From: Betaproteobacteria bacterium | GTDB taxonomy: Bacteria > Pseudomonadota > Gammaproteobacteria > Burkholderiales > JACQAP01 | Length of the DNA stretch: 64,000 bases | Direction of reading: 5' to 3' | Assembly: GCA_016194905.1 (NCBI GenBank) | Contig: JACQAP010000005.1 | Span: forward strand, 269,114-333,113 | Shown here: positions 1 to 64,000 of the stretch, piece by piece | Layout of the letters: every line of letters begins with the position of its first letter | Numbering within the stretch: the stretch's first letter is position 1 | Notes under the pieces: generated by a model | What the model was told of the DNA's origin: nothing | The model's database searches: none | The model's input: only the letters and a program-made list of their open reading frames with translations | Made by a program: the position numbers and the translations under genes

Positions 1-606
1 CGGGCCGATTTTAACGAGCGATTCCTCCAGCATGTCGGTGCGGATCGGTCCCGGGCCAATCGCATTCACGCGGATGCCGTTGCGGCCCTCCTCTTTCGAC
101 AGGATGCGCGTGAAGGCCTCGAGCCCCACCTTGGAAACGGTGTACACGCCGTTCTGGGCAGGGAAGCGGTTGGTGACGTTGGAGGAAAGATTGACGATAT
201 TGCCGCTCTTGCGCGCGCGCATGTGCGGCAGCACTGCCTGCACCATGTGGAATGGGCCGTACAGATTGACCCGCAGCACGCGATCCCATTCCTCCGGCGG
301 CGTATCGGCGATCGCGACGCCGGGCAAATGGGTTCCCGCATTGTTGACCAGCACGTCGATACGGCCGTAAGCGTCGAGCGCGGATTTCACGACGGCCTGC
401 GCGGATTGCTCGTCCGCCACATCGGCGCGCAGGATTTTCGCTTCGCCGCCCGCGGCTTTCACTGCGGCTTGCACGATCGCGGCGTCGCTTTCGCGGCTAG
501 CATAGGTGAACATCACGCGAAATCCGCGCGACGCCAGCAGTTGGACGATCGCCCGCCCGATTCCGCGGGAACCGCCCGTGACGAGTGCGACCGGAGAATG
601 GTCCAT
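1..606 (-). CDS. SDR family oxidoreductase (3' end outside window)
   Basis: Short-chain dehydrogenase/reductase, probably NAD(P)-dependent; the substrate cannot be told. From the ATG at 606, 202 codons are visible before the window edge cuts off the C-terminus. The Rossmann nucleotide motif TGGSRGIG is at residues 10-17, NNAG at 88-91, the catalytic serine region at 141-142, and the Tyr155/Lys159 pair in YTVSK. The typical NAIGPGPIRTDM segment follows near the edge. The start lies 7 bp after the stop of the aldo/keto reductase on the same strand, so the two are probably one transcript. FabG-like or glucose dehydrogenase-like roles are both possible. Confidence 0.9.
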   Translation of the reverse strand, partial: MDHSPVALVTGGSRGIGRAIVQLLASRGFRVMFTYASRESDAAIVQAAVKAAGGEAKILRADVADEQSAQAVVKSALDAYGRIDVLVNNAGTHLPGVAIADTPPEEWDRVLRVNLYGPFHMVQAVLPHMRARKSGNIVNLSSNVTNRFPAQNGVYTVSKVGLEAFTRILSKEEGRNGIRVNAIGPGPIRTDMLEESLVKIGP

Positions 607-613
607 GTTCGCC

Positions 614-1624
614 TCAGCGGATGAGCGGAACTCGTCCGGTCAGCGGATATTGCGGATCGTTGTACCCCGGCGTCGAAGGATGCCCGACGGACACCAGGGA
701 ATCCACGAGCGCTTCGCCCCTGGGTTCGAACTTGAATTCGAGCGCCTTCAGATAATCCTGCCATTGCTCGAGCGTGCGCGGGCCGGCGATGACGCTGGTG
801 ACAATCGCGTTGTTGAGCACCCAGTTGATCGCAAAATGGCCGGCGCTCGTGCCCTTCTTTTCGGCAAAGGCCCGGATCTTCTGCGCGATCGCCAGCGATT
901 CCTTGCGGAATTCGGTTTCCATCATGCGCTTGTCGCCGCGCCCGGCGCGCGTTCCTTCGAGCGGTGTTTCGTTCGGCCTGTATTTGCCGGTGAGCACGCC
1001 GCGCGCGAGCGGACTGTAAGGCACAACCCCGATTCCGTAGTGGCGGCAAGCCGGCAGGATCTCGACTTCCGGCTGGCGGTTCATCGCATTGTAGTAAGGC
1101 TGGCAGACGATCGGTTGCGGCACGTTCATAGCACGGCACAGGCGGATGATCTCGGCGATGCGCCAGCCACGGAAGTTGGACAATCCAAAGTAGCGCGCCT
1201 TGCCCGAGCGGATGATGTCGCCCATGGCGACAACCGTCTCTTCCAGCGACGCATCATCGAAGTCGCGATGAAGGTAGTAGATATCGACATAGTCGCCGCC
1301 GAGTCGTTTCAGGCTGGCGTCGATCGCCTGCATGATCCATTTGCGTCCGAGTCCCACCTGGTTCGGACCCGGGCCCATGGCGTTGCCGACTTTGGTGGCG
1401 AGCACCCAATGATCGCGGTTGGATGCGATCAGTTTGCCGGTGATACGCTCCGATTCGCCTTTCGCGTACTGGTCGGCGGTATCGATGAAATTGACGCCGG
1501 CGTCGAGAGCCGAGCCCATGATGCGGGCGGCTTCCGTTGCGTCGGTACGATCGCCGAACATCATGGTGCCGAGGCACAATGGCGAAACCTTCAGTCCGCT
1601 GTTGCCGAGTTTGCGATATTCCAT
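614..1624 (-). CDS. Aldo/keto reductase
   Basis: NADPH-dependent aldo/keto reductase of the YajO/Tas-like type, 336 residues, the normal length for a cytoplasmic TIM-barrel AKR. The catalytic tetrad is visible: Asp48, Tyr53 (in DTADQY), Lys78 (ATK) and His119 (YYLH). A good ribosome-binding site (GGGAGG) sits upstream of the ATG. The SDR gene follows after 7 bp, suggesting two reductases in one operon. The natural carbonyl substrate cannot be inferred from the sequence. Confidence 0.92.
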   Translation of the reverse strand: MEYRKLGNSGLKVSPLCLGTMMFGDRTDATEAARIMGSALDAGVNFIDTADQYAKGESERITGKLIASNRDHWVLATKVGNAMGPGPNQVGLGRKWIMQAIDASLKRLGGDYVDIYYLHRDFDDASLEETVVAMGDIIRSGKARYFGLSNFRGWRIAEIIRLCRAMNVPQPIVCQPYYNAMNRQPEVEILPACRHYGIGVVPYSPLARGVLTGKYRPNETPLEGTRAGRGDKRMMETEFRKESLAIAQKIRAFAEKKGTSAGHFAINWVLNNAIVTSVIAGPRTLEQWQDYLKALEFKFEPRGEALVDSLVSVGHPSTPGYNDPQYPLTGRVPLIR

Positions 1625-1757
1625 GGAATCCTCCCGCTGAATTTATTTTCTGGAAAGAGCGCCGAATGATGCCGCAAGCCCCGCCCAGGCGCAAACTTGA
1701 GAGCGTCGCCGTGCAGATGATATAAACCAGCGATTCACTGACGAGATCCCTTCAATC

Positions 1758-2765
1758 ATGCCCAGACAAAACCCGTCCCAGATGCGAGCAATCGAAATCG
1801 CCACGCCCGGCGGGCCGGAAGTTCTGCGCCCCGGCCAACGCCCGGTACCTTCGCCCGCCGCGGGCGAAGTGTTGATCGAAGTTGCGGCCGCCGGCGTGAA
1901 CCGCCCGGATGTCCTGCAACGCAAAGGCGGCTATCCACCACCGCCTGGAGCATCCGACATTCCGGGCCTTGAAGTCGCGGGCACCATCGTCGGCCTGGGG
2001 CCGCAGGTGAATGCGTGGAAGATCGGCGACGAAGTCTGCGCGCTGGTGACCGGTGGCGGCTACGCCGAGTACGTCGCGGCGCCCTCGGTGCAATGCCTGC
2101 CGGTCCCAAAGGGCGTGACGCTGGAAGAAGCCGCCGGCCTGCCCGAAACTTTCTTCACCGTCTGGGTCAATGTCTTCCAGCGCGGCGCGCTGAAGAACGA
2201 CGAGACGCTGCTGGTGCAAGGCGGCTCCAGCGGCATCGGCGTCACCGCGATCCAGTTGGCGCGCGCTTTCGGGCATCGCGTCTTCGTGACCGCGGGGACG
2301 GCGGAAAAATGCGCGCAGTGCGAAAAAATCGGCGCGACCCGCGCAATCAACTACCGCAACGAGGATTTTGTCGCGGTCATCAAACAGCTGACCGGGGGCC
2401 GCGGCGTCGATGTCATTCTGGACATGGTCGGCGGCGATTACGTGCCACGCGAGCTGGCATGCCTCGCGGATGACGGGAGGCTGTCTCTGATCGCATTCCT
2501 TGGCGGAGCCAGGACTTCGCTGGACATGACCGACATCCTGCGCCGGCGCCTGACGATCACGGGTTCGACGCTGCGCCCGCGGCCGGTGGAGGTCAAGGCA
2601 ACCATCGCGCGGGCGCTTCGGGAAAAGGTATGGCCGCTGCTGGAGTCGGGGAAAATCCGACCGGTGGTCTACCGGAGATTCGGACTGGAAGAAGCCGCGG
2701 CGGCGCACTCGCTCATGGAATCAAGCGAGCACGTCGGAAAGATTCTGCTGATCGTACGGAAATAA
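1758..2765 (+). CDS. NAD(P)H:quinone oxidoreductase, zinc-less MDR family (PIG3-like)
   Basis: Medium-chain dehydrogenase/reductase without the structural zinc cysteines, 335 residues. The N-terminal GroES-like domain contains GVNRPDVLQRKGGYPPPPGA (about residues 47-66), typical of PIG3/QorB quinone reductases. The nucleotide-binding loop VQGGSSGIG is near residue 155, and the C-terminus carries the family's EAAAAHSLMESSEHVGKILL-like end. It probably reduces quinones or alpha,beta-enones with NADPH in the cytoplasm. It is divergent from the aldo/keto reductase and converges on the HD-domain gene with 2 bp between them. Confidence 0.9.
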   Translation: MPRQNPSQMRAIEIATPGGPEVLRPGQRPVPSPAAGEVLIEVAAAGVNRPDVLQRKGGYPPPPGASDIPGLEVAGTIVGLGPQVNAWKIGDEVCALVTGGGYAEYVAAPSVQCLPVPKGVTLEEAAGLPETFFTVWVNVFQRGALKNDETLLVQGGSSGIGVTAIQLARAFGHRVFVTAGTAEKCAQCEKIGATRAINYRNEDFVAVIKQLTGGRGVDVILDMVGGDYVPRELACLADDGRLSLIAFLGGARTSLDMTDILRRRLTITGSTLRPRPVEVKATIARALREKVWPLLESGKIRPVVYRRFGLEEAAAAHSLMESSEHVGKILLIVRK

Positions 2766-2767
2766 AG

Positions 2768-3709
2768 CTAGAACACTTCGAAAACTTCTTCGCCGGGTTT
2801 CGGCGGCTCGCGCCGCAGCAGTGACAGGTCGCGCCGCTCGGCAACGGCAGAGGCGTACTGCATGTTCTTGTCGATTTCGTCGAAGTACAGGTTCTGCCCG
2901 CCGAAGTGCTTGTCGACATAGCCGTGCGCGCTGCCAAGCTGATCGTTCAGGCGAACTGTTGCGGTCTTGTAGAAATTCGGCGTCTTTTGCATCAAGTCCT
3001 CGACGGACCTGAACATCACGCCGGTGCGCCGATCGGCTTCGTCGCGCGCGGCGAGCCCGCCTTCGACGAATTCCGGATACAAGCGATCGCGGCACTTCTC
3101 CAGATAACAGCGATCGGCCATTTGGGCAATGATGTCGGCGGTACCGAGCATATTGCCGATCAGCCGGAACGTCAGGTTGGGGACGTCGATCTTGGCAGTC
3201 GGCTTTTCGTAACCGGTGAAATGGATGATATGCGTTGCAATCGGCGCAAGTTCGGCCATGCCGATGCGGTTCATGTAGTCTTCGAGGAACTTCGCGCCGC
3301 GCGTCACGTGCTTCAGGGTGTATTCCGCTCCGTTCTTGTGCCGGGTGTCGTTGACTTTGCGCAGGTAGCCGATGTCGTGAAACAGCGCTGTGACGATGCC
3401 GAAGCGGAACAGCCTGGCACCGAGGTCACCGCCACGATCCTGCGTGCGCTCGTAGCCGTCCATCAACCGCGCCATCGCCAGCGTGACGTCGAGCGAATGC
3501 TGCAGGTTGTGGTAATCGGTCTCGCAGGCGTGATAACCGGGATACTCGCCCATCTGCAAGCGCGTCAGATCGCGGAAACACCGGTTAATGACGTGAGTGG
3601 ACGCCTTCGGATAAAGCTCGAGGAATATGCGATTGACTTCACCATTTACCGAAGCCGGGTCAGTCGTGTTGACTTGGTTGGTGACATCGTAGTCGTTCCG
3701 ACGTGGCAT
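2768..3709 (-). CDS. HD-domain metal-dependent phosphohydrolase (cyclic-nucleotide phosphodiesterase-like)
   Basis: Protein of 313 residues with the metal ligands of an HD/PDEase fold: YHNLQHSLDV (about 74-83) and LFHDIGYL (about 122-129), followed by further His residues (for example THIIHFTGYE). The YHN-x-x-H-x-x-DV pattern resembles class I 3',5'-cyclic nucleotide phosphodiesterases more than HD-GYP proteins. I chose the ATG at 3709 because AAGGA lies about 9 bases upstream; a TTG directly before it is also in frame. It probably hydrolyses a cyclic or linear nucleotide phosphate; the substrate is unknown. No membrane segment or signal peptide is seen. Confidence 0.75.
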   Translation of the reverse strand: MPRRNDYDVTNQVNTTDPASVNGEVNRIFLELYPKASTHVINRCFRDLTRLQMGEYPGYHACETDYHNLQHSLDVTLAMARLMDGYERTQDRGGDLGARLFRFGIVTALFHDIGYLRKVNDTRHKNGAEYTLKHVTRGAKFLEDYMNRIGMAELAPIATHIIHFTGYEKPTAKIDVPNLTFRLIGNMLGTADIIAQMADRCYLEKCRDRLYPEFVEGGLAARDEADRRTGVMFRSVEDLMQKTPNFYKTATVRLNDQLGSAHGYVDKHFGGQNLYFDEIDKNMQYASAVAERRDLSLLRREPPKPGEEVFEVF

Positions 3710-3951
3710 CAATCGATATCCTTTGTGGCCGGTTTGTCGCTTATGGCCGACATATTCCTGTCATGGTACCCTCCCGGCCGCCGAATTTTCAAGACGATTC
3801 TTCTACTTGCATGCTTTTTACGCGGGCGAACCGGTGCCAAAGGGTATGACGGCCGACGGCGACCGGCTATTGAGCCAGCCTGCCCTGCCATTGGGATGGT
3901 AATACCTTGAACGATTGGAAAAAAGGCGACGAAAAACTTCGACCGTGCGGC

Positions 3952-4338
3952 ATGCCCCGCCGTCGCGGGGGCTTGATGCGCGTCGCCATCGCTTTTCTGC
4001 TGGGAATATCCTTACTGTCGGCAACCGGCACGATATCGGCACGTTCGCCCGCGATCGAGACCGCCGGAGTGGTTCGTGCGGCCAATCTGCCCAGGGAAGC
4101 GCGCGAAACCCTGGCGCTGATCAAGCAGGGGGGGCCGTTTCCTTATTCCCGCGACGGCGTGGTATTTGCCAATCGCGAGGGCCGGTTACCGCATGCATCG
4201 CGTGGCACCTATCGGGAATACACGGTGAAGACATCGGGCAGCGGGAATCGCGGCGCCAGGAGAATTATCGCCGCAGGGATCAACCAGTTCTGGTACACCG
4301 CCGACCACTACCGCAGTTTCAGACGGATCGTCGAATGA
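3952..4338 (+). CDS. Secreted barnase-type ribonuclease (N1/T1 family)
   Basis: Small guanyl-preferring RNase of the barnase/RNase Sa family. After a basic N-terminus and hydrophobic signal peptide (about residues 9-25) comes the family core LPREARETLALI, then GGPFPYSRDGVVFANRE. The catalytic glutamate is Glu89 in YREYTV, the arginine is in RGARRI, and the general acid is His119 in TADHYRSF. Start choices are the ATG at 3952 (keeps the RRR n-region), the ATG at 3976, or a TTG at 3907. The stop overlaps the start of the next gene, a barstar homolog, in an ATGA junction, so inhibitor and enzyme are translationally coupled. Confidence 0.88.
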   Translation: MPRRRGGLMRVAIAFLLGISLLSATGTISARSPAIETAGVVRAANLPREARETLALIKQGGPFPYSRDGVVFANREGRLPHASRGTYREYTVKTSGSGNRGARRIIAAGINQFWYTADHYRSFRRIVE

Positions 4339-4787
4339 AAACCGATTTCTTCAAACTCATCGAATCGGGAGCGGGCGGCGTATTCCGCTGCCATGCCCCC
4401 TTGCCCGGCGCGGCTCTGGAATCTGCCGCGCGAAAAAAGTTGCTGGTCGTACCGGTCAGGCTGCCTGCCGCCCGCGACAAGAACGGTTTTCTGAATGCGA
4501 TCGCCAAGGCACTGCAATTTCCCGACTATTTCGGCCATAACTGGGATGCTTTTTACGACTGCCTGCTTGAGCTAAAGCACGGTGAGGGCGCCGGCACGCT
4601 GCTGGTGTTGCGAGATGCGTCGGGTTTTGCGAGGGCCGAGCCGGAAGAATTCGCCGCCGCGGTGGGCACGATGGCGGACGCTGCCGACTACTGGAAGGGT
4701 GAAAACAAGGCGCTGCTCGTCGTCGTCGAACTGGAAGCTCCGGCCCTGGCGCCGGAGCTTGCGGAAATCAGCCGTCCAACGGCGTGA
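4335..4787 (+). CDS. Barstar family ribonuclease inhibitor
   Basis: Barstar-like protein of 150 residues, intracellular inhibitor of the barnase-type RNase encoded just upstream. The barstar core is clear: [19 protein letters not shown] followed by [13 protein letters not shown] (about residues 55-86), where the barstar inhibitory helix and Asp/Glu contacts lie. The ATG overlaps the RNase stop by 4 bases (ATGA). An extra N-terminal stretch of about 35 residues precedes the core compared with the roughly 90-residue Bacillus barstar. The 3' end overlaps the convergent rppH gene by 20 bases. Confidence 0.9.
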
Positions 4788-5301
4788 CGGATCGCGGCGC
4801 GCGCTGCTCGTAGTCCCGGCGCGCTCGCGACGCATTCAGGTAACGCACCAGTTCCTGCAACGCGCGCTGGTAAACCTCGCGCTTGAACTCGATTACGCTT
4901 TCCAGCGGAATCCAGTACTCATGCCAGCGCCAGGCATCGAACTCCGGATGCTCGGAGTGGCGCAGGCAAACATCGCAGTCGCGCCCGATGAGCCTGAGCA
5001 GGAACCAGATCTGTTTTTGCCCCCGATACTGGCTGCGAGTTTCACGCCGCACCCAGTTCTGCGGCACGTCGTAACGCAACCATTCGCGAGTCCGCCCGAG
5101 GATCTTCACATGGCAGGGATCGAGGCCGACCTCTTCCTTCAGCTCGCGGTACATCGCCTGCTCGGGTGTCTCGCCACCCTTGATCCCGCCCTGTGGGAAC
5201 TGCCAGGCGTGCTCCTTGATCCGCTTGCCCCAGAAAACCTCGTTCCTGACGTTGCAAAGAATGATTCCTACATTCGGGCGATAGCCGTCACGATCAATCA
5301 T
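4768..5301 (-). CDS. rppH: RNA pyrophosphohydrolase RppH
   Basis: Nudix hydrolase that removes pyrophosphate from 5'-triphosphorylated mRNA and so triggers decay. The start [17 protein letters not shown] is the conserved RppH N-terminus, so the ATG at 5301 was chosen over the in-frame ATG 45 bases further upstream. The Nudix box [20 protein letters not shown] runs on to VGL, giving the full GX5EX7REUXEEXGU pattern. At 177 residues it is close to the usual length. The C-terminus overlaps the end of the barstar gene by 20 bases on the opposite strand. Confidence 0.95.
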
Positions 5302-5379
5302 GTGAGCCACCCCACGCCAATTCTCAATGGGCGGATTTTTCCACAAATAACGGGATAAAAGAAGTTTCGCTATCCGGGA

Positions 5380-6159
5380 TCACACCAGAAGGCGGGCTGC
5401 GGAGCGCGGATTGAGCTCTCGCAACCCTTCGACAAATCTCAGGAATTCAAGGCCGTAGAGCGATTGCAGGGGACGGGCAGCCGCCCGCAAATCGTCCCAG
5501 CGCGGTTGGCCTTGCGACCGGCGGAACGCGAGAATCGCCACGTTTCCGCGCCTTTCCGCCGGTACGCAGACGACGGCATCGAATACGCTTTCGATACGCT
5601 GCAAGTAAGCGTCGAAACGGGGATCGGAGTTCCACAGGTTCACCACCAGGACACCCTCATCGGACAGCGCTGCATGCGCGCTTGCGTAGAAATCTTCCGA
5701 GCACAGCTCGGGCACCTGCTCGTTGCTGTCGTAGCCGTCCACCATCAGCACATCGCAGCAATTCGGGTGCGCCGCCACCCAGGCGCCGCCCTCCGCCACT
5801 TCCACGACGAGGCGCTCATCGTCCGGCGGGAGGTGAAAATACTGCCGTGCAACCGCAATCACTTTGGGCTCGGATTCGATCACGGTCGTTCTGGCGTCGG
5901 GGAAATGCTTGTAGACGAACTTGGGCAGCGAGCCGCCTCCCAGGCCGATCATGAGGACATGTTCGGGTCGCGGGCGGAACAACAGAAACGCCATCATCGC
6001 GCGCGTATACGACAGCACCAGTTCATAAGGATCGTCGAGCTTCATCGAGCTTTGCACCGTATCGCTGCCCAGATGCAAAGACCGGATGCCATCCTGCTCG
6101 CTGACTTCGACGCTGACTTCGCGGTTCACCCAGCGACTGATTTTCCACTTTCCGAGCAA
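5380..6159 (-). CDS. Spermidine synthase-like protein (polyamine aminopropyltransferase family)
   Basis: Rossmann-fold methyltransferase/aminopropyltransferase of the spermidine synthase family. LMIGLGGGSLPKF is the nucleotide-binding glycine loop and VIESEPKVIAVARQYF the acidic strand. The region MVDGYDSNEQVPE stands where spermidine synthases have the catalytic acidic loop, so true putrescine aminopropyl transfer is uncertain. I chose the TTG start at 6159 because AGGGGGG lies 5 bases upstream and the conserved region begins just after it. An ATG at 6246 is in frame but has a poor ribosome-binding site. It is divergent from proS. Confidence 0.78.
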   Translation of the reverse strand: MLGKWKISRWVNREVSVEVSEQDGIRSLHLGSDTVQSSMKLDDPYELVLSYTRAMMAFLLFRPRPEHVLMIGLGGGSLPKFVYKHFPDARTTVIESEPKVIAVARQYFHLPPDDERLVVEVAEGGAWVAAHPNCCDVLMVDGYDSNEQVPELCSEDFYASAHAALSDEGVLVVNLWNSDPRFDAYLQRIESVFDAVVCVPAERRGNVAILAFRRSQGQPRWDDLRAAARPLQSLYGLEFLRFVEGLRELNPRSAARLLV

Positions 6160-6304
6160 GTTCGCCCCCCTGAAGAATGATGGACTCGTAGCGTTCAGCG
6201 TCCCGATCCGAAACGCAAAAACCGCAGCCAAAAACGGCGCAAGCATCGTCCCGCACCGGCGCCGGCCTGTAGAATAGCGGCTTTTCGACAACGGAATCAG
6301 GCGC

Positions 6305-8014
6305 ATGCGCACCTCGCAGTTCTTTATCTCCACGCTCAAGGAAGCCCCCAGCGAAGCCGAACTCCCCAGCCACAAGCTGATGCTGCGCGCCGGCCTTATC
6401 AAGAAACTCGGCAGCGGCCTCTATACCTGGATGCCGCTGGGCTTGCGCGTGCTGCGAAGGGTCGAGCACATTGTGCGCGAGGAAATGAATCGTGCGGGCG
6501 CGGTGGAATTGCTGATGCCGGCAGTGCAGCCGGCCGAGCTCTGGCAGGAAACCGGGCGCTGGGAGGTGTTCGGCCCGCAGATGCTCAAGATCAAGGATCG
6601 CCACGAGCGCGATTTCTGTTTCGGCCCGACGCACGAAGAGGTGATCACCGATATCGCACGCAAGGAAATCCGCTCCTATCGTCAGCTGCCGCTGAATTTT
6701 TATCAGATCCAGACCAAGTTTCGCGACGAGATCAGGCCGCGCTTCGGGGTCATGCGTGCGCGCGAGTTCGTCATGAAGGACGCTTACTCGTTCCATGTCG
6801 GATTCCAAGACCTCGAGCGCGAGTACCGCAACATGTATGACGCCTATTCCCGCATCTTCACCCGGCTGGGACTCAAATTTCGCGCGGTTGCGGCCGATAC
6901 TGGCGCCATCGGCGGAACCGGCTCACATGAATTTCATGTGCTCGCGGATTCGGGTGAAGATGCCATCGCCTATTCGCCTGCATCCGACTACGCCGCAAAT
7001 GTCGAACTGGCCGAGGCCGTAGCGCCGGCGCAGCCGCGAGCGGCAGCGATGAAGCAAATGGAGAAGGTGCCCACGCCGGGCAGGACGACCTGCGAAGACG
7101 TGACTGCACTGCTGAATCTGCCGCTGTCGCAATCCGTAAAAGCGCTCGCGGTGATGAACGAAGACAGGATGTTCATGTTGCTGGTTCGCGGCGATCATCA
7201 ATTGAATGAAATCAAAGCGACGAAGCTCCCGGGACTCGACCCTTTCCGCTTCGCGACCGACAAGGAAATCGAAGCGCGCGTCGGCTGCCGCCCGGGTTAT
7301 ATCGGTCCGGTGGGAACATCCACCGATATCATGGTCATCGCCGATCGCTCCGTCGCCGTGATGAGCGATTTCGTTTGCGGCGCCAACGAAGCCGGTTTTC
7401 ACCTGACCGGGGTCAACTTCGGCCGCGATCTGCCCGAGCCCGCGCTCATCGCCGACATCCGCAATGCAATCACCGGCGACCCGTCACCCGACGGCAAAGG
7501 CACTCTTGAAATCTGCCGCGGCATCGAGGTCGGCCACATCTTCCAGTTGCGGACCAAATATTCCGAAGCGATGAAGGCGACCTTCCTCGACGAGGGCGGC
7601 AAGTCGCAGGTCCTGGAAATGGGCTGCTACGGCATCGGCGTATCGCGCATCGTCGCCGCCGCCATCGAACAGGGTAACGACGAAAATGGCATCATTTGGC
7701 CGTTGCCGATGGCGCCGTTCCGGATAGCGATCGCGCCGATCGGATATCGCAAGAGCGCGGAGGTCAGGAAGATCGCAGATCAACTGCACGATGAACTGCA
7801 GGCAGCCGGCATCGACGTGCTGCTCGACGACCGCGACGAACGTCCGGGCGTGATGTTCGCGGATCTCGAATTGATCGGCGTGCCTCACCGCGTGACCATT
7901 GGCGAACGCGGCCTGAAAGAAGGCAAGATCGAATACCAGAGCCGCGCCGACACCTCCCCCTCCACGATCGAATTGCAGAAGGTGGCGGGGCATCTGAAAT
8001 CGATTTGCGGATGA
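6305..8014 (+). CDS. proS: Prolyl-tRNA synthetase
   Basis: Class II aminoacyl-tRNA synthetase charging tRNA-Pro, 569 residues, matching the bacterial ProRS with an inserted editing (YbaK-like) domain. The N-terminus [19 protein letters not shown] is typical. Motif 2 is visible around [13 protein letters not shown], the insertion domain lies at about residues 225-400, motif 3 is around [12 protein letters not shown], and a C-terminal anticodon-binding domain follows. The stop overlaps the ATG of the downstream lytic transglycosylase (ATGA), so the two are co-translated. Confidence 0.97.
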
Positions 8015-8676
8015 AGCGAAAAGACACACGACCGGGATACGCCGCGCGCCTCGCTCTGCTGCTTGCCTGCGCTTTCGCCATGCAAACTCCTCTCGCAGGC
8101 GAGCAGCAATACGAGCCGCTGTCCGCCAGCGTGCGGGCGGTATTGCACCGTTCGGTCGCCGATCGCGCCAGTCCGCGGCTGACATTCGAGTCGCAAGCGG
8201 AAGGTGCGGCCTGGCTCGCCGACATGTCGAGGCGGCTGGAAAAGCACATTTCGGACGACATCGCGCGCCAGGATTTCATTGTTACCGTGCAATACGAAGC
8301 AACGCGAGCCGGACTCGATCCGCAATTGGTGCTCGGTGTCATCCAGGTGGAGAGCAAATTCCGAAAATATGCGGTGTCGAAGGCGGGTGCGCGAGGTTAC
8401 ATGCAGGTGATGCCGTTCTGGATAAAACTGATCGGCGATGGCAATCAGAACTTATTCAACCTGCGCACCAATTTGCGCTACGGCTGCACGATCCTGCGCC
8501 ATTACCTGGATATCGAACACGGCGACACGTTCCGCGCCCTGGCGCGCTACAACGGGACGCTCGGCAAGTCGCGGTACCCGGATAACGTGCTGCGCGCCTG
8601 GGCCGCGGACTGGGATTACGAACGCGGCCGTTCGCGCATCATCATCGCGCCCACCCGCTACATCGGCGACGGCTGA
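8011..8676 (+). CDS. Lytic transglycosylase, SLT domain, exported
   Basis: Periplasmic murein lytic transglycosylase of the Slt type, 221 residues. A signal peptide spans about residues 1-30. The catalytic glutamate is Glu114 in [20 protein letters not shown] and the later ALARYNG segment are the other two family motifs. The ATG at 8011 overlaps the proS stop by 4 bases. A TTG six bases upstream is in frame but inside proS. It probably cleaves peptidoglycan during growth or secretion-system assembly. The end converges with the TlpA-like gene, with 6 bases between. Confidence 0.93.
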
Positions 8677-8682
8677 ATCCGG

Positions 8683-9150
8683 TTACCCGGCTTTCTTGCC
8701 GCCGATCAGGCGCTCGATCTGTTTGCGCGTGATCTTGCCGACGTGCCGCTCCGCGAGCTTGCCTTGCGGGTCATAAATGAACGTGGTCGGCAGTCCATCC
8801 ACTTTGCCGATGCTTTCGGAAATCTTGCGATCGCCGAGCACGATCGGGTAGTTGACGAACATGCCATCGGCGAACTGCATGACCTGCTTGGCATCCTGGA
8901 ATTCCATCGCAATGCCGATGACCTCGAGATCCTTGCGCGACTCCTTGATCGCCACCAGGTCCGGTATCTCTTCCAGGCAGGGCGGACACCAGGTTGCCCA
9001 GAAATTCACGATCACCCATTTGCCGCGGTAATCGGCAAGCCTATGCGACCTGCCTTCCGCATCGGTCAGCGTGAAATTTTCAGCGGCGGAGGCAACTCCC
9101 ATCCAGGATAGCGCCAGTACCAGAAACAATCGGCACAAGTATTTTTGCAT
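8683..9150 (-). CDS. TlpA-like thioredoxin, exported
   Basis: Periplasmic thiol-disulfide protein of the TlpA/ResA family, 155 residues. The signal peptide covers about residues 1-22. The redox motif is Cys55-Pro-Pro-Cys58 within NFWATWCPPCLEEIP, and the cis-proline loop is GLPTTFIYD. Because a reductase partner must feed it electrons, it may serve cytochrome c maturation or general thiol repair. The ATG at 9150 has AGGGGG upstream. It lies 8 bases after the YihY-family gene on the same strand and is probably cotranscribed with it. Confidence 0.92.
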   Translation of the reverse strand: MQKYLCRLFLVLALSWMGVASAAENFTLTDAEGRSHRLADYRGKWVIVNFWATWCPPCLEEIPDLVAIKESRKDLEVIGIAMEFQDAKQVMQFADGMFVNYPIVLGDRKISESIGKVDGLPTTFIYDPQGKLAERHVGKITRKQIERLIGGKKAG

Positions 9151-9158
9151 GATCCCCC

Positions 9159-10421
9159 TCAGGCGATGCGCGCCGTACGTGCACTGCTGCCGGTGGCGAA
9201 CAAATCCCTCAAACTGAAGTCCAGTTCGCCATCTACCGTGGAAGATACGTTCGCAACCAGCTTTCGGATTGCGGCTTCTTCGCTGACGTCCGCGGCGTCC
9301 CGCCCGAACACGAACAGCTTGAAGATCTCCTTGACCGGGATACCACCCGCGTCGCGCGCAAGCACCCAGCCGTTGCCCTGGAGTTTCGCGACCCAGCCCG
9401 CAGCCACCAGCTTTTCCAGAATCGTCTCGGCGTCTTCCCACGACAATTTCAACGCCGTGCGCAACTGATGGAGGTTGAGCACATAGCCGTCCAGATAAGC
9501 CCGATAGAGCATCTTGAGAATTTCCATGGCTGCGACGAACTGCGCTCCCGGCGCCTGCTTGAGCAGTACGCCGCCGCTACGCCAGTAAGGCAGCACCGCC
9601 GTGATGACCGCAGCAAATACGACCACCACCCAGGACAGATAGATCCACATCAAGAGGATCGGCAGGCTGGCGAAAGTGCCGTAGACCAGTTTGTAGTTGC
9701 CAAAGTTGGCGATGAAATGGCCGAAGCCGATTTTCATGGCCTCGAACGCAAACGCGGCGATGATCCCGCCGACCACTGCGTCCAGGACAGTAACCTGGCG
9801 GTTCGGTACCGTACGATAGAGAAAGCCGAAGGCGACCGAAGTCAGGACCAGCGGCCCCAGTTTCAGGAACGCGACCACGAGTTCCGGCGCCTGCCTGCCG
9901 AGGCCCAATGACTGTGAAACCAGCCAGGAAGTCAGCGACAGGCTGCCGCCGATCAGCATGGGCCCGATGGTCAGCACCGACCAGTAGATCAATACCCGCT
10001 GGATCAGGGAGCGCGGCCGCTTGACCCGCCAGATGGTATTGAACGCGCGGTCGATGGTCAGCATCAGCATGATCGCCGTGACACCCAGCAGCACGATGCC
10101 AAGCGCGGTCAGTCTCGCCGCGTTTTCCGCGAACTGCTGCATGTAGACCGTAATCAATTTCGACGACCCGGCCGGCACCAGATTGCTGGCCACATAGGCC
10201 CGCAGCGTTTCGACGACGTTGTCGAATACCGGGAATGCCGTCATGACCGTGGCCATGATGGTGACCAGCGGCACCAGCGCGAGCAGCGTGGTGAACGTGA
10301 GGCTGCCGCAAAGCTGGAAGCAGCGCTCTTCCTTGAAGCGCCGGTAAACCAGCACGACGAAGTTCCCCAGTAACCGGAACTGGCGAACGATGTCCTTGAG
10401 AGAATGCAGATGCAGTTTCAT
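9159..10421 (-). CDS. YihY/RBN family inner membrane protein
   Basis: Polytopic membrane protein of 420 residues. The first part has about six hydrophobic segments typical of YihY/virulence factor BrkB proteins: GSLTFTTLLALVPLVTIMAT, LTALGIVLLGVTAIMLMLTI, and VLTIGPMLIGGSLSLTSWL, among others. A hydrophilic region of about 120 residues after residue 290 resembles a winged-helix-like cytoplasmic tail often found in the longer family members. The old name RNase BN is not supported as a function. The ATG at 10421 starts the conserved part. Confidence 0.9.
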   Translation of the reverse strand: MKLHLHSLKDIVRQFRLLGNFVVLVYRRFKEERCFQLCGSLTFTTLLALVPLVTIMATVMTAFPVFDNVVETLRAYVASNLVPAGSSKLITVYMQQFAENAARLTALGIVLLGVTAIMLMLTIDRAFNTIWRVKRPRSLIQRVLIYWSVLTIGPMLIGGSLSLTSWLVSQSLGLGRQAPELVVAFLKLGPLVLTSVAFGFLYRTVPNRQVTVLDAVVGGIIAAFAFEAMKIGFGHFIANFGNYKLVYGTFASLPILLMWIYLSWVVVVFAAVITAVLPYWRSGGVLLKQAPGAQFVAAMEILKMLYRAYLDGYVLNLHQLRTALKLSWEDAETILEKLVAAGWVAKLQGNGWVLARDAGGIPVKEIFKLFVFGRDAADVSEEAAIRKLVANVSSTVDGELDFSLRDLFATGSSARTARIA

Positions 10422-10426
10422 GATAG

Positions 10427-11071
<645 letters not shown>

Positions 11072-11084
11072 ACCGGAAGCGGAC

Positions 11085-11777
11085 ATGAGCCGCGGGTCGG
11101 ACGCACGCAGACTGGTGCGCAAGTTTGCAAGCGGTGTGCTGGCCACACAGTCTCTCAAATTTCCCGGATATCCGTACGCATCTTCGTTGCCGTTCTGCAC
11201 CGACCAGCGCGGCCGCGTCGTCGTGCTGATCAGCCATCTTGCAGAACATACCCAGAATGCGGACCGCGATCCGAAGGCAGGATTTCTGGTTTCTCCGCTG
11301 ACCCGCGATCTGCAGGAGCAGGCGCGCGTGAGCATGATCGGAGACATCGCGCCGGTCGATGACGCGGGAATCGCATCGCGTTACCTGCGCTTTTTCCCGG
11401 AGGCTCGACAATATCTGCAGATCGGCGGCTTCCGCTTCTTTCGCATCGAGCCCCGCTCGCTGCGCTATATCGCGGGATTCGGCAGCATCCACACGATCGC
11501 CGCCGAAACCTACCTCGCCCCGGCTTACCCGATCGCAGACGCCGAAGTCGATGTGATCGAGCACATGAACGTCGACCATGCGCACAATCTGCGTGACTAT
11601 TGCCGCCACGTCCATGGCAAAGCGCCGGTGAGCGTTGAGATGATCGGCGTTGACTGCGACGGGTTCGACGTGCGCGCTGACGACGAAGTACTGCGCATCG
11701 ACTTCGAGAACGAAGTGGAGGACTCCGACGAGGCGCGCACCGAACTGGTGAAGCTCGCGCAGGCGAGCCGCGCATGA
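11085..11777 (+). CDS. HugZ-like heme/pyridoxamine-phosphate-oxidase-fold protein
   Basis: Protein of 230 residues with an N-terminal split-barrel flavin-binding fold (RKFASGVLATQS to about residue 145) and a C-terminal DUF2470-type domain starting at VIEHMNVDHAHNLRDYCRH. This arrangement matches the HugZ/HutZ family, some of whose members degrade heme; others are of unknown function. No heme-uptake genes are nearby, so heme breakdown is not shown here. The ATG at 11085 was chosen because residues upstream of it are not conserved-looking and overlap wrbA. Its stop overlaps the next ATG (ATGA). Confidence 0.85.
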   Translation: MSRGSDARRLVRKFASGVLATQSLKFPGYPYASSLPFCTDQRGRVVVLISHLAEHTQNADRDPKAGFLVSPLTRDLQEQARVSMIGDIAPVDDAGIASRYLRFFPEARQYLQIGGFRFFRIEPRSLRYIAGFGSIHTIAAETYLAPAYPIADAEVDVIEHMNVDHAHNLRDYCRHVHGKAPVSVEMIGVDCDGFDVRADDEVLRIDFENEVEDSDEARTELVKLAQASRA

Positions 11778-12118
11778 TGCGCGTTGCCCAACTCATCGCC
11801 AGCGCGAGTCTCATCGCGCTCATCTTTCTGTGCGTTGCCTGGGAATTGTGGCTGGCACCGGTACGGACAGGCGGCTCGGCACTCGCCCTGAAAGCGCTGC
11901 CCCTGTTGCTGCCGCTGTTCGGCGTGCTGCGCGGCAAGCGTTACACCTACCAGTGGTCGTCGATGCTGATCCTTGCCTACTTCACGGAGGGTGTGGTGCG
12001 CGCGTGGAGCGAACGCGGATCAGGCCAGGTGATGGCGGTCGCCGAGATCGTGCTTTCTCTCTCTTTTTTCACCGCGGCCGTCTGGTACGCGCGCGCTTCA
12101 GCGAGGAAATCGGCTTGA
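11774..12118 (+). CDS. DUF2069 family small membrane protein
   Basis: Protein of 114 residues with four hydrophobic segments (about 6-26, 37-55, 60-78 and 88-107), as in the DUF2069 family of beta- and gammaproteobacteria. The motif GKRYTYQWSSMLILAYFTEG is the best conserved part of that family. It is translationally coupled to the hugZ-like gene by an ATGA overlap. Its function is unknown. In related genomes it commonly sits beside wrbA and yihY, which holds here too. Confidence 0.9.
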   Translation: MMRVAQLIASASLIALIFLCVAWELWLAPVRTGGSALALKALPLLLPLFGVLRGKRYTYQWSSMLILAYFTEGVVRAWSERGSGQVMAVAEIVLSLSFFTAAVWYARASARKSA

Positions 12119-12161
12119 ATTCGTCATCGATCGTCTTTCCTGGAACAGCCTGGCACCCCCT

Positions 12162-13052
12162 GTGACTACCTATCGCGGCCGATTCGCGCCGACGCCTTCG
12201 GGACCCCTGCACTTCGGCTCGATGGTGGCCGCGGTTGGAAGCTACCTGGACGCAAAATCGCACGGCGGGACCTGGGCATTGCGCATCGATGATCTGGATC
12301 CTCCGCGGGTCGCGCCCGGTGCGGTCGACTCGATCTTTCGATGCCTGGAAAAATTTCAGATGCACTGGGATGGCGAAGTCGTATTTCAGAGCGCGCGCAC
12401 GGGGGCCTACCAGGAGGCTCTGGATCAACTACGCAACCGGGGTCTCGTCTACGCCTGCGCTTGCAGCCGCATAGAGATCGGCGATGCCGGATTGGACGGA
12501 CCGGTCTATCCCGGGACCTGCCGCAAGGGCTTGCCGCCGGGACGCGAAGCGCGAGCGTGGCGCGTGCGCACAGGAGATTCAGCAATCGAATTCGTGGATC
12601 TCCTGCAGGGTCGCGTGCGTCAGAATCTCGACCGCGAGATCGGCGACTTCGTGCTCTTTCGCGCCGATCAGGTATTCGCCTATCACCTCGCCTGCGCGGT
12701 CGACGATTCCGCGCAAGGCATCACGCATGTGGTGCGCGGCGCCGACCTGATGGCCTCGACCCCGCGGCAGATTTATCTGCAACGATTGCTGCGTCTGCCC
12801 ACGCCGAACTACCTGCACCTGCCGATCGCGCTCAACGCGGCAGGCGAAAAACTTTCGAAGCAGACCCTCGCCGATCCCGTGGAGCCGGATCGCGCAGCGG
12901 TCATCCTTGCCGATGTCCTGAGATTCCTGAAGCACTCACCGCCCGATGAGGTTTCCGCTGACGGCGTTTCTGCCCTGTGGCGCTGGGCTCTGGAGAACTG
13001 GAGACGCGATCGGCTGCCTGATGTTGTGAGCGCAGGCGCTCCTGCCGTCTAA
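12162..13052 (+). CDS. gluQ: Glutamyl-Q tRNA(Asp) synthetase
   Basis: GluRS paralog that attaches glutamate to the queuosine base of tRNA-Asp; it lacks the anticodon-binding half. The class I signature is in RFAPTPSGPLHFGSMV, where HFGS replaces HIGH. Zinc-ligand candidates are CACSR and PGTCRKG, and the second class I motif is KLSKQ. Length is 296 residues, as expected for GluQRS. It starts with GTG and there is no clear ribosome-binding site, so the start is slightly uncertain. It converges on the YafJ-type gene with a 4-base overlap. Confidence 0.93.
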   Translation: MTTYRGRFAPTPSGPLHFGSMVAAVGSYLDAKSHGGTWALRIDDLDPPRVAPGAVDSIFRCLEKFQMHWDGEVVFQSARTGAYQEALDQLRNRGLVYACACSRIEIGDAGLDGPVYPGTCRKGLPPGREARAWRVRTGDSAIEFVDLLQGRVRQNLDREIGDFVLFRADQVFAYHLACAVDDSAQGITHVVRGADLMASTPRQIYLQRLLRLPTPNYLHLPIALNAAGEKLSKQTLADPVEPDRAAVILADVLRFLKHSPPDEVSADGVSALWRWALENWRRDRLPDVVSAGAPAV

Positions 13053-13819
13053 AGGGACAGCGGAACCCCGTCCTGAAAAGCAACCAGCTGGCCGGCAGAG
13101 AATGGCACCCAGTGTTCATTATCGGTGAGAGGCTCGGTAGCAACGATTGCAATGCGATCGTTCGGCGTGGTCACCTGGCTGAAGTCCACCTCGATATCCT
13201 GGTCCTTCAGGTGGGCAGTCGTGAATGGGGCATGCCGCAATACGTAGGACAGATTGTCGGTGCAGTAGGCGAACAGGTAGTCGCCATTGGACAGGATGTA
13301 GTTGAATTTTCCATGCCTGGCGATTTCCGCGGACAATGTCGCAATGGTGCCGCAGAGTTCCGCAAGAGGCGGCTGCCCGTCCGGGTAACGCACTCGCAAG
13401 GTGCCGAGCAGATGACAAAACGCATGCTCGCTATCGGTGGAGCCGACCGGCCGGTAGTGGCTGCCGAATTCCGGGCTGAAATTTTCCAGAGTCCCGTTGT
13501 GCGCGAAAATCCAGTACCGTCCCCATAACTCGCGCATGAAGGGGTGAGTATTGACCAACGCCACCGCGCCACGAGTCGCCTTGCGTATGTGCGCAATGAC
13601 GTTCTGGCTGCGTATCGGATAAGTTGCAATCAGCGCGGCGACCGGTGAGTCCGCCGCGGGCCGTGAATCCACGAACATGCGGCATCCGGGGCCTTCGAAG
13701 AAGGCCACTCCAAAACCGTCCGCATGGTCTGCCGTGCGACCACCGCGCTGATGGAAGCCGCGAAAGGAGAAGCAGATGTCCGTTGGAACATTGCAGTTCA
13801 TCCCCATCAACTGGCACAT
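13049..13819 (-). CDS. Class II glutamine amidotransferase, YafJ type
   Basis: N-terminal-nucleophile glutamine amidotransferase domain protein of 256 residues. The mature catalytic residue is Cys2 (MCQLMGMN), which fixes the ATG at 13819. HADGFGVAFFEG, HIRKATRG, NTHPF and FAHNGTL are the glutamine-binding and oxyanion motifs. The family is widespread, but the acceptor of the released ammonia is unknown. It stands alone on its strand, divergent from the O-methyltransferase. Confidence 0.92.
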   Translation of the reverse strand: MCQLMGMNCNVPTDICFSFRGFHQRGGRTADHADGFGVAFFEGPGCRMFVDSRPAADSPVAALIATYPIRSQNVIAHIRKATRGAVALVNTHPFMRELWGRYWIFAHNGTLENFSPEFGSHYRPVGSTDSEHAFCHLLGTLRVRYPDGQPPLAELCGTIATLSAEIARHGKFNYILSNGDYLFAYCTDNLSYVLRHAPFTTAHLKDQDIEVDFSQVTTPNDRIAIVATEPLTDNEHWVPFSAGQLVAFQDGVPLSL

Positions 13820-13887
13820 TGAATTAGATCGCCTTCCTTTGTTGATCCGATGCGCGGCACCTATGCGCCTTCCGATTATCTCCCGTC

Positions 13888-14550
13888 ATGGCCAATAAAA
13901 CGCTTTCGCTTTCCAACGCGCTCTACACCTATCTGGTTGAGCACTCGGTACGGGAGCCCGAAATCCTGCAGCGGCTGCGCGCAGAAACCGCAGAAGACAG
14001 GATGTCGATGATGCAAATCGGTCCGGAGCAGGGCCAGTTCATGCAGCTTCTGGTCAGGCTCATGGGCGCGAAGAACTGCCTCGAAGTCGGGGTATTCACT
14101 GGTTACAGCAGCCTGGCCGTAGCGCTTGTCCTGCCCCCCGACGGCCGCATTGTGGCGTGCGACGTGTCGGAAAAATGGACCGCGATAGCGCGGAAATACT
14201 GGATGGAGGCGGGAGTAGCCGCCAAGATCGACCTGAGAATCGCGCCGGCATTGTCCACGCTCGATGAATTGATTGCATCCGGAAAAGCCGGTTCTTTCGA
14301 TTTCGCATTCATCGATGCGGACAAGATCAACTATCTCCCTTACTACGAGCGGGCGCTCACTTTAGTGCGGACTGGCGGCCTGATCGCCGTGGACAACACC
14401 CTATGGGGCGGACAAGTAATTGATAAGAAATCAAAAAGTGATGATACCCAAGCTATAAGGCAGTTCAATGATCGGCTCCGAACCGATTTACGCATTCATC
14501 TCTCGCTGTTGCCCATCGGCGATGGCGTCACCCTCGCCCTCAAATTGTAA
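13888..14550 (+). CDS. Class I SAM-dependent O-methyltransferase (caffeoyl-CoA OMT type)
   Basis: Methyltransferase of 220 residues in the catechol/caffeoyl-CoA O-methyltransferase family, which needs a divalent metal. The SAM loop is LEVGVFTGYSSLAVAL, the acidic strand is VACDVSEKW, and the metal-binding region is FDFAFIDADKINYLPYYE followed by DNTLWGG. Substrates of bacterial members are mostly undefined catechol-like compounds. A hairpin with a T tract about 60 bases downstream ends the unit, so the gene is likely monocistronic. Confidence 0.93.
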   Translation: MANKTLSLSNALYTYLVEHSVREPEILQRLRAETAEDRMSMMQIGPEQGQFMQLLVRLMGAKNCLEVGVFTGYSSLAVALVLPPDGRIVACDVSEKWTAIARKYWMEAGVAAKIDLRIAPALSTLDELIASGKAGSFDFAFIDADKINYLPYYERALTLVRTGGLIAVDNTLWGGQVIDKKSKSDDTQAIRQFNDRLRTDLRIHLSLLPIGDGVTLALKL

Positions 14551-14608
14551 GACTGAAGAATTATATTATTCAATGACTTAATCCATACCACTGGCCACTT
14601 CCCTCATT

Positions 14609-14630
14609 TTGCTGCGAAGCAGCAATTTTT
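14609..14630 (+). terminator. Rho-independent terminator after the O-methyltransferase
   Basis: TTGCTGC (14609-14615) and GCAGCAA (14619-14625) form a perfect 7-bp stem around a GAA loop, followed directly by TTTTT. It would end the O-methyltransferase transcript before the phasin promoter. Confidence 0.8.
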
Positions 14631-14656
14631 ATCTCTTTAGGCTAAAATTCCTTGAC

Positions 14657-14685
14657 TTGAGAGTTCTCTGAGAGAAAAATAGAAT
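14657..14685 (+). promoter_or_regulatory. Sigma-70-type promoter of the phasin gene
   Basis: TTGAGA at 14657-14662 and TAGAAT at 14680-14685 are separated by 17 bases, each matching the consensus at five of six positions. Transcription would start near 14692. Confidence 0.6.
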
Positions 14686-14688
14686 TTG

Positions 14689-14697
14689 TGCAATGCA
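14689..14697. promoter_or_regulatory. Possible operator over the phasin transcription start
   Basis: TGCA-A-TGCA is a short palindrome at the predicted transcription start, and a third TGCA follows at 14705-14708. Phasin genes are commonly repressed by PhaR, which binds TGCA-rich DNA in several species. Assigning this site to PhaR is inference; no phaR gene is in the window. Confidence 0.35.
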
Positions 14698-14751
14698 ACA
14701 TTAATGCAGGTCCCGAGTCTCTTACAACTCTCACCGTGAAAGGATTTCGCC

Positions 14752-15273
14752 ATGATCACCAAACCGGAACAAGTCGCTGCAGCCGGGAAAGCGCAATTGG
14801 ACGCCACCGTGCGTTTCGCCACCATTGCCGCCGAAGGCGCCGAAAAGCTCCTGAATTTACAACTCAAGAATGCCAGGATCACCTTTAATGAAGCAGTGAA
14901 TAGTGCCAAGGCGCTCACCGAGCTGAAAGACGTATCGGAAGTGGCATCGTGGGCCGGAACCAGTTTCCAGCCCAGCCTGGACAAAGCCGCCGCGTATGCC
15001 AAAAGCTTTTACGACGTCGCCACCGGCACGCAACAGGAAATCAGCGCTCTGCTCGAAGAGCAGGTCGCCCAGTTCAACAAGTATGTGTCCGTGGCACTGG
15101 ATACCGCTTTGCAGTCCGCTCCGGCGGGGTCTGAAGCGGCTGTCGCAGCGGCAAAGTCGGTCATTGACGTTGCCCATTCCCTGTACGACACCGTTTCCAA
15201 AGCGACTAAGCAACTTTCCTCGCTGACGGAAACGAACGTCGCAGCCGCCAGCAGCAAAAAGAAGGCTTCTTAA
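14752..15273 (+). CDS. Phasin family protein
   Basis: Polyhydroxyalkanoate granule surface protein of 173 residues, without a signal peptide. It is an almost continuous amphipathic helix rich in Ala, Lys and Glu. The phasin core segment is LDATVRFATIAAEGAEKLL followed by NLQLKNARITFNEAV, and the C-terminus is Ala/Ser/Lys-rich (AAASSKKKAS). AAAGGA lies 8 bases before the ATG. The gene has its own promoter and terminator, consistent with strong monocistronic expression. It implies that the cell stores PHA, although no phaC synthase is in the window. Confidence 0.93.
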   Translation: MITKPEQVAAAGKAQLDATVRFATIAAEGAEKLLNLQLKNARITFNEAVNSAKALTELKDVSEVASWAGTSFQPSLDKAAAYAKSFYDVATGTQQEISALLEEQVAQFNKYVSVALDTALQSAPAGSEAAVAAAKSVIDVAHSLYDTVSKATKQLSSLTETNVAAASSKKKAS

Positions 15274-15289
15274 GCGCTTAAGATTTGGA

Positions 15290-15319
15290 AAAAGCTCCGG
15301 GATTCCGGGGCTTTTTTTT
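15290..15319 (+). terminator. Rho-independent terminator after the phasin gene
   Basis: AAAAAGCTCCGG, the loop GATT, then CCGGGGCTTTTTTT form a G+C-rich stem of about 9-10 bp flanked by A and T tracts. It starts 17 bases after the phasin stop. Confidence 0.9.
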
Positions 15320-15607
15320 ATTTGGCGGCCTCGACACCCGAATCGCCTAGCGCGAGACCGGATACCCGGTTGCGAGCATCGCGCGTGGTCCGATAAAGGG
15401 CTGATCGGCGGGTCGAATGACTTCGGCGACATTGGCCGTTGGCCACGTTTTGCCGGGCTACACCCATGCTCCCTGTGACCATCGGCGAAATACTGCGGGC
15501 CTGGTCTCCTCAGCCAGCTTCTGGCGCGAGCCCCGGGGTCGCATTCACCGTACGGCAGTTGTGCCGGCCGTACGAGCCCCTAACAATATCGGAACGGGAG
15601 ACGATCC
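15320..15607. other. Intergenic stretch without a recognisable gene
   Basis: Between the phasin terminator and the end of the convergent anti-sigma-like gene I see no convincing ORF, RNA gene, repeat or promoter. Open frames here are short and lack family motifs and ribosome-binding sites. Confidence 0.5.
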
Positions 15608-16405
15608 TCAGCGCTGATCCGGCGGCAGCAATGCCTGGAGGCGTTCAGGAAGCGGATAGTGGGGATATTGTTGCCGGAAACCGAGCAATTGCCGGCGTGC
15701 CTCGGCCTCCTTGCCGTCGCGTAGCAAGTCATCGATCTTTCCGAGCCAGTCCCGAGGCTGGGCCGGCGCGGCGGCGTCTTCTTTGCGCAGCGCCTGGGCG
15801 CTTGGGCTGGATTCCGTGGCAGCATCGGCCAACGCCTTGGCCTTCTTGCTCGAGGAGAAGTCGCCGGATTCGGCAATCCGGGACTGTTCCTGTTCAGCGG
15901 ACTTGGCCCGCCCGGCAACGACCGGCGCAGCCGGAACTGGAGCAGGCGGCGCCGCTGTGCCGGATGCGGCATTTTCCTGCGCTGCGACCAATTCATCCCG
16001 CGCGAGCGGCTCGCGATCCGGGCGCGTGCTACGCTCGCGGGAAGGCCGGTCTTCACGATGATAGTCCGCTCGCGCCTTGGGTTGCGTCTTCATTGCCAGT
16101 TGCGGCGGCGCCGACTTCGCCAGCTTTGCTTCATCGGCTGTGGGCCGGTCGAGGGACGTCAGCGGCGGTTCGTTATCGCGCACAAGCAGTACAAGGGAAA
16201 CGCCGATGACGAGCATGGCGGCAATCGATGCCGGCATCTGCCAGTTGCGCCGTTGCCGTGATGACTCCACTTCGCGACGGGCGTCCGCCAGGACAGCAGC
16301 ATCCAGCCGCGCCGACGGTTCATCCTCCGCGCCAGCGCGGTAGCGCTCGGAGACTTCCGAACTCATCTTTTCCAGCTCGCGGTCTTCAGGCGACGTCGGC
16401 TTCAT
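15608..16405 (-). CDS. Anti-sigma factor-like single-pass membrane protein
   Basis: Protein of 265 residues: a short acidic cytoplasmic N-terminus (about 1-50), one membrane helix (MPASIAAMLVIGVSLVLLV, about 57-75), then a long Pro/Ala/Lys-rich periplasmic region with low complexity, ending in a possible helical repeat (LGKIDDLLRDGKEAEARRQL). The ATG at 16405 lies inside the end of the ECF sigma gene (20-base overlap), which strongly suggests it is the sigma factor's membrane regulator. No zinc-finger anti-sigma motif (H-x3-C-x2-C) is present, so assignment rests on context and topology. Confidence 0.65.
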   Translation of the reverse strand: MKPTSPEDRELEKMSSEVSERYRAGAEDEPSARLDAAVLADARREVESSRQRRNWQMPASIAAMLVIGVSLVLLVRDNEPPLTSLDRPTADEAKLAKSAPPQLAMKTQPKARADYHREDRPSRERSTRPDREPLARDELVAAQENAASGTAAPPAPVPAAPVVAGRAKSAEQEQSRIAESGDFSSSKKAKALADAATESSPSAQALRKEDAAAPAQPRDWLGKIDDLLRDGKEAEARRQLLGFRQQYPHYPLPERLQALLPPDQR

Positions 16406-16985
16406 GCTCGATTCCCTCGCGCAACTTGGCGAGCGCATAGCGCAAGCGGCTTTTGACGGTTTCCCTTCCGGCACCGGTCACAGTGGCAATTTCCTCCAGC
16501 GTCAGGCCGCCTTCTTCGTGCAATAGAAAAACTTCGCGCTGTTCAGGCGGCAGTAGCGCCAGCGCATTCAGAAGTCTCGCAGCCGATTGACGCAGCGCCA
16601 CGACGCGCTCGGGTTGATCCCGGGCGGGACCCGCCACGTGGTTGACTTCGTCCGGATCGTCATCGAGCGAGATCAGATGCAGCGGCGTCTTGCGGCGAAA
16701 ATGGTCGATCACGCAATTATGGGCGACGTGATAAAGAAAAGTCGAAAACCGCGCCTCGACGCGATAGCGCACTCGCGAGGAAATGATGTTCATCCAGATT
16801 TCCTGGAACACTTCCTCGGCGGCGGAGCGCAACCCAACCTGGCGCAGCACATAGCGGAACACCCCGCCGCGATGGCGCCCATATAACTCATCGAACGCCG
16901 CGGCATCGCCGTCGCGGTAGCGCAGCATCAACTGCTCGTCGGAGACGGGTTCGGCGGTCACGAGCGCCAGTCTAGCCGGAAGCAT
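16386..16985 (-). CDS. ECF RNA polymerase sigma factor
   Basis: Extracytoplasmic-function sigma-70 factor of 199 residues. Region 2 is at about 25-95 (AAFDELYGRHRGGVFRYVLR, AEEVFQEIWMNI, FSTFLYHVAHNCVIDHFRR), and region 4 at about 135-190 (LPPEQREVFLLHEEGGLTLE, then EIATVTGAGRETVKSRLRYA). The downstream gene overlaps its end and encodes a likely membrane regulator; an exported protein gene lies 43 bases upstream. It probably responds to an envelope signal. The signal and target promoters are unknown. Confidence 0.92.
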   Translation of the reverse strand: MLPARLALVTAEPVSDEQLMLRYRDGDAAAFDELYGRHRGGVFRYVLRQVGLRSAAEEVFQEIWMNIISSRVRYRVEARFSTFLYHVAHNCVIDHFRRKTPLHLISLDDDPDEVNHVAGPARDQPERVVALRQSAARLLNALALLPPEQREVFLLHEEGGLTLEEIATVTGAGRETVKSRLRYALAKLREGIEHEADVA

Positions 16986-17028
16986 TGTTCATGACACCGT
17001 TGCGTGGCCTGGGTTGCCCGGCCCGCGA

Positions 17029-17772
17029 CTATCCCCGCTCCGGCGGGTCCGGAACGAATCCGCCCGGGAAAGGCGAAGGCAGCTTGCGCTCCTCGCGTAT
17101 CACGCCGCGGGCGACCAGATTGGCGTAGGTGTCATAGTGGATGGCGATGACCTCCGCCGGCAGCTCCGATTCGCGCTCGAATTCGACGTAACGCGCGGGA
17201 GCATCCTGGCTGCGGCCGTGGCCGGTACCGATTTTTTTCTCTGCCGCCGGTGGAGTGGCCGAGCGTGGCGCACTGTCGTTGGAAGCACCGGCTTCGGCGC
17301 GCGCCTTCGGTTGCTCCAGCTCTGCCAGCGGCTCCGGCTTGCGCCGGAACAACGCAACGCCGATCACGCCCACGTTGTCCGGGCGGCCCGTACGGGCGGC
17401 GTAGGAATCGCCTAGATCGGTGAAATAGAACGCGGCGATTTTCTCCAGGCTCTTGCGCCAGCCTGCGATGGACAACGGCCTCCCGCGCTCGATCACATAG
17501 CCGCTTTGCGCAGACGCCGCGGTTTCGCCCGTTACGACATTCACGCCGTCGACGGACACCACCGCGAGCAGATCACCGCGATCGCGGTTGCGGATGGTGA
17601 CCTGGTACTCGTTGCCAGGCCGGCCGGCTACGAACCAATGGCCACCGCTTTCATATATCGGCAGCGTGCGTCCGGCCGCACGATCGTAGATTTCGACGTC
17701 GGCCAGGCGGCCGGCCGCCAGCACCGGGCCGGCAAGCAGGAACAGGCAGAGGAACTGCAGGAAGCGTTTCAT
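17029..17772 (-). CDS. Exported protein of unknown function upstream of an ECF sigma gene
   Basis: Protein of 247 residues with a clear signal peptide (MKRFLQFLCLFLLAGPVLAA), so periplasmic or surface located. The middle part, about residues 25-140, looks like a beta-rich domain (YQVTIRNRDRGDLLAVVSVD) seen in uncharacterised exported proteins. The C-terminal third is Glu/Pro-rich. AAAGGGG precedes the ATG at 17772. It is 43 bases upstream of the sigma factor on the same strand and may be part of the signalling unit or its own target. I do not recognise a named family. Confidence 0.75.
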   Translation of the reverse strand: MKRFLQFLCLFLLAGPVLAAGRLADVEIYDRAAGRTLPIYESGGHWFVAGRPGNEYQVTIRNRDRGDLLAVVSVDGVNVVTGETAASAQSGYVIERGRPLSIAGWRKSLEKIAAFYFTDLGDSYAARTGRPDNVGVIGVALFRRKPEPLAELEQPKARAEAGASNDSAPRSATPPAAEKKIGTGHGRSQDAPARYVEFERESELPAEVIAIHYDTYANLVARGVIREERKLPSPFPGGFVPDPPERG

Positions 17773-17887
17773 GGTGTGCCCCTTTCGATGTGAACACCAC
17801 TGTAAACGCAGGGTTGGAAAAAACGGGGTTAAAGAAAAACCGAAATCGGTGACTGGCAAGGGGTGACCAACAGATACCGCTCGAACC

Positions 17888-18628
17888 CTACTTTCTTGGA
17901 TCCCAGGCAAAGCCCAGTGCGCTGACACCATGCTTGAGGAATTCGAGTGCCTCCGCGGCCAACTTTGCTTCACCTTTGACGCCGAGTTCGATGCGCCGTC
18001 CTGCAGGCGTAAAGCTCGGCAGGCTGAACAATTTCAGCGCAGGGTAACGGGCAATGCAGTCGTTCATCAGATCGATGAGTTGGCTCTCGCCCGCATCTTT
18101 GACGACAATCGCTACGTCCACCGGCGGTTCCGCCCTGTGCAGATGCGAGTATTCAGTATCGAGCACCCATTCCATCATCGGCCACGCCATCTCCGGAAAC
18201 CCGGGCAGAAAGTAATGCCGGGCAAAACTGAATCCGGGCACGCGGTTGTAAGGATTGGGAATGATGCGGCTGCCGGCGGGAAACACGCCCATCTGAATTC
18301 GCTTGGGGTAGGCCTCGGCCCCGAAGCGCGCTTCGATCTCGCGCTTCGCATCGGGATGCAGTTGCAATGCGACGCCCGCCGCCTTCGCCGCGCATTGGCG
18401 TGTGTGGTCGTCAGGTGTCGCGCCGATTCCGCCGAAACTGAATACGATATCCGTGCGTGCCAGCGTGCTGGTCAAGACCTGCGTGATGATCTCCGGATCG
18501 TCGGGCAGGTTCATGCTCCACGACAGCCCGAGGCCGCGCGCCTTCAACAGCTCGACGATCTTGGGAAAGTGCTTGTCCTGTCGTTTGCCCGACAGGATTT
18601 CATCGCCAATGATGAGCGCTCCGAACAC
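17888..18628 (-). CDS. CinA-like/MoaB-like molybdopterin-binding domain protein
   Basis: Single MoCF-biosynthesis-type domain protein of 246 residues. FGALIIGDEILSGKRQDKH opens the domain and IVFSFGGIGATPDDHTRQCA is the MoaB/MogA-type phosphate-binding loop; YFLPGFPEMAW follows. It corresponds to the N-terminal (COG1058) half of CinA without the nicotinamide-nucleotide amidase domain. I chose the GTG at 18628 because the conserved region starts there; an ATG at 18742 would add a very basic, unlikely N-terminus. Biochemical function is unproven. Confidence 0.85.
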   Translation of the reverse strand: MFGALIIGDEILSGKRQDKHFPKIVELLKARGLGLSWSMNLPDDPEIITQVLTSTLARTDIVFSFGGIGATPDDHTRQCAAKAAGVALQLHPDAKREIEARFGAEAYPKRIQMGVFPAGSRIIPNPYNRVPGFSFARHYFLPGFPEMAWPMMEWVLDTEYSHLHRAEPPVDVAIVVKDAGESQLIDLMNDCIARYPALKLFSLPSFTPAGRRIELGVKGEAKLAAEALEFLKHGVSALGFAWDPRK

Positions 18629-18716
18629 GTTGCGGTTGCGGCTCCGGCTAGGGTAAGGGCGGCGAGTTTGCAGGCAGCGGGGAACGGCCGTCAAGCGGGC
18701 CGGCTTCAATGAATCA

Positions 18717-18746
18717 TTGACATTCGCCCCGGGTAACGGCAAAAAT
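18717..18746 (+). promoter_or_regulatory. Promoter of the marR-cytochrome b561-yceI operon
   Basis: TTGACA at 18717-18722 is followed after 18 bases by AAAAAT at 18741-18746, a perfect -35 with a weak -10. Transcription would begin around 18752, inside the palindrome at 18748-18761. Confidence 0.5.
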
Positions 18747-18747
18747 G

Positions 18748-18761
18748 GTTCGAATTAGAAC
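18748..18761. promoter_or_regulatory. Likely MarR operator (inverted repeat)
   Basis: GTTC-GAATTA-GAAC is an inverted repeat placed over the predicted transcription start of the marR gene, where a regulator of this family would repress its own operon. Confidence 0.45.
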
Positions 18762-18783
18762 TAAATGCCCGGACAGCGGCTTT

Positions 18784-19236
18784 ATGCCTAAAGAGCAGTT
18801 CATTAGAACTTTGCGGTCATTGGCCGAGTGCTACCAGGCTTTCGAGGCCTATTCCGGGGCGCATGTGCGCAAGCTCGGATTGACGTGCGCGCAATTCGAT
18901 ATCGTTGCCACGCTCGGAAACACGCCGGGCATGACCTGCAAGGAACTCGGCGAAAAAACACTGATCACCAAAGGCACGCTGACCGGCGTGCTGGATCGCA
19001 TGGAAGCCCGCGGCCTGATCCGGCGCACCGCTTCCGACGCCGATCGCAGGCAGGTATTCGTAGTGCTCACGCCTCAGGGGGTACGCACTTTCGAGCGCAC
19101 GTTCCCGGCGCACATCGGCCACCTCAAGCCCGCGTTCACAGTGTTGTCCCCGCGCGAGCTGGATCAGGCGGCGGAACTGCTGCACAAGCTTCGCGACGCT
19201 TTGCGCGAGGCGCGCGCGGAACGCAAGGCCGCCTGA
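18784..19236 (+). CDS. MarR family transcriptional regulator
   Basis: Dimeric winged-helix regulator of 150 residues. The recognition region is MTCKELGEKTLITKGTLTGV followed by LDRMEARGLIRR, and the wing is SDADRRQVFVVLTPQG. I chose the ATG at 18784 since the alternative ATG at 18745 falls within the promoter -10 and the operator. It heads an operon with a cytochrome b561 and two YceI proteins, so it probably controls them in response to an oxidant or aromatic ligand; the ligand is not visible from sequence. Confidence 0.9.
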   Translation: MPKEQFIRTLRSLAECYQAFEAYSGAHVRKLGLTCAQFDIVATLGNTPGMTCKELGEKTLITKGTLTGVLDRMEARGLIRRTASDADRRQVFVVLTPQGVRTFERTFPAHIGHLKPAFTVLSPRELDQAAELLHKLRDALREARAERKAA

Positions 19237-19237
19237 C

Positions 19238-19798
19238 ATGAAACCATCCTTGCAACGCTACACCGGCGTTGCGATCATGTTGCACTGGCTGATCGCGGCG
19301 GCGATCCTGTGCACGTTCCTGCTCGCCCAGTACATGACCGGACTGCAGCTTTCTCCGGCCAAGCTGAGGCTGTATTCCTATCACAAGTGGATCGGCGTCA
19401 CGATTTTCCTGCTCGTGCTGATCCGCCTCGCCTGGCGCGTATCGCATCGCCCGCCTCCACCGCCGGCATCGATGCCGGGCTGGCAGAACAGCGCCGCCAG
19501 CATCGCCCATTTTTTTCTTTATGCACTGACGCTGGCCATTCCCGTATCGGGCTGGCTGATGAGTTCGGCCTCGGGCTTCCAGGTCGTTTACCTCGGGCTG
19601 CTGCCGATCCCCGACCTGCTCGCCAAGAACAAGGACATGGCGGACCAACTGAAGCAACTGCACGAGGCGCTGAACTGGCTGATGCTGCTGGTCGTTGCAC
19701 TGCACGTTGCCGCGGCACTGAAACACCACCTCGTGGATCGCGACGACGTCCTGAGGCGCATGTTGCCTTTCCTCAAACAACGGAGTGCCCTCAAATGA
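19238..19798 (+). CDS. Cytochrome b561 family di-heme membrane protein
   Basis: Inner membrane b-type cytochrome of 186 residues with four hydrophobic helices (about 11-30, 48-64, 85-106, 143-160). Candidate heme ligands are His16 (MLHWLIAA), His49 (YSYHKWIG), and His residues in the last helix (QLHEALNWLML...ALHVAAALKHH). It probably passes electrons from quinol to a periplasmic acceptor, as in YceJ/CybB. The start comes 1 base after the marR stop, and its end overlaps the first yceI start (ATGA). Confidence 0.93.
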   Translation: MKPSLQRYTGVAIMLHWLIAAAILCTFLLAQYMTGLQLSPAKLRLYSYHKWIGVTIFLLVLIRLAWRVSHRPPPPPASMPGWQNSAASIAHFFLYALTLAIPVSGWLMSSASGFQVVYLGLLPIPDLLAKNKDMADQLKQLHEALNWLMLLVVALHVAAALKHHLVDRDDVLRRMLPFLKQRSALK

Positions 19799-20349
19799 GA
19801 TTGCATGCCCTCTTGCCGTTCCTCGCTCTGGTGGCAATCAGCGCGCCGGCGTCCGCCAGCAATGTCGATTACGCCAACAGTGAGATCACTTTCGTCTCGA
19901 AGCAGATGAATGTACCGGTGCAGGGCCGCTTCAAGAAATTCACCGCGCAGATCGTTTTCGATCCCAGGAAGGTCGCGTCTTCCAAAGCCGAGATCGAGGT
20001 CGAGCTCGCCAGCATCGATACCGGCAGCGCCGAAGCCAATGATGAGGTCGGCAAGAAGGCATGGTTCAACACCAGCGCTTTTCCGACCGCCAGGTTTATT
20101 TCCAGCGCGGTCGCACAGACAGGCCCGGATCGCTACGAGGCCCGGGGAAAGCTTTCCATCAAGGGCATCGGCCAGGACGTGATTGCACCGTTCAGCGTCA
20201 AGCGTAACGGCGATGTCGTGACTTACGATGGCGCTTTCACCCTCAAGCGATTGCAGTTCAAGATCGGGGACGGCGTCTGGTCGGATACCGAGACGGTAGC
20301 CGACGAGGTGCAGATGAAATTCCGCATCGTCACCACAGGCAATAAATAG
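19795..20349 (+). CDS. YceI family periplasmic lipid-binding protein (first copy)
   Basis: YceI-like lipocalin-fold protein of 184 residues with a signal peptide (MRLHALLPFLALVAISAPASA). Family features include FVSKQMNVPVQGRFKKFTA, the segment EIEVELASIDTGSAEANDEV, and ARGKLSIKGIGQDVIAPFSV. YceI proteins bind isoprenoid/quinone-like lipids and are commonly encoded with cytochrome b561, as here. It is translationally coupled to the cytochrome by ATGA. A second, diverged copy follows after 93 bases. Confidence 0.92.
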   Translation: MRLHALLPFLALVAISAPASASNVDYANSEITFVSKQMNVPVQGRFKKFTAQIVFDPRKVASSKAEIEVELASIDTGSAEANDEVGKKAWFNTSAFPTARFISSAVAQTGPDRYEARGKLSIKGIGQDVIAPFSVKRNGDVVTYDGAFTLKRLQFKIGDGVWSDTETVADEVQMKFRIVTTGNK

Positions 20350-20390
20350 TGTTCCTACGCCATCGCGTGCCGGCGATCGGGGCGCGCATC

Positions 20391-20441
20391 GTTCAACCAG
20401 CGGCTTTGTTCAACCAGCAGCATTGTTCAACCAGCAGAGGA
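20391..20441. repeat. Three tandem 17-bp repeats before the second yceI gene
   Basis: GTTCAACCAGC begins units at 20391, 20408 and 20425, giving an exact 17-base period. The remaining six bases vary (GGCTTT, AGCATT, AGAGGA). The third unit carries the ribosome-binding site of the following gene. Confidence 0.85.
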
Positions 20442-20442
20442 G

Positions 20443-21015
20443 ATGAATTTGAAAACCCAACTCGCAGCATTCCTGATCAGCGCCGCCTTCGCGCTGCCGG
20501 CGACCGCCGCCGATTCCTACACCTTGGACCCGGCTCACACCTATCCCAATTTCGAGATCAACCACCTCGGCTTTTCGACGATGCACGGCCGCTTTGGAGC
20601 GACCAACGGCAAGGTCGTGCTCGATACCGCGGCCAAGAGCGGCAGCATCGACATCACGATCGATGCCACCTCGATCGACACCGGCCACGCCAAGCGCGAT
20701 ACACACCTCAAGAGCGAGGAATTTTTCAACGTCGGCAAATTTCCGATGCTGGCCTACAAGGCAACCAAGTTGAATTTCAACGGGGACAAACTGACCGGTG
20801 CCGACGGCGAACTGACCCTGCTGGGCGTAACAAAACCGGTGAGCCTCGCAGTAACCACTTTCAATTGCGGCCCACATCCGATGAACAAGAAACAGATGTG
20901 TGGTGCAAACGCGACGGCAACCATCAAGCGCAGCGATTTTGGTCTGAGCACCTACGTACCGGCTGTCGGCGACGAAGTGAAGATCAGCATCGAGGTGGAA
21001 GCGATCAAGGATTGA
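20443..21015 (+). CDS. YceI family periplasmic lipid-binding protein (second copy)
   Basis: Second YceI-type protein, 190 residues, with a signal peptide to about residue 22. DSYTLDPAHTYPNFEINHLG and FSTMHGRFGATNGKVVLD match the classical E. coli-like YceI family more closely than the first copy does. It has two cysteines (NCGPHPMNKKQMCG). AGGAG directly touches the ATG at 20443. A TTG at 20449 has the better 6-base spacing and gives MKTQLAAFLISAAFALPA, so the true start may be there. The gene ends in an intrinsic terminator. Confidence 0.93.
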   Translation: MNLKTQLAAFLISAAFALPATAADSYTLDPAHTYPNFEINHLGFSTMHGRFGATNGKVVLDTAAKSGSIDITIDATSIDTGHAKRDTHLKSEEFFNVGKFPMLAYKATKLNFNGDKLTGADGELTLLGVTKPVSLAVTTFNCGPHPMNKKQMCGANATATIKRSDFGLSTYVPAVGDEVKISIEVEAIKD

Positions 21016-21030
21016 TCGCCTCCCTGCCTT

Positions 21031-21069
21031 AAAGACAAACGGGCCGCGATACGCGGCCCGTTTGTCTTT
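21031..21069. terminator. Bidirectional terminator with a perfect 18-bp stem
   Basis: AAAGACAAACGGGCCGCG (21031-21048) pairs without mismatch with CGCGGCCCGTTTGTCTTT (21052-21069) around an ATA loop. It lies between two convergent genes and has A-rich and T-rich outer ends, so it can stop transcription from both sides. Confidence 0.9.
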
Positions 21070-21084
21070 GAATCGGGGGAATTG

Positions 21085-21900
21085 TTACTTCAGGAAGAAG
21101 CGGACACCGACCTCGAATTTCCAGTCGTAGACCGGCGGCAGGTTATCCCCGGACAAACCGATGCCGGGACGCGCCCAGATGGCAGTGTCGCGGTTCAGGA
21201 AACGGCCCACTTCTCCTTCCAGCGTCAATCCGACCTTGTCCGCGCGTTCGTGGTCTACGATGACCTGCGGCTCGACGATGGTATAGATCAGATTCGGCCA
21301 GCGAGTCAGGAAAGCGGACTTGATACTGGTGTAGTGAACGTCGCGGCGCGCATCGCCACCACCAAGCGTGACGTAGTGCTGAAGAAACGGGAACACCACG
21401 GAGTTGTATTGCGGCAGATCGATGGAAGCGAAGATCAGCGGCGCGATCACGTTTTTCCCCGTCCCCAGCGCATCCTTCGTCGCCGTATTCAGGATGATTT
21501 CACCGCCGGCCACGATCGCATAGCCCGCACCGCGCGCGACGCGATAACTGCCCCGGAACAGGAGGTCACCAATGCCGGACTCGCTGCCGTTGTTCGGCAT
21601 GCCGGGATCGGCGAAAACTATCGGTGTTTCGAACCGGAAAGAAAGATCGGGATTCGCCGAGAAATCCACCCGCGGCACGATCATGTAGACGGTGCCACCG
21701 CCTTGCAGGTCCTGATATTCGTCGCGGATTTCGACGCGGGTTGTCCTGAAGTCGACAGGTTGACTGCTCTTGGGCGCCGCATCCGCGCCGGAAGCGGTTT
21801 CGACCTGCGAAAAGGCGGAGCCCGAAAAGCCGGATCCCGCTGCGAGAGTCAGGACATATGCACAGAGAATATAGGCAGGGAGACGGTGCGCGTGAATCAT
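21085..21900 (-). CDS. Predicted outer membrane beta-barrel protein of unknown function
   Basis: Exported protein of 271 residues: signal peptide about 1-32, then a chain of alternating beta-strand-like segments and a C-terminal FEVGVRFFLK. The aromatic residue near the end and amphipathic strands such as GGTVYMIVPRVDFSANPDLSF and GYAIVAGGEIILNT suggest a transmembrane beta-barrel of the transporter/porin-like type. I do not recognise a named family. It converges on the second yceI gene across a shared terminator and stands alone on its strand. Confidence 0.7.
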   Translation of the reverse strand: MIHAHRLPAYILCAYVLTLAAGSGFSGSAFSQVETASGADAAPKSSQPVDFRTTRVEIRDEYQDLQGGGTVYMIVPRVDFSANPDLSFRFETPIVFADPGMPNNGSESGIGDLLFRGSYRVARGAGYAIVAGGEIILNTATKDALGTGKNVIAPLIFASIDLPQYNSVVFPFLQHYVTLGGGDARRDVHYTSIKSAFLTRWPNLIYTIVEPQVIVDHERADKVGLTLEGEVGRFLNRDTAIWARPGIGLSGDNLPPVYDWKFEVGVRFFLK

Positions 21901-22007
21901 GCTCGTTGGGTGAATGCAAGTACCGCGCCAGTCACCATCGAAGCCGGCGCAACGGCGGCGATTCTAAACGAATGCGCCCAACAGCGAAGTTTCGCGCCGC
22001 AAATCGG

Positions 22008-22259
22008 TCATTCGCAAGTGTCTGCCGCAGCCTCTTTGCATTCCACCCGGCTATGCTCGGGATTGGATACACAGTGATACAGCTTGTTTTTGCATTTGGC
22101 GCACCAGACCGTGGTGGACCCTTCGCGCGAATAGCGGCTCTTGACGATGTCCACGCTCATGGTACCGCAACCGGTTGCCCCGGCAGTCATCGTGCTCTGG
22201 GTCTTGCAGCCGGACAATACGCAGACGGCCGCCACGAGAATGACGATTCGGAGATTCAT
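22008..22259 (-). CDS. Small cysteine-rich lipoprotein
   Basis: Predicted lipoprotein of 83 residues. A signal peptide ends in the lipobox LSGC (Cys18). The mature part has six further cysteines (GCG, WCAKCKNKLYHC, VECKE, DTCE), including a C-x2-C pair, which suggests metal binding or several disulfides. No family is recognised. The ATG at 22259 lies 77 bases after the CBS-domain gene on the same strand. Confidence 0.7.
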   Translation of the reverse strand: MNLRIVILVAAVCVLSGCKTQSTMTAGATGCGTMSVDIVKSRYSREGSTTVWCAKCKNKLYHCVSNPEHSRVECKEAAADTCE

Positions 22260-22336
22260 GAAACCGGTTGAAGCAAAAATGCCGCGGGAGGGAAACAGCG
22301 CGACAGGACAGATGCTGAAGTCCGGGGTGTGCGCTT

Positions 22337-22765
22337 TCAATGGTGAATATAACTTTCCAGTTGCTTGATGACGAATTCCTTCTCGGACAGCATTTCCTTC
22401 ACCACATCGCCGATCGAAATCAGACCAATCACCTTTTTGTGTTCCAGCACCGGCAGGTGGCGGATACGCTTGTCCGTCATCAGACCCATGCAATCTTCTA
22501 CCGTTTGTTCCGGTCGCACGCACACGACCTTTTCTGTCATGGTCTCGCGCACCGGCGTATCTTTCGAAGCCTTGCCCTGCAGGACGACCTTGCGGGCATA
22601 GTCGCGCTCGGAAAAAATACCGACCAGATGCCCGTCTTCGAGCACTACGACCGCGCCGATCTCTTTTTCCGCCATCACCTTGAGCGCCTCCAGCACAGTG
22701 GCACTTGGGGCGACCGAAATCAGGATGTGGCGCTTCGATTCCAGGAGTTGCTGAACTGTTTTCAT
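22337..22765 (-). CDS. CBS domain pair protein
   Basis: Cytoplasmic protein of 142 residues made of two CBS domains (about 8-65 and 72-130) and nothing else. ATVLEALKVMAEKEIGAVVV and QTVEDCMGLMTDKRIRHLPV are the repeated cores. Such stand-alone CBS pairs bind adenine nucleotides and tune partner proteins; the partner is unknown here. AGGGGGAG precedes the ATG. Confidence 0.93.
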   Translation of the reverse strand: MKTVQQLLESKRHILISVAPSATVLEALKVMAEKEIGAVVVLEDGHLVGIFSERDYARKVVLQGKASKDTPVRETMTEKVVCVRPEQTVEDCMGLMTDKRIRHLPVLEHKKVIGLISIGDVVKEMLSEKEFVIKQLESYIHH

Positions 22766-22930
22766 TTTCTCTCCCCCTCGCGAAACAGTCCTGACGATGA
22801 CTCATTACCGTTCTTGTAAGGCCAGTTTAGACCAGCAGCGATAGTTGTCAACGCGCCGATTCGCGAGTCCCCGGTCCGCAAGCCGATCGGCTTGCGGTGA
22901 AAGTGCGGCGACGGGTTCGCATGACTGCGT

Positions 22931-24511
22931 TCAAGCCGTCGTGCTGCGCCGCTGTTTCACCCACATAATCGGCTGCGCCTTCACCGGCAGCGGCGCGGCG
23001 CCGTGCTTGACCAATGTCTTGTCCAGTTCCTTGCCGGCATCGTCGGCCAGTGCAGCCACACGCGCCGCGCGGATCGCTTCGGCACGTGCTTGCGGCCCGT
23101 CCCATTGCCCACCGACCGCGAGATGGTCCAGCACGTGCAGCAGGTTGTCCTTGCCGCGATCGTTGGTGCTACCGTAGCCTTTGACGAGGCGACCGCACAA
23201 CGCGATCTCATGGCCCAGTTGCCACTGATTACGCGCGCCCTGCTCCACCGCCGCCAGCCAGCGTTCGATCATGGCCTGCTCCTGCGCAAACCGGCTACCG
23301 CGCTTGCGCAGCCCTTTCAGACTCGCGAGGAAGCGCAGCGCGAGAAAACCCGAGATGGTATGGACGCCGATCTTGAGCGGAAGCGCAAGAGCCGTTTTGC
23401 CGTTCTGCTGGCGGCGCCTGTCCCAGCCGATCAGTGCGCGGGCCAAGGTCCGCGGCAGCAGCGCAGCGAGTTCCGGCACGCCGGGCTTGAAGTAATCGTA
23501 GATGCGCATCAGATCTTCAGCCGGCGCCTTGACTTCCTGCCTGACGCGCGCGAAGCGGCTCGCGCGGCATTTCAGGTCGGCTACGCGTACGATGTCGTCG
23601 AAGGCCATCCATAGCGCGAGATAACGCGCCGTCTCGCTGGTAGTCACGTAACCCCCTTCGCCCGAAGGATCCCCTGCCCGTTCGGCTTCGAGGACCCGCT
23701 TCATGCGCTGCGCGTAGAGTTCGGCGTAGTCGCCATCCTGATACTCCAGCGTGCGCGCATGACCGGCACCCAGCATGGCATGTGTCGGCGGCGGGAAAAC
23801 GCGGGCGAGATCGGCCGGCAATGCGGCGGCAAAGGTCGGCGCCACGGCAGAGGCCGGCGTCTGCGCCGCCAGCCCCCGGGCCACGATCTCGAACGCTCGG
23901 GCGAATCCGCGCAAGCTCGGTTCGACCCCTCTTCCGGATTGCCGGATGGTTTGTTCGTAAGCCTCGCGCGAAAACGGCAGCACGCCACTACCCGCGATCG
24001 CGCCGAACAACACCGCGCTCAACACGGTCCCTGCTTCCTGGGCCACCGCGGACATGTCGAAGATGCGGGCGCTCTGGCTGTACTGCCGCACGACCTTCAG
24101 CAATTCCTCGGAGGACGCGCGTCCATCCGCAAGCTGCAATTTCTCGGCGGTGGTCAGCGTGCGGGAACTGGAGGTCACCACGAGCGTGCGATCCGCCGAT
24201 GTCATGCCGTTGCCGATGTGGCGCACCGTTTCCAGCAGTTCGGAGGAAACCAGCACATCCAGGGCACCAGGCACCGGATAAAGGCTGAACACCGGCTTGC
24301 GACCACCCAGCTCCGCAACCGGCACGGGAAAGACTTCGAAGTAGTACGTCGTCGAACCGGTGCGCTGCGCGACACCCGGGATCGAAGTGCTCTGCGCGCT
24401 GTAGCCGCTGCGAGTTGCGGTTTCCACCAGCCATTCGGCCAACACCCCGCCACCCTCGCCGCCGAGGGCGCAGATCAGCAATGTGAGCGGACGACGATCG
24501 GCGAGGTTCAT
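22931..24511 (-). CDS. iorB: Indolepyruvate oxidoreductase, subunit B (IorB-like)
   Basis: Gamma-type subunit of a 2-oxoacid:acceptor oxidoreductase that oxidatively decarboxylates aryl-pyruvates to aryl-acetyl-CoA. It has 526 residues: a pyruvate ferredoxin oxidoreductase gamma domain (LLICALGGEGGGVLAEWLVE, about 10-200) followed by a long DUF6537-like C-terminal region. The proteobacterial large-form IorB has this extension, whereas archaeal IorB is only about 200 residues. The ATG overlaps the iorA stop (ATGA), so both subunits are made in equal amounts. Confidence 0.88.
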   Translation of the reverse strand: MNLADRRPLTLLICALGGEGGGVLAEWLVETATRSGYSAQSTSIPGVAQRTGSTTYYFEVFPVPVAELGGRKPVFSLYPVPGALDVLVSSELLETVRHIGNGMTSADRTLVVTSSSRTLTTAEKLQLADGRASSEELLKVVRQYSQSARIFDMSAVAQEAGTVLSAVLFGAIAGSGVLPFSREAYEQTIRQSGRGVEPSLRGFARAFEIVARGLAAQTPASAVAPTFAAALPADLARVFPPPTHAMLGAGHARTLEYQDGDYAELYAQRMKRVLEAERAGDPSGEGGYVTTSETARYLALWMAFDDIVRVADLKCRASRFARVRQEVKAPAEDLMRIYDYFKPGVPELAALLPRTLARALIGWDRRRQQNGKTALALPLKIGVHTISGFLALRFLASLKGLRKRGSRFAQEQAMIERWLAAVEQGARNQWQLGHEIALCGRLVKGYGSTNDRGKDNLLHVLDHLAVGGQWDGPQARAEAIRAARVAALADDAGKELDKTLVKHGAAPLPVKAQPIMWVKQRRSTTA

Positions 24512-26661
24512 GCCGTTTGCAGCCAACGCAACACCAAACCGCGCAATCCGTCGAGCAGGCGCTCGTGCAACTTCGGATTGCGGATCACTTCGGCACGGTA
24601 GAACGACGGGCACAAAGTGGCCGCGTGCGCATTCTCTCCACACAACCCGCAGCCGACGCAACCGTCGATGACGGTGGCGACGGGATCGACCCTGAGCGGA
24701 TCCGGACTGTCTTTCAGTGTCAGCGTCGGGCAGCCCGACAACCGGATGCAGGCGTGATCGCCCGTGCAAACGTCCTCGTCGACGCCGTATTTCACGCGAA
24801 CCACGCGCTTGCCCGCCTTCAGCAATCCGGCAATCCACGGCTTGATGCGCCGCTGCCGCTCGAGCTGACATTCGCCCTCGGCGACGATAACCTTGAGTCC
24901 GTTGAACTCGGCGGTAAAGGCTTCGTCGAAGGTCTTGCGCATTTTTTCGACGTGATAGGTATGCACGGTGCGCATCCACCGCACGCCCATGCCCGACAGC
25001 GTCTTCTCGATGGTGAGATTGCGATGGACCAGGCTCTGCTGCTTGTCCTTCGCAGCGACCTTGTCATCCTCGTCCGGCGTCGAGATCAGCTCCTGCGTAC
25101 CGGTGGCAGCGGTATAGCCGTTCTTGAAGATGACCAGAACCGCATCGTCGCTGTTGAACAGCGCCGACTGCACGCCGGTGAGCAAGCCGTTGTGCCAGAA
25201 ACCGCCATCACCCATGACCGACAGCACGCGCCGCTTCATCATGGGCGATACGCCGGCCCGGCTGGCCAGGCTCATGCCGTAACCGAGGATCGAGTGCCCG
25301 AACGAAAATGGCTCGAAGGTCGCGAACGAATGGCAGCCGATGTCGCCGGCAATGTGGGTGGGACCGACATCGCGCTGGGACAGTTTGAGCGCGGCGAACA
25401 CCGGCCGCTCCGGGCAACCGACGCAGAACTGCGGCGGGCGCGCCGGCAGCGGCGCCGAGAGCTGCCGCGCAATATCCTGACGGCGTTTTGTGTTGCTGCG
25501 CAGCCAGCCCTTGCCGGGTTCGGCCGCACTGCCGGGGAGATAGCGATCGACGAATTTCTCCAAGCCGCCGGCCATGACTTCCACGGTGTATTCACCCGCG
25601 GCCATCAACATGTCCTTGCCGTGGATCGGTGTGTTGATGTCGAGCCGGCGCAGCGTGACGAGAATTTCCTGCTCGATATACTCAGGCGTGCCTTCTTCCA
25701 CGATCAACACCGCGCGCTTGCCCAGACAGAACTTCGCAATCTCCTCCGGCACCAGCGGGAAGGTGACGTTCAGCGCAAAGATCGGAATCTCGGATTCGCC
25801 GAACGCGTCGGCCAGGCCGAACTGCTGCAGCGTGCGAATGAGCGAATTGTATAGCCCGCCTTGCACGATAAAGCCCAAGTCGTCGCGCCTGCCCGGAAAC
25901 AATTCGTTCAGGCCTTGCTCGGCGATGTAGCGCCGCGCCGCCGGGATGCGCGCTTCCACCTTGAGCTTCTCGTGGCGGAAAGTCACCGGCGGGTGCGCCA
26001 GGCGCGAATAGTCGAACTTCGCCGGCTCCTCCATGAGGTGGCGGGTCGAGATGGCCGGTGCGACGTTGTCCTTGCACACGAAGCTGCCGCGCACGTGACA
26101 GGCGCGGATGCGCAGCTCCAGCAGGGCCGGCATGTTCGAGGCCTCGGAAAGCCGGAAGCCCTCTTCCACCATGCGCACCATGTTCGAGAGTTCCGGCCGG
26201 GGATCCAGCATCAGCATCGTGGATTTGAGCGCATAGGCATGCGTGCGCTCCTGGATCACGCTGGCACCTTCGCCGTAGTCTTCACCGACCACGATCAGCG
26301 CCCCGCCGGTAACACCGGGCGAGGAGAGATTCGACAACGCATCGGCGGCGACGTTGGTACCGACGATGGATTTCCAGGTCACCGCGCCGCGCAGGGGATA
26401 GTGAATCGACGCACCCAGCATCGCCGCGGCGGAGGCCTCGTTCGAACACGCCTCGACGTGCACGCCGAGCTGGTCCAGGTAATCTTCCGCCTGCACCATG
26501 ACATCGATGAGATGGGAAACCGGCGCGCCCTTATAGCCGCCGACATAGGCGACACCGGACTGCAGCAACGCCTTGGTGATGGCGAGAATGCCTTCGCCGT
26601 GGAAGGTTTGCCCGTTGCCCAGGCTCAGCAGCCCGATCTCTTTCTGGAAGGATTTCTCCAA
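24508..26661 (-). CDS. iorA: Indolepyruvate oxidoreductase, subunit A (IorA-like)
   Basis: Thiamine-diphosphate and iron-sulfur subunit, 717 residues from the TTG at 26661. The N-terminal PFOR domain begins EIGLLSLGNGQTFHGEGIL. The ThDP-binding motif is MGDGGFWHNGLLTGVQSALF. The C-terminus has ferredoxin-type cysteines (CVGCGLCGENAHAATLC and CTGDHAC). No ATG exists near the conserved start; the in-frame ATG at 26895 would add a non-homologous 78 residues. With IorB it degrades aromatic 2-oxoacids such as indolepyruvate from tryptophan. Confidence 0.88.
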   Translation of the reverse strand: MEKSFQKEIGLLSLGNGQTFHGEGILAITKALLQSGVAYVGGYKGAPVSHLIDVMVQAEDYLDQLGVHVEACSNEASAAAMLGASIHYPLRGAVTWKSIVGTNVAADALSNLSSPGVTGGALIVVGEDYGEGASVIQERTHAYALKSTMLMLDPRPELSNMVRMVEEGFRLSEASNMPALLELRIRACHVRGSFVCKDNVAPAISTRHLMEEPAKFDYSRLAHPPVTFRHEKLKVEARIPAARRYIAEQGLNELFPGRRDDLGFIVQGGLYNSLIRTLQQFGLADAFGESEIPIFALNVTFPLVPEEIAKFCLGKRAVLIVEEGTPEYIEQEILVTLRRLDINTPIHGKDMLMAAGEYTVEVMAGGLEKFVDRYLPGSAAEPGKGWLRSNTKRRQDIARQLSAPLPARPPQFCVGCPERPVFAALKLSQRDVGPTHIAGDIGCHSFATFEPFSFGHSILGYGMSLASRAGVSPMMKRRVLSVMGDGGFWHNGLLTGVQSALFNSDDAVLVIFKNGYTAATGTQELISTPDEDDKVAAKDKQQSLVHRNLTIEKTLSGMGVRWMRTVHTYHVEKMRKTFDEAFTAEFNGLKVIVAEGECQLERQRRIKPWIAGLLKAGKRVVRVKYGVDEDVCTGDHACIRLSGCPTLTLKDSPDPLRVDPVATVIDGCVGCGLCGENAHAATLCPSFYRAEVIRNPKLHERLLDGLRGLVLRWLQTA

Positions 26662-26985
26662 TTGGTTTCTCTGATTGATTTCTCTGCGGCTTCTTACGAT
26701 CCCATCCCTTAGGCGTTCGATCTTACCCGCTGAGCAGAGAAAAATCTTGCCAGCGTTCGCAAGCGTGGAAGGGCAGGGCCAACAGCATCCTTGCAGGCTT
26801 GGCGCCCGGATTGCGCGAAACGCGTCCTTACGCGATAGTAGGAATTGTTCCTCGTTGTAAGGACTCGACATTACCTCCGCCAAGCTCACCAGCAAAGGTT
26901 AGATCCCCTCGCCGCACCTCGCCGATGCACGGCTGCCGAACTGTACTACGATCGATTATGATTCCCTATTGGCAGTTCTTCCACC
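26662..26985. other. Divergent intergenic region between iorA and the SARP-type regulator gene
   Basis: About 320 bases separate the two divergent genes and must contain both promoters. I could not identify a convincing -35/-10 pair, inverted repeat or small gene here; the open frames are short and out of family. Confidence 0.4.
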
Positions 26986-29900
26986 ATGTTATTTTCGCCC
27001 CGGTTGATGAGCGCGAAATCACTTGAGATTTTCCTTCTTGGCCGATTCCGAGTCCGCATTTCCGAAACGAGGATCGATAGCGGCGACATTCCGGGCCGCA
27101 AGGCGCCGGCCCTACTGAAGTTATTGGCGCTCGAACCCGATCATCAGCTGGGGCGCGATCAGGCAATGGAGCTGCTATGGCCGGATTTGGATAGCTCCAA
27201 TTCCGCCGCACAGTTGTATAAGGCACTCCACCAATTGCGCAAAGCCTTTGCCGCCGGCGAGCAAGCATCCGATACCAGCGAGTGGATCGTCACGGCCAAG
27301 AACGTTGTGAAACTCGCGCCACCTGGGGGAGTGGTCACGGACGTTGATGCGTTTCAGCGGGCGGCGCGTAACGCATTGGCCTCAAGACGGATCAACGGGT
27401 TGGAGCGGGCTGCCGCGCTGTACACAGGTGATTTGCTGCCGATGGATTTGTATGCGACGTGGGCCGCAGCCCCGCGCGATCATCTCCGGCAGCTCTCTAT
27501 CGATGTGTTGTTGGCTCTTGCCCAAGGTTATCAAGAGCGCGAGGATCTGGCTGCCGCTGCGCAAACCTACCGGACAGCGCTGGACAAGGATGCCACGCTG
27601 GAGCTCGCGCATCGGGGGTTGATGGCGATCTTTGCACAACAAGGACAACGTGACCGAGCGCTGAAGCAGTACGGTATTTGCCTCGATGTTCTGGCGGACG
27701 AGCTGGGTGTGGCGCCGTCACCGGAGACCCGTGCGTTGTACGGCAGGATCGACCGGCAGGGATCAGGCAGTGAGGTCGCCCGGGAGCGGACAATATTGCG
27801 CGTACCGATCCAAATGGCGCCCTTGGTGAATCGCGAGGCCGAGTGCCAAGTCATCACCGATTGCCTGGATCAGCTGCTTGCCAAGCGAGGCAACGCGCTG
27901 TTCATCGAGGGACCACCCGGTATCGGTAAAACCTGCCTGGTTCGCGAGCTGATTGCTCGCGCAGAGCAGCGTGGAATTCGCGCTCTCGCCGGTTCGTCTT
28001 ATGAAATGGAAGGGGCGATCGCCTACAGCCCATTCATCGAAATCATCCAGGCGGCGCTACACGATAGTCCCGCGGGCCAAGAACTGATACCCGCGGAAAT
28101 GGCCTCGGTACTGCCTGGCCAAGCGCTGAACGGGCAACCTGTTCCCAATTCTGACCCGCGCGCGGCGCAGAACTATTTGTTCGCGGGCATCGTCGCGTTT
28201 TTACGGCATCGGGCGCTGTCAAGCCCTCTGGTCGTGGTTGTAGAGAACTGCCACGCGGCGGATCAGGGTTCGCTAGAGTTGCTTCACTTTCTTGGGCGGC
28301 GGTTGCAGGATCTGCCGCTGCTTCTGGTCATCACCCTGCGCGATGAACGCAGTGCGGCGAGCGACCCGCTGCGCAAGCTCATCCGAAGTTTAGGCGAAAC
28401 GGCGATGGCACCCATATTGACGCTCGGCCCCTTAAGCCCCGCCGATCATCATGAATTGCTCGAGCAGCAGAATCCCCAACGACCGCTGTCACGCGAGCGC
28501 AGCGACGAAATCTTCCGGCTTTCGGAAGGCAATCCGATGTACGCGCTGGAGCTGCACGAGTTTCGCATTCATTCCGCGTCACCCGCTGCGCAACCGCCGC
28601 GATCGACTGGAACGATTCCGACCACGCTGAGTAACAGCGTGCTGGAACGGCTTGAAAAACTCTCTTCGTCCGCGCGTGAGCTACTGACGATCGCAGCCGT
28701 CGTTGGCGAGGACGTAGCCTATCCGTTGCTTGAAGCACTGTGGCCGGCCGGCGGTAGGGGGGCAGACGGTGCTGGAGCAACCTTACTCGACTTGCTCGAT
28801 CAGCTCTCCGATGCGCAATTGCTAGACGAACGAGGCATCCACTACCATTTTCGTCACGCGCTGTATCGAAGCTGCGTCTATGAATCCGCCTCCGAAGCGA
28901 GGCGTCGTGCGCTGCACGCGCAAGTGGCGCGCAGCCTCGTCCAGTTGGGCGAGCGCGAAGATGAGCTGCCGGTCGAGCGGATCGCCTTTCATTACCAGAG
29001 GGCCGGTGATGCCAGACAGGCCGCGCACTTCCTGATGCTCGCCGGCCAGCGGGCGGCATCGATGTACGCGCACGACGATGCCTTGCGAAGCTACCGAGAG
29101 GCCTTGGCGCTACTGGAGCCGGCCAAGGACTCCCTGGTCAAGCGCATCTGCGGAAGTCTTTACAGGGCGACCGGGGACACCAGTCGTGCCGCCGGTTATC
29201 TGAAGGAGAGCTTCACGGCCTATGAACGGGCGCTGTCTTTGTTCGAGGATTTGCCCGTCAATTCTTCCGACCTGACGGAGTTACATAGCAAGATCGCGCT
29301 TGTCGCCATCTTTACCACCGATATGCCGAAAGCCGGGCAGCATCTCGCACAAGCCTGGCAGCATGCCGGTCCCGAGCCGCGCGTCCATGCGCGGCTGCAC
29401 ATCCTGCGTGCGCTTCACCTGTGGCACTTCAACCGGCTCGATGAGGCGGCCGCCTATGCGCACCGCGCGCTTGAACTCGCGGAATCGGTACACGCGCCGT
29501 TGGAATCCGCACAGGCCTGCGAGATCCTGGCGATGACCTATCTGCCGTTGGGGCGCTGGCAGGAAGGACTGCAATACGAGAAACGGCGCCTGCAGCACGG
29601 CCGTTGGTCCCCCGACCTGGTGGTGGCTACCGATGCTCATCTTTGTTTGTGGGAATACCATGTGCACGATGACCACATGCTGGATCAGGCGAGTTCGTTC
29701 ATGCGTGAGGTCGCGACGGAGGCTGATCGGTTAGGCGATCTGCGTTGCGTTGCCATTTGCCAGTATGCGCTGGGCACGATTCATTTATGGCAGGGCGAAA
29801 CGAGCAGTGCGCTCTCCCAGCTCGATGCAAGCCTTGCGCTGCACGACAAGGTAGGTTCGCCGGCCGGGATGGCCTACGCGCTGGCACGCCGCGCGGTGCT

Positions 29901-30402
29901 ATATACGATGGGAAACGCCATCGATTTGGGCTGGCAGTCGGTGAAGAAAGGCATCGAGCAGGCGCAGCTCGCGTCCATACGCGACCATTGTCTGCAGCGG
30001 TTATATGGGGTTGGAATCTGGAATCGTCTGCAGGCGCAAGATACCGAGCAGGTCTCCGATTTGGTAGCACGAAGCGAAGCGCTGCTCGGAGCGAACGGCC
30101 CGTGTACGGCATGCAGTCTGGATCTCTATCCCTGGCTGGCGCTCTATTACCTCGAAAAAGACGATATCGAGCGTGTCGCGCAGTGCGCGGAATGTCTCGA
30201 GCAACTCGCCGCCAAAACCGGCAATCCTGTAGGTGAGACCTTCGCAGCCATCGTCCGCTGTGGCGCGGAATTGGCGCGTGGCAACACTGCCCGCTTTCAG
30301 GCATCGCGCCAGCAGGCGCTCGATCTCATGCAGAACGCTGTCCTGAGGGGTTCCACGTCACCGATGACCTACCTGTTCGACCGTATGGCTGGCACGCGCT
30401 GA
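26986..30402 (+). CDS. SARP/BTAD-AAA-TPR transcriptional regulator (1138 residues)
   Basis: Large signal-integrating activator. An OmpR-like winged helix starts at LEIFLLGRFRVRI (about 13-100), followed by a bacterial transcriptional activator (BTAD) helical domain (DVDAFQRAARNAL to about 255). An AAA/NACHT-like ATPase comes next with Walker A GPPGIGKT at 309-316 and a hydrophobic strand (SSPLVVVVENCHA) at the Walker B position, then TPR-type helices up to the C-terminus (for example AHRALELAESVHAPLESAQA). A second ATG at 27007 is possible. Such proteins are common in actinomycetes; in betaproteobacteria large versions act as activators of nearby accessory genes. Four same-strand genes follow. 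Confidence 0.88.
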   Translation: MLFSPRLMSAKSLEIFLLGRFRVRISETRIDSGDIPGRKAPALLKLLALEPDHQLGRDQAMELLWPDLDSSNSAAQLYKALHQLRKAFAAGEQASDTSEWIVTAKNVVKLAPPGGVVTDVDAFQRAARNALASRRINGLERAAALYTGDLLPMDLYATWAAAPRDHLRQLSIDVLLALAQGYQEREDLAAAAQTYRTALDKDATLELAHRGLMAIFAQQGQRDRALKQYGICLDVLADELGVAPSPETRALYGRIDRQGSGSEVARERTILRVPIQMAPLVNREAECQVITDCLDQLLAKRGNALFIEGPPGIGKTCLVRELIARAEQRGIRALAGSSYEMEGAIAYSPFIEIIQAALHDSPAGQELIPAEMASVLPGQALNGQPVPNSDPRAAQNYLFAGIVAFLRHRALSSPLVVVVENCHAADQGSLELLHFLGRRLQDLPLLLVITLRDERSAASDPLRKLIRSLGETAMAPILTLGPLSPADHHELLEQQNPQRPLSRERSDEIFRLSEGNPMYALELHEFRIHSASPAAQPPRSTGTIPTTLSNSVLERLEKLSSSARELLTIAAVVGEDVAYPLLEALWPAGGRGADGAGATLLDLLDQLSDAQLLDERGIHYHFRHALYRSCVYESASEARRRALHAQVARSLVQLGEREDELPVERIAFHYQRAGDARQAAHFLMLAGQRAASMYAHDDALRSYREALALLEPAKDSLVKRICGSLYRATGDTSRAAGYLKESFTAYERALSLFEDLPVNSSDLTELHSKIALVAIFTTDMPKAGQHLAQAWQHAGPEPRVHARLHILRALHLWHFNRLDEAAAYAHRALELAESVHAPLESAQACEILAMTYLPLGRWQEGLQYEKRRLQHGRWSPDLVVATDAHLCLWEYHVHDDHMLDQASSFMREVATEADRLGDLRCVAICQYALGTIHLWQGETSSALSQLDASLALHDKVGSPAGMAYALARRAVLYTMGNAIDLGWQSVKKGIEQAQLASIRDHCLQRLYGVGIWNRLQAQDTEQVSDLVARSEALLGANGPCTACSLDLYPWLALYYLEKDDIERVAQCAECLEQLAAKTGNPVGETFAAIVRCGAELARGNTARFQASRQQALDLMQNAVLRGSTSPMTYLFDRMAGTR

Positions 30403-30431
30403 CCCTCCTTCTCGGCTACCGAGTTGCAAGT

Positions 30432-30496
30432 GGAAGATTTCCGGAAGAGCCGATTGCTACCGTGATGTCCAAGCTGATGAAGTGACTCAGCGATCA
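30432..30496 (+). promoter_or_regulatory. Shared upstream element, copy A (before the TlpA-like gene)
   Basis: Block 1, GGAAGATTTCCGGAAGAG (30432-30449), is identical to copy B at 31814-31831. Block 2 (30456-30496), beginning GCTACCGTGATGTCC and ending GACTCAGCGATCA, matches copy B with few differences. It ends 26 bases before the ATG of the TlpA-like gene. It includes the 8-bp palindrome TTCCGGAA. Likely a regulator-binding or leader element. Confidence 0.7.
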
Positions 30497-30522
30497 TTTT
30501 CTGCCGAACTGGAGCCCTGTTT

Positions 30523-31086
30523 ATGCTTATCTTCCTGCGTACGTTGTCCTCGCTGGCAATTGCCACACTCATGTCCATAGCGCTCCTCCAGATCGCGGGC
30601 GCGGCTGAACTCCAGCTGGGGACGGCCGCACCCGAGTTCCGCCTTGAAGGAATGGACAATAAGACGGTCGCCCTTAGCGACCTTCGCGGCAAATTCGTCG
30701 TGCTGCATTTCGCCGCCACCTGGTGCCCGTTTTGTGCGGCGGAAGCGACCCACCTGGAGGGACTGCATCAGAAGTACCGCGACAAGGGGGTGGCCGTGGC
30801 CATCATTGACGTCAAGGAAGGCAAGAGCAAAGTCGCGAAGATGGCAAAAAAGTTCGGATTTACCTTCCCCGTATTGCTCGACTCCAACGGCTCGGTCGCC
30901 AAAGATTTCGCCCCACCGCCCCACGTGTTGCCCGATCTGCAGCGCGATGAAGTCATGATCGCATCCAACTTGATCATTGATCCCGACGGAAAGATTCAGT
31001 TCTTTTCCCTGCTGGACACTGGTAATTTCGACGCCAAGCTTATCAAACTGCAAGCACGGTTGGATGAGTTGCTGAAGAGCAAGTGA
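30523..31086 (+). CDS. Exported TlpA/redoxin-family thioredoxin-like protein
   Basis: Periplasmic thioredoxin-fold protein of 187 residues with a signal peptide to about residue 28. The redox site is Cys68-Pro-Phe-Cys71 in FAATWCPFCAAEA. The cis-Pro segment is not the usual GxPTxF; the region reads FAPPPHVLPDLQRDEVMIAS followed by NLIIDPDGKI, closer to peroxiredoxin-like/redoxin members. It comes 120 bases after the SARP-type gene and overlaps the DsbD-alpha-like gene by 4 bases (GTGA). It is the first gene after shared element A. Confidence 0.88.
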   Translation: MLIFLRTLSSLAIATLMSIALLQIAGAAELQLGTAAPEFRLEGMDNKTVALSDLRGKFVVLHFAATWCPFCAAEATHLEGLHQKYRDKGVAVAIIDVKEGKSKVAKMAKKFGFTFPVLLDSNGSVAKDFAPPPHVLPDLQRDEVMIASNLIIDPDGKIQFFSLLDTGNFDAKLIKLQARLDELLKSK

Positions 31087-31640
31087 ACGCTGAAATCCAA
31101 GCGCAGCGTAGCGGGCCTGCTTACCTCCTCCTCGCCACGATCCTTTCCTGTCCGGCGCTGGGCTTTGCGCAGGTAACGAGCGTGGTCACCGTGACGCTTC
31201 CTGCCTCGGTTGAAATAGAGGCGGGCCACAGCCGCTCGTTGCGCATCCAGGTCAGAGTTAATCCGGGTTACCACGTGCAGGCCAATCCGGTGAGAAATGC
31301 AAACCTGATTCCTATCACGGTTGAGCTTGGGCCAAGTGGCGGTGTGCGCCCGGACCGGCCAGTGTATCCGCCAAGCAAGCCGTTTCGCATAGCGGATGGC
31401 TCGGAAGATTTGGTCGTCTACGACGACTCCTTCTTTATCGAGTCTTCAGTCCGTGTGGCCCAGGCGCAACGGCCTGGCTTGGTGGTCCTGAACGGCACAC
31501 TGCGGTATCAAGCCTGCACCGACAGAACCTGCCTTGCCCCGCGTACCATTCCGCTGCGGGTCCCGATTAAAGTGGTTCGTGATCACCGACAAAGCTTAGC
31601 CGCAGAACCGCGTCAATATTCATTGCCGCATCATCGATAG
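31083..31640 (+). CDS. Lone DsbD N-terminal (alpha) domain-like protein
   Basis: Exported protein of 185 residues similar to the N-terminal immunoglobulin-like domain of the thiol:disulfide interchange protein DsbD, but without the membrane and C-terminal thioredoxin parts. The domain shows VNPGYHVQANPV and FRIADGSEDLVVYDDSFFIE, and the active pair Cys145/Cys150 in YQACTDRTCLAPRTIPLRV. GTG at 31083 overlaps the stop of the TlpA-like gene, so the two are coupled and are probable redox partners. A signal peptide lies at about residues 12-29. Confidence 0.82.
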   Translation: MNAEIQAQRSGPAYLLLATILSCPALGFAQVTSVVTVTLPASVEIEAGHSRSLRIQVRVNPGYHVQANPVRNANLIPITVELGPSGGVRPDRPVYPPSKPFRIADGSEDLVVYDDSFFIESSVRVAQAQRPGLVVLNGTLRYQACTDRTCLAPRTIPLRVPIKVVRDHRQSLAAEPRQYSLPHHR

Positions 31641-31813
31641 GGTGTTTGTCGGGGGCGAAGACTGACAATTGCACTTCGCGGAAGCGGCGGCGTTGGGCGC
31701 TTCAGGTCTCGCGGCGGCGCAGCAGCAAGTGCGCGCTTGCGTGCCGCGTTGGTTCGCCCGCGGCGGCCTCATCGGCCAGGCCGATCCGCGCGAGATCGCG
31801 CCAAGTCGCAGGC

Positions 31814-31888
31814 GGAAGATTTCCGGAAGAGAACCGGAAGAACCCATCGCTATCGTGATGCCCACGCTGAGAAGCGACTCAGCGATCG
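31814..31888 (+). promoter_or_regulatory. Shared upstream element, copy B (before the methyltransferase gene)
   Basis: Block 1 (31814-31831) is identical in 18 of 18 bases to copy A. Block 2 (31849-31888), GCTATCGTGATGCCC to GACTCAGCGATCG, matches copy A with a 1-base gap. The spacer between blocks is 17 bases here against 6 in copy A. It ends 25 bases before the methyltransferase ATG, nearly the same distance as in copy A. Confidence 0.7.
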
Positions 31889-31913
31889 TCATCAGCCAAA
31901 AAGGAGGTGCATC

Positions 31914-32702
31914 ATGACTACGGCGACGGCAAACCCGCTGCAACTCAATACCCTTGAGCTGGAGCAAAAGGTCAAGGACATGTATCAGGCGGTTGCGCAG
32001 AACCCGCACGGCGAGTTTCACTTCGAGCTGGGCCGCGTGTTGGCGGAACGCCTCGGATATCGCGGCTCCGATCTGGACCGTATTCCGGCGGCCGCCATCG
32101 ACTCGTTCGCGGGCGTTGGCTATTACTTCGACCTTGCCAAGCTACAGGAAGGGGAAACGGTAGTCGATCTGGGAAGCGGATCGGGCATGGACTCGTTCGT
32201 GGCCGCCCTGCACGTCGGCAAGACCGGCAAGGTGGTCGGCGTGGACATGACTGACCAGCAGCTCGCGAAAGCCGAGCGCTTGCGCGCTGCCGCCGGTTTC
32301 GAAAACATTTCCTACTTGAAGGGGTACATCGAAAGCGTGCCCCACGACGACGGCGCCTTCGACGCGCTCATCAGCAACGGGGTGATCAACCTGGCGCCGG
32401 ACAAGCACCGGGTGTTCAAGGAAGCGGCGCGTCTGTTGCGGGCCGGCGGGCGGTTGGCGATTGCCGACATCGTCACCGAAGCCCAGCTTCCCGACGGCAT
32501 TACCTGCAATGCCACCTTGTGGGCAGCCTGCATCGGTGGCGCCATGCAAGTGGACAACTATGTGGCGGCGATCGAGCAGGCCGGGCTGCGGGTGGACGCT
32601 ATTCAGGACAATCCGCAATACCGCTTCATCTCCGATAACGCCCAGGGCGCGGCCAGGAAGTACGGCGTAAAGAGCGTTTCGCTTTTGGCAACCAAGGCGT
32701 AG
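31914..32702 (+). CDS. ArsM-like SAM-dependent methyltransferase
   Basis: Class I methyltransferase of 262 residues with an extended N-terminal helical part. The SAM loop is VVDLGSGSGMDSFVAA (ArsM proteins usually have GCGSG), the acidic strand is VVGVDMTDQQLAKA, and ALISNGVINLAPDKHRVFKE and GGRLAIADIV are typical of the arsenite methyltransferase/UbiE-like group. Only Cys198 and Cys206 (TCNATLWAACIGGA) are present. Cys206 falls where ArsM has one of its arsenic-binding cysteines, while the N-terminal ones are absent. AAGGAGG lies 6 bases upstream of the ATG. The substrate may be a metalloid or another small molecule. Confidence 0.82.
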   Translation: MTTATANPLQLNTLELEQKVKDMYQAVAQNPHGEFHFELGRVLAERLGYRGSDLDRIPAAAIDSFAGVGYYFDLAKLQEGETVVDLGSGSGMDSFVAALHVGKTGKVVGVDMTDQQLAKAERLRAAAGFENISYLKGYIESVPHDDGAFDALISNGVINLAPDKHRVFKEAARLLRAGGRLAIADIVTEAQLPDGITCNATLWAACIGGAMQVDNYVAAIEQAGLRVDAIQDNPQYRFISDNAQGAARKYGVKSVSLLATKA

Positions 32703-32774
32703 CAAGGTAACCGGCGTAGCGAGTCACCACGCAACGGATCTTTTGACTCAATTTCGACTATTGGAGGATAAGAC

Positions 32775-33281
32775 ATGTTTAAGGTGATCCAAGGAGCAAC
32801 TGCCACGTCAAAAGTGCGTTCTTTTATGAAGTCAGCCACTATGGCAGGCCTCGCGATGAGCCTGGTGGTGGCAAGCGTTCTCAATGCCGCAGACCCGCAG
32901 CCAGCCAAATCGCTCTATGATCGTTTGGGAGGGGTTTATCCCATCTCCGTGGTGGTGGACAGCTTCATCGATCTGCTGCTGGTCAACGATGTCCTCAATT
33001 CAAATCCAGCCATCAAGGCCGCGAGAGACCGGGTTCCCGCGGCAGGGCTGAAGTTTCATGTGACCACCCTGGTCTGCCAGCACACAGGAGGGCCATGCCA
33101 ATACACCGGCCGCGCAATGAAAGAGTCTCACAGCCACCTCAATATCAGCGAGAAAGAGTGGCAGGCCATGGCGGCGGACTTCCGGCGGGTGCTTAACAAC
33201 TACGGTGTGCCCGCGAAAGAGCAGAAGGAGTTATTCGCCATCGTGGAAAGTACAAAGCAGGACATCGTGGCCGGAAAGTAA
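32775..33281 (+). CDS. Exported group I truncated hemoglobin
   Basis: Globin of the 2/2 truncated group I type, 168 residues including an N-terminal signal-like segment (about 18-39, ending in NAAD). The globin starts at SLYDRLGGVYPISVVVDSFI. CQHTGGPCQYTGRAMKESHS contains the start of the family's F-helix region, with His119 the expected proximal heme ligand, and the HLNISEKEWQ segment follows. GGAGGA precedes the ATG. Export of such a globin is uncommon. It sits 72 bases after the methyltransferase, so it could be in the same transcript and protect against NO or serve redox sensing. Confidence 0.87.
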   Translation: MFKVIQGATATSKVRSFMKSATMAGLAMSLVVASVLNAADPQPAKSLYDRLGGVYPISVVVDSFIDLLLVNDVLNSNPAIKAARDRVPAAGLKFHVTTLVCQHTGGPCQYTGRAMKESHSHLNISEKEWQAMAADFRRVLNNYGVPAKEQKELFAIVESTKQDIVAGK

Positions 33282-33440
33282 GATTCCCGGGCGAAACTCG
33301 TGGCTTTGGCAGGACATCATGGAGAATCGTGGTGCCTGCCGGCCGCGCGGTTTAGTGTTTGGAAGAAGAGCGTTGGCGCGAAGATCGAATGGCCGAACCG
33401 GCTAGAATCGGCGGCAAAAGCTTTCCCTTGACCGCCGATA

Positions 33441-34805
33441 ATGCCTGAGAAACCCCTCCCCGGCACTGCCTCCAGCCAATTCGCGAAGCGTTTCCAAGGC
33501 GCCGTCATACTGCCCGGCGACGCGGAGTTCGACCAGGCTCGCCGGGTGTGGAACGGCATGATTGATAAGACGCCGGCGCTGATCGCCCGCTGTGCGGGCG
33601 TCGACGATGTCAGGGCGGCGGTGGAATTCGCGCGAGAGCACCAACTGCTGGTCGCGGTCCGCGGCGGCGGGCACAGCGTGGCGGGTCACGGGACTTGCGA
33701 CGGTGGTCTGGTTATCGATCTATCGCGCATGCGCGATGTTCAAGTCGATCCGCAGAAGCGGGTCGCAGTGGTCGCTCCGGGTATGAATTGGGGTGGCCTG
33801 GACCGCGCGACGCAGGCGCACGCCCTGGCAGTGACTGGAGGAATTGTGTCCGATACGGGGGTCGCCGGACTGACCCTGAGTGGCGGCATCGGTTGGCTGA
33901 TGCGCAAGCACGGCTTGACTGCGGACAATCTGCTGGCGGCGAATCTGATTACCTCCGATGGAGAACGCGTGCACGCGAGCACGGAGCAAAACGCGGAACT
34001 GCTCTGGGGTTTGCAGCGCGGCGGGGGCAATTTCGGGATCGTCACCGAACTGCATTTCCGTCTGCACCCGGTGGGGCCGATCGTACTCGCCGGTTGGATC
34101 CTGTATCCGCAGGAAAAGGCAACCGAAGTTCTGCGTTTTTACCGCGACTACGCCGCCACCCTACCCGATGAGCTCACCACAATTGTTATCTTGCGCCGGC
34201 TGCCGCATCTGCCCACGTTGCCGCCTTTTCTGCGCGGCATGCCGGTCATCGGAATCTCGGTCTGCTATGCCGGAGTGATCGAGGCAGGTGAGCGGGTAGT
34301 GCAGCCTTTACGCGCCTTCGGATCACCCGTTGTTGACGGCATCGCTCTGAAGCCTTATGTCACTCACCAAACCATGTTCGACGCCGCGCAACCGCCGGGA
34401 CGCCACAACTACTGGAAGACCGCCTACTTGGCCGAGCTCAGCGACGCTGCCATCGATGTCATCGTCGATGGGGCCAGCCGGATGGTATCGCCCCTGTCGG
34501 CTCTGACGGTGTATCAGTTGGGCGGCGCGGCCCAACTGGGGAACGCGGCCTATTGCTTGAACGCTGCCGCGACCTGGACTGATCCGGCAGACATACAACG
34601 GAACATCGCCTGGGCCTGCGCGCTGTGGGCCGCGATCGAACCGTGGTCGACCTCGGGCGCCTATTCGAATTTCCTCGGCGAGGAAGATCAAGAGCGCACG
34701 CGCTCTGCCTATCTGAATCACTACGATCGCCTGGTGGCTCTGAAGAACGCTTATGATCCAACCAATTTTTTCCGCTTGAATCAGAACATCGGACCGACGG
34801 TCTGA
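33441..34805 (+). CDS. FAD-linked oxidoreductase, berberine-bridge-enzyme (BBE) type
   Basis: Flavoprotein of 454 residues. The PCMH FAD-binding half includes VRGGGHSVAGHGTCDGGLVI, where the His is the usual covalent 8-alpha FAD attachment site, and GGIVSDTGVAGLTLSGGIGW. The BBE C-terminal motif NAYDPTNFFRLNQNI is at the end. The second covalent cysteine seen in bicovalent members is not at the expected site (the segment reads TLSGGIGWLMRKHGLT), so it is probably mono-covalent. The substrate (sugar, alcohol or aromatic) is unknown. No signal peptide. Confidence 0.9.
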   Translation: MPEKPLPGTASSQFAKRFQGAVILPGDAEFDQARRVWNGMIDKTPALIARCAGVDDVRAAVEFAREHQLLVAVRGGGHSVAGHGTCDGGLVIDLSRMRDVQVDPQKRVAVVAPGMNWGGLDRATQAHALAVTGGIVSDTGVAGLTLSGGIGWLMRKHGLTADNLLAANLITSDGERVHASTEQNAELLWGLQRGGGNFGIVTELHFRLHPVGPIVLAGWILYPQEKATEVLRFYRDYAATLPDELTTIVILRRLPHLPTLPPFLRGMPVIGISVCYAGVIEAGERVVQPLRAFGSPVVDGIALKPYVTHQTMFDAAQPPGRHNYWKTAYLAELSDAAIDVIVDGASRMVSPLSALTVYQLGGAAQLGNAAYCLNAAATWTDPADIQRNIAWACALWAAIEPWSTSGAYSNFLGEEDQERTRSAYLNHYDRLVALKNAYDPTNFFRLNQNIGPTV

Positions 34806-34927
34806 ATCCCGGAGGGAGACACACGTGAGCGGATCCCATACCTGATCAAGTTTTCCTCACGCTGGCGTTACCTGCTTAAAGTGACGCAGTCTGGACTGGA
34901 CCGCATTGCGGATGTGCCGATCGGGGG

Positions 34928-35086
34928 GGCGCCGACTTCGCCGACTGCCTGCTAGGCCAGACGAACCTCGAAGCCGGATGCTCTGAAACGGTTACCCTCG
35001 ACAAGAAGGCCGCGAAGGCAGGCGGGTTGCGTTTATTGGCGCGTCTGACCCTGATGTATCGAGGTCCGCTCTCCGACGCTGGTTGA
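34928..35086 (+). pseudogene. Remnant of a VapC-type PIN-domain toxin (C-terminal piece)
   Basis: The frame reads GADFADCLLGQTNLEAGCSE followed by TVTLDKKAAKAGGLRLL, which matches the last third of VapC PIN nucleases (ADF-x-DCLIG, DKKAAK). There is no start codon or N-terminal half, and a run of seven G bases lies directly upstream. The frame stops at a TGA that overlaps the -35 box of the next toxin-antitoxin operon. I read it as a decayed gene. Confidence 0.5.
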
Positions 35087-35110
35087 CATCTGTATCTATA
35101 TGGATACAAT
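35083..35110 (+). promoter_or_regulatory. Promoter of the toxin-antitoxin operon
   Basis: TTGACA (35083-35088) and TACAAT (35105-35110) are 16 bases apart, close to consensus. The start codon is at 35116, only 5 bases after the -10, so the transcript would be leaderless or nearly so. Confidence 0.75.
35091..35108. promoter_or_regulatory. Operator palindrome in the toxin-antitoxin promoter
   Basis: TGTATC-TATATG-GATACA is an 18-bp inverted repeat filling the space between the -35 and -10 boxes. Binding by the antitoxin would block RNA polymerase, the usual autoregulation of such pairs. Confidence 0.65.
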
Positions 35111-35115
35111 GAACC

Positions 35116-35418
35116 ATGTTCTCTGTCCGGCTGACGCAGGAGTTTCAGGATTGGCTTGACGCTCTGAAGGATCGACGGGGACAGGTGCGTATCGCTGCTC
35201 GGCTCCGCCTCGCGGAGGCTGGCAATTTGGGCGATTGGAAGTCAGTCGGTGGCGAAGTCTCCGAGATGAGGGTTGACTTCGGTCCAGGCTATCGCCTGTA
35301 CTTCACGCGGCGGGGCAGCATTCTCATCGTCATGCTCGCTGGCGGTGAGAAATCGTCTCAGGCGCGCGATATCAAGCGGGCGCAACGAATCTTGAGTCAA
35401 TTGGAGTTGGAGCCATGA
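35116..35418 (+). CDS. RelE/ParE-fold toxin, HI1419 (Gp49-like, HigB-related) family
   Basis: Toxin of 100 residues, probably a ribosome-dependent mRNA interferase. The addiction-module killer family pattern is clear: FQDWLDALKDRRGQVRIAAR, then GNLGDWKSVGGEVSEMRVDF, GPGYRLYF, and GGEKSSQARDIKRA. The toxin gene comes first and its stop overlaps the antitoxin ATG (ATGA), the order normal for this family. The upstream promoter carries a palindromic operator. There is almost no 5' leader. Confidence 0.92.
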   Translation: MFSVRLTQEFQDWLDALKDRRGQVRIAARLRLAEAGNLGDWKSVGGEVSEMRVDFGPGYRLYFTRRGSILIVMLAGGEKSSQARDIKRAQRILSQLELEP

Positions 35419-35714
35419 GCAAAACCAAGAAGCCCGGCAAATTGCTGCCCTTCGATGCAGCACGATATCTGACCGATGATGCAGCCGTCGCGGAATACAT
35501 GACCGCGATTCTGGAAACAGACGACCCAGATCTCCTGCTGTTGGCCCTTGGAGACGTCGCTCGCGCCCGGGGAATGGCACAGGTCGCCAAAGACTCAGGG
35601 CTTGGGCGCGAGAGCTTGTACAAGGCTCTCGCTCCTGGCGCAAAGCCTCGCTTTGATACCGTGCTCAAGGTGGCGCGCGCTTTGGGTGTTCGTCTCGCGG
35701 CGCGTCCCGCGTAA
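35415..35714 (+). CDS. HI1420-type addiction module antidote protein
   Basis: Antitoxin of 99 residues with a C-terminal helix-turn-helix (GMAQVAKDSGLGRESLYKAL, about 56-75) and the family's N-terminal toxin-binding part (LLPFDAARYLTDDAAVAEYM). PRFDTVLKVARALGVRL is the typical end. It should neutralise the toxin encoded just upstream and bind the palindrome in the operon promoter. Complete and undamaged. Confidence 0.92.
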   Translation: MSKTKKPGKLLPFDAARYLTDDAAVAEYMTAILETDDPDLLLLALGDVARARGMAQVAKDSGLGRESLYKALAPGAKPRFDTVLKVARALGVRLAARPA

Positions 35715-35850
35715 AGATTCCGTCGAAATAAAAGGTGAATCTCCAATGGCCTGTGGCCTGGGGTCGTGCTCAACCGTGCGAAGCGGTGGATCTCGGATTG
35801 GTCCATCTGACCCTACAATCTTTCTACGATCTTTGACGTAAGGAGGATGT

Positions 35851-35890
35851 GTGTCATTACGTGTCATTGCGTGCCGTTATGTGCCAACTA
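35851..35890. repeat. Four degenerate 10-bp tandem repeats after a strong ribosome-binding site
   Basis: GTGTCATTAC, GTGTCATTGC, GTGCCGTTAT and GTGCCAACTA follow in register directly after AAGGAGGATGT (35840-35850). Two overlapping frames of 14-15 codons start here (ATG at 35847, GTG at 35851), but no normal gene does. Confidence 0.55.
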
Positions 35891-35977
35891 AAAGATGAAG
35901 CTTGACTAAGGCATTCGCAGCGTAGAGAGTCGTTCGACAATGATTTTACCCAGCACACTAATCAAGGAATAGTTGCG

Positions 35978-36616
35978 ATGGCTGAGCCTCGTATTCGAAG
36001 AATGAATTGGATGTACATTCTGGCAAGGATGTTTAAGCCGAAATTGATAGTCCGTGTTAACGCGCTTGACCCTATGAATCGTGACGGGCAATTTGTATTT
36101 GAAAATGCTGTGCCGGCAGAAGATGTGCGAGAGTTCGCGGAGGAAGGCGAGCTCTACGCCTCAAGCACGGATAATTGGCACTGGGTAGGGTGCATATATA
36201 ACGACAAGTGGTATAAGTTTATTCCTAAGGCCCAGTACGACGAGACGTTCAAGCGATTTAGGCAAATTGATTCCGATGCAAAGAAAAGAATTATGGAAAT
36301 AGACATCGCGACAGACTCCGATACGTATGAGCGATTTTCCAAGAAACTGACGTATGATCAGCAGCACGAAGTTGCGTATTTCCTTTATTGCGGTGATGAC
36401 CTAGGCGACGAAACTAAGGGAGCGCTGGATGCAATACATCTTGATGTGAGCACTGTGGACGGCCGCGAGTATGTGACGCGAGCGCTCGACCGGTTTGGTG
36501 AAGGTCACTGGCGGAAATTAGCGGAGATCAAACAACGTCAAAAGGAGAAAGAACGGAATACAGGTCCGAACGGTGTGTTCAATTCGGAAGGTCACTTCGG
36601 CTCCAATCAGAAGTAG
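35978..36616 (+). CDS. Orphan protein of unknown function, A+T-richer than its neighbours
   Basis: Open frame of 212 codons with AAGGA 10 bases upstream of the ATG. The protein is hydrophilic and mixed-charge with no signal peptide or membrane segment. Aromatic clusters (DNWHWVGCIYNDKWYKFIPK) suggest a folded domain in the middle, and the C-terminus is Lys/Glu-rich then Gly/Asn-rich. Codon use (AAA, GAA, TAT, ATT) differs from the surrounding GC-rich genes, suggesting recent acquisition. I recognise no family. It follows a toxin-antitoxin pair and precedes an A+T-rich gap. Confidence 0.7.
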   Translation: MAEPRIRRMNWMYILARMFKPKLIVRVNALDPMNRDGQFVFENAVPAEDVREFAEEGELYASSTDNWHWVGCIYNDKWYKFIPKAQYDETFKRFRQIDSDAKKRIMEIDIATDSDTYERFSKKLTYDQQHEVAYFLYCGDDLGDETKGALDAIHLDVSTVDGREYVTRALDRFGEGHWRKLAEIKQRQKEKERNTGPNGVFNSEGHFGSNQK

Positions 36617-36755
36617 CTAACTGTCGTAATACCGGGGTAGTTGGTTCGTTATCGCCTTTTTCAATTATCGTTTGAATGGTTCCCAGAGCCTTCGCCCGCT
36701 AAATTTTTCCGATCGCGGCTCTCGTCGATTAGAAATACTTTAGAATTGTTTCAGC

Positions 36756-36899
36756 ATGAATTCGTCGCTCGCGCGCATTCATCATGTTCTCTTTTTGGCT
36801 TATCTGGTCCGGTTCGTTTTGCTCGCCGCGGGCATCCTCTATTATTCCGAGATGGAAAAAGCCAAACCGACGGAAGTAAGGGCTTTGCTAATTGCGTAA
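36756..36899 (+). CDS. Possible 47-residue single-pass membrane peptide
   Basis: ATG at 36756 to TAA at 36897-36899 encodes a basic N-terminus, one hydrophobic helix (VLFLAYLVRFVLLAAGILYY) and a charged tail (SEMEKAKPTEVRALLIA). No good ribosome-binding site is visible, and it could be chance in an A+T-richer gap. It points toward the end of the convergent hrpA gene with 13 bases between them. Confidence 0.2.
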   Translation: MNSSLARIHHVLFLAYLVRFVLLAAGILYYSEMEKAKPTEVRALLIA

Positions 36900-36912
36900 T
36901 GATCAGCCCGGA

Positions 36913-39900
36913 CTAAAGCTCGCTCCAGTATTTCTCGACCCGCTTGAAGGACACCGGGTAAGGCGTCTTCAACTGTTGCGCCCACAGCGAGACCCGCAAC
37001 TCCTCGAGCATCCAGCGTAGTTCTTCCAGTTTGGGGCTGCGTACGCCGCGGGCGCGGTCGGCGACCAGACTGGTCTGGTAGGTCTGCCAGTAGCGCGCCA
37101 GTTGCTGCTGCCAGTTGGTGTCGCGCTCCGGATTGGACGCGATCTTGTCGAGCCGCATTGCGATCGCCCTGATGTAGCGCGGATAGTGCTTGAGGCGATC
37201 GAACGGCACGACGGCCAGAAATCCTGGGGACAGCAATTCCTTGAGCTGCGCGCGGATATCGGCCAGCGCACGCGGCCAAGCCGCGTATTGGGGCTGGCCG
37301 AGCTTCGTGCGCAGCGACTGATGCTCGGCGAGGATTTCCCCCGCGATGCGGCAGATTTCCTGCGCAACGTCCATCAACCGCGTTTTGCCTTTCGCTGCCC
37401 TGGTTTCGAACTGCTTGCGGTTGCGTATCGGCTCCTGCTCGACGAAGAAGGCACGATCGGAAATTGCGGTGACCAACTCATCCCGCAACCGGTCGGCCAT
37501 CGCGGACTTGTCCTGCTTGCCGCTGCCCTGTTCGTCCAGCAGCGCGTAGCGCAACTGCATTTCGTTGAAGCCGGGAAGGTTGCGCGCGAGAAACTTCATC
37601 TGTTCCTGCAACGCAAGCTGGAACAGCCGGCGCAGCCCCCGCCGCGTCGCCGCCTCCGCCTCCGCCTCGGTATCCAGCAAGGTAAGGCCGACCGACTTGC
37701 CCTCGTCGACGATTGCCGGATAACCGACCAGCTTTCCCCTGCCACGGTCAACCTCCACTTGTTCGGGCAATTCGTCGAAATCCCAACTCGTCGAACCTTT
37801 TCGCTCAAAGGCGGTGCTGGCGGTTTCGCTGAATGTCCGGCGCGCCTTCACGCCGAGCTGGTTGCGCAGCGCGGGCAGGTCCCTCCCGGTCGCGATCTCG
37901 TGTTCCTTCTCGTCAACCACGCGGAAATTTATTAGCAGGTGCGGCGGCAGATCGGCGACGTCCCAGGCATCGGGCGGGACTTCAACCCCGGTCTTCTTGA
38001 ACAAAGCTTGCGACAGCGCGTCGGTCAGCGGTCCGCTATCTGGATCAAGGATTTCCAGACAAGCGGTCACCACCTGCGGCACCGGCACGAAATGCTTGCG
38101 CAGGCCCTTGGGCAGCCCTTTGAGCAAATACGTGATCTTGTCCCTCAGCAGCCCGGCAACCAGCCATTCGCAGCGGCGCTCGTCCAACTGGTTGAGCAGG
38201 TGCAGCGGCACGATCATGGTCACGCCGTCGAGCGCATGACCCGGGTCGAAGCGGTAGGACAGGTCGAAGGTCTGCATGCCGACGGTGAGCGCGTCGGGGA
38301 ACAGATCCTCCGTGATCTGTTCCGCGGCGTGGCGCATCAGGTATTCGCGGCTGAGGAATAGCAATTTCGGATTCTCACGCTCGGCCTGCCGGCGCCATTT
38401 TTCGAAATCCACCGCACTGGAGATCCCCTCGGGAATGCGCTCGGCGTAGAACGCGAAAATCGCCTCGTCGTCGACCAGCACGTCGTGGCGGCGCGATTTG
38501 TGCTCGAGTTGCTGCACATCCTCGATCAGATGGCGGTTGTACTCGAGGAACTCCGGTTGGCCGTGATAGTGGCCCGCCACCAGCGCACCGCGGATGAACA
38601 ATTCGCGCGCTTCTTTCGGCTCGATGGGACCGTATTGCATGCGCCGCTTCGGCACCACTACCAGACCGTATACGCTGACCTGCTCGTAGGCGACCACCGA
38701 TCCGCTGTCCTTCGACCAGTGCGGCTCGCGGTAACTGCGTTTGGCCAGGTGCTGGCCCAGCCGTTCGATCCATTCCGGCTCGATCGCAGCCACGCCGCGC
38801 GCATAGAGCCGCGTGGTTTCGGTCAGCTCCGCCGCCATCACCCACTTCGGCCCCTTCTTCTTGAGACCGGAGGCCGGGCTCAATACGAACTTGATCTGGC
38901 GCGCGCCGAGATAGATGCCCGCCTCGTCCGACTTGAAACCGATGTTGCCCAGCAGGCCCGCCAGCAGCGCGCGATGGATTTCCTCGTAGCCCGCCTCCTT
39001 CTCGTTCAGCCGCCATCCCATCTCGGCTATCACCGTATGCAACTGGCTATGCAGCTCGCGCCATTCGCGCAGCCGCAGGTAGGAAAGGAAGCGATCATGG
39101 CAGTCCTGCACCAGCTTGCGATTCGATTTCTTGTGCACCAGCGCTTCTTCGAACCATTTCCAGATGCGCGGATAGGACAGGAAATCCGAGCGGTCGTCGA
39201 CGAACTCGGCGTGCGCCTGGATCACGGCCTCCTGCTTGTCCATCGGCCGTTCGCGCGGGTCCTGCACGGACAGCGCTGCCGCGACGATCAGAACCTCGGC
39301 GAGGCATCCCTCCTGCTTCGCGGCGACCAGCATGCGTGCGACGCGCGGGTCGATCGGCAGTTTCGCGAGCTGCTGTCCGACGGGCGTCAGCGCGCGCGCT
39401 TCATCGACGGCGCCCAGTTCGGCGAGCAACTGGTAGCCGTCGGCGATCATGCGCGAGGCCGGGGCGTCGACGAAGGGAAAATCCTCGATGTCGCCGAGCT
39501 TGAGCGCACCCATGCGCAGGATGACCGAGGCGAGCGACGAACGCAGGATCTCCGGATCGGTGAATTCGGTGCGCGCCTTGAAATCCTCTTCGCCGTACAG
39601 CCGTACGCAGATGCCGTTCATGACGCGGCCGCAGCGCCCGGCGCGCTGGTTCGCCGATGCCCGTGATATCTTCTCGACCTGCAGCAGCTCGACCTTGTTG
39701 CGGTAGCTGTAGCGGTTGATGCGCGCCAGACCCGAATCCACCACGAAGCGGATGCCGGGCACGGTGAGCGACGTTTCCGCCACGTTGGTGGCCAGCACGA
39801 TGCGCCGCGCAGCGCCGCCGGAGGAGAAAATGCGTTCCTGGTCCTGCGCCGACAACCTGGCGAACAACGGCAGGATTTCCATGCCTTGCGGATGATGCTT

Positions 39901-40866
39901 GCGCAACGCCTCCGCCGCATCGCGGATCTCTCGCTCGCCCGGCAGAAACACCAGCACATCGCCGCTGGTCGTGTGCGCGGTCACCTCGTCTATGGCGTTG
40001 ACGATTGCCTCGGGCAAATCGATCTCGTGCTCATCCTCGTCGTCTTCATCGAACGGCCGGTACCAGACATCCACCGGATACAGCCGGCCGGACACTTCGA
40101 CCACGGGCGCGTTGTCGAAATGCGCGGAGAAACGGTCGGCGTCGATGGTGGCCGAGGTGATGATCAACTTGAGTTCCGGACGCCGCGGCAGCAGTTGCTT
40201 GATGTAGCCCAGCAGAAAATCGATGTTCAGGCTGCGCTCGTGCGCCTCGTCGATGATCAGCGTGTCGTACTGCGACAGCGAGCGGTCCGCCTGGGTCTGC
40301 GCCAGCAGGATGCCGTCGGTCATGACCTTGAGGTAGTTGTCGGCGCTGGTCTTGTCGGTAAAACGGACCTGGAATCCCACTGCTTCACCGAGTGGCGTAT
40401 GCAGTTCCGCGGCGACCCGGGCCGCCACCGAGCGCGCCGCAATCCGGCGCGGCTGGGTATGGCCGATCATGCCTTGCACGCCGCGACCCAGGTCCAGGCA
40501 GATTTTCGGCAACTGCGTGGTTTTACCCGAGCCGGTCTCGCCGCACACGATCACGACTTGGTGGGCATGAATCGCATCGGCGATCTCGCCGCGCTTGGCG
40601 CTGATCGGCAATTCCTCGGGATACGCGACCTTCGGCAACCGTGCCTGCCGCTGCCGTGCCTGTTCAACCGAGCGCTGCGCATCGGCAGCGAGCTTGCCGA
40701 GTTCGGCGGACACATCCCTGCCGCCGCGGGCCGACTTCTCGATTTTCTTTAGACGCGCGCGCAGAGAGCCGCGGGTGCGCAGCATGCCGCGATCGATGGC
40801 TTCGCGCAGCTCGCGCCACGTGGCGGTCGCAGGAACGGATTTCGGGACAGCGGGAACGGAACTCAT
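36913..40866 (-). CDS. hrpA: ATP-dependent RNA helicase HrpA
   Basis: DEAH-box RNA helicase of 1317 residues, the usual length for bacterial HrpA. Motif I is GETGSGKT (about 109-116), motif II DEAH near 207, and motif VI is in SRASANQRAGRCGR. The HA2 and OB-fold domains follow, then the long DUF3418 C-terminal region specific to HrpA. The family takes part in ribosome rescue and mRNA processing, acting on stalled ribosomes in E. coli. It stands alone on its strand, with a terminator hairpin from the upstream operon in front of it. Confidence 0.95.
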   Translation of the reverse strand: MSSVPAVPKSVPATATWRELREAIDRGMLRTRGSLRARLKKIEKSARGGRDVSAELGKLAADAQRSVEQARQRQARLPKVAYPEELPISAKRGEIADAIHAHQVVIVCGETGSGKTTQLPKICLDLGRGVQGMIGHTQPRRIAARSVAARVAAELHTPLGEAVGFQVRFTDKTSADNYLKVMTDGILLAQTQADRSLSQYDTLIIDEAHERSLNIDFLLGYIKQLLPRRPELKLIITSATIDADRFSAHFDNAPVVEVSGRLYPVDVWYRPFDEDDEDEHEIDLPEAIVNAIDEVTAHTTSGDVLVFLPGEREIRDAAEALRKHHPQGMEILPLFARLSAQDQERIFSSGGAARRIVLATNVAETSLTVPGIRFVVDSGLARINRYSYRNKVELLQVEKISRASANQRAGRCGRVMNGICVRLYGEEDFKARTEFTDPEILRSSLASVILRMGALKLGDIEDFPFVDAPASRMIADGYQLLAELGAVDEARALTPVGQQLAKLPIDPRVARMLVAAKQEGCLAEVLIVAAALSVQDPRERPMDKQEAVIQAHAEFVDDRSDFLSYPRIWKWFEEALVHKKSNRKLVQDCHDRFLSYLRLREWRELHSQLHTVIAEMGWRLNEKEAGYEEIHRALLAGLLGNIGFKSDEAGIYLGARQIKFVLSPASGLKKKGPKWVMAAELTETTRLYARGVAAIEPEWIERLGQHLAKRSYREPHWSKDSGSVVAYEQVSVYGLVVVPKRRMQYGPIEPKEARELFIRGALVAGHYHGQPEFLEYNRHLIEDVQQLEHKSRRHDVLVDDEAIFAFYAERIPEGISSAVDFEKWRRQAERENPKLLFLSREYLMRHAAEQITEDLFPDALTVGMQTFDLSYRFDPGHALDGVTMIVPLHLLNQLDERRCEWLVAGLLRDKITYLLKGLPKGLRKHFVPVPQVVTACLEILDPDSGPLTDALSQALFKKTGVEVPPDAWDVADLPPHLLINFRVVDEKEHEIATGRDLPALRNQLGVKARRTFSETASTAFERKGSTSWDFDELPEQVEVDRGRGKLVGYPAIVDEGKSVGLTLLDTEAEAEAATRRGLRRLFQLALQEQMKFLARNLPGFNEMQLRYALLDEQGSGKQDKSAMADRLRDELVTAISDRAFFVEQEPIRNRKQFETRAAKGKTRLMDVAQEICRIAGEILAEHQSLRTKLGQPQYAAWPRALADIRAQLKELLSPGFLAVVPFDRLKHYPRYIRAIAMRLDKIASNPERDTNWQQQLARYWQTYQTSLVADRARGVRSPKLEELRWMLEELRVSLWAQQLKTPYPVSFKRVEKYWSEL

Positions 40867-40941
40867 CGGAAAATTCGGCGGCGGTGCAGACGGCGATAGA
40901 GGCCGTAATTTTAATCGACTTGCGCACCGGGGCCATGAACA

Positions 40942-40961
40942 AAGCCGCCCACAGGCGGCTT
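40942..40961 (-). terminator. Hairpin terminator at the end of the pilus/EAL operon
   Basis: AAGCCGCC (40942-40949) and GGCGGCTT (40954-40961) form a perfect 8-bp stem around CACA. On the minus strand it is followed by TTTGTTC, a weak T tract. It lies between the stop of the EAL gene and the start of hrpA. Confidence 0.6.
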
Positions 40962-41028
40962 GTCGTGTCCGACCCCACCAAACCCGATGTGTTGGTGTCT
41001 GGTTGACGGTGCCGCGCTTGCGACAGAT

Positions 41029-43344
41029 TTAGACCAGGTTGTAAATCGGATGTGAAGAATCGAGCATCTTGGCGAAATCCTCTGCCGGAACCGGCTTGCT
41101 GTAGAGGTAACCCTGCGCCTGGTCGCATCGTAGAAGGCGCAACAAGTTAGCCTGTTCGTCGTTCTCGACGCCTTCTGCCACGACCTTCAGGTTGAGGTTG
41201 TGGGCGAGGGAGATGATGGTATTGACGAGCCCCATGTACGCGGGTTCGGTAGTCATTCTCATGATGAATGCGCGGTCGATCTTGAGCTCGTCTATGGGCA
41301 GTGTGACAAGGTATGCAAGCGAGGAATAACCGGTGCCGAAGTCGTCGATCGCAATCACGATGCCGAGCGTTCTCAGTGTCTGGAGCACGTCCCTCACTTG
41401 GTGCTCCGCCGTCACGAGGCCGCTTTCCGTAAGCTCGATCGACAATGCAACTGGTTCACACTTTCCGACCGCGAGCTCGTGCTGGATATCGGCTATGAAA
41501 TTCCTGTCCCTCAGTTGAAACGCGGTGACGTTCACCGCGATCCTGGGTGCGCCGAGTCCGGCGTCGCGCCACGTGCAGAAGTCGATGATGGTGCGGCCGA
41601 GTGCCTGGCGTCCGGCATGCAGGATCAAACCCGACGATTCGAGCACGGGAATAAACTCCGCGGGAGACACCAGGCCGCGTTGCGGGTGCACCCATCGCAT
41701 GAGTGCCTCAGCACCGACGATCCTGCCGGTGGCCAGATCGATCTTCGGCTGATAGTAATTGATGAACTCTCTTCGAGAGATGGCTTTGCGGAGTTCTCCT
41801 TCAAGCCGCAACTGAGCGGCGGTTGCCTCGTCCATCTTCTTGTTGTAGAAGCGGAATGTCTGTTGGAGACCCCGCGCACTTTGTGCCGCCTGCTCGGCCG
41901 CCGTAAGCAGCGCGCCGATCGTTTCCCCGTCGTCCGGAAAGAACGCCGCACCAAGATAGATCGCGCATCCAACTTGCTCGTCGCCCATGGAGTAAGGGGC
42001 CGAAAGCGCCTCGGCGAGATGCTGTGTGGCAAAGCGTGAGAAATTCGCAGGATCCTCATCGGGCACGAACAGAGCAAAGAGCCTTCTGCGCACCGACGCC
42101 GCGATGGCCCGATCTGGAGCATGCGCCTGCAGGCGTTGTGCCGCCTGCTTCAGGACCGAATCGATCGCTCCGGCACCGTAGGCTGCGCCTACCCGGTCCA
42201 GTTGCTCCATCCCGACCGCCAGCAGGCAACCGCAACGGATTTGTGGTGCGAGCGTCCCGAATTTGTCTTCGAAACCGGCCTTGTTGGGCAGGCCGGTGAC
42301 CGTGTCGTAGAAAGAGAGATAGTGAATGTCCCTGGTCTTCTGCAGACGGTCGATGCCAAAGGAGATATCCGCGGCAAGTTCGCGTGCCCTGTGCAGATAA
42401 AATGCATCGAAGAAATTTTTTCGAGTTGCGTAGAGGTTCATGGTTCCCCAGAGTACATCGCCCACCGCAAGCGGCAATACCACGGACGCGAGAAGGCCAT
42501 GCCGGTGGTGTACGCCGTAGGAGCCAGTTCGCGGATCGATCGCAAGGTCGTTGCAAACCCTCAAGCGCCTGCTGACGATCACTTCGGAGGCGAGCGCCCT
42601 TTCGAGAGGTTCGCTTGCAATACTGTGGACCACCGACTCGGCGAGCTCGCCCTCCGAGGCCGCCCACGCGATCGGCCGTAGGTCCCCAGACGGGAGATCG
42701 AGGCGCCCGATCCACGCCATTCTGAGGCCGCCCAGCTCGATTACGGCGTGGCAGGCTTCGCTGCACAGGCTTTCGATATCGGTGACGCGCGCGATCATCG
42801 CACTGACATGGGCGAGCATGGAGTAGTACTGCTCGTGCCGCGACAGGCGCCGCCGCAGATTGAGCTGCGCCACCACCGCGCTGGACAGGGTGACAAGCGC
42901 TTCGTATTGCGCCGCCGTAAGATCGCGCGGCACGCGGTCGATCACGCATAAGGTGCCCACGGCGCTTCCTTCGCCGGTCTTGAGCGGCATGCCCGCGTAA
43001 AATCTGATCTTGGGATCACCGGTCACCAGGGGGTTGGCGCGAAAGCGCTTGTCTTTCGAAGCATCCGTTACGACGAAGAGCTGATCCGGATTGACGATCG
43101 CGTGCGCGCAAAACGAAATGTCGCGCGGCGTTTCGATCACGTCCAGGCCGACGCGGGCCTTGAACCACTGGCGTTCGGTATCGACCAGCGATACCAGGGA
43201 AATCGGCGTGCCGCAGACGAAAGCGGCAAGGCGCACCAGACTGTCGAATGCTTCCTCCGGGGCCGTTTCGAGAACATCGAGCGCGGCGAGTTCGGCAAGC
43301 CGTTCGCTCTCGTCAGCCGGGACCACGGGAACGGTGTAAGTCAT
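41029..43344 (-). CDS. GAF-GAF-degenerate GGDEF-EAL c-di-GMP phosphodiesterase
   Basis: Cytoplasmic signalling protein of 771 residues: a GAF domain (about 20-165), a second GAF domain (about 185-345), a GGDEF-like domain (345-500) and an EAL domain (520-765). The cyclase loop reads SVRRRLFALF where GGDEF should be, so it cannot make c-di-GMP. The EAL domain looks active: EALMRW, NVTAF, DDFGTGYSS, LKIDRAFI and VVAEGVE. It starts 21 bases after the last pilus gene on the same strand, so it is probably made with the pili and lowers c-di-GMP when the GAF domains sense their ligands. Confidence 0.92.
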   Translation of the reverse strand: MTYTVPVVPADESERLAELAALDVLETAPEEAFDSLVRLAAFVCGTPISLVSLVDTERQWFKARVGLDVIETPRDISFCAHAIVNPDQLFVVTDASKDKRFRANPLVTGDPKIRFYAGMPLKTGEGSAVGTLCVIDRVPRDLTAAQYEALVTLSSAVVAQLNLRRRLSRHEQYYSMLAHVSAMIARVTDIESLCSEACHAVIELGGLRMAWIGRLDLPSGDLRPIAWAASEGELAESVVHSIASEPLERALASEVIVSRRLRVCNDLAIDPRTGSYGVHHRHGLLASVVLPLAVGDVLWGTMNLYATRKNFFDAFYLHRARELAADISFGIDRLQKTRDIHYLSFYDTVTGLPNKAGFEDKFGTLAPQIRCGCLLAVGMEQLDRVGAAYGAGAIDSVLKQAAQRLQAHAPDRAIAASVRRRLFALFVPDEDPANFSRFATQHLAEALSAPYSMGDEQVGCAIYLGAAFFPDDGETIGALLTAAEQAAQSARGLQQTFRFYNKKMDEATAAQLRLEGELRKAISRREFINYYQPKIDLATGRIVGAEALMRWVHPQRGLVSPAEFIPVLESSGLILHAGRQALGRTIIDFCTWRDAGLGAPRIAVNVTAFQLRDRNFIADIQHELAVGKCEPVALSIELTESGLVTAEHQVRDVLQTLRTLGIVIAIDDFGTGYSSLAYLVTLPIDELKIDRAFIMRMTTEPAYMGLVNTIISLAHNLNLKVVAEGVENDEQANLLRLLRCDQAQGYLYSKPVPAEDFAKMLDSSHPIYNLV

Positions 43345-43365
43345 GGCGGCACCTGCTGCGACTCG

Positions 43366-43809
43366 TCAAAAGTTGATGGTGACGGTAATGGTGTCGGTGT
43401 AAGTGCCCGCGCCCACGTTCTGCTGAGCGGGCAGCCGCCCGTAGACGGTGTGATCGATGGCGCCCGGAAGCGCAAACGCGCCAGTTACGTTTGCCGTTCC
43501 CCCGCTGCCGTCGCCCCACACCGTGGTTCGCAGCGGATCGATGTACAAATTGTAGGAAAGCGTGTACCCGCCGCCGCTCAGCCTCCGGGGGGAGTACGAT
43601 CCCGCGCTGCCCGCGCTCAGCAAAACTGTGTAGCCCACCGTTACCGTGCTGCAGGTCACGCGCAGCGTGCCGGCCGTGTCCGTCGGCGCGACGCTGAAGG
43701 GCGAGTAAACGCCGAATGCAACCGGCGTGGGATCCACGCTGCATGCGGATTCCGCAGCGTTCGCCAGGAGGAGCAGCAGCGTCGAGAGCAAGACCATGTG
43801 CGTATTCAT
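43366..43809 (-). CDS. Spore coat protein U (SCPU) domain pilus subunit, distal gene
   Basis: Exported subunit of an archaic (Csu-like) chaperone-usher pilus, 147 residues. A signal peptide runs to about residue 21, then an SCPU immunoglobulin-like domain with cysteines in ESACSVDPT and RVTCSTV. The end GAGTYTDTITVTINF is the beta strand G typical of these subunits. Its position after the usher suggests a tip or minor subunit, but it has only one SCPU domain rather than the two of CsuE. It overlaps the usher start by 4 bases. Confidence 0.88.
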   Translation of the reverse strand: MNTHMVLLSTLLLLLANAAESACSVDPTPVAFGVYSPFSVAPTDTAGTLRVTCSTVTVGYTVLLSAGSAGSYSPRRLSGGGYTLSYNLYIDPLRTTVWGDGSGGTANVTGAFALPGAIDHTVYGRLPAQQNVGAGTYTDTITVTINF

Positions 43810-46145
43810 GGACGCTCCTCCCTGCAGAGCACGGTCCCCAAATGGGGAACAGGCTCTCCGTCTTGTGGGGTACGCACTTCAAAAGTGCAGCGCTGGCCGT
43901 TCCATTCGGCGTGGGCGCGGTTGCTAGCAGCGAGCCCGGTGAGATAGACCTCGCCATCCAGACCCACGGGGAAGCGGTCCGTCCGATCTTCGAGCTGCAC
44001 CTGCGCGCCGGGCGGTGGCGTCTTGCCGTCTTCCAGGACGAGGCGAAGCAGCGCGCCGTGTGCCGGCCGCACCGGGAAGGACACCACCAGGCCACTGCGG
44101 AAATAGGGCACGGCTTCGCGTTCTATTGCCCCGATCTCCGTATCCAGCGGCAGATCGGCCTGCTCGACGCGCAGGAGGTTTCGATCGTATGCCCGCAGCC
44201 GCGGCACCAGGACGCTGCCTTGCGCATCCGTGCGGGCCACGGGCTGGTTGTCTGCATACACCTGAACGCCAGCGTATTCACCCACGCGCACCAGGGCAAA
44301 GCTGTCGCTGAGAGGCCGCGTGAGAAACGCGCGGTCGTCGAGCAACGCGAGGCCGCCCGCCGCGCCCACGCGATACGCCATATCGCCCCGGCTGCTCGCC
44401 GCGTCGGCGGTGTAGGTCCCGATGGCGTTTTGCGCACTGACGCCGCCTTGCACCAGTTCGTCGGTTCCCGATCGTGCGAGTATCCGGTAGCCCATGCCTT
44501 CGCCGGCCGGGAGGTTGCGCTGCACCTGCACTGTGCCGTAGCCATGGCCCGCTTGACGCACGGCCCCTGCGCTCGCGCTCGTGCGCGCGTCGAGGGGCAT
44601 GGTGAAGGTCACCGCTAGCGCGTGCTCGGTACGGCGCACACCGTCAAAGCTCTCGATGCGGAACGCGGACACGAGCAGCGACCCGGGCCCTGCTCTCACC
44701 TGGTAACTCAGGGTGGCAAGATGCACGTCCGGACGGTCGCGGTGATGCTGATCGACATAGCCCAGGCCCACGGTGCCGTTGCCCGGCACGGGAAAGCCCA
44801 CGCGCGCTTCGCTTTGCCGTATGGGCGCCCGCAGCCCCGGCGGCATGCCGAGCTGGGCGAAGTCCGCGCTCGCTGCCTGCGTGCGCAGGTTCAGGCTGAA
44901 GCTTCGCGACTGGCGTTCGAACTCGGCCGCCGACAGCACACCGTTGCCGCGATCGCTGTGGCTGCCCGCAGTCGACAGAGTGAACACGCCGAGGCTGCCC
45001 CACAGGAAGGTGCCGCTCGCTCCTCCCGTTTGCTGGCTTCGCAGCAGCTCGGTGCTGAGCTCACCCGTAAGGCGCTCAGTCAGACCAGCGCGGTAGGCCG
45101 CAGCAGCGAGCGCCTGCCCGTAGTCGTTGCTCTCGACGCCGAAGTTGTTCCGCAGGAAGCCCGCCTGATACGCGAAATCCGTGAGCCCGGGCCGCAGCAA
45201 CCGGGGACTCGCGTAGTAACGCTCGCTGAGCACCTGTTCGCGCCCCAGGAGATCGCGCACCACCACCCGCAATTCGCCTTCTCCGGTAATGACCGGGAGA
45301 TTTGGCAGCGTGAACGGCCCGGGCGGCAGCGTTTCATGCGCGCGCAGGGCATCGTTGATGAAGAGATCGACAGTGGAGGGCAGCGCCGACTCCCCCGACA
45401 TGGCGGGAAGGGGAAAAGCGACGAAGCCCGGCCGCACGGCGAAATTGGTGGCCCATTGCACGCCGCCAAAGCGCACCGGGAGGCTCCACGCACCGGAGCG
45501 CGAAATTGCGTCGCCCGCGCGCAGACTGGCGAGAGCGCCGGGTTCATCGCGGGTCCAGGTGGTTTCGAGGCGAATCATGCGCGCACGCTCGTTGAGATCG
45601 CGTGCCAGCGCGGTGGCCGTGCCTACGCCAGCGCCGTTGAATGCACCCAGTTCGACGAGCCCGTCGAGATACGCCTGTTCCGCAATCCGCTGGGCAACGA
45701 AGTCGTAATTGAAAAATGCGCCCGGCGGCGACAAAGTGGGTGCAGACAGATTCGGGCCGGAAAAACGGCTCGTCGGCAGAAAGAGCTCGGCGGGCGCTTG
45801 GATCGTGAGTGTTTGTGAACTTGCATCCAACGCATGGACGACACCGGGCAGGGCGTCGAATGCGTAGTAAGGCTCGCCGCGATGCCACAGGGGAGCGACC
45901 GGCGGCAGTTTGAGTCGCCAGCCCTCGAAATCGCTGCCCTTCGCGAGCAAGCTGCCGTCCGCGCGCTGCAGCAGCAGCGTCACCGCCGGATCCTGGCGGT
46001 TGATGCTGACCGCAAGCCACAGTTCTTCGAAGGCCTCCGCCCGCACCGCCGCGACCGGCTCCGCGGCATGGGATTCCGCGACGCTTCCGAACCACGCGAC
46101 AACGATCAGGATGACGACCCTGTCAGTCGAGCGCAACATCGGCAT
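43806..46145 (-). CDS. Outer membrane usher protein (archaic chaperone-usher type)
   Basis: Usher of 779 residues, a 24-stranded barrel that assembles and exports pilus subunits. A signal peptide (to about residue 28) precedes an N-terminal domain with AFEELWLAVSINRQDPAVTL. The barrel, the plug region (TVQVQRNLPAGEGMGYRI) and C-terminal domains (VPRLRAYDRNLLRVEQADL, FPVGLDGEVYLTGL) follow. The N-terminal start overlaps the chaperone gene by 23 bases, and the end overlaps the SCPU subunit gene. Confidence 0.93.
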   Translation of the reverse strand: MPMLRSTDRVVILIVVAWFGSVAESHAAEPVAAVRAEAFEELWLAVSINRQDPAVTLLLQRADGSLLAKGSDFEGWRLKLPPVAPLWHRGEPYYAFDALPGVVHALDASSQTLTIQAPAELFLPTSRFSGPNLSAPTLSPPGAFFNYDFVAQRIAEQAYLDGLVELGAFNGAGVGTATALARDLNERARMIRLETTWTRDEPGALASLRAGDAISRSGAWSLPVRFGGVQWATNFAVRPGFVAFPLPAMSGESALPSTVDLFINDALRAHETLPPGPFTLPNLPVITGEGELRVVVRDLLGREQVLSERYYASPRLLRPGLTDFAYQAGFLRNNFGVESNDYGQALAAAAYRAGLTERLTGELSTELLRSQQTGGASGTFLWGSLGVFTLSTAGSHSDRGNGVLSAAEFERQSRSFSLNLRTQAASADFAQLGMPPGLRAPIRQSEARVGFPVPGNGTVGLGYVDQHHRDRPDVHLATLSYQVRAGPGSLLVSAFRIESFDGVRRTEHALAVTFTMPLDARTSASAGAVRQAGHGYGTVQVQRNLPAGEGMGYRILARSGTDELVQGGVSAQNAIGTYTADAASSRGDMAYRVGAAGGLALLDDRAFLTRPLSDSFALVRVGEYAGVQVYADNQPVARTDAQGSVLVPRLRAYDRNLLRVEQADLPLDTEIGAIEREAVPYFRSGLVVSFPVRPAHGALLRLVLEDGKTPPPGAQVQLEDRTDRFPVGLDGEVYLTGLAASNRAHAEWNGQRCTFEVRTPQDGEPVPHLGTVLCREERP

Positions 46146-46848
46146 GCACGTCGCCCGTATCCGTTTTCGCTCTCACACGCAGTGGCGCGCCCGCGGCCGG
46201 CATGCGTGAACCGACGAGCCGCCACCGCCACGAATGGCCGGGAAGCACGTAGGCGCCCGCCGCTTCCGCCACGGCCTGTGATCCGGCGATGATCTTCAGC
46301 TCGATAATTCTTGCGTGCGCGTTGCCCGTGTTTTGCGCGTGCAGCAGGATCGCGCCGGCGTCTTGTATCGCCCGCCAGCTTAGAAGAGGCGCGACCGGCG
46401 CTCGGGGCAGTACAAATACCGGAACGCCGACGCGTAGCGCGATGCGCACGCCCGTGCCGTGCGGCGCCACCGAATCAGGGATTTCCTGGAGGTAAAGCCG
46501 GTAGGCGAGTTCGCGTTCTGCGTCGATCGCTCGCCGCAGCCCTACGCGCACCGTCTGCGTCGCTCCCGGTGCGAGCGTGAAAATGGGCGGCGTCACGAGC
46601 AACTCGCGGGTGGCCGCGTAATGGTCGGTGGCGTTGACCTGCGTCCACGCCATGACCTGCAGATGGAGGCCGACGGGCTGCGTCCCCGCATTGCGCACGG
46701 TGAGCGCGGCGACGGGTTGCGCGGCGGAAAGCGTGAGGCGGACCGGATTGACCTCAAGCGAGGCCCCGGCCGCGCAAACGCTCCACAACACGCAGGCGCA
46801 ACCGATCCAGCCGGTGGCACGCGCCACCAGGCTCGACGGACGCGACAT
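46123..46848 (-). CDS. Periplasmic pilus assembly chaperone (PapD/CsuC-like)
   Basis: Chaperone of 241 residues with a signal peptide to about residue 29. The PapD-like N-terminal domain shows LEVNPVRLTLSAAQPVAALT and the subunit-binding edge TPPIFTLAPGATQTVRVGLR. The motif ERELAYRLYLQEIP matches the G1/F1 region of archaic pilus chaperones. It caps subunits and hands them to the usher encoded next. Its ATG overlaps the pilin stop by one base (TGATG). Confidence 0.92.
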   Translation of the reverse strand: MSRPSSLVARATGWIGCACVLWSVCAAGASLEVNPVRLTLSAAQPVAALTVRNAGTQPVGLHLQVMAWTQVNATDHYAATRELLVTPPIFTLAPGATQTVRVGLRRAIDAERELAYRLYLQEIPDSVAPHGTGVRIALRVGVPVFVLPRAPVAPLLSWRAIQDAGAILLHAQNTGNAHARIIELKIIAGSQAVAEAAGAYVLPGHSWRWRLVGSRMPAAGAPLRVRAKTDTGDVHADVALD

Positions 46849-47345
46849 CAGAAATTGATCGTAGCGGTGATGGTGTCGACGTAGTTGCCGGCCGGCACGT
46901 TCTGCCCGGCGGGAATCTTGCCGAACACCGTGTGCGGGATCGCGAGCCCCGTGCCTACGCCCGTGATCACGTCTATGGCCAGCGTATTGCCCAACACCAC
47001 CAGTCGGTCCGCAGCTTGATAGAGTGAATAATCCAGCGTTTCGGTTCCGCCCACGCGCGTCATCTTGCGGCTCGCGACGGTTCCGCCCGCGCCTATGCCG
47101 GCATCGAGCCCGATGGAATAGGGCACAGCCAACGTGCAGGTGGCGGTCACGACGTTAGTGCCGTTGGTGTTGTCCGTGGGCGACGAAGTCGTATAGATGC
47201 CGAAGTCGTGGTTGGCGGCCGAGATCGTGCAGCCCGCGGACACCGTCACGGTAACCTGGAAGGTGGTGGTGCTGGTCGCCGCGTGCACAGTGGCGATGGC
47301 GAACAACAGAATGCTGAGCAGAACGGATCGAAATGCTGTTTTCAT
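46848..47345 (-). CDS. SCPU-domain major pilin (CsuA/B-like)
   Basis: First gene of the chaperone-usher operon, 165 residues. The signal peptide MKTAFRSVLLSILLFAIATV continues to HAA. One SCPU domain follows with cysteines in SAGCTISAA and TATCTLAV, and the end VPAGNYVDTITATINF is the donor-strand-type C-terminus. The sequence is Thr/Ser/Asn-rich, as usual for shaft pilins. The 145-base gap upstream to the response regulator gene should hold the operon promoter. Confidence 0.9.
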   Translation of the reverse strand: MKTAFRSVLLSILLFAIATVHAATSTTTFQVTVTVSAGCTISAANHDFGIYTTSSPTDNTNGTNVVTATCTLAVPYSIGLDAGIGAGGTVASRKMTRVGGTETLDYSLYQAADRLVVLGNTLAIDVITGVGTGLAIPHTVFGKIPAGQNVPAGNYVDTITATINF

Positions 47346-47490
47346 GACCTCTCCTGGTTTTGTCTGATTGCTCAGACCGAAGCTGCGGCTTCCTTCACCT
47401 GCCTTGCCAGTCTTTGCGATTGCGGAGAGGAACGGTAGATGCCTGATGGCCCGGCGCCGTAGGGCCTCGGGACCATAGAGCCAGACGGCC

Positions 47491-48126
47491 CTAGGAGGGG
47501 AACGTAGCGCGCACGAAGCGGACCGCTGCCTCGGAACGGCGTGTGATTTTCAGCTTCTGGAAAATGTGACTGAGGTAATTCTTGATGGTCTTGGGCGAAA
47601 GCCCCATCGCCGAAGCAATCTCCTTGTTGGTCCTGCCCTCTGCCACCAATGCGAGCACGCAGCGCTCCTGCGCCGAGAGCCCGCTTTCGCCGACGTCGGC
47701 TGTGGATGTCATCTGTGTGCGCAGTCGCTCCAGGATATGCCGTCTGCTGACCGGATCCAGGACCGACAAGCCCTGCCCCGTCATCTTTACGGCCTGGATC
47801 AGGTTCTCACTGCCGATTTCTTTCGACAGGTAGCCATCGGCATTGGCGAAGACCGTGGCGAGCATGGCATCATCGTCCTCGAATGCGGTCAGGAACAGGA
47901 CCTTCGTCTCCGGACACGTGGCGCGCATCTCGCGACACGCGTCGACACCGCTGCCGTCGGGCAACCGGACGTCCATCAGCACCAGGTCGGGTTTCAGGCG
48001 CGTCGCCGCAGTGATCGCCTCCGACACGGTCGGGGCCTCTCCGGCGATTTCGATGTCGGCACCGGTGAGCACCGAACGCAGCCCGGCGCGCACGATCTCG
48101 TGGTCATCGACCAGCAGCACCCGCAT
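47491..48126 (-). CDS. NarL/FixJ-type response regulator
   Basis: Two-component response regulator of 211 residues. The receiver has Asp52 (LVLMDVRLPDG) as phosphorylation site, Thr in LFLTAFEDD, and Lys in YLSKEIG. The LuxR-type helix-turn-helix is LSAQERCVLALVAEGRTNKE followed by IASAMGLSPKTIKNYLSHIF. I chose the ATG at 48126, which has AAGGA 8 bases upstream directly after the kinase stop; an ATG at 48150 overlapping the kinase is also possible. It is the likely partner of the kinase upstream and may control the pilus operon downstream. Confidence 0.9.
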   Translation of the reverse strand: MRVLLVDDHEIVRAGLRSVLTGADIEIAGEAPTVSEAITAATRLKPDLVLMDVRLPDGSGVDACREMRATCPETKVLFLTAFEDDDAMLATVFANADGYLSKEIGSENLIQAVKMTGQGLSVLDPVSRRHILERLRTQMTSTADVGESGLSAQERCVLALVAEGRTNKEIASAMGLSPKTIKNYLSHIFQKLKITRRSEAAVRFVRATFPS

Positions 48127-48136
48127 CGGACGATCC

Positions 48137-49981
48137 TTAACGGAGGTCATGGATAGCGTTCTCTTTCGGGATATGCAGGATAATCGTCGTACCTTGGCCG
48201 GGCGAGGACACGGTCTCGAGTTGTTCCCCAATCTGTCGCGCGCGGCTTTGCATATTGCGCAATCCGCCGGCGTCTCGCCCTGCCGCACCGGGATCGAATC
48301 CCACCCCGTCGTCCCTGATTTCGAGACGGACGCCGGCATCCGTGCCGTGGAGTGACAACTCCGCATGCTTGGCCTGTGAATGCCGCACGGCGTTGCTCAA
48401 GGCCTCCCGCGCGATGTGCAGGACGTGCTCCGCCTGTTGCGGGGTCAGCCACGCGGCGGCCAAAGGATCCAACTTCAGCCGGAAACGCAGCGTGCTCATC
48501 GCGCTGATTGTTTCCACCAGCTTGGCGAGTTCGACACCCAACTCTGGTTTACTCAGAACCTGCGGTTCGGAACCCGAAATATAGTGGCGCACTTCCCGGA
48601 TCACGCCGTTCAGGCCGCCGATAGCTTGCGCCAAACGCGTTTCGGTGTCCTTCGGACTATCATGCAGCAGTCGCTGGCAAACCTCCAGTTGCATACCGAT
48701 AGCGTAAATCGCCTGAATGATATGGTCGTGCAAATCCCGGGACAGGTGCTCCCGCTCATCGAGTGCCTGGCGCAGCCGCCGCTCGCTCTTCTGCAACGCC
48801 TGCTCCGCGAGCTTGCGCTCGGTGATGTCCTGAGACACGGTGACCGTAAAACGCGGCTCGCCGGTGGCGTCCTTGATCAGCGACACCGTGTTGCGTACCC
48901 AGATCAGTCCGCCACTCCTGGTGCAATAGCGTTTTTCCACCTGGAAAAACTCTCTTTTGCCAGCGATGAGTTCCTCGCGTAAAACGTGGTTTTGAGGCAG
49001 ATCGTCAGGGTGGGTCAGGCTGAAAATGTTTTTACCTCGCAATTCCCCTTCCGAGTGACCGACCATGCGCTGGTAAGCGAGGTTCGCTTTCACGTACCGC
49101 CCCTCGGGATCGGCCATGTAAATGCCGGCAGGCGCCGAGTCGAACGTAACCCGCAACAATTCCGCGCGCTCACGCAAGGTTTGCTCCGCTTTCCCGCGCT
49201 CGGCGGTTTCTTCGACGAGCCGTGCGTTCGCTGCGGCGAGCTGCGCGCTCTCGCTCTCCGCGAGCTCGGCACGTACGCGGTCCGTGATGTCCTGCGTGAA
49301 GCACCGACTGTGGATGAAGCGCCCGTCCTCCTGGTAGCCATTGCACGAAATAAGCACGTGCCGTGTCGATCCGTCCTTGTGCCGCAGGCGTGCCGCACAA
49401 TCCTTGAGCGGCACATTTGCATTGAGCTTCGCGAGGATGTCCTCGGCCACTTCCCGGTCGACGTGGAAGTCGATGACGTTGCGGCCCACGTACCCTTCCC
49501 TGGCGTAGCCCAGCATGTCGAGCTCTTCCTGATTCACCCCCAGGATCGTCCCGTCTGGAGCGACCCAGTGGATGCCCACCGGCGCGTTTTCGACAAAGTC
49601 CGTCAGTTCGCGCTCCCGCCGGTGCAGGGTATCGATGGTCTTCCGATAGGCCGTACCGAAATACGCCAGAAACCAGAGGGTAAACAGAGTGATGGTGCGG
49701 TTCGTCAAATCCGTCCGCAGATGGCCCTCCGGAGACAGAAACAGTCCGACGACAGTAAGCGCGGCACCCGTTGCAGCCATGGCGAGCGCCTGGCGGGGAG
49801 TAGCCCACACCAAGGCAGCCCACAGGATCAGGACATAAAAAAAAGGGATTCCAAAGCCGAGGGGCGTGAAGCCGTCGATAGCGAACACTGTCGCAATCAG
49901 CAGCGCAACGAGCCATGCCTCCATCGACTGAAAGCCAGGCTTTGCAGGAAACGCCCTTCCAAAAACCGGTGTGTCGGTCAC
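48137..49981 (-). CDS. Membrane PAS-PAS sensor histidine kinase (HisKA_3/NarX-like)
   Basis: Sensor kinase of 614 residues. Three or four hydrophobic N-terminal helices (about 20-110) precede a PAS domain (RERELTDFVENAPVGIHWVA) and a second PAS domain (LLRVTFDSAPAGIYMADPEG) with PAC motifs. The phosphoacceptor histidine is in REHLSRDLHDHIIQAIYAIG, and the ATPase has NAVRHSQAKH and DDGVGFDP. I chose the GTG at 49981 because GGAGGGGG lies 6 bases upstream; a GTG at 50011 is also in frame. It likely phosphorylates the adjacent NarL-type regulator. Confidence 0.9.
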   Translation of the reverse strand: MTDTPVFGRAFPAKPGFQSMEAWLVALLIATVFAIDGFTPLGFGIPFFYVLILWAALVWATPRQALAMAATGAALTVVGLFLSPEGHLRTDLTNRTITLFTLWFLAYFGTAYRKTIDTLHRRERELTDFVENAPVGIHWVAPDGTILGVNQEELDMLGYAREGYVGRNVIDFHVDREVAEDILAKLNANVPLKDCAARLRHKDGSTRHVLISCNGYQEDGRFIHSRCFTQDITDRVRAELAESESAQLAAANARLVEETAERGKAEQTLRERAELLRVTFDSAPAGIYMADPEGRYVKANLAYQRMVGHSEGELRGKNIFSLTHPDDLPQNHVLREELIAGKREFFQVEKRYCTRSGGLIWVRNTVSLIKDATGEPRFTVTVSQDITERKLAEQALQKSERRLRQALDEREHLSRDLHDHIIQAIYAIGMQLEVCQRLLHDSPKDTETRLAQAIGGLNGVIREVRHYISGSEPQVLSKPELGVELAKLVETISAMSTLRFRLKLDPLAAAWLTPQQAEHVLHIAREALSNAVRHSQAKHAELSLHGTDAGVRLEIRDDGVGFDPGAAGRDAGGLRNMQSRARQIGEQLETVSSPGQGTTIILHIPKENAIHDLR

Positions 49982-50505
49982 AATGCGCCCCCTCCCCTTG
50001 TGCTGAAACACGCTTCCATACTAAGACAACAGCAATTGAGTATGCAATGCGGAAGCTGGCTGAATCGCGGCCGGACTGTCATGCACGAGACATCAGGTAT
50101 GTGACTTCATCTGCCCAAGCGGCGCGCCGATTCTGACTTGAATTCGACTATGAACTTGAGCGGCGCAAACTCGTACAAACGCTAATCGATATCGACGAGG
50201 CGCGGGTCGCGCCGCAGATTTCGCAGAGCCGGAGACCGACCCCGGCACCGGCGCCCAGATGAGGGAGGGGACGGCTCGCTCACGTGGCGTGTACCGCTCG
50301 AAATCTCGGTCCGCGTGATCGGGTGTTTCGGGAGATCCAGTTGTCCGCGAGGTTCTGGAAGATCGTTGTCTGGCAGGAGGGAGAGTGGAATTGTAAACGA
50401 CTCTCTGCGCCACTCCGAGCGTTCTTGAAGGCGCCATCCGCGCAAGCTCAAGCCGTGCGCGCCTACGCCGTTATTGGCAGTCGTAACCCTAGCCCGGGAC
50501 CAGCC
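49982..50505. other. Divergent intergenic region without a recognisable gene
   Basis: About 520 bases between the sensor kinase gene and the lipoprotein gene. Open frames here are short or read antisense to the lipoprotein gene and carry no motif. I see no tRNA, terminator or clear promoter. Confidence 0.4.
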
Positions 50506-50961
50506 ATGAATATCTTGAAAAGCGCCGCCGCCAGCTTCATCCTGATCGCACTCGCATCGGGCTGCAGCTCGACGCACCCCTTGATCGCAGACAAATCGGT
50601 CCTGGTCAGCCCGGGCCTGCATGTTTCCCATCAGGCGCTGGCGGGCGCCGCGATAGCCGGCGCTGTCGTCTGGTATGTCGTCGATCCGCTGGCGCCGACG
50701 TGGGGCATCGCACGCAGGAAACTTGCACAAGATCGTTATCGCATCGACCTTCGTCAGAAGCGATTCGCGGTCGGAGGCGATGGCGAAGCACGACAGGTAT
50801 TCCACCGCGCAGCGGAAACACTCGCGGAAGAAAACGGCTACTCCGGATACACCATCGTTTCCTACACCGAGGGACTCGAGTCCGGACCGCTGCTCGGCCA
50901 GCGCGTTTCACGCGGCGTCGTGCTGCTCACCCGGACGGAAGAAGCGGCGCGCGACCACTAA
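50506..50961 (+). CDS. Putative lipoprotein of unknown function
   Basis: Protein of 151 residues with a lipobox (ASGC, Cys20), then a hydrophobic segment (LAGAAIAGAVVWYVVDPLAP) that could be a second membrane contact. A C-terminal alpha/beta part follows (YRIDLRQKRFAVGGDGEARQ, SGYTIVSYTEGLESG). The pattern resembles small lipoproteins of betaproteobacteria with no known role. It stands alone. Confidence 0.75.
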   Translation: MNILKSAAASFILIALASGCSSTHPLIADKSVLVSPGLHVSHQALAGAAIAGAVVWYVVDPLAPTWGIARRKLAQDRYRIDLRQKRFAVGGDGEARQVFHRAAETLAEENGYSGYTIVSYTEGLESGPLLGQRVSRGVVLLTRTEEAARDH

Positions 50962-51059
50962 AAAAATACCCATCCGAAGGGCAGGAGGGTTATCCGTCTG
51001 GAATTCAGCGCAACTTCGGCCGCAGATCGACCAACCGTAATTCGAGTTGCTCTGGCGTC

Positions 51060-51320
51060 TCAGGCAGGGGCACACTGCATGGCAAGGACTTCGTCATACA
51101 TGGCATCCGGAGCGAACCCGATCCCGTTCGGCCACGTTACCGCGCCATTTTCTATCCGTGCCAGCGCGAAAACGGAATCGTCGGCAAGCGGCGCCAGAAC
51201 GCCGTCGAGCCGGTCCCTCGAAAGATCCACGATGCCGCAAAGTCCGTCGGCAAAAGCCACCTCCAGCCTACGGCCGGGAAGCACCCTCAATCTCGTTACA
51301 TTCCAAGGAACCATAGCCAT
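51060..51320 (-). CDS. DUF2442 family protein
   Basis: Protein of 86 residues. VTRLRVLPGRRLEVAFADGL, then CGIVDLSRDRLDGVLAPLAD and WPNGIGFAPDAMYDEVLA are the DUF2442 hallmarks. Such proteins are usually encoded directly after a DUF4160 protein and the pair is suspected to be a toxin-antitoxin or regulatory module. Here the ATG at 51320 overlaps the stop of a DUF4160 reading frame (TGATG) that is broken by a frameshift. Confidence 0.85.
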   Translation of the reverse strand: MAMVPWNVTRLRVLPGRRLEVAFADGLCGIVDLSRDRLDGVLAPLADDSVFALARIENGAVTWPNGIGFAPDAMYDEVLAMQCAPA

Positions 51321-51576
51321 CACTCCAAAGGTTGGATCGGCTTGGGCATTTGGTTCGCTCGGCACAAGCGCCAGTCTTCCCTAAGTTCTCCACGGTGCTC
51401 GGTTGCCCACTCCAGCGCAAGCGCCAGCGCACGCCGTGGCAAATTTCCTCTCAGCACTTCGTCTCGATCGCGATGATCGCCTCGAACTCTCCATAACGAG
51501 CGTGAAAATGCGCCGGCTCGTGTTCACGCCAGTACATGGTAATGACGATACCAAAGAAAACGCTGATTGTGGGCAT
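51320..51576 (-). pseudogene. DUF4160 gene broken by a one-base frameshift
   Basis: From the ATG at 51576 the frame reads MPTISVFFGIVITMYWREHE, then PAHFHARYGEFEAIIAIETKC and a TGA. The next frame continues the family exactly with LRGNLPRRALALALEWATEH, then RGELREDWRLCRANQMPKPI and QPLE up to a stop at 51320-51322. One missing base near GAGACGAAG|TGCTGA (about 51460) restores a normal DUF4160 protein of about 85 residues. It may be a true mutation or a sequencing error. Confidence 0.75.
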
Positions 51577-51652
51577 TTCGCGCGCCTCAGGTCCGACCCT
51601 TCATGTCATCGATTACATTGAGGATCGCCACGGAGTCGGACCGGGCGCCCCC

Positions 51653-52969
51653 TCAGACCAATCCCTTGAACGGCGAATAGCGTTCGCACCACGCTGCAGT
51701 TGCCAGAAGGTAGTTCTCTTCTTCCGCCGCGCCGATGAGTTGCAGTCCGAGCGGCATGACCTTCGGTCCCTTGCCCGTCGGAATCACGATGGCCGGAAGG
51801 CCAACCAGTGTCCAGATGCTGCAGAAGCGCGGATCGCCGGTGTTCTCGCGTGTGGCGGGCGCCTCCCCCGCGGCAGGCGGGGTCATGATCGCCGAATAAC
51901 CGCGGTCGAAGAATTCCGCCAGGCTTTGCTGCAACTGCGTGCGCACTTTCAACGCTTCGCGGTAATCCGCCTCGCGGATGTTCTCGCCTTCATCGAGCGC
52001 CTTGTTCAGGTAATCGGAAAATCCACCGCGCCAGATTTCCCGCGCTTTCTTCGCCAGCCGCGCAACTTCGTACAGCATGATGGTGCGATGGATCTTGTGC
52101 GCGCCATCGAATTCGCCGGCGATCTCCAGCACGTCTACCGACGCTCCCGCGTCGCGCAGGCGACCGATGTCCGCTTCGAACTGCATGCGCTGGTCGGGCT
52201 GCGCCAGATACCACACCGGGGAACGCACCGCGGCCAGCTTCGGCGCATTGCGCAAAGGCCTGACTTCCGGTGTGATCACCGTGCGTTGTGCTGTCAGGCT
52301 GGACACCAGGAAGGCCGCATCCGCCACTGAGCGCGCGAACACGCCGGGCTGATCCAAGGTCGGGGAGAACGGCATCGCGCCGCGCGCCGACATCTGACCG
52401 AAGCTGGGCTTGTAACCGACGATGCCGCAGAACGCGGCCGGCCGGATGACCGAACCGTTGGTTTGCGTACCGAGCGCACCCGCGACGAACCCCGCCGCGA
52501 CGGCCGCCGCTGATCCACTGGAGGAACCGCCCGGCGTGTGGGCGATATTCCAGGGATTTCGGGTTTTCGCCGGCACCATGAACGCGGCTTCGGTGGTCAC
52601 GGTCTTGCCGAACATGATTCCGCCCGCGGACTCCAGCCGGGCAACCACATCGGCCGTGACGTCCGGCACATAGCCGGCGTACGCACGACAACCCATCTCC
52701 GTGGGAATGCCCGCCGTATAGAACAGATCCTTGACCCCTATCGGCATGCCGTGCAACGGATGCGCGACCCGCATCGCACTGTCGGCCTTGTCCGCCCGGC
52801 CCGCCAACTCCAGTGCACGCGCGCGATCGAGCCATTGCCATGCCTGAACGTCTTTTTCCAGTGCATCGATGCGCGCAATCAAATCCCGCGTGTAGTCGGC
52901 ACTGGTCAACTTGCCGGAACGGATGCGCAGCGCGGCATCGCGCAATCCAAGTTTGTAGAGTTCTGTCAT
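51653..52969 (-). CDS. Amidase signature family enzyme
   Basis: GatA-like amidase of 438 residues. The Ser-cisSer-Lys triad is visible: Lys in GVKDLFYTAGIPTEMG, and the serines in TPGGSSSGSAAAVAAG and GTQTNGSVIRPAAFCGIVGY. The family hydrolyses small amides; no gatB or gatC is near, so a role in tRNA amidation is unlikely. It is on the same strand as, and 46 bases after, the D-2-hydroxyacid dehydrogenase, so the two may form an operon. Confidence 0.92.
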   Translation of the reverse strand: MTELYKLGLRDAALRIRSGKLTSADYTRDLIARIDALEKDVQAWQWLDRARALELAGRADKADSAMRVAHPLHGMPIGVKDLFYTAGIPTEMGCRAYAGYVPDVTADVVARLESAGGIMFGKTVTTEAAFMVPAKTRNPWNIAHTPGGSSSGSAAAVAAGFVAGALGTQTNGSVIRPAAFCGIVGYKPSFGQMSARGAMPFSPTLDQPGVFARSVADAAFLVSSLTAQRTVITPEVRPLRNAPKLAAVRSPVWYLAQPDQRMQFEADIGRLRDAGASVDVLEIAGEFDGAHKIHRTIMLYEVARLAKKAREIWRGGFSDYLNKALDEGENIREADYREALKVRTQLQQSLAEFFDRGYSAIMTPPAAGEAPATRENTGDPRFCSIWTLVGLPAIVIPTGKGPKVMPLGLQLIGAAEEENYLLATAAWCERYSPFKGLV

Positions 52970-53015
52970 TTGTCGGGTTCCCGAACGCAGCGCAACGCTG
53001 CGTTGAAAAGGTTGA

Positions 53016-54002
53016 TTACGCTTTCAGGAAAGTCCTGTAGTCCGGATTCAGAAGATTCGACGGAATCTGGCCGGACAACGCAGCGGCGAGGTTCTTCGCG
53101 GCTGTCATGGCCATCGCCTTGCGCGTCGGTTCCGAAGCACTGGCGATGTGCGGCGACAGCACGACATTGGCGAGTTCGAGAAACCCCGGATTCAGGCTGG
53201 GTTCGTTTTCGTAGACGTCCAGCCCCGCCGCCCAGATCCTGTTCTTCCTCAGCGTCTCGATTAGCGCCGCGTCATCGACGATGCCGCCGCGCGCCATGTT
53301 GATCAGCACGGCGGTCGGTTTCATCAGCGCAAGTTCTCTTGCGCCGATGAAGTGCTGCGTTTCCGGCGTGAAGGGCAGGATCAGCAGCACCACATCGGCC
53401 TTGCGCAGCAACTCCTCCTTGCCGGCGTGGACGGCGCCGGATTCCCTTTCCGCGTCGGTCGCGGCACGGTTGCGGCTGTGATACATAATCTTCATGTCGA
53501 AGCCGCGTGCGCGTCGTGCGATCGCCTGCCCGATGCGTCCGAAGCCGAAGATGCCAAGCGTCGCGCCATGCACATCCTGGCCGAGCATCTGCTTCAGGAA
53601 CGTGCCTTTCCATTTGCCCTTGCGCAGGTAGGCTTCGCCCTCGGTCATGCGCCGGCAGGTGGCGATGATCAGCCCCATCGAATAATCGGCCACGCTGTCC
53701 GTCAGAACACCCGGCGTGTTGGTCACCATGACGCCGTGACGGGTACACGCCTCGACGTCGATGTTGTTGTACCCCACCGCGGTATTGCAGACCGCCCTGA
53801 TGGTGGGGCATTTGTCCAGCAGCTCGGCGTCGATGCGGTCGCTGGAAGAGGTCTGCACGCCGTCCTTGCCCTGCAGTTTGGCGATCAGCTCCTCGCGCGC
53901 GTAGAGGCGGTCGGCCTGATTGGACTCGACCTCGAAATGGCTTTTAAGGAAATCGATGGTTTCGTCGAATACTTCACGGGTGACCAGGATCTTCTGTTTC
54001 AT
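53016..54002 (-). CDS. D-isomer specific 2-hydroxyacid dehydrogenase (glyoxylate/2-ketogluconate reductase-like)
   Basis: NAD(P)H-dependent dehydrogenase of 328 residues. The dinucleotide fold is LGIFGFGRIGQAIARRARGF, and the catalytic Arg is in NMARGGIVDD. A Glu in DVYENEPS and His in LSPHIASAS complete the triad. It most resembles GhrB/TkrA enzymes that reduce glyoxylate, hydroxypyruvate or 2-ketogluconate. AAAGG precedes the ATG. Confidence 0.92.
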   Translation of the reverse strand: MKQKILVTREVFDETIDFLKSHFEVESNQADRLYAREELIAKLQGKDGVQTSSSDRIDAELLDKCPTIRAVCNTAVGYNNIDVEACTRHGVMVTNTPGVLTDSVADYSMGLIIATCRRMTEGEAYLRKGKWKGTFLKQMLGQDVHGATLGIFGFGRIGQAIARRARGFDMKIMYHSRNRAATDAERESGAVHAGKEELLRKADVVLLILPFTPETQHFIGARELALMKPTAVLINMARGGIVDDAALIETLRKNRIWAAGLDVYENEPSLNPGFLELANVVLSPHIASASEPTRKAMAMTAAKNLAAALSGQIPSNLLNPDYRTFLKA

Positions 54003-54051
54003 CTTGCCTTTCTCTTTGAATTTTTTGGTGTGCCGGCAACGCCAGCGGAGG

Positions 54052-55371
54052 TTATCCCGAAGCCGTGCGGATCGGCAAGAACGTCGGCCATCCCGTCACG
54101 CGCTCACAAGGCACGATCCCGCTGGTTGCCACCCGGGATTGCGCCCCGGGCGAGGCTGCCGCCCGCGTGGCGCGTGCTCCTTCGGGTTGCCAGCCCAGCA
54201 GCCACAACAGAGCGAAAAACCCCAGCACATAGGCGACGGCAACGTGCCAGCCGTGCCATATCCAGGCGCCGACCGACCTCGATTCGGGAAACAGGCTCGA
54301 CAACGCCACGCCGGCGGAAGAGCCGAACCAGATCATCGACCCGCCGAAGCCGACCGCATAGGCCAGCATGCCCCAATCATAACCGCCCTGCTGAAGCGCC
54401 AGTGCGGTGAGCGGTATGTTGTCGAATACCGCAGAAACAAAACCGAGTCCGAACGCCGTCTTCCAGGAAGCCGCCGGCAAATTTTCCACCGGCATCAGCG
54501 AAGCGGCGAGCACCAGCGACAGCAGGAACACGCTGCCCCTGAGCGCCCCCGGCACCTGTTGCCAGGCCGGTCGCCGCAACGGCGCGGCCGCCAGCAACGC
54601 CATCCAAACCGCGGCACCTATGAACGGGAACCGATCGGCAAGCTCCGGAAACCCGACATTGGTCGCGACGTTGGCCGCAATTGCCGCCAGCAGGATGACC
54701 CCAACGACGCCCAGCCGGACCCAGTCCACTCGCACATCGGCAGGAGGGTCGGGCGTAATGGGCGCATGACGCTGCTGTTGGCGCGCCGCCACCACGCCGC
54801 AAAACAGCATGGCGACCGCTGCCGCCACATACGCATGCAATACCGAAATGGGACTTACGCCGGCGATCCACATCATCGTCGTCGTGGTATCGCCGACCAC
54901 GCTGCCCGAGCCACCGGCATTGGACGCCGCCACGATGGCGGCGAGGTATCCAAGATGCACCCCGCCGCGAAATACGGTGGAGGCAATGGTGCCGCCGATC
55001 ACCGCGGCCGCGATATTGTCCAGAAAGCTCGACAGCGCGAAGACCATGAGCAGAAGCACGAATCCGCCCTTCCAGTCGTCGGGCAGGAATCGGGGTAACG
55101 CATCGGGCGCGCGACTGTCGCGGAAGTGCTGCGCCAGCAGCGCGAACCCCACCAGCAGCCCAAACAGGTTGGCGAGAACCACCCATTCGTGGCCGAGATG
55201 CGTGAGCAGTCCGTCGATGCCCGGGCCGGTCTTGAAGCCGGTGATCATCAGCTTGTAGACGACGATCGCGGACAACCCGATCACGGCGACTCTCAGCGTA
55301 TGGCGATGAAACAGCGCAATGCCGGCCAGCGTCAGAGCGAACAGAATGAATTCGAAGGGAATGCCAAGCAT
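54052..55371 (-). CDS. Ion transporter superfamily membrane protein (ArsB/NhaD/citrate transporter-like)
   Basis: Polytopic membrane protein of 439 residues with about 11-12 hydrophobic segments. SNAGGSGSVVGDTTTTMMWI and SAVFDNIPLTALALQ are the two internal re-entrant hairpin signatures of the IT superfamily, close to NhaD-type Na+/H+ antiporters. The transported ion is not certain. The C-terminus ends in a non-conserved soluble tail. It lies upstream of the dehydrogenase on the same strand, with 49 bases between. Confidence 0.85.
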   Translation of the reverse strand: MLGIPFEFILFALTLAGIALFHRHTLRVAVIGLSAIVVYKLMITGFKTGPGIDGLLTHLGHEWVVLANLFGLLVGFALLAQHFRDSRAPDALPRFLPDDWKGGFVLLLMVFALSSFLDNIAAAVIGGTIASTVFRGGVHLGYLAAIVAASNAGGSGSVVGDTTTTMMWIAGVSPISVLHAYVAAAVAMLFCGVVAARQQQRHAPITPDPPADVRVDWVRLGVVGVILLAAIAANVATNVGFPELADRFPFIGAAVWMALLAAAPLRRPAWQQVPGALRGSVFLLSLVLAASLMPVENLPAASWKTAFGLGFVSAVFDNIPLTALALQQGGYDWGMLAYAVGFGGSMIWFGSSAGVALSSLFPESRSVGAWIWHGWHVAVAYVLGFFALLWLLGWQPEGARATRAAASPGAQSRVATSGIVPCERVTGWPTFLPIRTASG

Positions 55372-55442
55372 AGGTTGTGCGCAATGATAGCTGCTCGCGC
55401 TGCATCGGCAAATGCATCGAACAGAATTTACTCCGCCAGGAT

Positions 55443-56588
55443 TTAATCCGCGGCGGCCTGAGCTGCACTCCCCGTTGCGCCAGCCCACAACTGACTCTGC
55501 CGCCGGACCACATCGTTCAGCGTCTGAGTAGCCTTTAGTTCGGCCCGCAACCAGGATGCGTCGTTCTCGCCGGATTCGATGCAGCGCCGGATTTCCTCAA
55601 GTGCTGCCGTGGAACCCAGGACATCGGCGTGGGGAGCCAGCCGCACCAGCGTTTCCGCGATGTCTTCCTTGAGCGTCCGGCGGGTACGCGATCCGGCGTC
55701 GATGAAACCGGCTTCCAGTCCATAGCGGCAGGCGGTAAAGCGGTTGAAGCTGTAGACGCGATAGACATCCAGCGACGGCGCGCTGGGCCGGTCCAGCAGC
55801 AGATGGCGCGCGAGAGCCTGCGCGTAGGCCGCCAGCGCCGCGGCCTTCTCGACGGTCAGCGGCGTATCGCAGACACGGATCTCGATGGTGCCGAATTCCG
55901 GCTTGGGCCGGATGTCCCAGTAGAAATCCTTCATGCTCTCGACCACCTTGAGATCGCGCATGGTGTCGAAATAGCCGTTGAATTCGCTCCAGTCGGCAAC
56001 GAAAGGCATGGTGCCCGAAAGCGGAAAGGCGTTGATGTTGTTCAGCCGCGATGAGTCAAAAACAGTGTCCATCCCCTGCGAGAAAGGAGATGAGGCTGAC
56101 AGCGCGATGAAGTGGGGAATGTAGCGCGACATCATGTGCAGCAGATAGATGGCGTCATCGCCGGAACTCACGCCGACGTGAATGTGCTGTCCGAAAACGG
56201 TGAACTGCTTGGCGAGGTAACCGTATATCTCGTGCAGGTGGAAGAAGCGCTCCTTCGGGAAAATGCGCTGCTCGCTCCATTTCTGGAACGGGTGCGCGCC
56301 GCCGCCTGCGATCGCCAGGTTCAACCGGCGTGCATTGCCGACCACGGTGTCGCGTATCGCCGTGAGTTCGGAGAGCATGGTGAGGTAGTCGGTATGCACC
56401 GAGGTACTGATCTCGATCATGCTTTCGGTGATTTCCGGCTTGATGTCGCCGGCATGCTTTTCCTTCTCGATCAGCGCGAGCAGGTCCTCCGCGCCACGAA
56501 TGAGGTTCCAGTCGTGGGTGCTGAGGATCATCAGCTCGAGCTCGACGCCCATTGTGAAGGGCGCCGACCGGCTGAATTCGAGCGTCAT
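55443..56588 (-). CDS. Carboxylate-amine ligase, YbdK type (glutamate-cysteine ligase-like)
   Basis: Member of the YbdK/GCS2 family, 381 residues, with weak gamma-glutamylcysteine synthetase activity known in E. coli. MGVELELMILSTHDWNLI holds metal/substrate glutamates, PEITESMIEISTSVHTDY and QHIHVGVSSGDDAIYLLHMM are core motifs, and FGTIEIRVCDTPLTVEKAAA follows. The ATG overlaps the stop of the upstream Kef-type antiporter gene by 4 bases, linking a glutathione-type ligase with a transporter family often gated by glutathione. Confidence 0.9.
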   Translation of the reverse strand: MTLEFSRSAPFTMGVELELMILSTHDWNLIRGAEDLLALIEKEKHAGDIKPEITESMIEISTSVHTDYLTMLSELTAIRDTVVGNARRLNLAIAGGGAHPFQKWSEQRIFPKERFFHLHEIYGYLAKQFTVFGQHIHVGVSSGDDAIYLLHMMSRYIPHFIALSASSPFSQGMDTVFDSSRLNNINAFPLSGTMPFVADWSEFNGYFDTMRDLKVVESMKDFYWDIRPKPEFGTIEIRVCDTPLTVEKAAALAAYAQALARHLLLDRPSAPSLDVYRVYSFNRFTACRYGLEAGFIDAGSRTRRTLKEDIAETLVRLAPHADVLGSTAALEEIRRCIESGENDASWLRAELKATQTLNDVVRRQSQLWAGATGSAAQAAAD

Positions 56589-57802
56589 GCGCCAGCTCCA
56601 GTTGCCGGTTCGGTTTCACCCGCCCGGCGAAGCGCCCATTGCGTAGCCAGCGGCCCGACCAGTTCGAGAATAACCACGGCCGACAGCACAATCGAGGACA
56701 GCTTCGCGCCGAATTCCGGATACAGCGCCGAGGCGCCCTGCACCATCACGACGGCAATGGCCGACATCGGCACCATGCCGATTCCGAGCAGCAGGGCTTT
56801 CTTTTGCGTGATGCCGGACAACGGCGCGAACAATCCAAGTCCGATCAGCTTGCCGGCGAGTCGCGCGAGAATGAATGCAGCACCGATGGCACCGGCCACT
56901 GCGAGTTCAGAAAGCCGTAGTCCGGCTCCAGTGATCACGAACAGCATGACCAGGAAAAACTGGCCCCCGGGACCGAACTCGACCGCCATCAGGTCGTGGT
57001 CCCGGTCCAGATTTTTGGCGAATACGCCAAAGGCGAGCAAGGCCAGCAGCACTGACAGCTTGAAGGAGATCGCGCAACCGACGGTGCCGACGATCAGTCC
57101 GAGCAGCATGCCGAACTGGCTGTCCTCGCGCTTGCCCAGCCAGCGCGCGAGCGTGCGCGCGACGATGAACGCCACATACCCCAGCGCTGAAGAGCCGACG
57201 ATCAGGTACAGCGGATGCGACACCACCCGCAGCCAGTCGGCGCGATATTCCAGATGCACAAAACCGAACAGCAGCGCGATCAACAAGAAAGCAAATACGT
57301 TGTTCAGCGCGGTGAGTGCCAACAACCGCTCGGTCAGCGGGCCCGTGGCCCGCTGGTCGTGCACGATCATGATCAAAACCGCCGGAGAGGTTGCCATGGC
57401 GATGGCCGCTGCGGTCGCCGAATACACCGGCGCAATGTCGAAGAAGCGCAGTGTTCCGTAGACAAACAGGAACGACAGCAGACTTTCGGCCACGCTGCTC
57501 GCCAGCAGCCAGCGGTCGTGGGTGAACCAGCGGAAATCCAGCCGGCGCCCCAGCTCGAACAGAATCAAGCCGAGGGAAATATCGACGAAGATCGATAACT
57601 CGCCGAGCATGGTCTGATCGAGCAGGCCGAGCACGCCGGGTCCGAGCACCAATCCTGTCGCGACGAACCCGGTGATCCGGGGCAGTTTGAGCACACGCAC
57701 GAATATCTGCCCGACTCCGAGTCCGCATAACAGCACCGCGCCGACCAGCATCATGTTGCTGGCGGCGAGCGGAAAGGAAGGCAGGAAACCCATGTCATCC
57801 AT
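56585..57802 (-). CDS. Cation:proton antiporter, CPA2/Kef-like
   Basis: Membrane antiporter of 405 residues with 11-12 hydrophobic segments. It starts with helices LPRITGFVATGLVLGPGVLG and LGLILFELGRRLDFRW, as in KefB/KefC, and contains ATSPAVLIMIV in the core. It lacks the C-terminal TrkA-N/RCK domain of Kef channels, so gating must differ or come from another protein. The stop overlaps the start of the YbdK-type ligase. Confidence 0.88.
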   Translation of the reverse strand: MDDMGFLPSFPLAASNMMLVGAVLLCGLGVGQIFVRVLKLPRITGFVATGLVLGPGVLGLLDQTMLGELSIFVDISLGLILFELGRRLDFRWFTHDRWLLASSVAESLLSFLFVYGTLRFFDIAPVYSATAAAIAMATSPAVLIMIVHDQRATGPLTERLLALTALNNVFAFLLIALLFGFVHLEYRADWLRVVSHPLYLIVGSSALGYVAFIVARTLARWLGKREDSQFGMLLGLIVGTVGCAISFKLSVLLALLAFGVFAKNLDRDHDLMAVEFGPGGQFFLVMLFVITGAGLRLSELAVAGAIGAAFILARLAGKLIGLGLFAPLSGITQKKALLLGIGMVPMSAIAVVMVQGASALYPEFGAKLSSIVLSAVVILELVGPLATQWALRRAGETEPATGAGA

Positions 57803-57909
57803 GCCGGGCTTTGACCCGAGAACAGGGGCCGGAATTCAGCGCTGAAGCGGCAAAAAATCGATCCGGCCGGATGCCGGGTAGCCGGCGGATTCACCGTTTT
57901 TATTACGGC

Positions 57910-58560
57910 CTAACCACCCACGACGATGACATGGACCCTGAAAGGCCCATGCGCACCGAGCACAAGCGTCATCTCGATATCGGCAGTGCGCGATGGGCCG
58001 GATACGAAGTTCACCTGGCGCGGCAGGCCGACCCGTTCGCGACGCAGCAGGTCCCAGCCGTCTTCCATTGTCCGTACGATGCGGGAGGCCGCAACAATGG
58101 CCACATGAATTTCCGGCAACAGGCTGGTGGTCGCATGCGTGTTCTCGCCGGAAAGCAGCATCAACGTGCCGTTCTCGGCCGGCGCGCAAAACGCTCCGGT
58201 TATGCCGAGTTTATCGTCTCCATGACTGGGGCGCGCCTCGATCATCAATCCCGCACCGGCCCAATCGAGTTCTGCGAATTCCGGCCAGCACGCGCCGCTG
58301 GTCGGCAGGTTTTCCTCTGTCAGATAGGACGCTACCGCTCGCGGTACTTCAGCAAGCGATCCCACCTCGTCGACGGTAGACATCATCGCGATGCAGCGCT
58401 CTTTGAATCGCGGGACCGGCTCCCAGTCCATCGTCGGCAACGGTCCGCGCCCGCGAGCGTCGAGGTGCGCCAGGATCGCGTTTCTTTCCTTTGTGCCGGT
58501 CCCGGCTTCGCGGCCATTTGCTTCGCGAATGCGCCTGAGAATGTTGTCGCGCGCGCTCAT
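57910..58560 (-). CDS. lutC: LUD-domain lactate utilization protein C
   Basis: Third subunit of the LutABC (LldEFG-like) L-lactate oxidation complex, 216 residues. The LUD domain shows TGAFCAPAENGTLMLLSGEN and LLPEIHVAIVAASRIVRTM. Its ATG overlaps the lutB stop by 4 bases. The complex oxidises lactate to pyruvate in the cytoplasm, linked to the respiratory chain. The role of this subunit is structural or catalytic support. Confidence 0.9.
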   Translation of the reverse strand: MSARDNILRRIREANGREAGTGTKERNAILAHLDARGRGPLPTMDWEPVPRFKERCIAMMSTVDEVGSLAEVPRAVASYLTEENLPTSGACWPEFAELDWAGAGLMIEARPSHGDDKLGITGAFCAPAENGTLMLLSGENTHATTSLLPEIHVAIVAASRIVRTMEDGWDLLRRERVGLPRQVNFVSGPSRTADIEMTLVLGAHGPFRVHVIVVGG

Positions 58561-59975
58561 CGCGTTCTCCGATTTCTATTCCGCGCATACAGTTCGCGAA
58601 ATGTCTTGCCCCGCGGCGCGGGAAAGTCACGGCCCGACGTCCATTCCGAGCCTGCCGCCGGCAGTTTGTGCAGCAGTCGATCGCGCCCGCCCAGCCATTT
58701 GCCGATGCGGGCAGCGATGCGCGTCAGTACGCCATATATAGCCGGACGTGCAGCCGTCCACGCCCACAGTCTGAGCCCGACGCGCTCCGACCAAGGTCGC
58801 AGGTTTTTCTGCACCTGTTGTTCGCGCAACTTGCGCATCAGGTCGGGCAATGGAATCTTTACCGGACAGACGACACCACACTGATTGCACAGCGTCGACG
58901 CGTTCGGCAGGTCGATCGCGTTCTCGATGCCGACATAGGCCGGCGTCAGGATCGAGCCGATCGGTCCGGGATACACCCAGCCATACGCATGCCCGCCGAT
59001 GTTCTGGTAGACCGGGCAGTGATTCATGCAGGCGCCGCAGCGGATGCAGCGCAGCGCCTCGCGAATCTCAGATGCAAGCACCTTTGTGCGTCCGGCATCC
59101 ACGATGATCACATGGAATTCGCCGGGGCCGTCCGTGTCGCCGGGCCGCTTCGGTCCGGTGGTGAAGGAAAGGTAGTTGCTGATGGATTGCCCGGTCGCGG
59201 ACCGGGTCAGCACACGCAGCAGCAACGAAATGTCTTCCAGCGTCGGTACGATTTTCTCGATGCCGGTGATTGCCACATGCACGCGCGGCATGGTGGTGGT
59301 CATGCGGCCGTTGCCCTCGTTGGTGACGATCATCGTCGAGCCGGTCTCGGCGACCAGGAAATTGGCGCCGCTGATCCCCATGTCCGCGTTGAGGAAGTGC
59401 GGGCGCAGCACCTCCCGCGCCTCATGGGTCAATGCTGCGATGTCGTTGAGTCGCGGACGACCGTGCTTTTCCGCGAACAGGTCGGCGATGTCGTCCTTCG
59501 ACTTGTGCACGGCCGGGGCAATGATATGCGACGGCGTCTCGCCGAACTGCTGGATGATGTACTCGCCGAGGTCTGTCTCGCGCACATCGAGTCCGGCCGC
59601 CTCCAGCGCATGGTTGAGGTTGGTCTCCTCGCCCAACATCGACTTCGACTTGATGATCTTGCGCACCTCATGCTTGCGTGCAATCTCGATCACCAGCTCA
59701 TTGACCTGCTGCGGCGTTTCCGCCCAGTGCACGATGGTGCCGGCAGCTTTGGCTTTTTTCTCCCACTCTTCCAGCAGCAGATCCATGTGCTGAAGGCCGA
59801 AGTCCCGGATGCGTGCGGCCGCCTCGCGGATCTCTTCGAAATTGTCCAGCTCGAGGATGGAGCGGGAGCGCGCGACCACGAGCTTGCCTTTGGCGATGCG
59901 CAACGCCTTCTGTACCTTCGGATCGGCGAGCTTCCGGCTGGCTGCCTGTTTGAACTGATTCGATGAAACCTCCAT
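58557..59975 (-). CDS. lutB: Iron-sulfur lactate utilization protein B
   Basis: LutB/LldF-type protein of 472 residues. The LUD domain covers about 60-290 (GISGANFLVAETGSTMIVTN), followed by two 4Fe-4S clusters: CIRCGACMNHCPVYQNIGGH and CNQCGVVCPVKIP. The C-terminal DUF3390-like part follows. I chose the ATG at 59975, which has GGGGAG upstream; the frame extends further up but overlaps lutA. Order lutA-lutB-lutC is standard. Confidence 0.94.
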   Translation of the reverse strand: MEVSSNQFKQAASRKLADPKVQKALRIAKGKLVVARSRSILELDNFEEIREAAARIRDFGLQHMDLLLEEWEKKAKAAGTIVHWAETPQQVNELVIEIARKHEVRKIIKSKSMLGEETNLNHALEAAGLDVRETDLGEYIIQQFGETPSHIIAPAVHKSKDDIADLFAEKHGRPRLNDIAALTHEAREVLRPHFLNADMGISGANFLVAETGSTMIVTNEGNGRMTTTMPRVHVAITGIEKIVPTLEDISLLLRVLTRSATGQSISNYLSFTTGPKRPGDTDGPGEFHVIIVDAGRTKVLASEIREALRCIRCGACMNHCPVYQNIGGHAYGWVYPGPIGSILTPAYVGIENAIDLPNASTLCNQCGVVCPVKIPLPDLMRKLREQQVQKNLRPWSERVGLRLWAWTAARPAIYGVLTRIAARIGKWLGGRDRLLHKLPAAGSEWTSGRDFPAPRGKTFRELYARNRNRRTR

Positions 59976-59989
59976 CTCTTCTCCCCGGC

Positions 59990-60751
59990 TCAGTCCGCAG
60001 TCCTGCGATCCAAGTCCTGGATCGGATCGGTCATGCCGGCGAGAACTTCCGCGACGTGCAGCACCCGAATGTTGTTGTCGCCGCGGCGACGCAATCTGCC
60101 TTCTATGTTCAACATGCAGCCGAGATCGCCCAGCACGAGCGCATCGGCCTGCGCGGACTGCACGTCCTCGCATTTGAGGTCGGCAATGCGCGAGGAGATC
60201 TCGCCGTATTTCACCGCGAAGGTGCCGCCGAAACCGCAGCACTGTTCCGGTTGCTGCATCTCCCTGACACTCAGTCCCGCCACCTTCGAAAGCAGGACCC
60301 GCGGCTGCGTCTTTACGTTCATCTCACGCAGTCCGGAACAGGAATCGTGATAGGTGACCGACCCGCTGAACTGACCAGGTACGCTGTTTATGCGTGCAAC
60401 GTTCACCAGAAAATCCGTGAGTTCGTAGGTCTTGCGCGCAATCGCCTCGACTTCCTGGGTCAACTCGGGAAACTCGGATAGCAGCTCGGGGTAGTGGGCG
60501 CGGATCATGCCGCCGCAGGAACCCGAAGGCACGACGATGTAGTCGCAGCCGGCAAACTCCTTGAGCATTTTTTTCGCGAGGGCCTGCGCCGCCTTGCGGT
60601 CTCCGGAGTTGTACCCGGGCTGGCCGCAACAGGTCTGGCTCACCGGCACGATGACCTCGTTGCCCGCCGATTCGAGCAATTTCAGGGCGGCAAAACCGAT
60701 GCTTGGCCGCATCAAGTCCACCAGACAGGTAACGAACAGACCAACTTTCAT
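59990..60751 (-). CDS. lutA: (Fe-S)-binding lactate utilization protein A
   Basis: LutA/LldE-type protein of 253 residues with two CCG domains: QTCCGQPGYNSGDRKAAQAL near residue 39 and HDSCSGLREM...EQCCGFGGTFAVKYG near residues 155-205, which bind a non-cubane iron-sulfur centre. First gene of lutABC. The divergent IclR-type gene 284 bases away is the likely regulator. Confidence 0.94.
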   Translation of the reverse strand: MKVGLFVTCLVDLMRPSIGFAALKLLESAGNEVIVPVSQTCCGQPGYNSGDRKAAQALAKKMLKEFAGCDYIVVPSGSCGGMIRAHYPELLSEFPELTQEVEAIARKTYELTDFLVNVARINSVPGQFSGSVTYHDSCSGLREMNVKTQPRVLLSKVAGLSVREMQQPEQCCGFGGTFAVKYGEISSRIADLKCEDVQSAQADALVLGDLGCMLNIEGRLRRRGDNNIRVLHVAEVLAGMTDPIQDLDRRTAD

Positions 60752-61035
60752 GGATCTCCAGAGGGGGTTTGGTGAGCGCTCGAACTCCAGCCGGCACGTC
60801 TACCGCGCCAGCCCCTTACGCTCCGACCATATTTACGGCTCTAGTAGGCAATCTGCGCGCTTCGCCCTCAGACCAGCCTCAGGCAGAGGCCGGCGCGCAT
60901 CGGGCAGACAGCGGCGCAGCGCAGCAAGGCTCGAATCATAGCATGGGCTATTTTTATGCCCCGCCGCGGTTGTAGCCAACCGTTTCAATATGTAAAATTG
61001 CCGCATCGCACAAATCTCTGAGGGTGGAAGCAATC

Positions 61036-61815
61036 GTGGCCGAAGCCAATGGCAAGACCTCGATTCAGGTCATCGAGCGAATGATGGACCTGCTCGACGC
61101 GCTGGCGCGCAACGAAGAGCCGGTGAATCTCAAGCGTCTCGCCAGTTCCACCAGCCTGCACCCCTCGACCGCCCATCGGATTCTGAACATGATGGTGGAG
61201 TTCAGGATGGTGGACCGCATCGAACCGGGCACTTACCGCCTGGGCATACGCCTGCTCGAGCTTGGCAATCTGGTGAAATCGCGCATCAACCTGCGACAGG
61301 AGGCGCTGCCGTTCATGCGTCGCCTGCATCAGGAACTGCACGAGACGGTCAATCTCTCCGTACGCCAGGGCGACGAAATGGTTTATGTCGAGAGATTGCT
61401 GTCCGATCGCACCGCAATGCGTGTGGTACATCTGATCGGTGCGCGTGCGCCGTTGCATATCACCGCGGCCGGAAAAATCTTCCTGCTGGAAGACGGCCCG
61501 GAAAAGTGCCGGGAATATGCGCAGCGCACCGGACTCGAGGTATTCACCAAGAACACCATCCGCGACCTGGTGGCGCTGAACAAGGAACTCGATCGCGTTC
61601 GCAAGCTGGGCTATGCCCTCGACACTGAGGAGGCCGAGAATGGGGTCTCGTGTATCGGCGCCGGTATCCACGACGACGAGGGACGCCTGGTCGCGGGATT
61701 GTCGCTTTCAGCGCCCTCCAATCGGATAGAGAAGGCCTGGTGTTCCAAGGTCAAACAGATAGCTGAAGAGATATCCCGCGCACTCGGTCATTTGCCGGGC
61801 GCAAGGGTAGCTTGA
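61036..61815 (+). CDS. IclR family transcriptional regulator
   Basis: Regulator of 259 residues. An N-terminal winged helix (NLKRLASSTSLHPSTAHRIL) is followed by the IclR effector-binding domain (VYVERLLSDRTAMRVVHLIG, ITAAGKIFLLE, CIGAGIHDDEGRLVAGLSLS). I chose the GTG at 61036 with GGAAG about 7 bases upstream; a GTG at 61024 is also in frame. It is divergent from lutABC, so it probably controls lactate use. The effector may be lactate or another hydroxy acid. Confidence 0.9.
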   Translation: MAEANGKTSIQVIERMMDLLDALARNEEPVNLKRLASSTSLHPSTAHRILNMMVEFRMVDRIEPGTYRLGIRLLELGNLVKSRINLRQEALPFMRRLHQELHETVNLSVRQGDEMVYVERLLSDRTAMRVVHLIGARAPLHITAAGKIFLLEDGPEKCREYAQRTGLEVFTKNTIRDLVALNKELDRVRKLGYALDTEEAENGVSCIGAGIHDDEGRLVAGLSLSAPSNRIEKAWCSKVKQIAEEISRALGHLPGARVA

Positions 61816-61838
61816 AGGAAGTGGGGAAGCGGACCTGG

Positions 61839-62723
61839 TCAGCCGGAAATACGCAATACGTCTGCCTCGATCCAGCGTTTGATGCGATTGGCATCGGCGA
61901 TTCTGGAAAGTTTGCCCCAGGAATCGAGCAATACGATAATCACGGGCTTGTCGGCGATCATTGCCTGCATCACCAGACAACGTCCTGCCTCGCTGATGTA
62001 ACCGGTCTTGGACAGGCCGATGTCCCACTGGCGGCTCTTGATGAGCCGGTTGGAATTGACATACGACAACAGGCGGTGACGGCGTCTGTCCTCGGATTCG
62101 ATCTTGAACGAATCGGACGTCGTATACTCGCGAATAAGCGGATAGGTGTGCGCGGCCGCCACCATTTTGGCGAGATCTTCGGCGGTCGAGACGTTATCAG
62201 GAGTCAGTCCGGTCGGATCCTCGAAATGGCTGTTGACCATCCCCAGCTGGGCGGCTTTCTGATTCATCGCAATGACAAATGCCTCGGTGCCGCCGGGGAA
62301 GCTGCGCGCGAGCGCTGCGGCAGCACGATTCTCCGAAGCCATCAGTGCCAGTTTCAGCATCTCGGCGCGCATCAGCGTCGTTCCGACCTGCAACTTGGAA
62401 CGTGAACCTTTCTTGCGATCGACATCGGTCTTGTCGATGTCGATGGATTCCAGCAGCGGCAAGCCGGAATCGAGTACCACCATCGCCGTCATCAGCTTGG
62501 TAATCGATGCGATTGGCATGATCTGGTCGACATTCTTGGCGAACAGCGGCTCCCCGGAATCCTGGGCAAGCACCAGAACCGCGCCGGATCGGAGCCGTAA
62601 GGCCACCGGTTTGGCGGAGAAATGGGATTGCTTGACCCCCGTCTGAACAATGCCGCCAGCCGCAAGGGCCGGCAAGCCGCAGGCAGAGAGGTAAAGACAC
62701 AGGAAGCCAAGGATCGCTTTCAT
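61839..62723 (-). CDS. pbpG: D-alanyl-D-alanine endopeptidase (PBP7-like)
   Basis: Periplasmic low-molecular-weight penicillin-binding protein of 294 residues that cuts cross-links in peptidoglycan. A signal peptide ends near residue 22. The active-site motifs are SITK (Ser73-Lys76), SEN (130-132) and KTG in GLSKTGYISEAGR (about 237). The ATG at 62723 starts the signal peptide. It converges on the IclR gene with 23 bases between. Confidence 0.93.
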   Translation of the reverse strand: MKAILGFLCLYLSACGLPALAAGGIVQTGVKQSHFSAKPVALRLRSGAVLVLAQDSGEPLFAKNVDQIMPIASITKLMTAMVVLDSGLPLLESIDIDKTDVDRKKGSRSKLQVGTTLMRAEMLKLALMASENRAAAALARSFPGGTEAFVIAMNQKAAQLGMVNSHFEDPTGLTPDNVSTAEDLAKMVAAAHTYPLIREYTTSDSFKIESEDRRRHRLLSYVNSNRLIKSRQWDIGLSKTGYISEAGRCLVMQAMIADKPVIIVLLDSWGKLSRIADANRIKRWIEADVLRISG

Positions 62724-63006
62724 TCGAAATCCGCCCCGAAACTTATAATCTATGATGTTTTTCAGATAATAAATCCCGACGTACGATACAGCCCCGGCGA
62801 GATTTCCTGCGGCCATGGCCAAACTGCGGTGTCCACGGTCAAAACAGTAAGCAACATATCAAAAATAAATTCAAAAATCAAGGAGTAAGGGAAGACTTTC
62901 AATAAGTCCTTGAACTTTAATGCCTGGCGCATTCATTCTCTGCATATTTCCTATAGAAATATCATGCAACCAACGGCGAGTACACGCAAATCTTGAGGTA
63001 TGCGCC
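62724..63006. other. A+T-richer intergenic region between pbpG and the ABC exporter gene
   Basis: About 280 bases, visibly richer in A and T than the genes. It should hold the pbpG promoter. I see no terminator hairpin for the exporter gene and no convincing ORF; TTATAATCTATGATG near 62741 may contain promoter hexamers on the minus strand but I cannot assign them. Confidence 0.35.
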
Positions 63007-64000
63007 TCAGGCGACGCCCACAGTCAGCGCCACCAATTCTCCAACCCTTTCTTCCTCCTGCTGCAAGGCCCACATGTGGGCATAGGTGCCGGCCTGCCCG
63101 AGAAGATCACGATGACTTCCGCGTTCAACGATGCGCCCCGACTCCATGACGAGGATCTGGTCGGCATCGATGATGGTCGACAGGCGATGGGCAATGGTCA
63201 GCGTGGTGCGACTGGCGGAGATGCGCTTCAGTTCGGCCTGGATGGCCTTCTCCGACTTCGAATCGAGGGCAGAGGTCGCCTCATCGAAAATCAGGATCTT
63301 CGGATTCTTGAGCAGGGCGCGGGCAATGGCGACACGCTGCTTTTCACCGCCCGAGAGCTTCAGGCCGCGCTCGCCCACCATGGTCTCGTAATTGTCGGGC
63401 AGGGATTCGATCAAATCATGAATATGCGCTGAACGCGCTGCATCCATGACCTGATCGCGCGTCGCCAGCGGATCGCCGTAGGCGATATTGTAGTAGATCG
63501 TATCGTTGAACAGCACGGTGTCCTGCGGAACGATCCCGATCACCGCGCGCAGGCTCCTCTGCGTCACGTCCCGGATTTCGATGCCGTTGATCGTAATCCG
63601 CCCGCCGCTCACGTCGTAGAAACGAAACAACAGTCGCGCCAGGGTGGATTTGCCCGATCCGCTCGCACCCACCACGGCAACCGTGTGCCCGGCGGGAATC
63701 TCGAAGCTGACTCCGTGCAGAATCGTCCGGCGCGGCTCGTAACTGAAATCCACCTTCTCGAATCTCACGGTCGGCAGATCAGGCGCGAGATCGGTCGCAT
63801 GCGCGGAATCCTGCACTTCGCGGTTCTCCGAAAGCAGCCGGAACATCTTGTCCATGTCGACCAGCGACTGCTTGATTTCCCGGTACACCATGCCCAGAAA
63901 ATTGAGCGGAATGTACAGCTGGATCAGCAGGCCGTTGACCAGCACCAGATCGCCGAGCGTCAGCTTCTGGCCCACCACGCCCTGTGCCGCCAAAATCATC
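63007..64000 (-). CDS. Atm1/ABCB6-type ABC exporter (5' end outside window)
   Basis: C-terminal part, about 330 residues, of a half-size ABC exporter with fused membrane and ATPase domains. [20 protein letters not shown] followed by [18 protein letters not shown] is characteristic of Atm1/HMT1-type transporters of glutathione or persulfide conjugates. The ATPase has Walker [11 protein letters not shown]-loop VPQDTVLF, signature LSGGEKQRV, Walker [13 protein letters not shown] and H-loop IAHRLSTI. Most of the transmembrane domain lies beyond the window edge. Confidence 0.93.

Follow-up and report, generated by a model that had tools for sequence, protein, structure and literature searches.

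The window, by which we mean the whole 64,000-nucleotide stretch of betaproteobacterial DNA that was analyzed, carries five genes that the original prediction had grouped together, and all five were located on the plus strand with the coordinates it had claimed: a large SARP-type regulator (26986–30402), an exported TlpA/ResA-like thioredoxin-fold protein (30523–31086), an exported lone DsbD-alpha domain (31083–31640), an ArsM-like SAM methyltransferase (31914–32702) and an exported group 1 truncated globin (32775–33281). An oxidase gene with FAD_binding_4 and BBE domains follows on the same strand (33441–34805). That prediction did not mention three features described below: the conserved oxidase, the SARP-like arrangement of the operator and the absence of ArsM cysteines. 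These genes lie in a segment (26667–36908, no strand assigned) between iorA and an hrpA-like helicase gene. A congener (G002, locus L092) matches the window at 17748–26666 and 36909–40877 and, between these matches, has only some 980 bp of different sequence; the window's 26.7–36.9 kb region, absent from this site in the congener, is an accessory insert. The insert also carries an addiction-module-like gene pair. No direct repeats of 10 nt or longer are shared by its two ends, and the window contains no tRNA genes. IorAB (22931–26895) was considered as a member of the module and rejected, since two congeners (L092 and L094) keep near-identical IorAB, which makes it flank here; other sequence follows IorAB in L092, and L094 ends at a contig edge. 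Elsewhere, locus L075 has the gene order methyltransferase–DsrE–IorA–IorB.

The regulator is 1138 residues long and, from Pfam, Foldseek and its relatives, consists of a winged-helix-like N-terminus, a BTAD domain, an AAA ATPase and a TPR-like region. Translation may in fact start at Met8 (position 27007), the point from which the L016 and L020 reading frames run. The BTAD domain scores 55.8 bits against a Pfam cut-off of 22.1 (8.5e-15) and the central ATPase, AAA_16, 79.8 bits (4.4e-22) over residues 280–448, with the motif GPPGIGKT. At the C-terminus TPR_MalT reaches 24.9 bits, below its cut-off of 45, and the protein after residue 800 is predicted to be all-helical, most 10-residue blocks having a pLDDT of 65–93. 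Pfam found neither a winged-helix domain nor a LuxR-type helix-turn-helix in the protein. In a Foldseek search the N-terminal model matched EmbR best (4.2e-06), then AfsR (1.2e-05), over about 250 columns at a TM score of 0.46–0.49; the superposition is loose (rmsd 9–10 Å), identity to AfsR chains is 19–20%, and the winged-helix part has a pLDDT below 50, so that the fold of that part alone is not secured. The full-length model was weak (pLDDT 58.8) and was left out of the fold search. In its predicted domain content, an N-terminal SARP domain and a central ATPase, the protein is a SARP-type regulator. Five relatives are known at 69–75% identity. At the thresholds set, a search for further copies in 150 related genomes, 369 genomes of the class and plasmids returned only the genome's own copy, and eight other BTAD matches in the same genome are shared with the regulator over the BTAD stretch alone. 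Twelve of its 17 cysteines are invariant across five orthologs. We considered cysteine sensing by the regulator on this account, but the argument is weak because invariant cysteines are expected in proteins already 69–75% identical.

Most of what is known about SARP activators comes from actinobacterial antibiotic clusters, on which the three papers cited below for SARP rules also concentrate. The regulator shares with the SARP-LAL and large SARP activators PimR and AfsR the order of a SARP-type domain and an ATPase, followed here by a putative TPR-like region, and like them it gives no LuxR-type match. It differs from them in having betaproteobacterial relatives, in its CGGAAGR heptamer and in what it stands before, which is a set of methyltransferase and redox genes and not an antibiotic cluster.

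Candidate operators lie on the plus strand in front of two downstream units. Upstream of the methyltransferase gene is a triplet, CGGAAGA-TTTC-CGGAAGA-GAAC-CGGAAGA (31813–31841), and upstream of the thioredoxin-like gene a doublet, TGGAAGA-TTTC-CGGAAGA (30431–30448); nine nucleotides past the last heptamer each is followed by a −10-like hexamer identified by consensus match only (TATCGT at 31851–31856 and TACCGT at 30458–30463, respectively). The original prediction that two of the four downstream units carry the same upstream element is borne out: the copies, of 94 and 105 nt, have 76 identities over 104 alignment columns and differ by one clean 11-nt deletion, exactly one repeat unit, and no third exact copy of the element's 17-nt core exists in the 4.75-Mb genome. 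The predicted promoter is duplicated in the window, with the triplet copy before the methyltransferase and a copy minus one unit before the thioredoxin/DsbD-alpha pair. The SARP rules that we applied come from PMC5930380, PMC10936776 and PMC10972967, and include a distance of 8 bp between the 3' repeat and the −10 element. The element looks like a SARP-type operator of CGGAAGR-type heptamers at exact 11-bp spacing. Allowing one mismatch, five doublets at this spacing are found in the window (two of them away from these promoters), more than chance would give: shuffled sequences have a mean of 0.69, none of 100 reaching five. The perfect triplet is the sole triplet match in the window even at three mismatches (shuffle mean 0.16), and with up to two mismatches it occurs in none of 398 other genomes of the order, its own genome being the sole carrier among 399. 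Within its own genome exact doublets are present only at the two window promoters; sites with one mismatch number five, versus seven in the backward control. Three heptamers with 4-nt spacers are likewise the layout of the PimR operator, whose heptamer is CGGCAAG according to PMC5930380. That source reports that PimR binds a doublet but concludes that a triplet is required for activation, which speaks against a strong promoter at the thioredoxin pair.

Besides the window, five relatives of the regulator locus are known, four of them complete, and two (L017 and L018) are near-copies. In all four complete relatives, as in the window, the operator precedes whichever gene comes next after the regulator and keeps its 11-bp spacing; a −10-like site starting with TA lies 9 nt from the last heptamer in six of six promoters read. 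The regulator, the methyltransferase and the FAD/BBE oxidase (73–78% identical) form a core common to 4/4, in kept order, with the oxidase after the methyltransferase. Beyond this core the globin is found in one of the four and the thioredoxin/DsbD-alpha pair in none. The claim of a conserved five-gene system in the given order is therefore not supported, and the third conserved member is the oxidase, which lies outside the coordinates of the original prediction. One could suppose that unrelated cargo has piled up by chance in a variable slot and that the element copies are leftover promoter pieces with no functional connection to the regulator; the iorA–hrpA slot does differ in the congener, the window holds the addiction-module-like pair, and neither the thioredoxin pair nor the globin is conserved. 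We regard this as most improbable: four relatives whose regulators are 69–75% identical retain the operator sequence, its spacing and its distance from the −10-like site, the core order is kept in every one, and the exact doublet is missing where the regulator is missing, being present in none of the 17 methyltransferase loci lacking it (ten bacterial and seven archaeal, the latter less informative because a bacterial operator is not expected there). The predicted operator is co-inherited with the regulator and positioned before the operon. That regulator and downstream genes constitute one regulon, as originally proposed, gains support because the operator tracks the regulator and is present at the promoter of the thioredoxin pair as well as at that of the methyltransferase; as a prediction, a local regulon under a large SARP-type regulator is well supported.

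The first protein of the thioredoxin pair matches Pfam AhpC-TSA (2.1e-25), has the motif CPFC and appears by eye to be exported; it has the AhpC-TSA/Redoxin fold and CxxC, and scores 89.7 bits with the curated ResA model NF002854, below the cut-off of 170. Its partner, with the motif C-TDRT-C, scores 34.3 bits with DsbD_N (cut-off 25; 2.7e-08) and with its cysteine pair has the Pfam characteristics of a DsbD-alpha domain. The two genes overlap by 4 nt, and the same two-gene pair is found in G038 (L069) at 45% and 44% identity.

The methyltransferase, characterized by Pfam, NCBIfam, PDB matches and alignment, resembles ArsM in its SAM-binding fold and CxxG cysteine. Its best NCBIfam model is the arsenite methyltransferase NF008823 (219.9 bits, below the cut-off of 263), and arsenite methyltransferases are among its PDB matches. 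We compared it with 21 other loci chosen at 56% identity or more, the 22 being the window, L016–L019, ten other bacterial loci (two from G002) and seven of eight haloarchaeal plasmid records (without H5); eight remoter relatives formed a separate group, MT2, and L039 was excluded. The SARP-linked methyltransferases form one clade (98/97). ArsM has cysteines 72, 174 and 224 (CmArsM numbering, PMC7248198). The Cys174-type position, in CIGGA, is kept in 22/22 and is the only cysteine conserved clade-wide; the Cys72 position is Val in all 22. No cysteine follows residue 206 in the window protein, and nine of the 22, none of them SARP-linked, have a later one (a match to Cys224 is not implied). In a 39% relative, L037, an in-frame TGA, read as X by our scripts, falls exactly at the codon of the CIGGA cysteine, and PMC13188914 describes selenoprotein ArsMs with UxxG. 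No Rfam SECIS match was found after this TGA, and hairpin z-scores for two stretches were −0.78 and −1.92.

With only one of the three ArsM cysteines kept, arsenite methylation by the window protein is unlikely, and the metalloid methylation put forward in the original prediction is weakened. A metalloid-resistance operon, in which the methyltransferase would methylate arsenite (or selenite or tellurite) while the remaining genes deal with thiols and oxidation, might draw on the closest named family, the retained CxxG position, the UxxG of selenoprotein ArsMs and the later cysteines just described, and on the location of L077 near genes that look, on reading, like mercury-resistance genes. Against it stand the missed cut-off, the invariant Val and the lack of a late cysteine here, together with the finding that, the methyltransferase itself aside, none of the nine insert proteins searched belongs to an ars-type family; we consider it unlikely. 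The partners of the clade also differ from those of ArsM, being OsmC, DsrE, globin and the FAD oxidase.

Neighbors of the 22 loci were also checked by tblastn because the ORF picker missed some short genes, such as the DsrE gene of L075. DsrE is present in 7/22, in one case 3.4 kb away, and an exported globin in 4/22; an OsmC gene lies directly upstream of the methyltransferase in six of the seven haloarchaeal plasmid loci read. Each of these partners is missing from most of the 22, the set varies between lineages, and neither OsmC nor DsrE is near the window methyltransferase. The regulator genes that adjoin the clade are of no fewer than four unrelated kinds: SARP, ECF sigma, rhodanese-ArsR (beside the methyltransferase in L065, and in L077 as read by eye) and haloarchaeal MarR-like. 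The haloarchaeal methyltransferases are 57–63% identical to that of the window and one of their loci (L048) also has a 48% identical FAD/BBE oxidase, whereas a MarR-annotated gene lies within the fetched stretch in 5/7 and both the SARP gene and the operator doublet are absent. These OsmC–methyltransferase pairs are annotated, and we know of no function assigned to them. The OsmC, DsrE, rhodanese-ArsR and globin neighbors lean toward thiol, sulfur or peroxide stress. That the clade keeps company with OsmC, DsrE and exported globins while its regulators are unrelated would favor detoxification of a thiol, sulfur, peroxide or soft electrophile.

The globin scores 41 bits with Bac_globin (cut-off 21; 2.6e-10), and its PDB match is a group 1 truncated hemoglobin (3.3e-12). 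It shares with HbN-type proteins the Bac_globin domain and a conserved His in a TGxxMxxxH stretch; the His of its MKESH aligns with that of MPEAH in 9yg7 and is presumably the proximal ligand. It differs from the HbN type in a signal-like N-terminus, judged by eye to direct export, and in the association of such globins with the methyltransferase clade. Among 150 relatives, genomes with the globin gene tend to have the methyltransferase gene as well (p = 1.5e-4 with the window's own genome excluded; the value ignores kinship, rests on thresholds of our choosing and assumes that both samples cover one set of 150); in G093 the genes lie on separate contigs. Six other genomes have the globin; five were fetched (not G019) and in three of these a methyltransferase relative is nearby (44% in G132). 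Two of three plasmid globin records were fetched and neither has a methyltransferase. Globin loci without one are L067, L068, L078 and L079.

The oxidase gene, which lacks a separate operator and starts about 160 bp past the globin gene, is presumed to be co-transcribed with the upstream genes. Its product, assigned by Pfam and its relatives, matches the BagG/FevA2 and BagK/FevA1 models at 266.9 and 232.1 bits (cut-offs 850 and 800). Antibiotic clusters typically have SARP activators for control and methyltransferases and BBE oxidases for tailoring. PMC5930380 and PMC10972967 describe SARP-LALs as controlling such clusters. That the locus is a remnant or minimal secondary-metabolite pathway is distinctly unlikely nonetheless, as no scaffold-building enzyme is among the nine insert proteins searched, none was noticed by eye in the relatives' ORF lists, and the recurrent partners of the methyltransferase are OsmC, DsrE and globin. 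A defence system was dropped as a reading because PADLOC matched the regulator weakly (4e-04) and the methyltransferase (mad2, 4.3e-22) over residues 60–189 only, a general methyltransferase domain; four other submitted proteins had no match. In the literature retrieved on SARP/BTAD in Proteobacteria, ArsM, OsmC, DsrE, truncated hemoglobin and haloarchaea, no paper was recognizable, in part from its title or the start of its abstract, as dealing with this cluster.

Taken together, we think it fairly probable that the locus arrived by horizontal transfer and is a self-contained operon for detoxification, with the large SARP-type activator (BTAD–ATPase–TPR) as its switch. Some signal would act on the TPR/ATPase half of the regulator, whose SARP domains would bind side by side on the 11-bp-spaced CGGAAGA repeats adjoining the −10 element and, in the manner of AfsR and PimR, bring in RNA polymerase. 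The cytoplasmic methyltransferase and the FAD/BBE oxidase may then modify a small thiol, sulfur compound or other soft electrophile or nucleophile, the one conserved cysteine, that of CxxG, serving as nucleophile or ligand; relatives would add DsrE and/or OsmC. In this genome the exported TlpA-like/DsbD-alpha pair would have been recruited via a copied operator and the exported globin added, extending the response to the periplasm. A broader proposal, which we advance tentatively and hold to be doubtful, is that the methyltransferase clade with OsmC/AhpD-type proteins, DsrE and the exported globin makes up an undescribed module of bacteria and haloarchaea, detoxifying reactive sulfur or a soft electrophile via one chalcogen residue at the CxxG site (cysteine, or selenocysteine in a relative), and run in betaproteobacteria by a large SARP that would sense thiol chemistry via invariant cysteines of its TPR half, including C1040-x-x-C1043.

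Such a switch, if real, would be small and testable, combining a rare SARP of betaproteobacterial type with a triplet operator of its own and a local regulon that has two promoters. The duplicated promoter suggests operator copying as a route by which new genes, here the periplasmic thiol pair, may be recruited. That the methyltransferase is found repeatedly with OsmC, DsrE and exported globins, in bacteria and haloarchaea alike, hints at a detoxification chemistry common to them.

The original prediction placed five genes on one strand, and all five are borne out in the sequence, on the plus strand: a regulator with BTAD and AAA domains (26986-30402), a thioredoxin-fold protein (30523-31086), a DsbD_N domain protein (31083-31640) whose gene overlaps the preceding one by 4 nt, a methyltransferase (31914-32702) and a globin (32775-33281). 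A FAD_binding_4/BBE oxidase gene (33441-34805) lies 3' of the globin gene. Both regulator domains are clear; the TPR region falls below the Pfam cut-off and is predicted to be helical. The best folds for a model of the N-terminus (mean pLDDT 62; winged-helix part below 50) are EmbR and AfsR, loosely at TM 0.46-0.49, and phmmer matches regulator residues 11-259 to EmbR at 8.6e-04. The genome has eight further BTAD matches, five of them in three loci (L041-L043) where BTAD is C-terminal, the reverse of the window regulator.

Exact peptide patterns, run once against 84,980 species genomes, found five regulator relatives (69-75%), whose records carry the names Betaproteobacteria, Burkholderiales, Ideonella or Proteobacteria. 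No further copy turned up in 149 other relatives (three congeners among them), 368 other genomes of the class, or plasmids. One contig (L020) stops within the regulator gene, leaving four complete loci (L016-L019). All four carry regulator, methyltransferase and FAD/BBE oxidase, with DsrE in L016, L017 and L018 and OsmC in L017, L018 and L019. L016 alone has the globin, and none has the thioredoxin/DsbD-alpha pair; that pair forms a unit elsewhere, in genome G038 (45% and 44%, L069). In place of the proposed five-gene unit, the system is better described as SARP, methyltransferase and FAD oxidase, to which redox genes are added variably. The regulator architecture and core gene order are shown at the sequence level.

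The repeated upstream element that had been predicted is also present, as copies of 94 and 105 nt (76 identities in 104 columns) differing by a single clean 11-nt deletion. It is built of CGGAAGA heptamers with 4-nt spacers, giving an 11-bp spacing: a triplet (31813-31841) precedes the methyltransferase gene and a doublet (30431-30448), its first heptamer with T for C, precedes the thioredoxin-like gene. The 11 nt missing from the latter copy are exactly one repeat unit, and the -10-like site keeps its place relative to the repeats, TATCGT or TACCGT standing 9 nt after the last heptamer in each copy. This layout resembles that published for SARP activators, for which PMC10936776 gives direct repeats spaced by 11 or 22 bp with the 3' repeat 8 bp from the -10. 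In PMC5930380, the PimR operator is a run of CGGCAAG heptamers, three in number and 4 bp apart; two suffice for binding, though its authors conclude that activation needs the triplet.

In all four complete relatives the stretch separating the regulator from the following gene carries the triplet, with spacing kept; CGGAAGR is matched by three heptamers in L016, L018 and L019, whereas L017 has two that match (its third is CAGAAGG). An exact CGGAAG doublet is absent from 17 methyltransferase-clade loci without a regulator match (10 bacterial, 7 archaeal), exact doublets in the own genome occur at the two window promoters only, and no triplet occurs, even with up to 2 mismatches allowed, in 398 other genomes of the order. 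A single clade (98/97) unites the SARP-linked methyltransferases, in keeping with one capture. The putative operator's layout, its co-inheritance with the regulator, and the promoter duplication are shown at the sequence level.

In congener G002 the flanks of window 26667-36908 are contiguous save for ~980 bp of other sequence, so the system is an accessory insert, an insertion likewise shown by sequence. Between iorA and hrpA there is a variable slot; the differing congener sequence (L092 8820-9798) reads, by sequence alone, like a short-chain dehydrogenase. Within the insert, 35116-35714 holds an addiction-module-like pair, Gp49-like (just below cut-off) and a dnstrm_HI1420 antidote.

The original prediction also offered a metalloid reading, which is weakened. 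The methyltransferase resembles ArsM but falls below the NF008823 cut-off, and of the three ArsM cysteines listed in PMC7248198, the Cys72 position is Val in all 22 clade members; arsenite is an unlikely substrate. The CIGGA cysteine is the sole universal cysteine among the 22, a later Cys occurring in nine and in none of the five SARP-linked members. A 39% relative of the methyltransferase (L037 957-1691, genome G160) reads LWTA-TGA-IAGG; its in-frame TGA takes the very position of the CIGGA cysteine codon. This TGA likely codes selenocysteine, although a SECIS was not secured, and a selenocysteine here would suggest that this single residue is reactive; selenoprotein ArsM relatives carry a UxxG motif (PMC13188914).

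Among the clade loci, OsmC lies directly upstream of the methyltransferase in six of seven haloarchaeal loci read, DsrE is a neighbour in 7/22 and an exported globin in 4/22. A sigma-factor gene and a second methyltransferase adjoin the clade member in L034, L036 (sigma by eye) and L075 (with Pfam), and rhodanese-ArsR and a metallo-hydrolase do so in L065. Across 150 relatives, methyltransferase occurs in five genomes, globin in seven and both in four (p=1.5e-4 without the own genome, a statistic that ignores kinship). In L075 (7702-12590, G148) methyltransferase (65%), DsrE (70%), IorA (82%) and IorB (63%) stand in a row on one strand, divergent from the sigma-factor gene, second methyltransferase and a cytochrome c, whereas IorAB in the window is a conserved flank only. 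Exported globins also lie near a sigma-factor-type gene with a 44% methyltransferase (L066 7603-10099) and near a putative one with an RskA-type anti-sigma (L068 5571-7499). Near a second methyltransferase copy in G002, genes read by eye as mercury-resistance-like occur (L077 4083-6867).

We propose that the regulator would activate transcription by binding the operator, with co-transcription extending to the FAD gene. Its role would be detoxification under a stress of thiol, sulfur, peroxide or soft-electrophile type, and the response would reach the periplasm through the globin and the thioredoxin pair.
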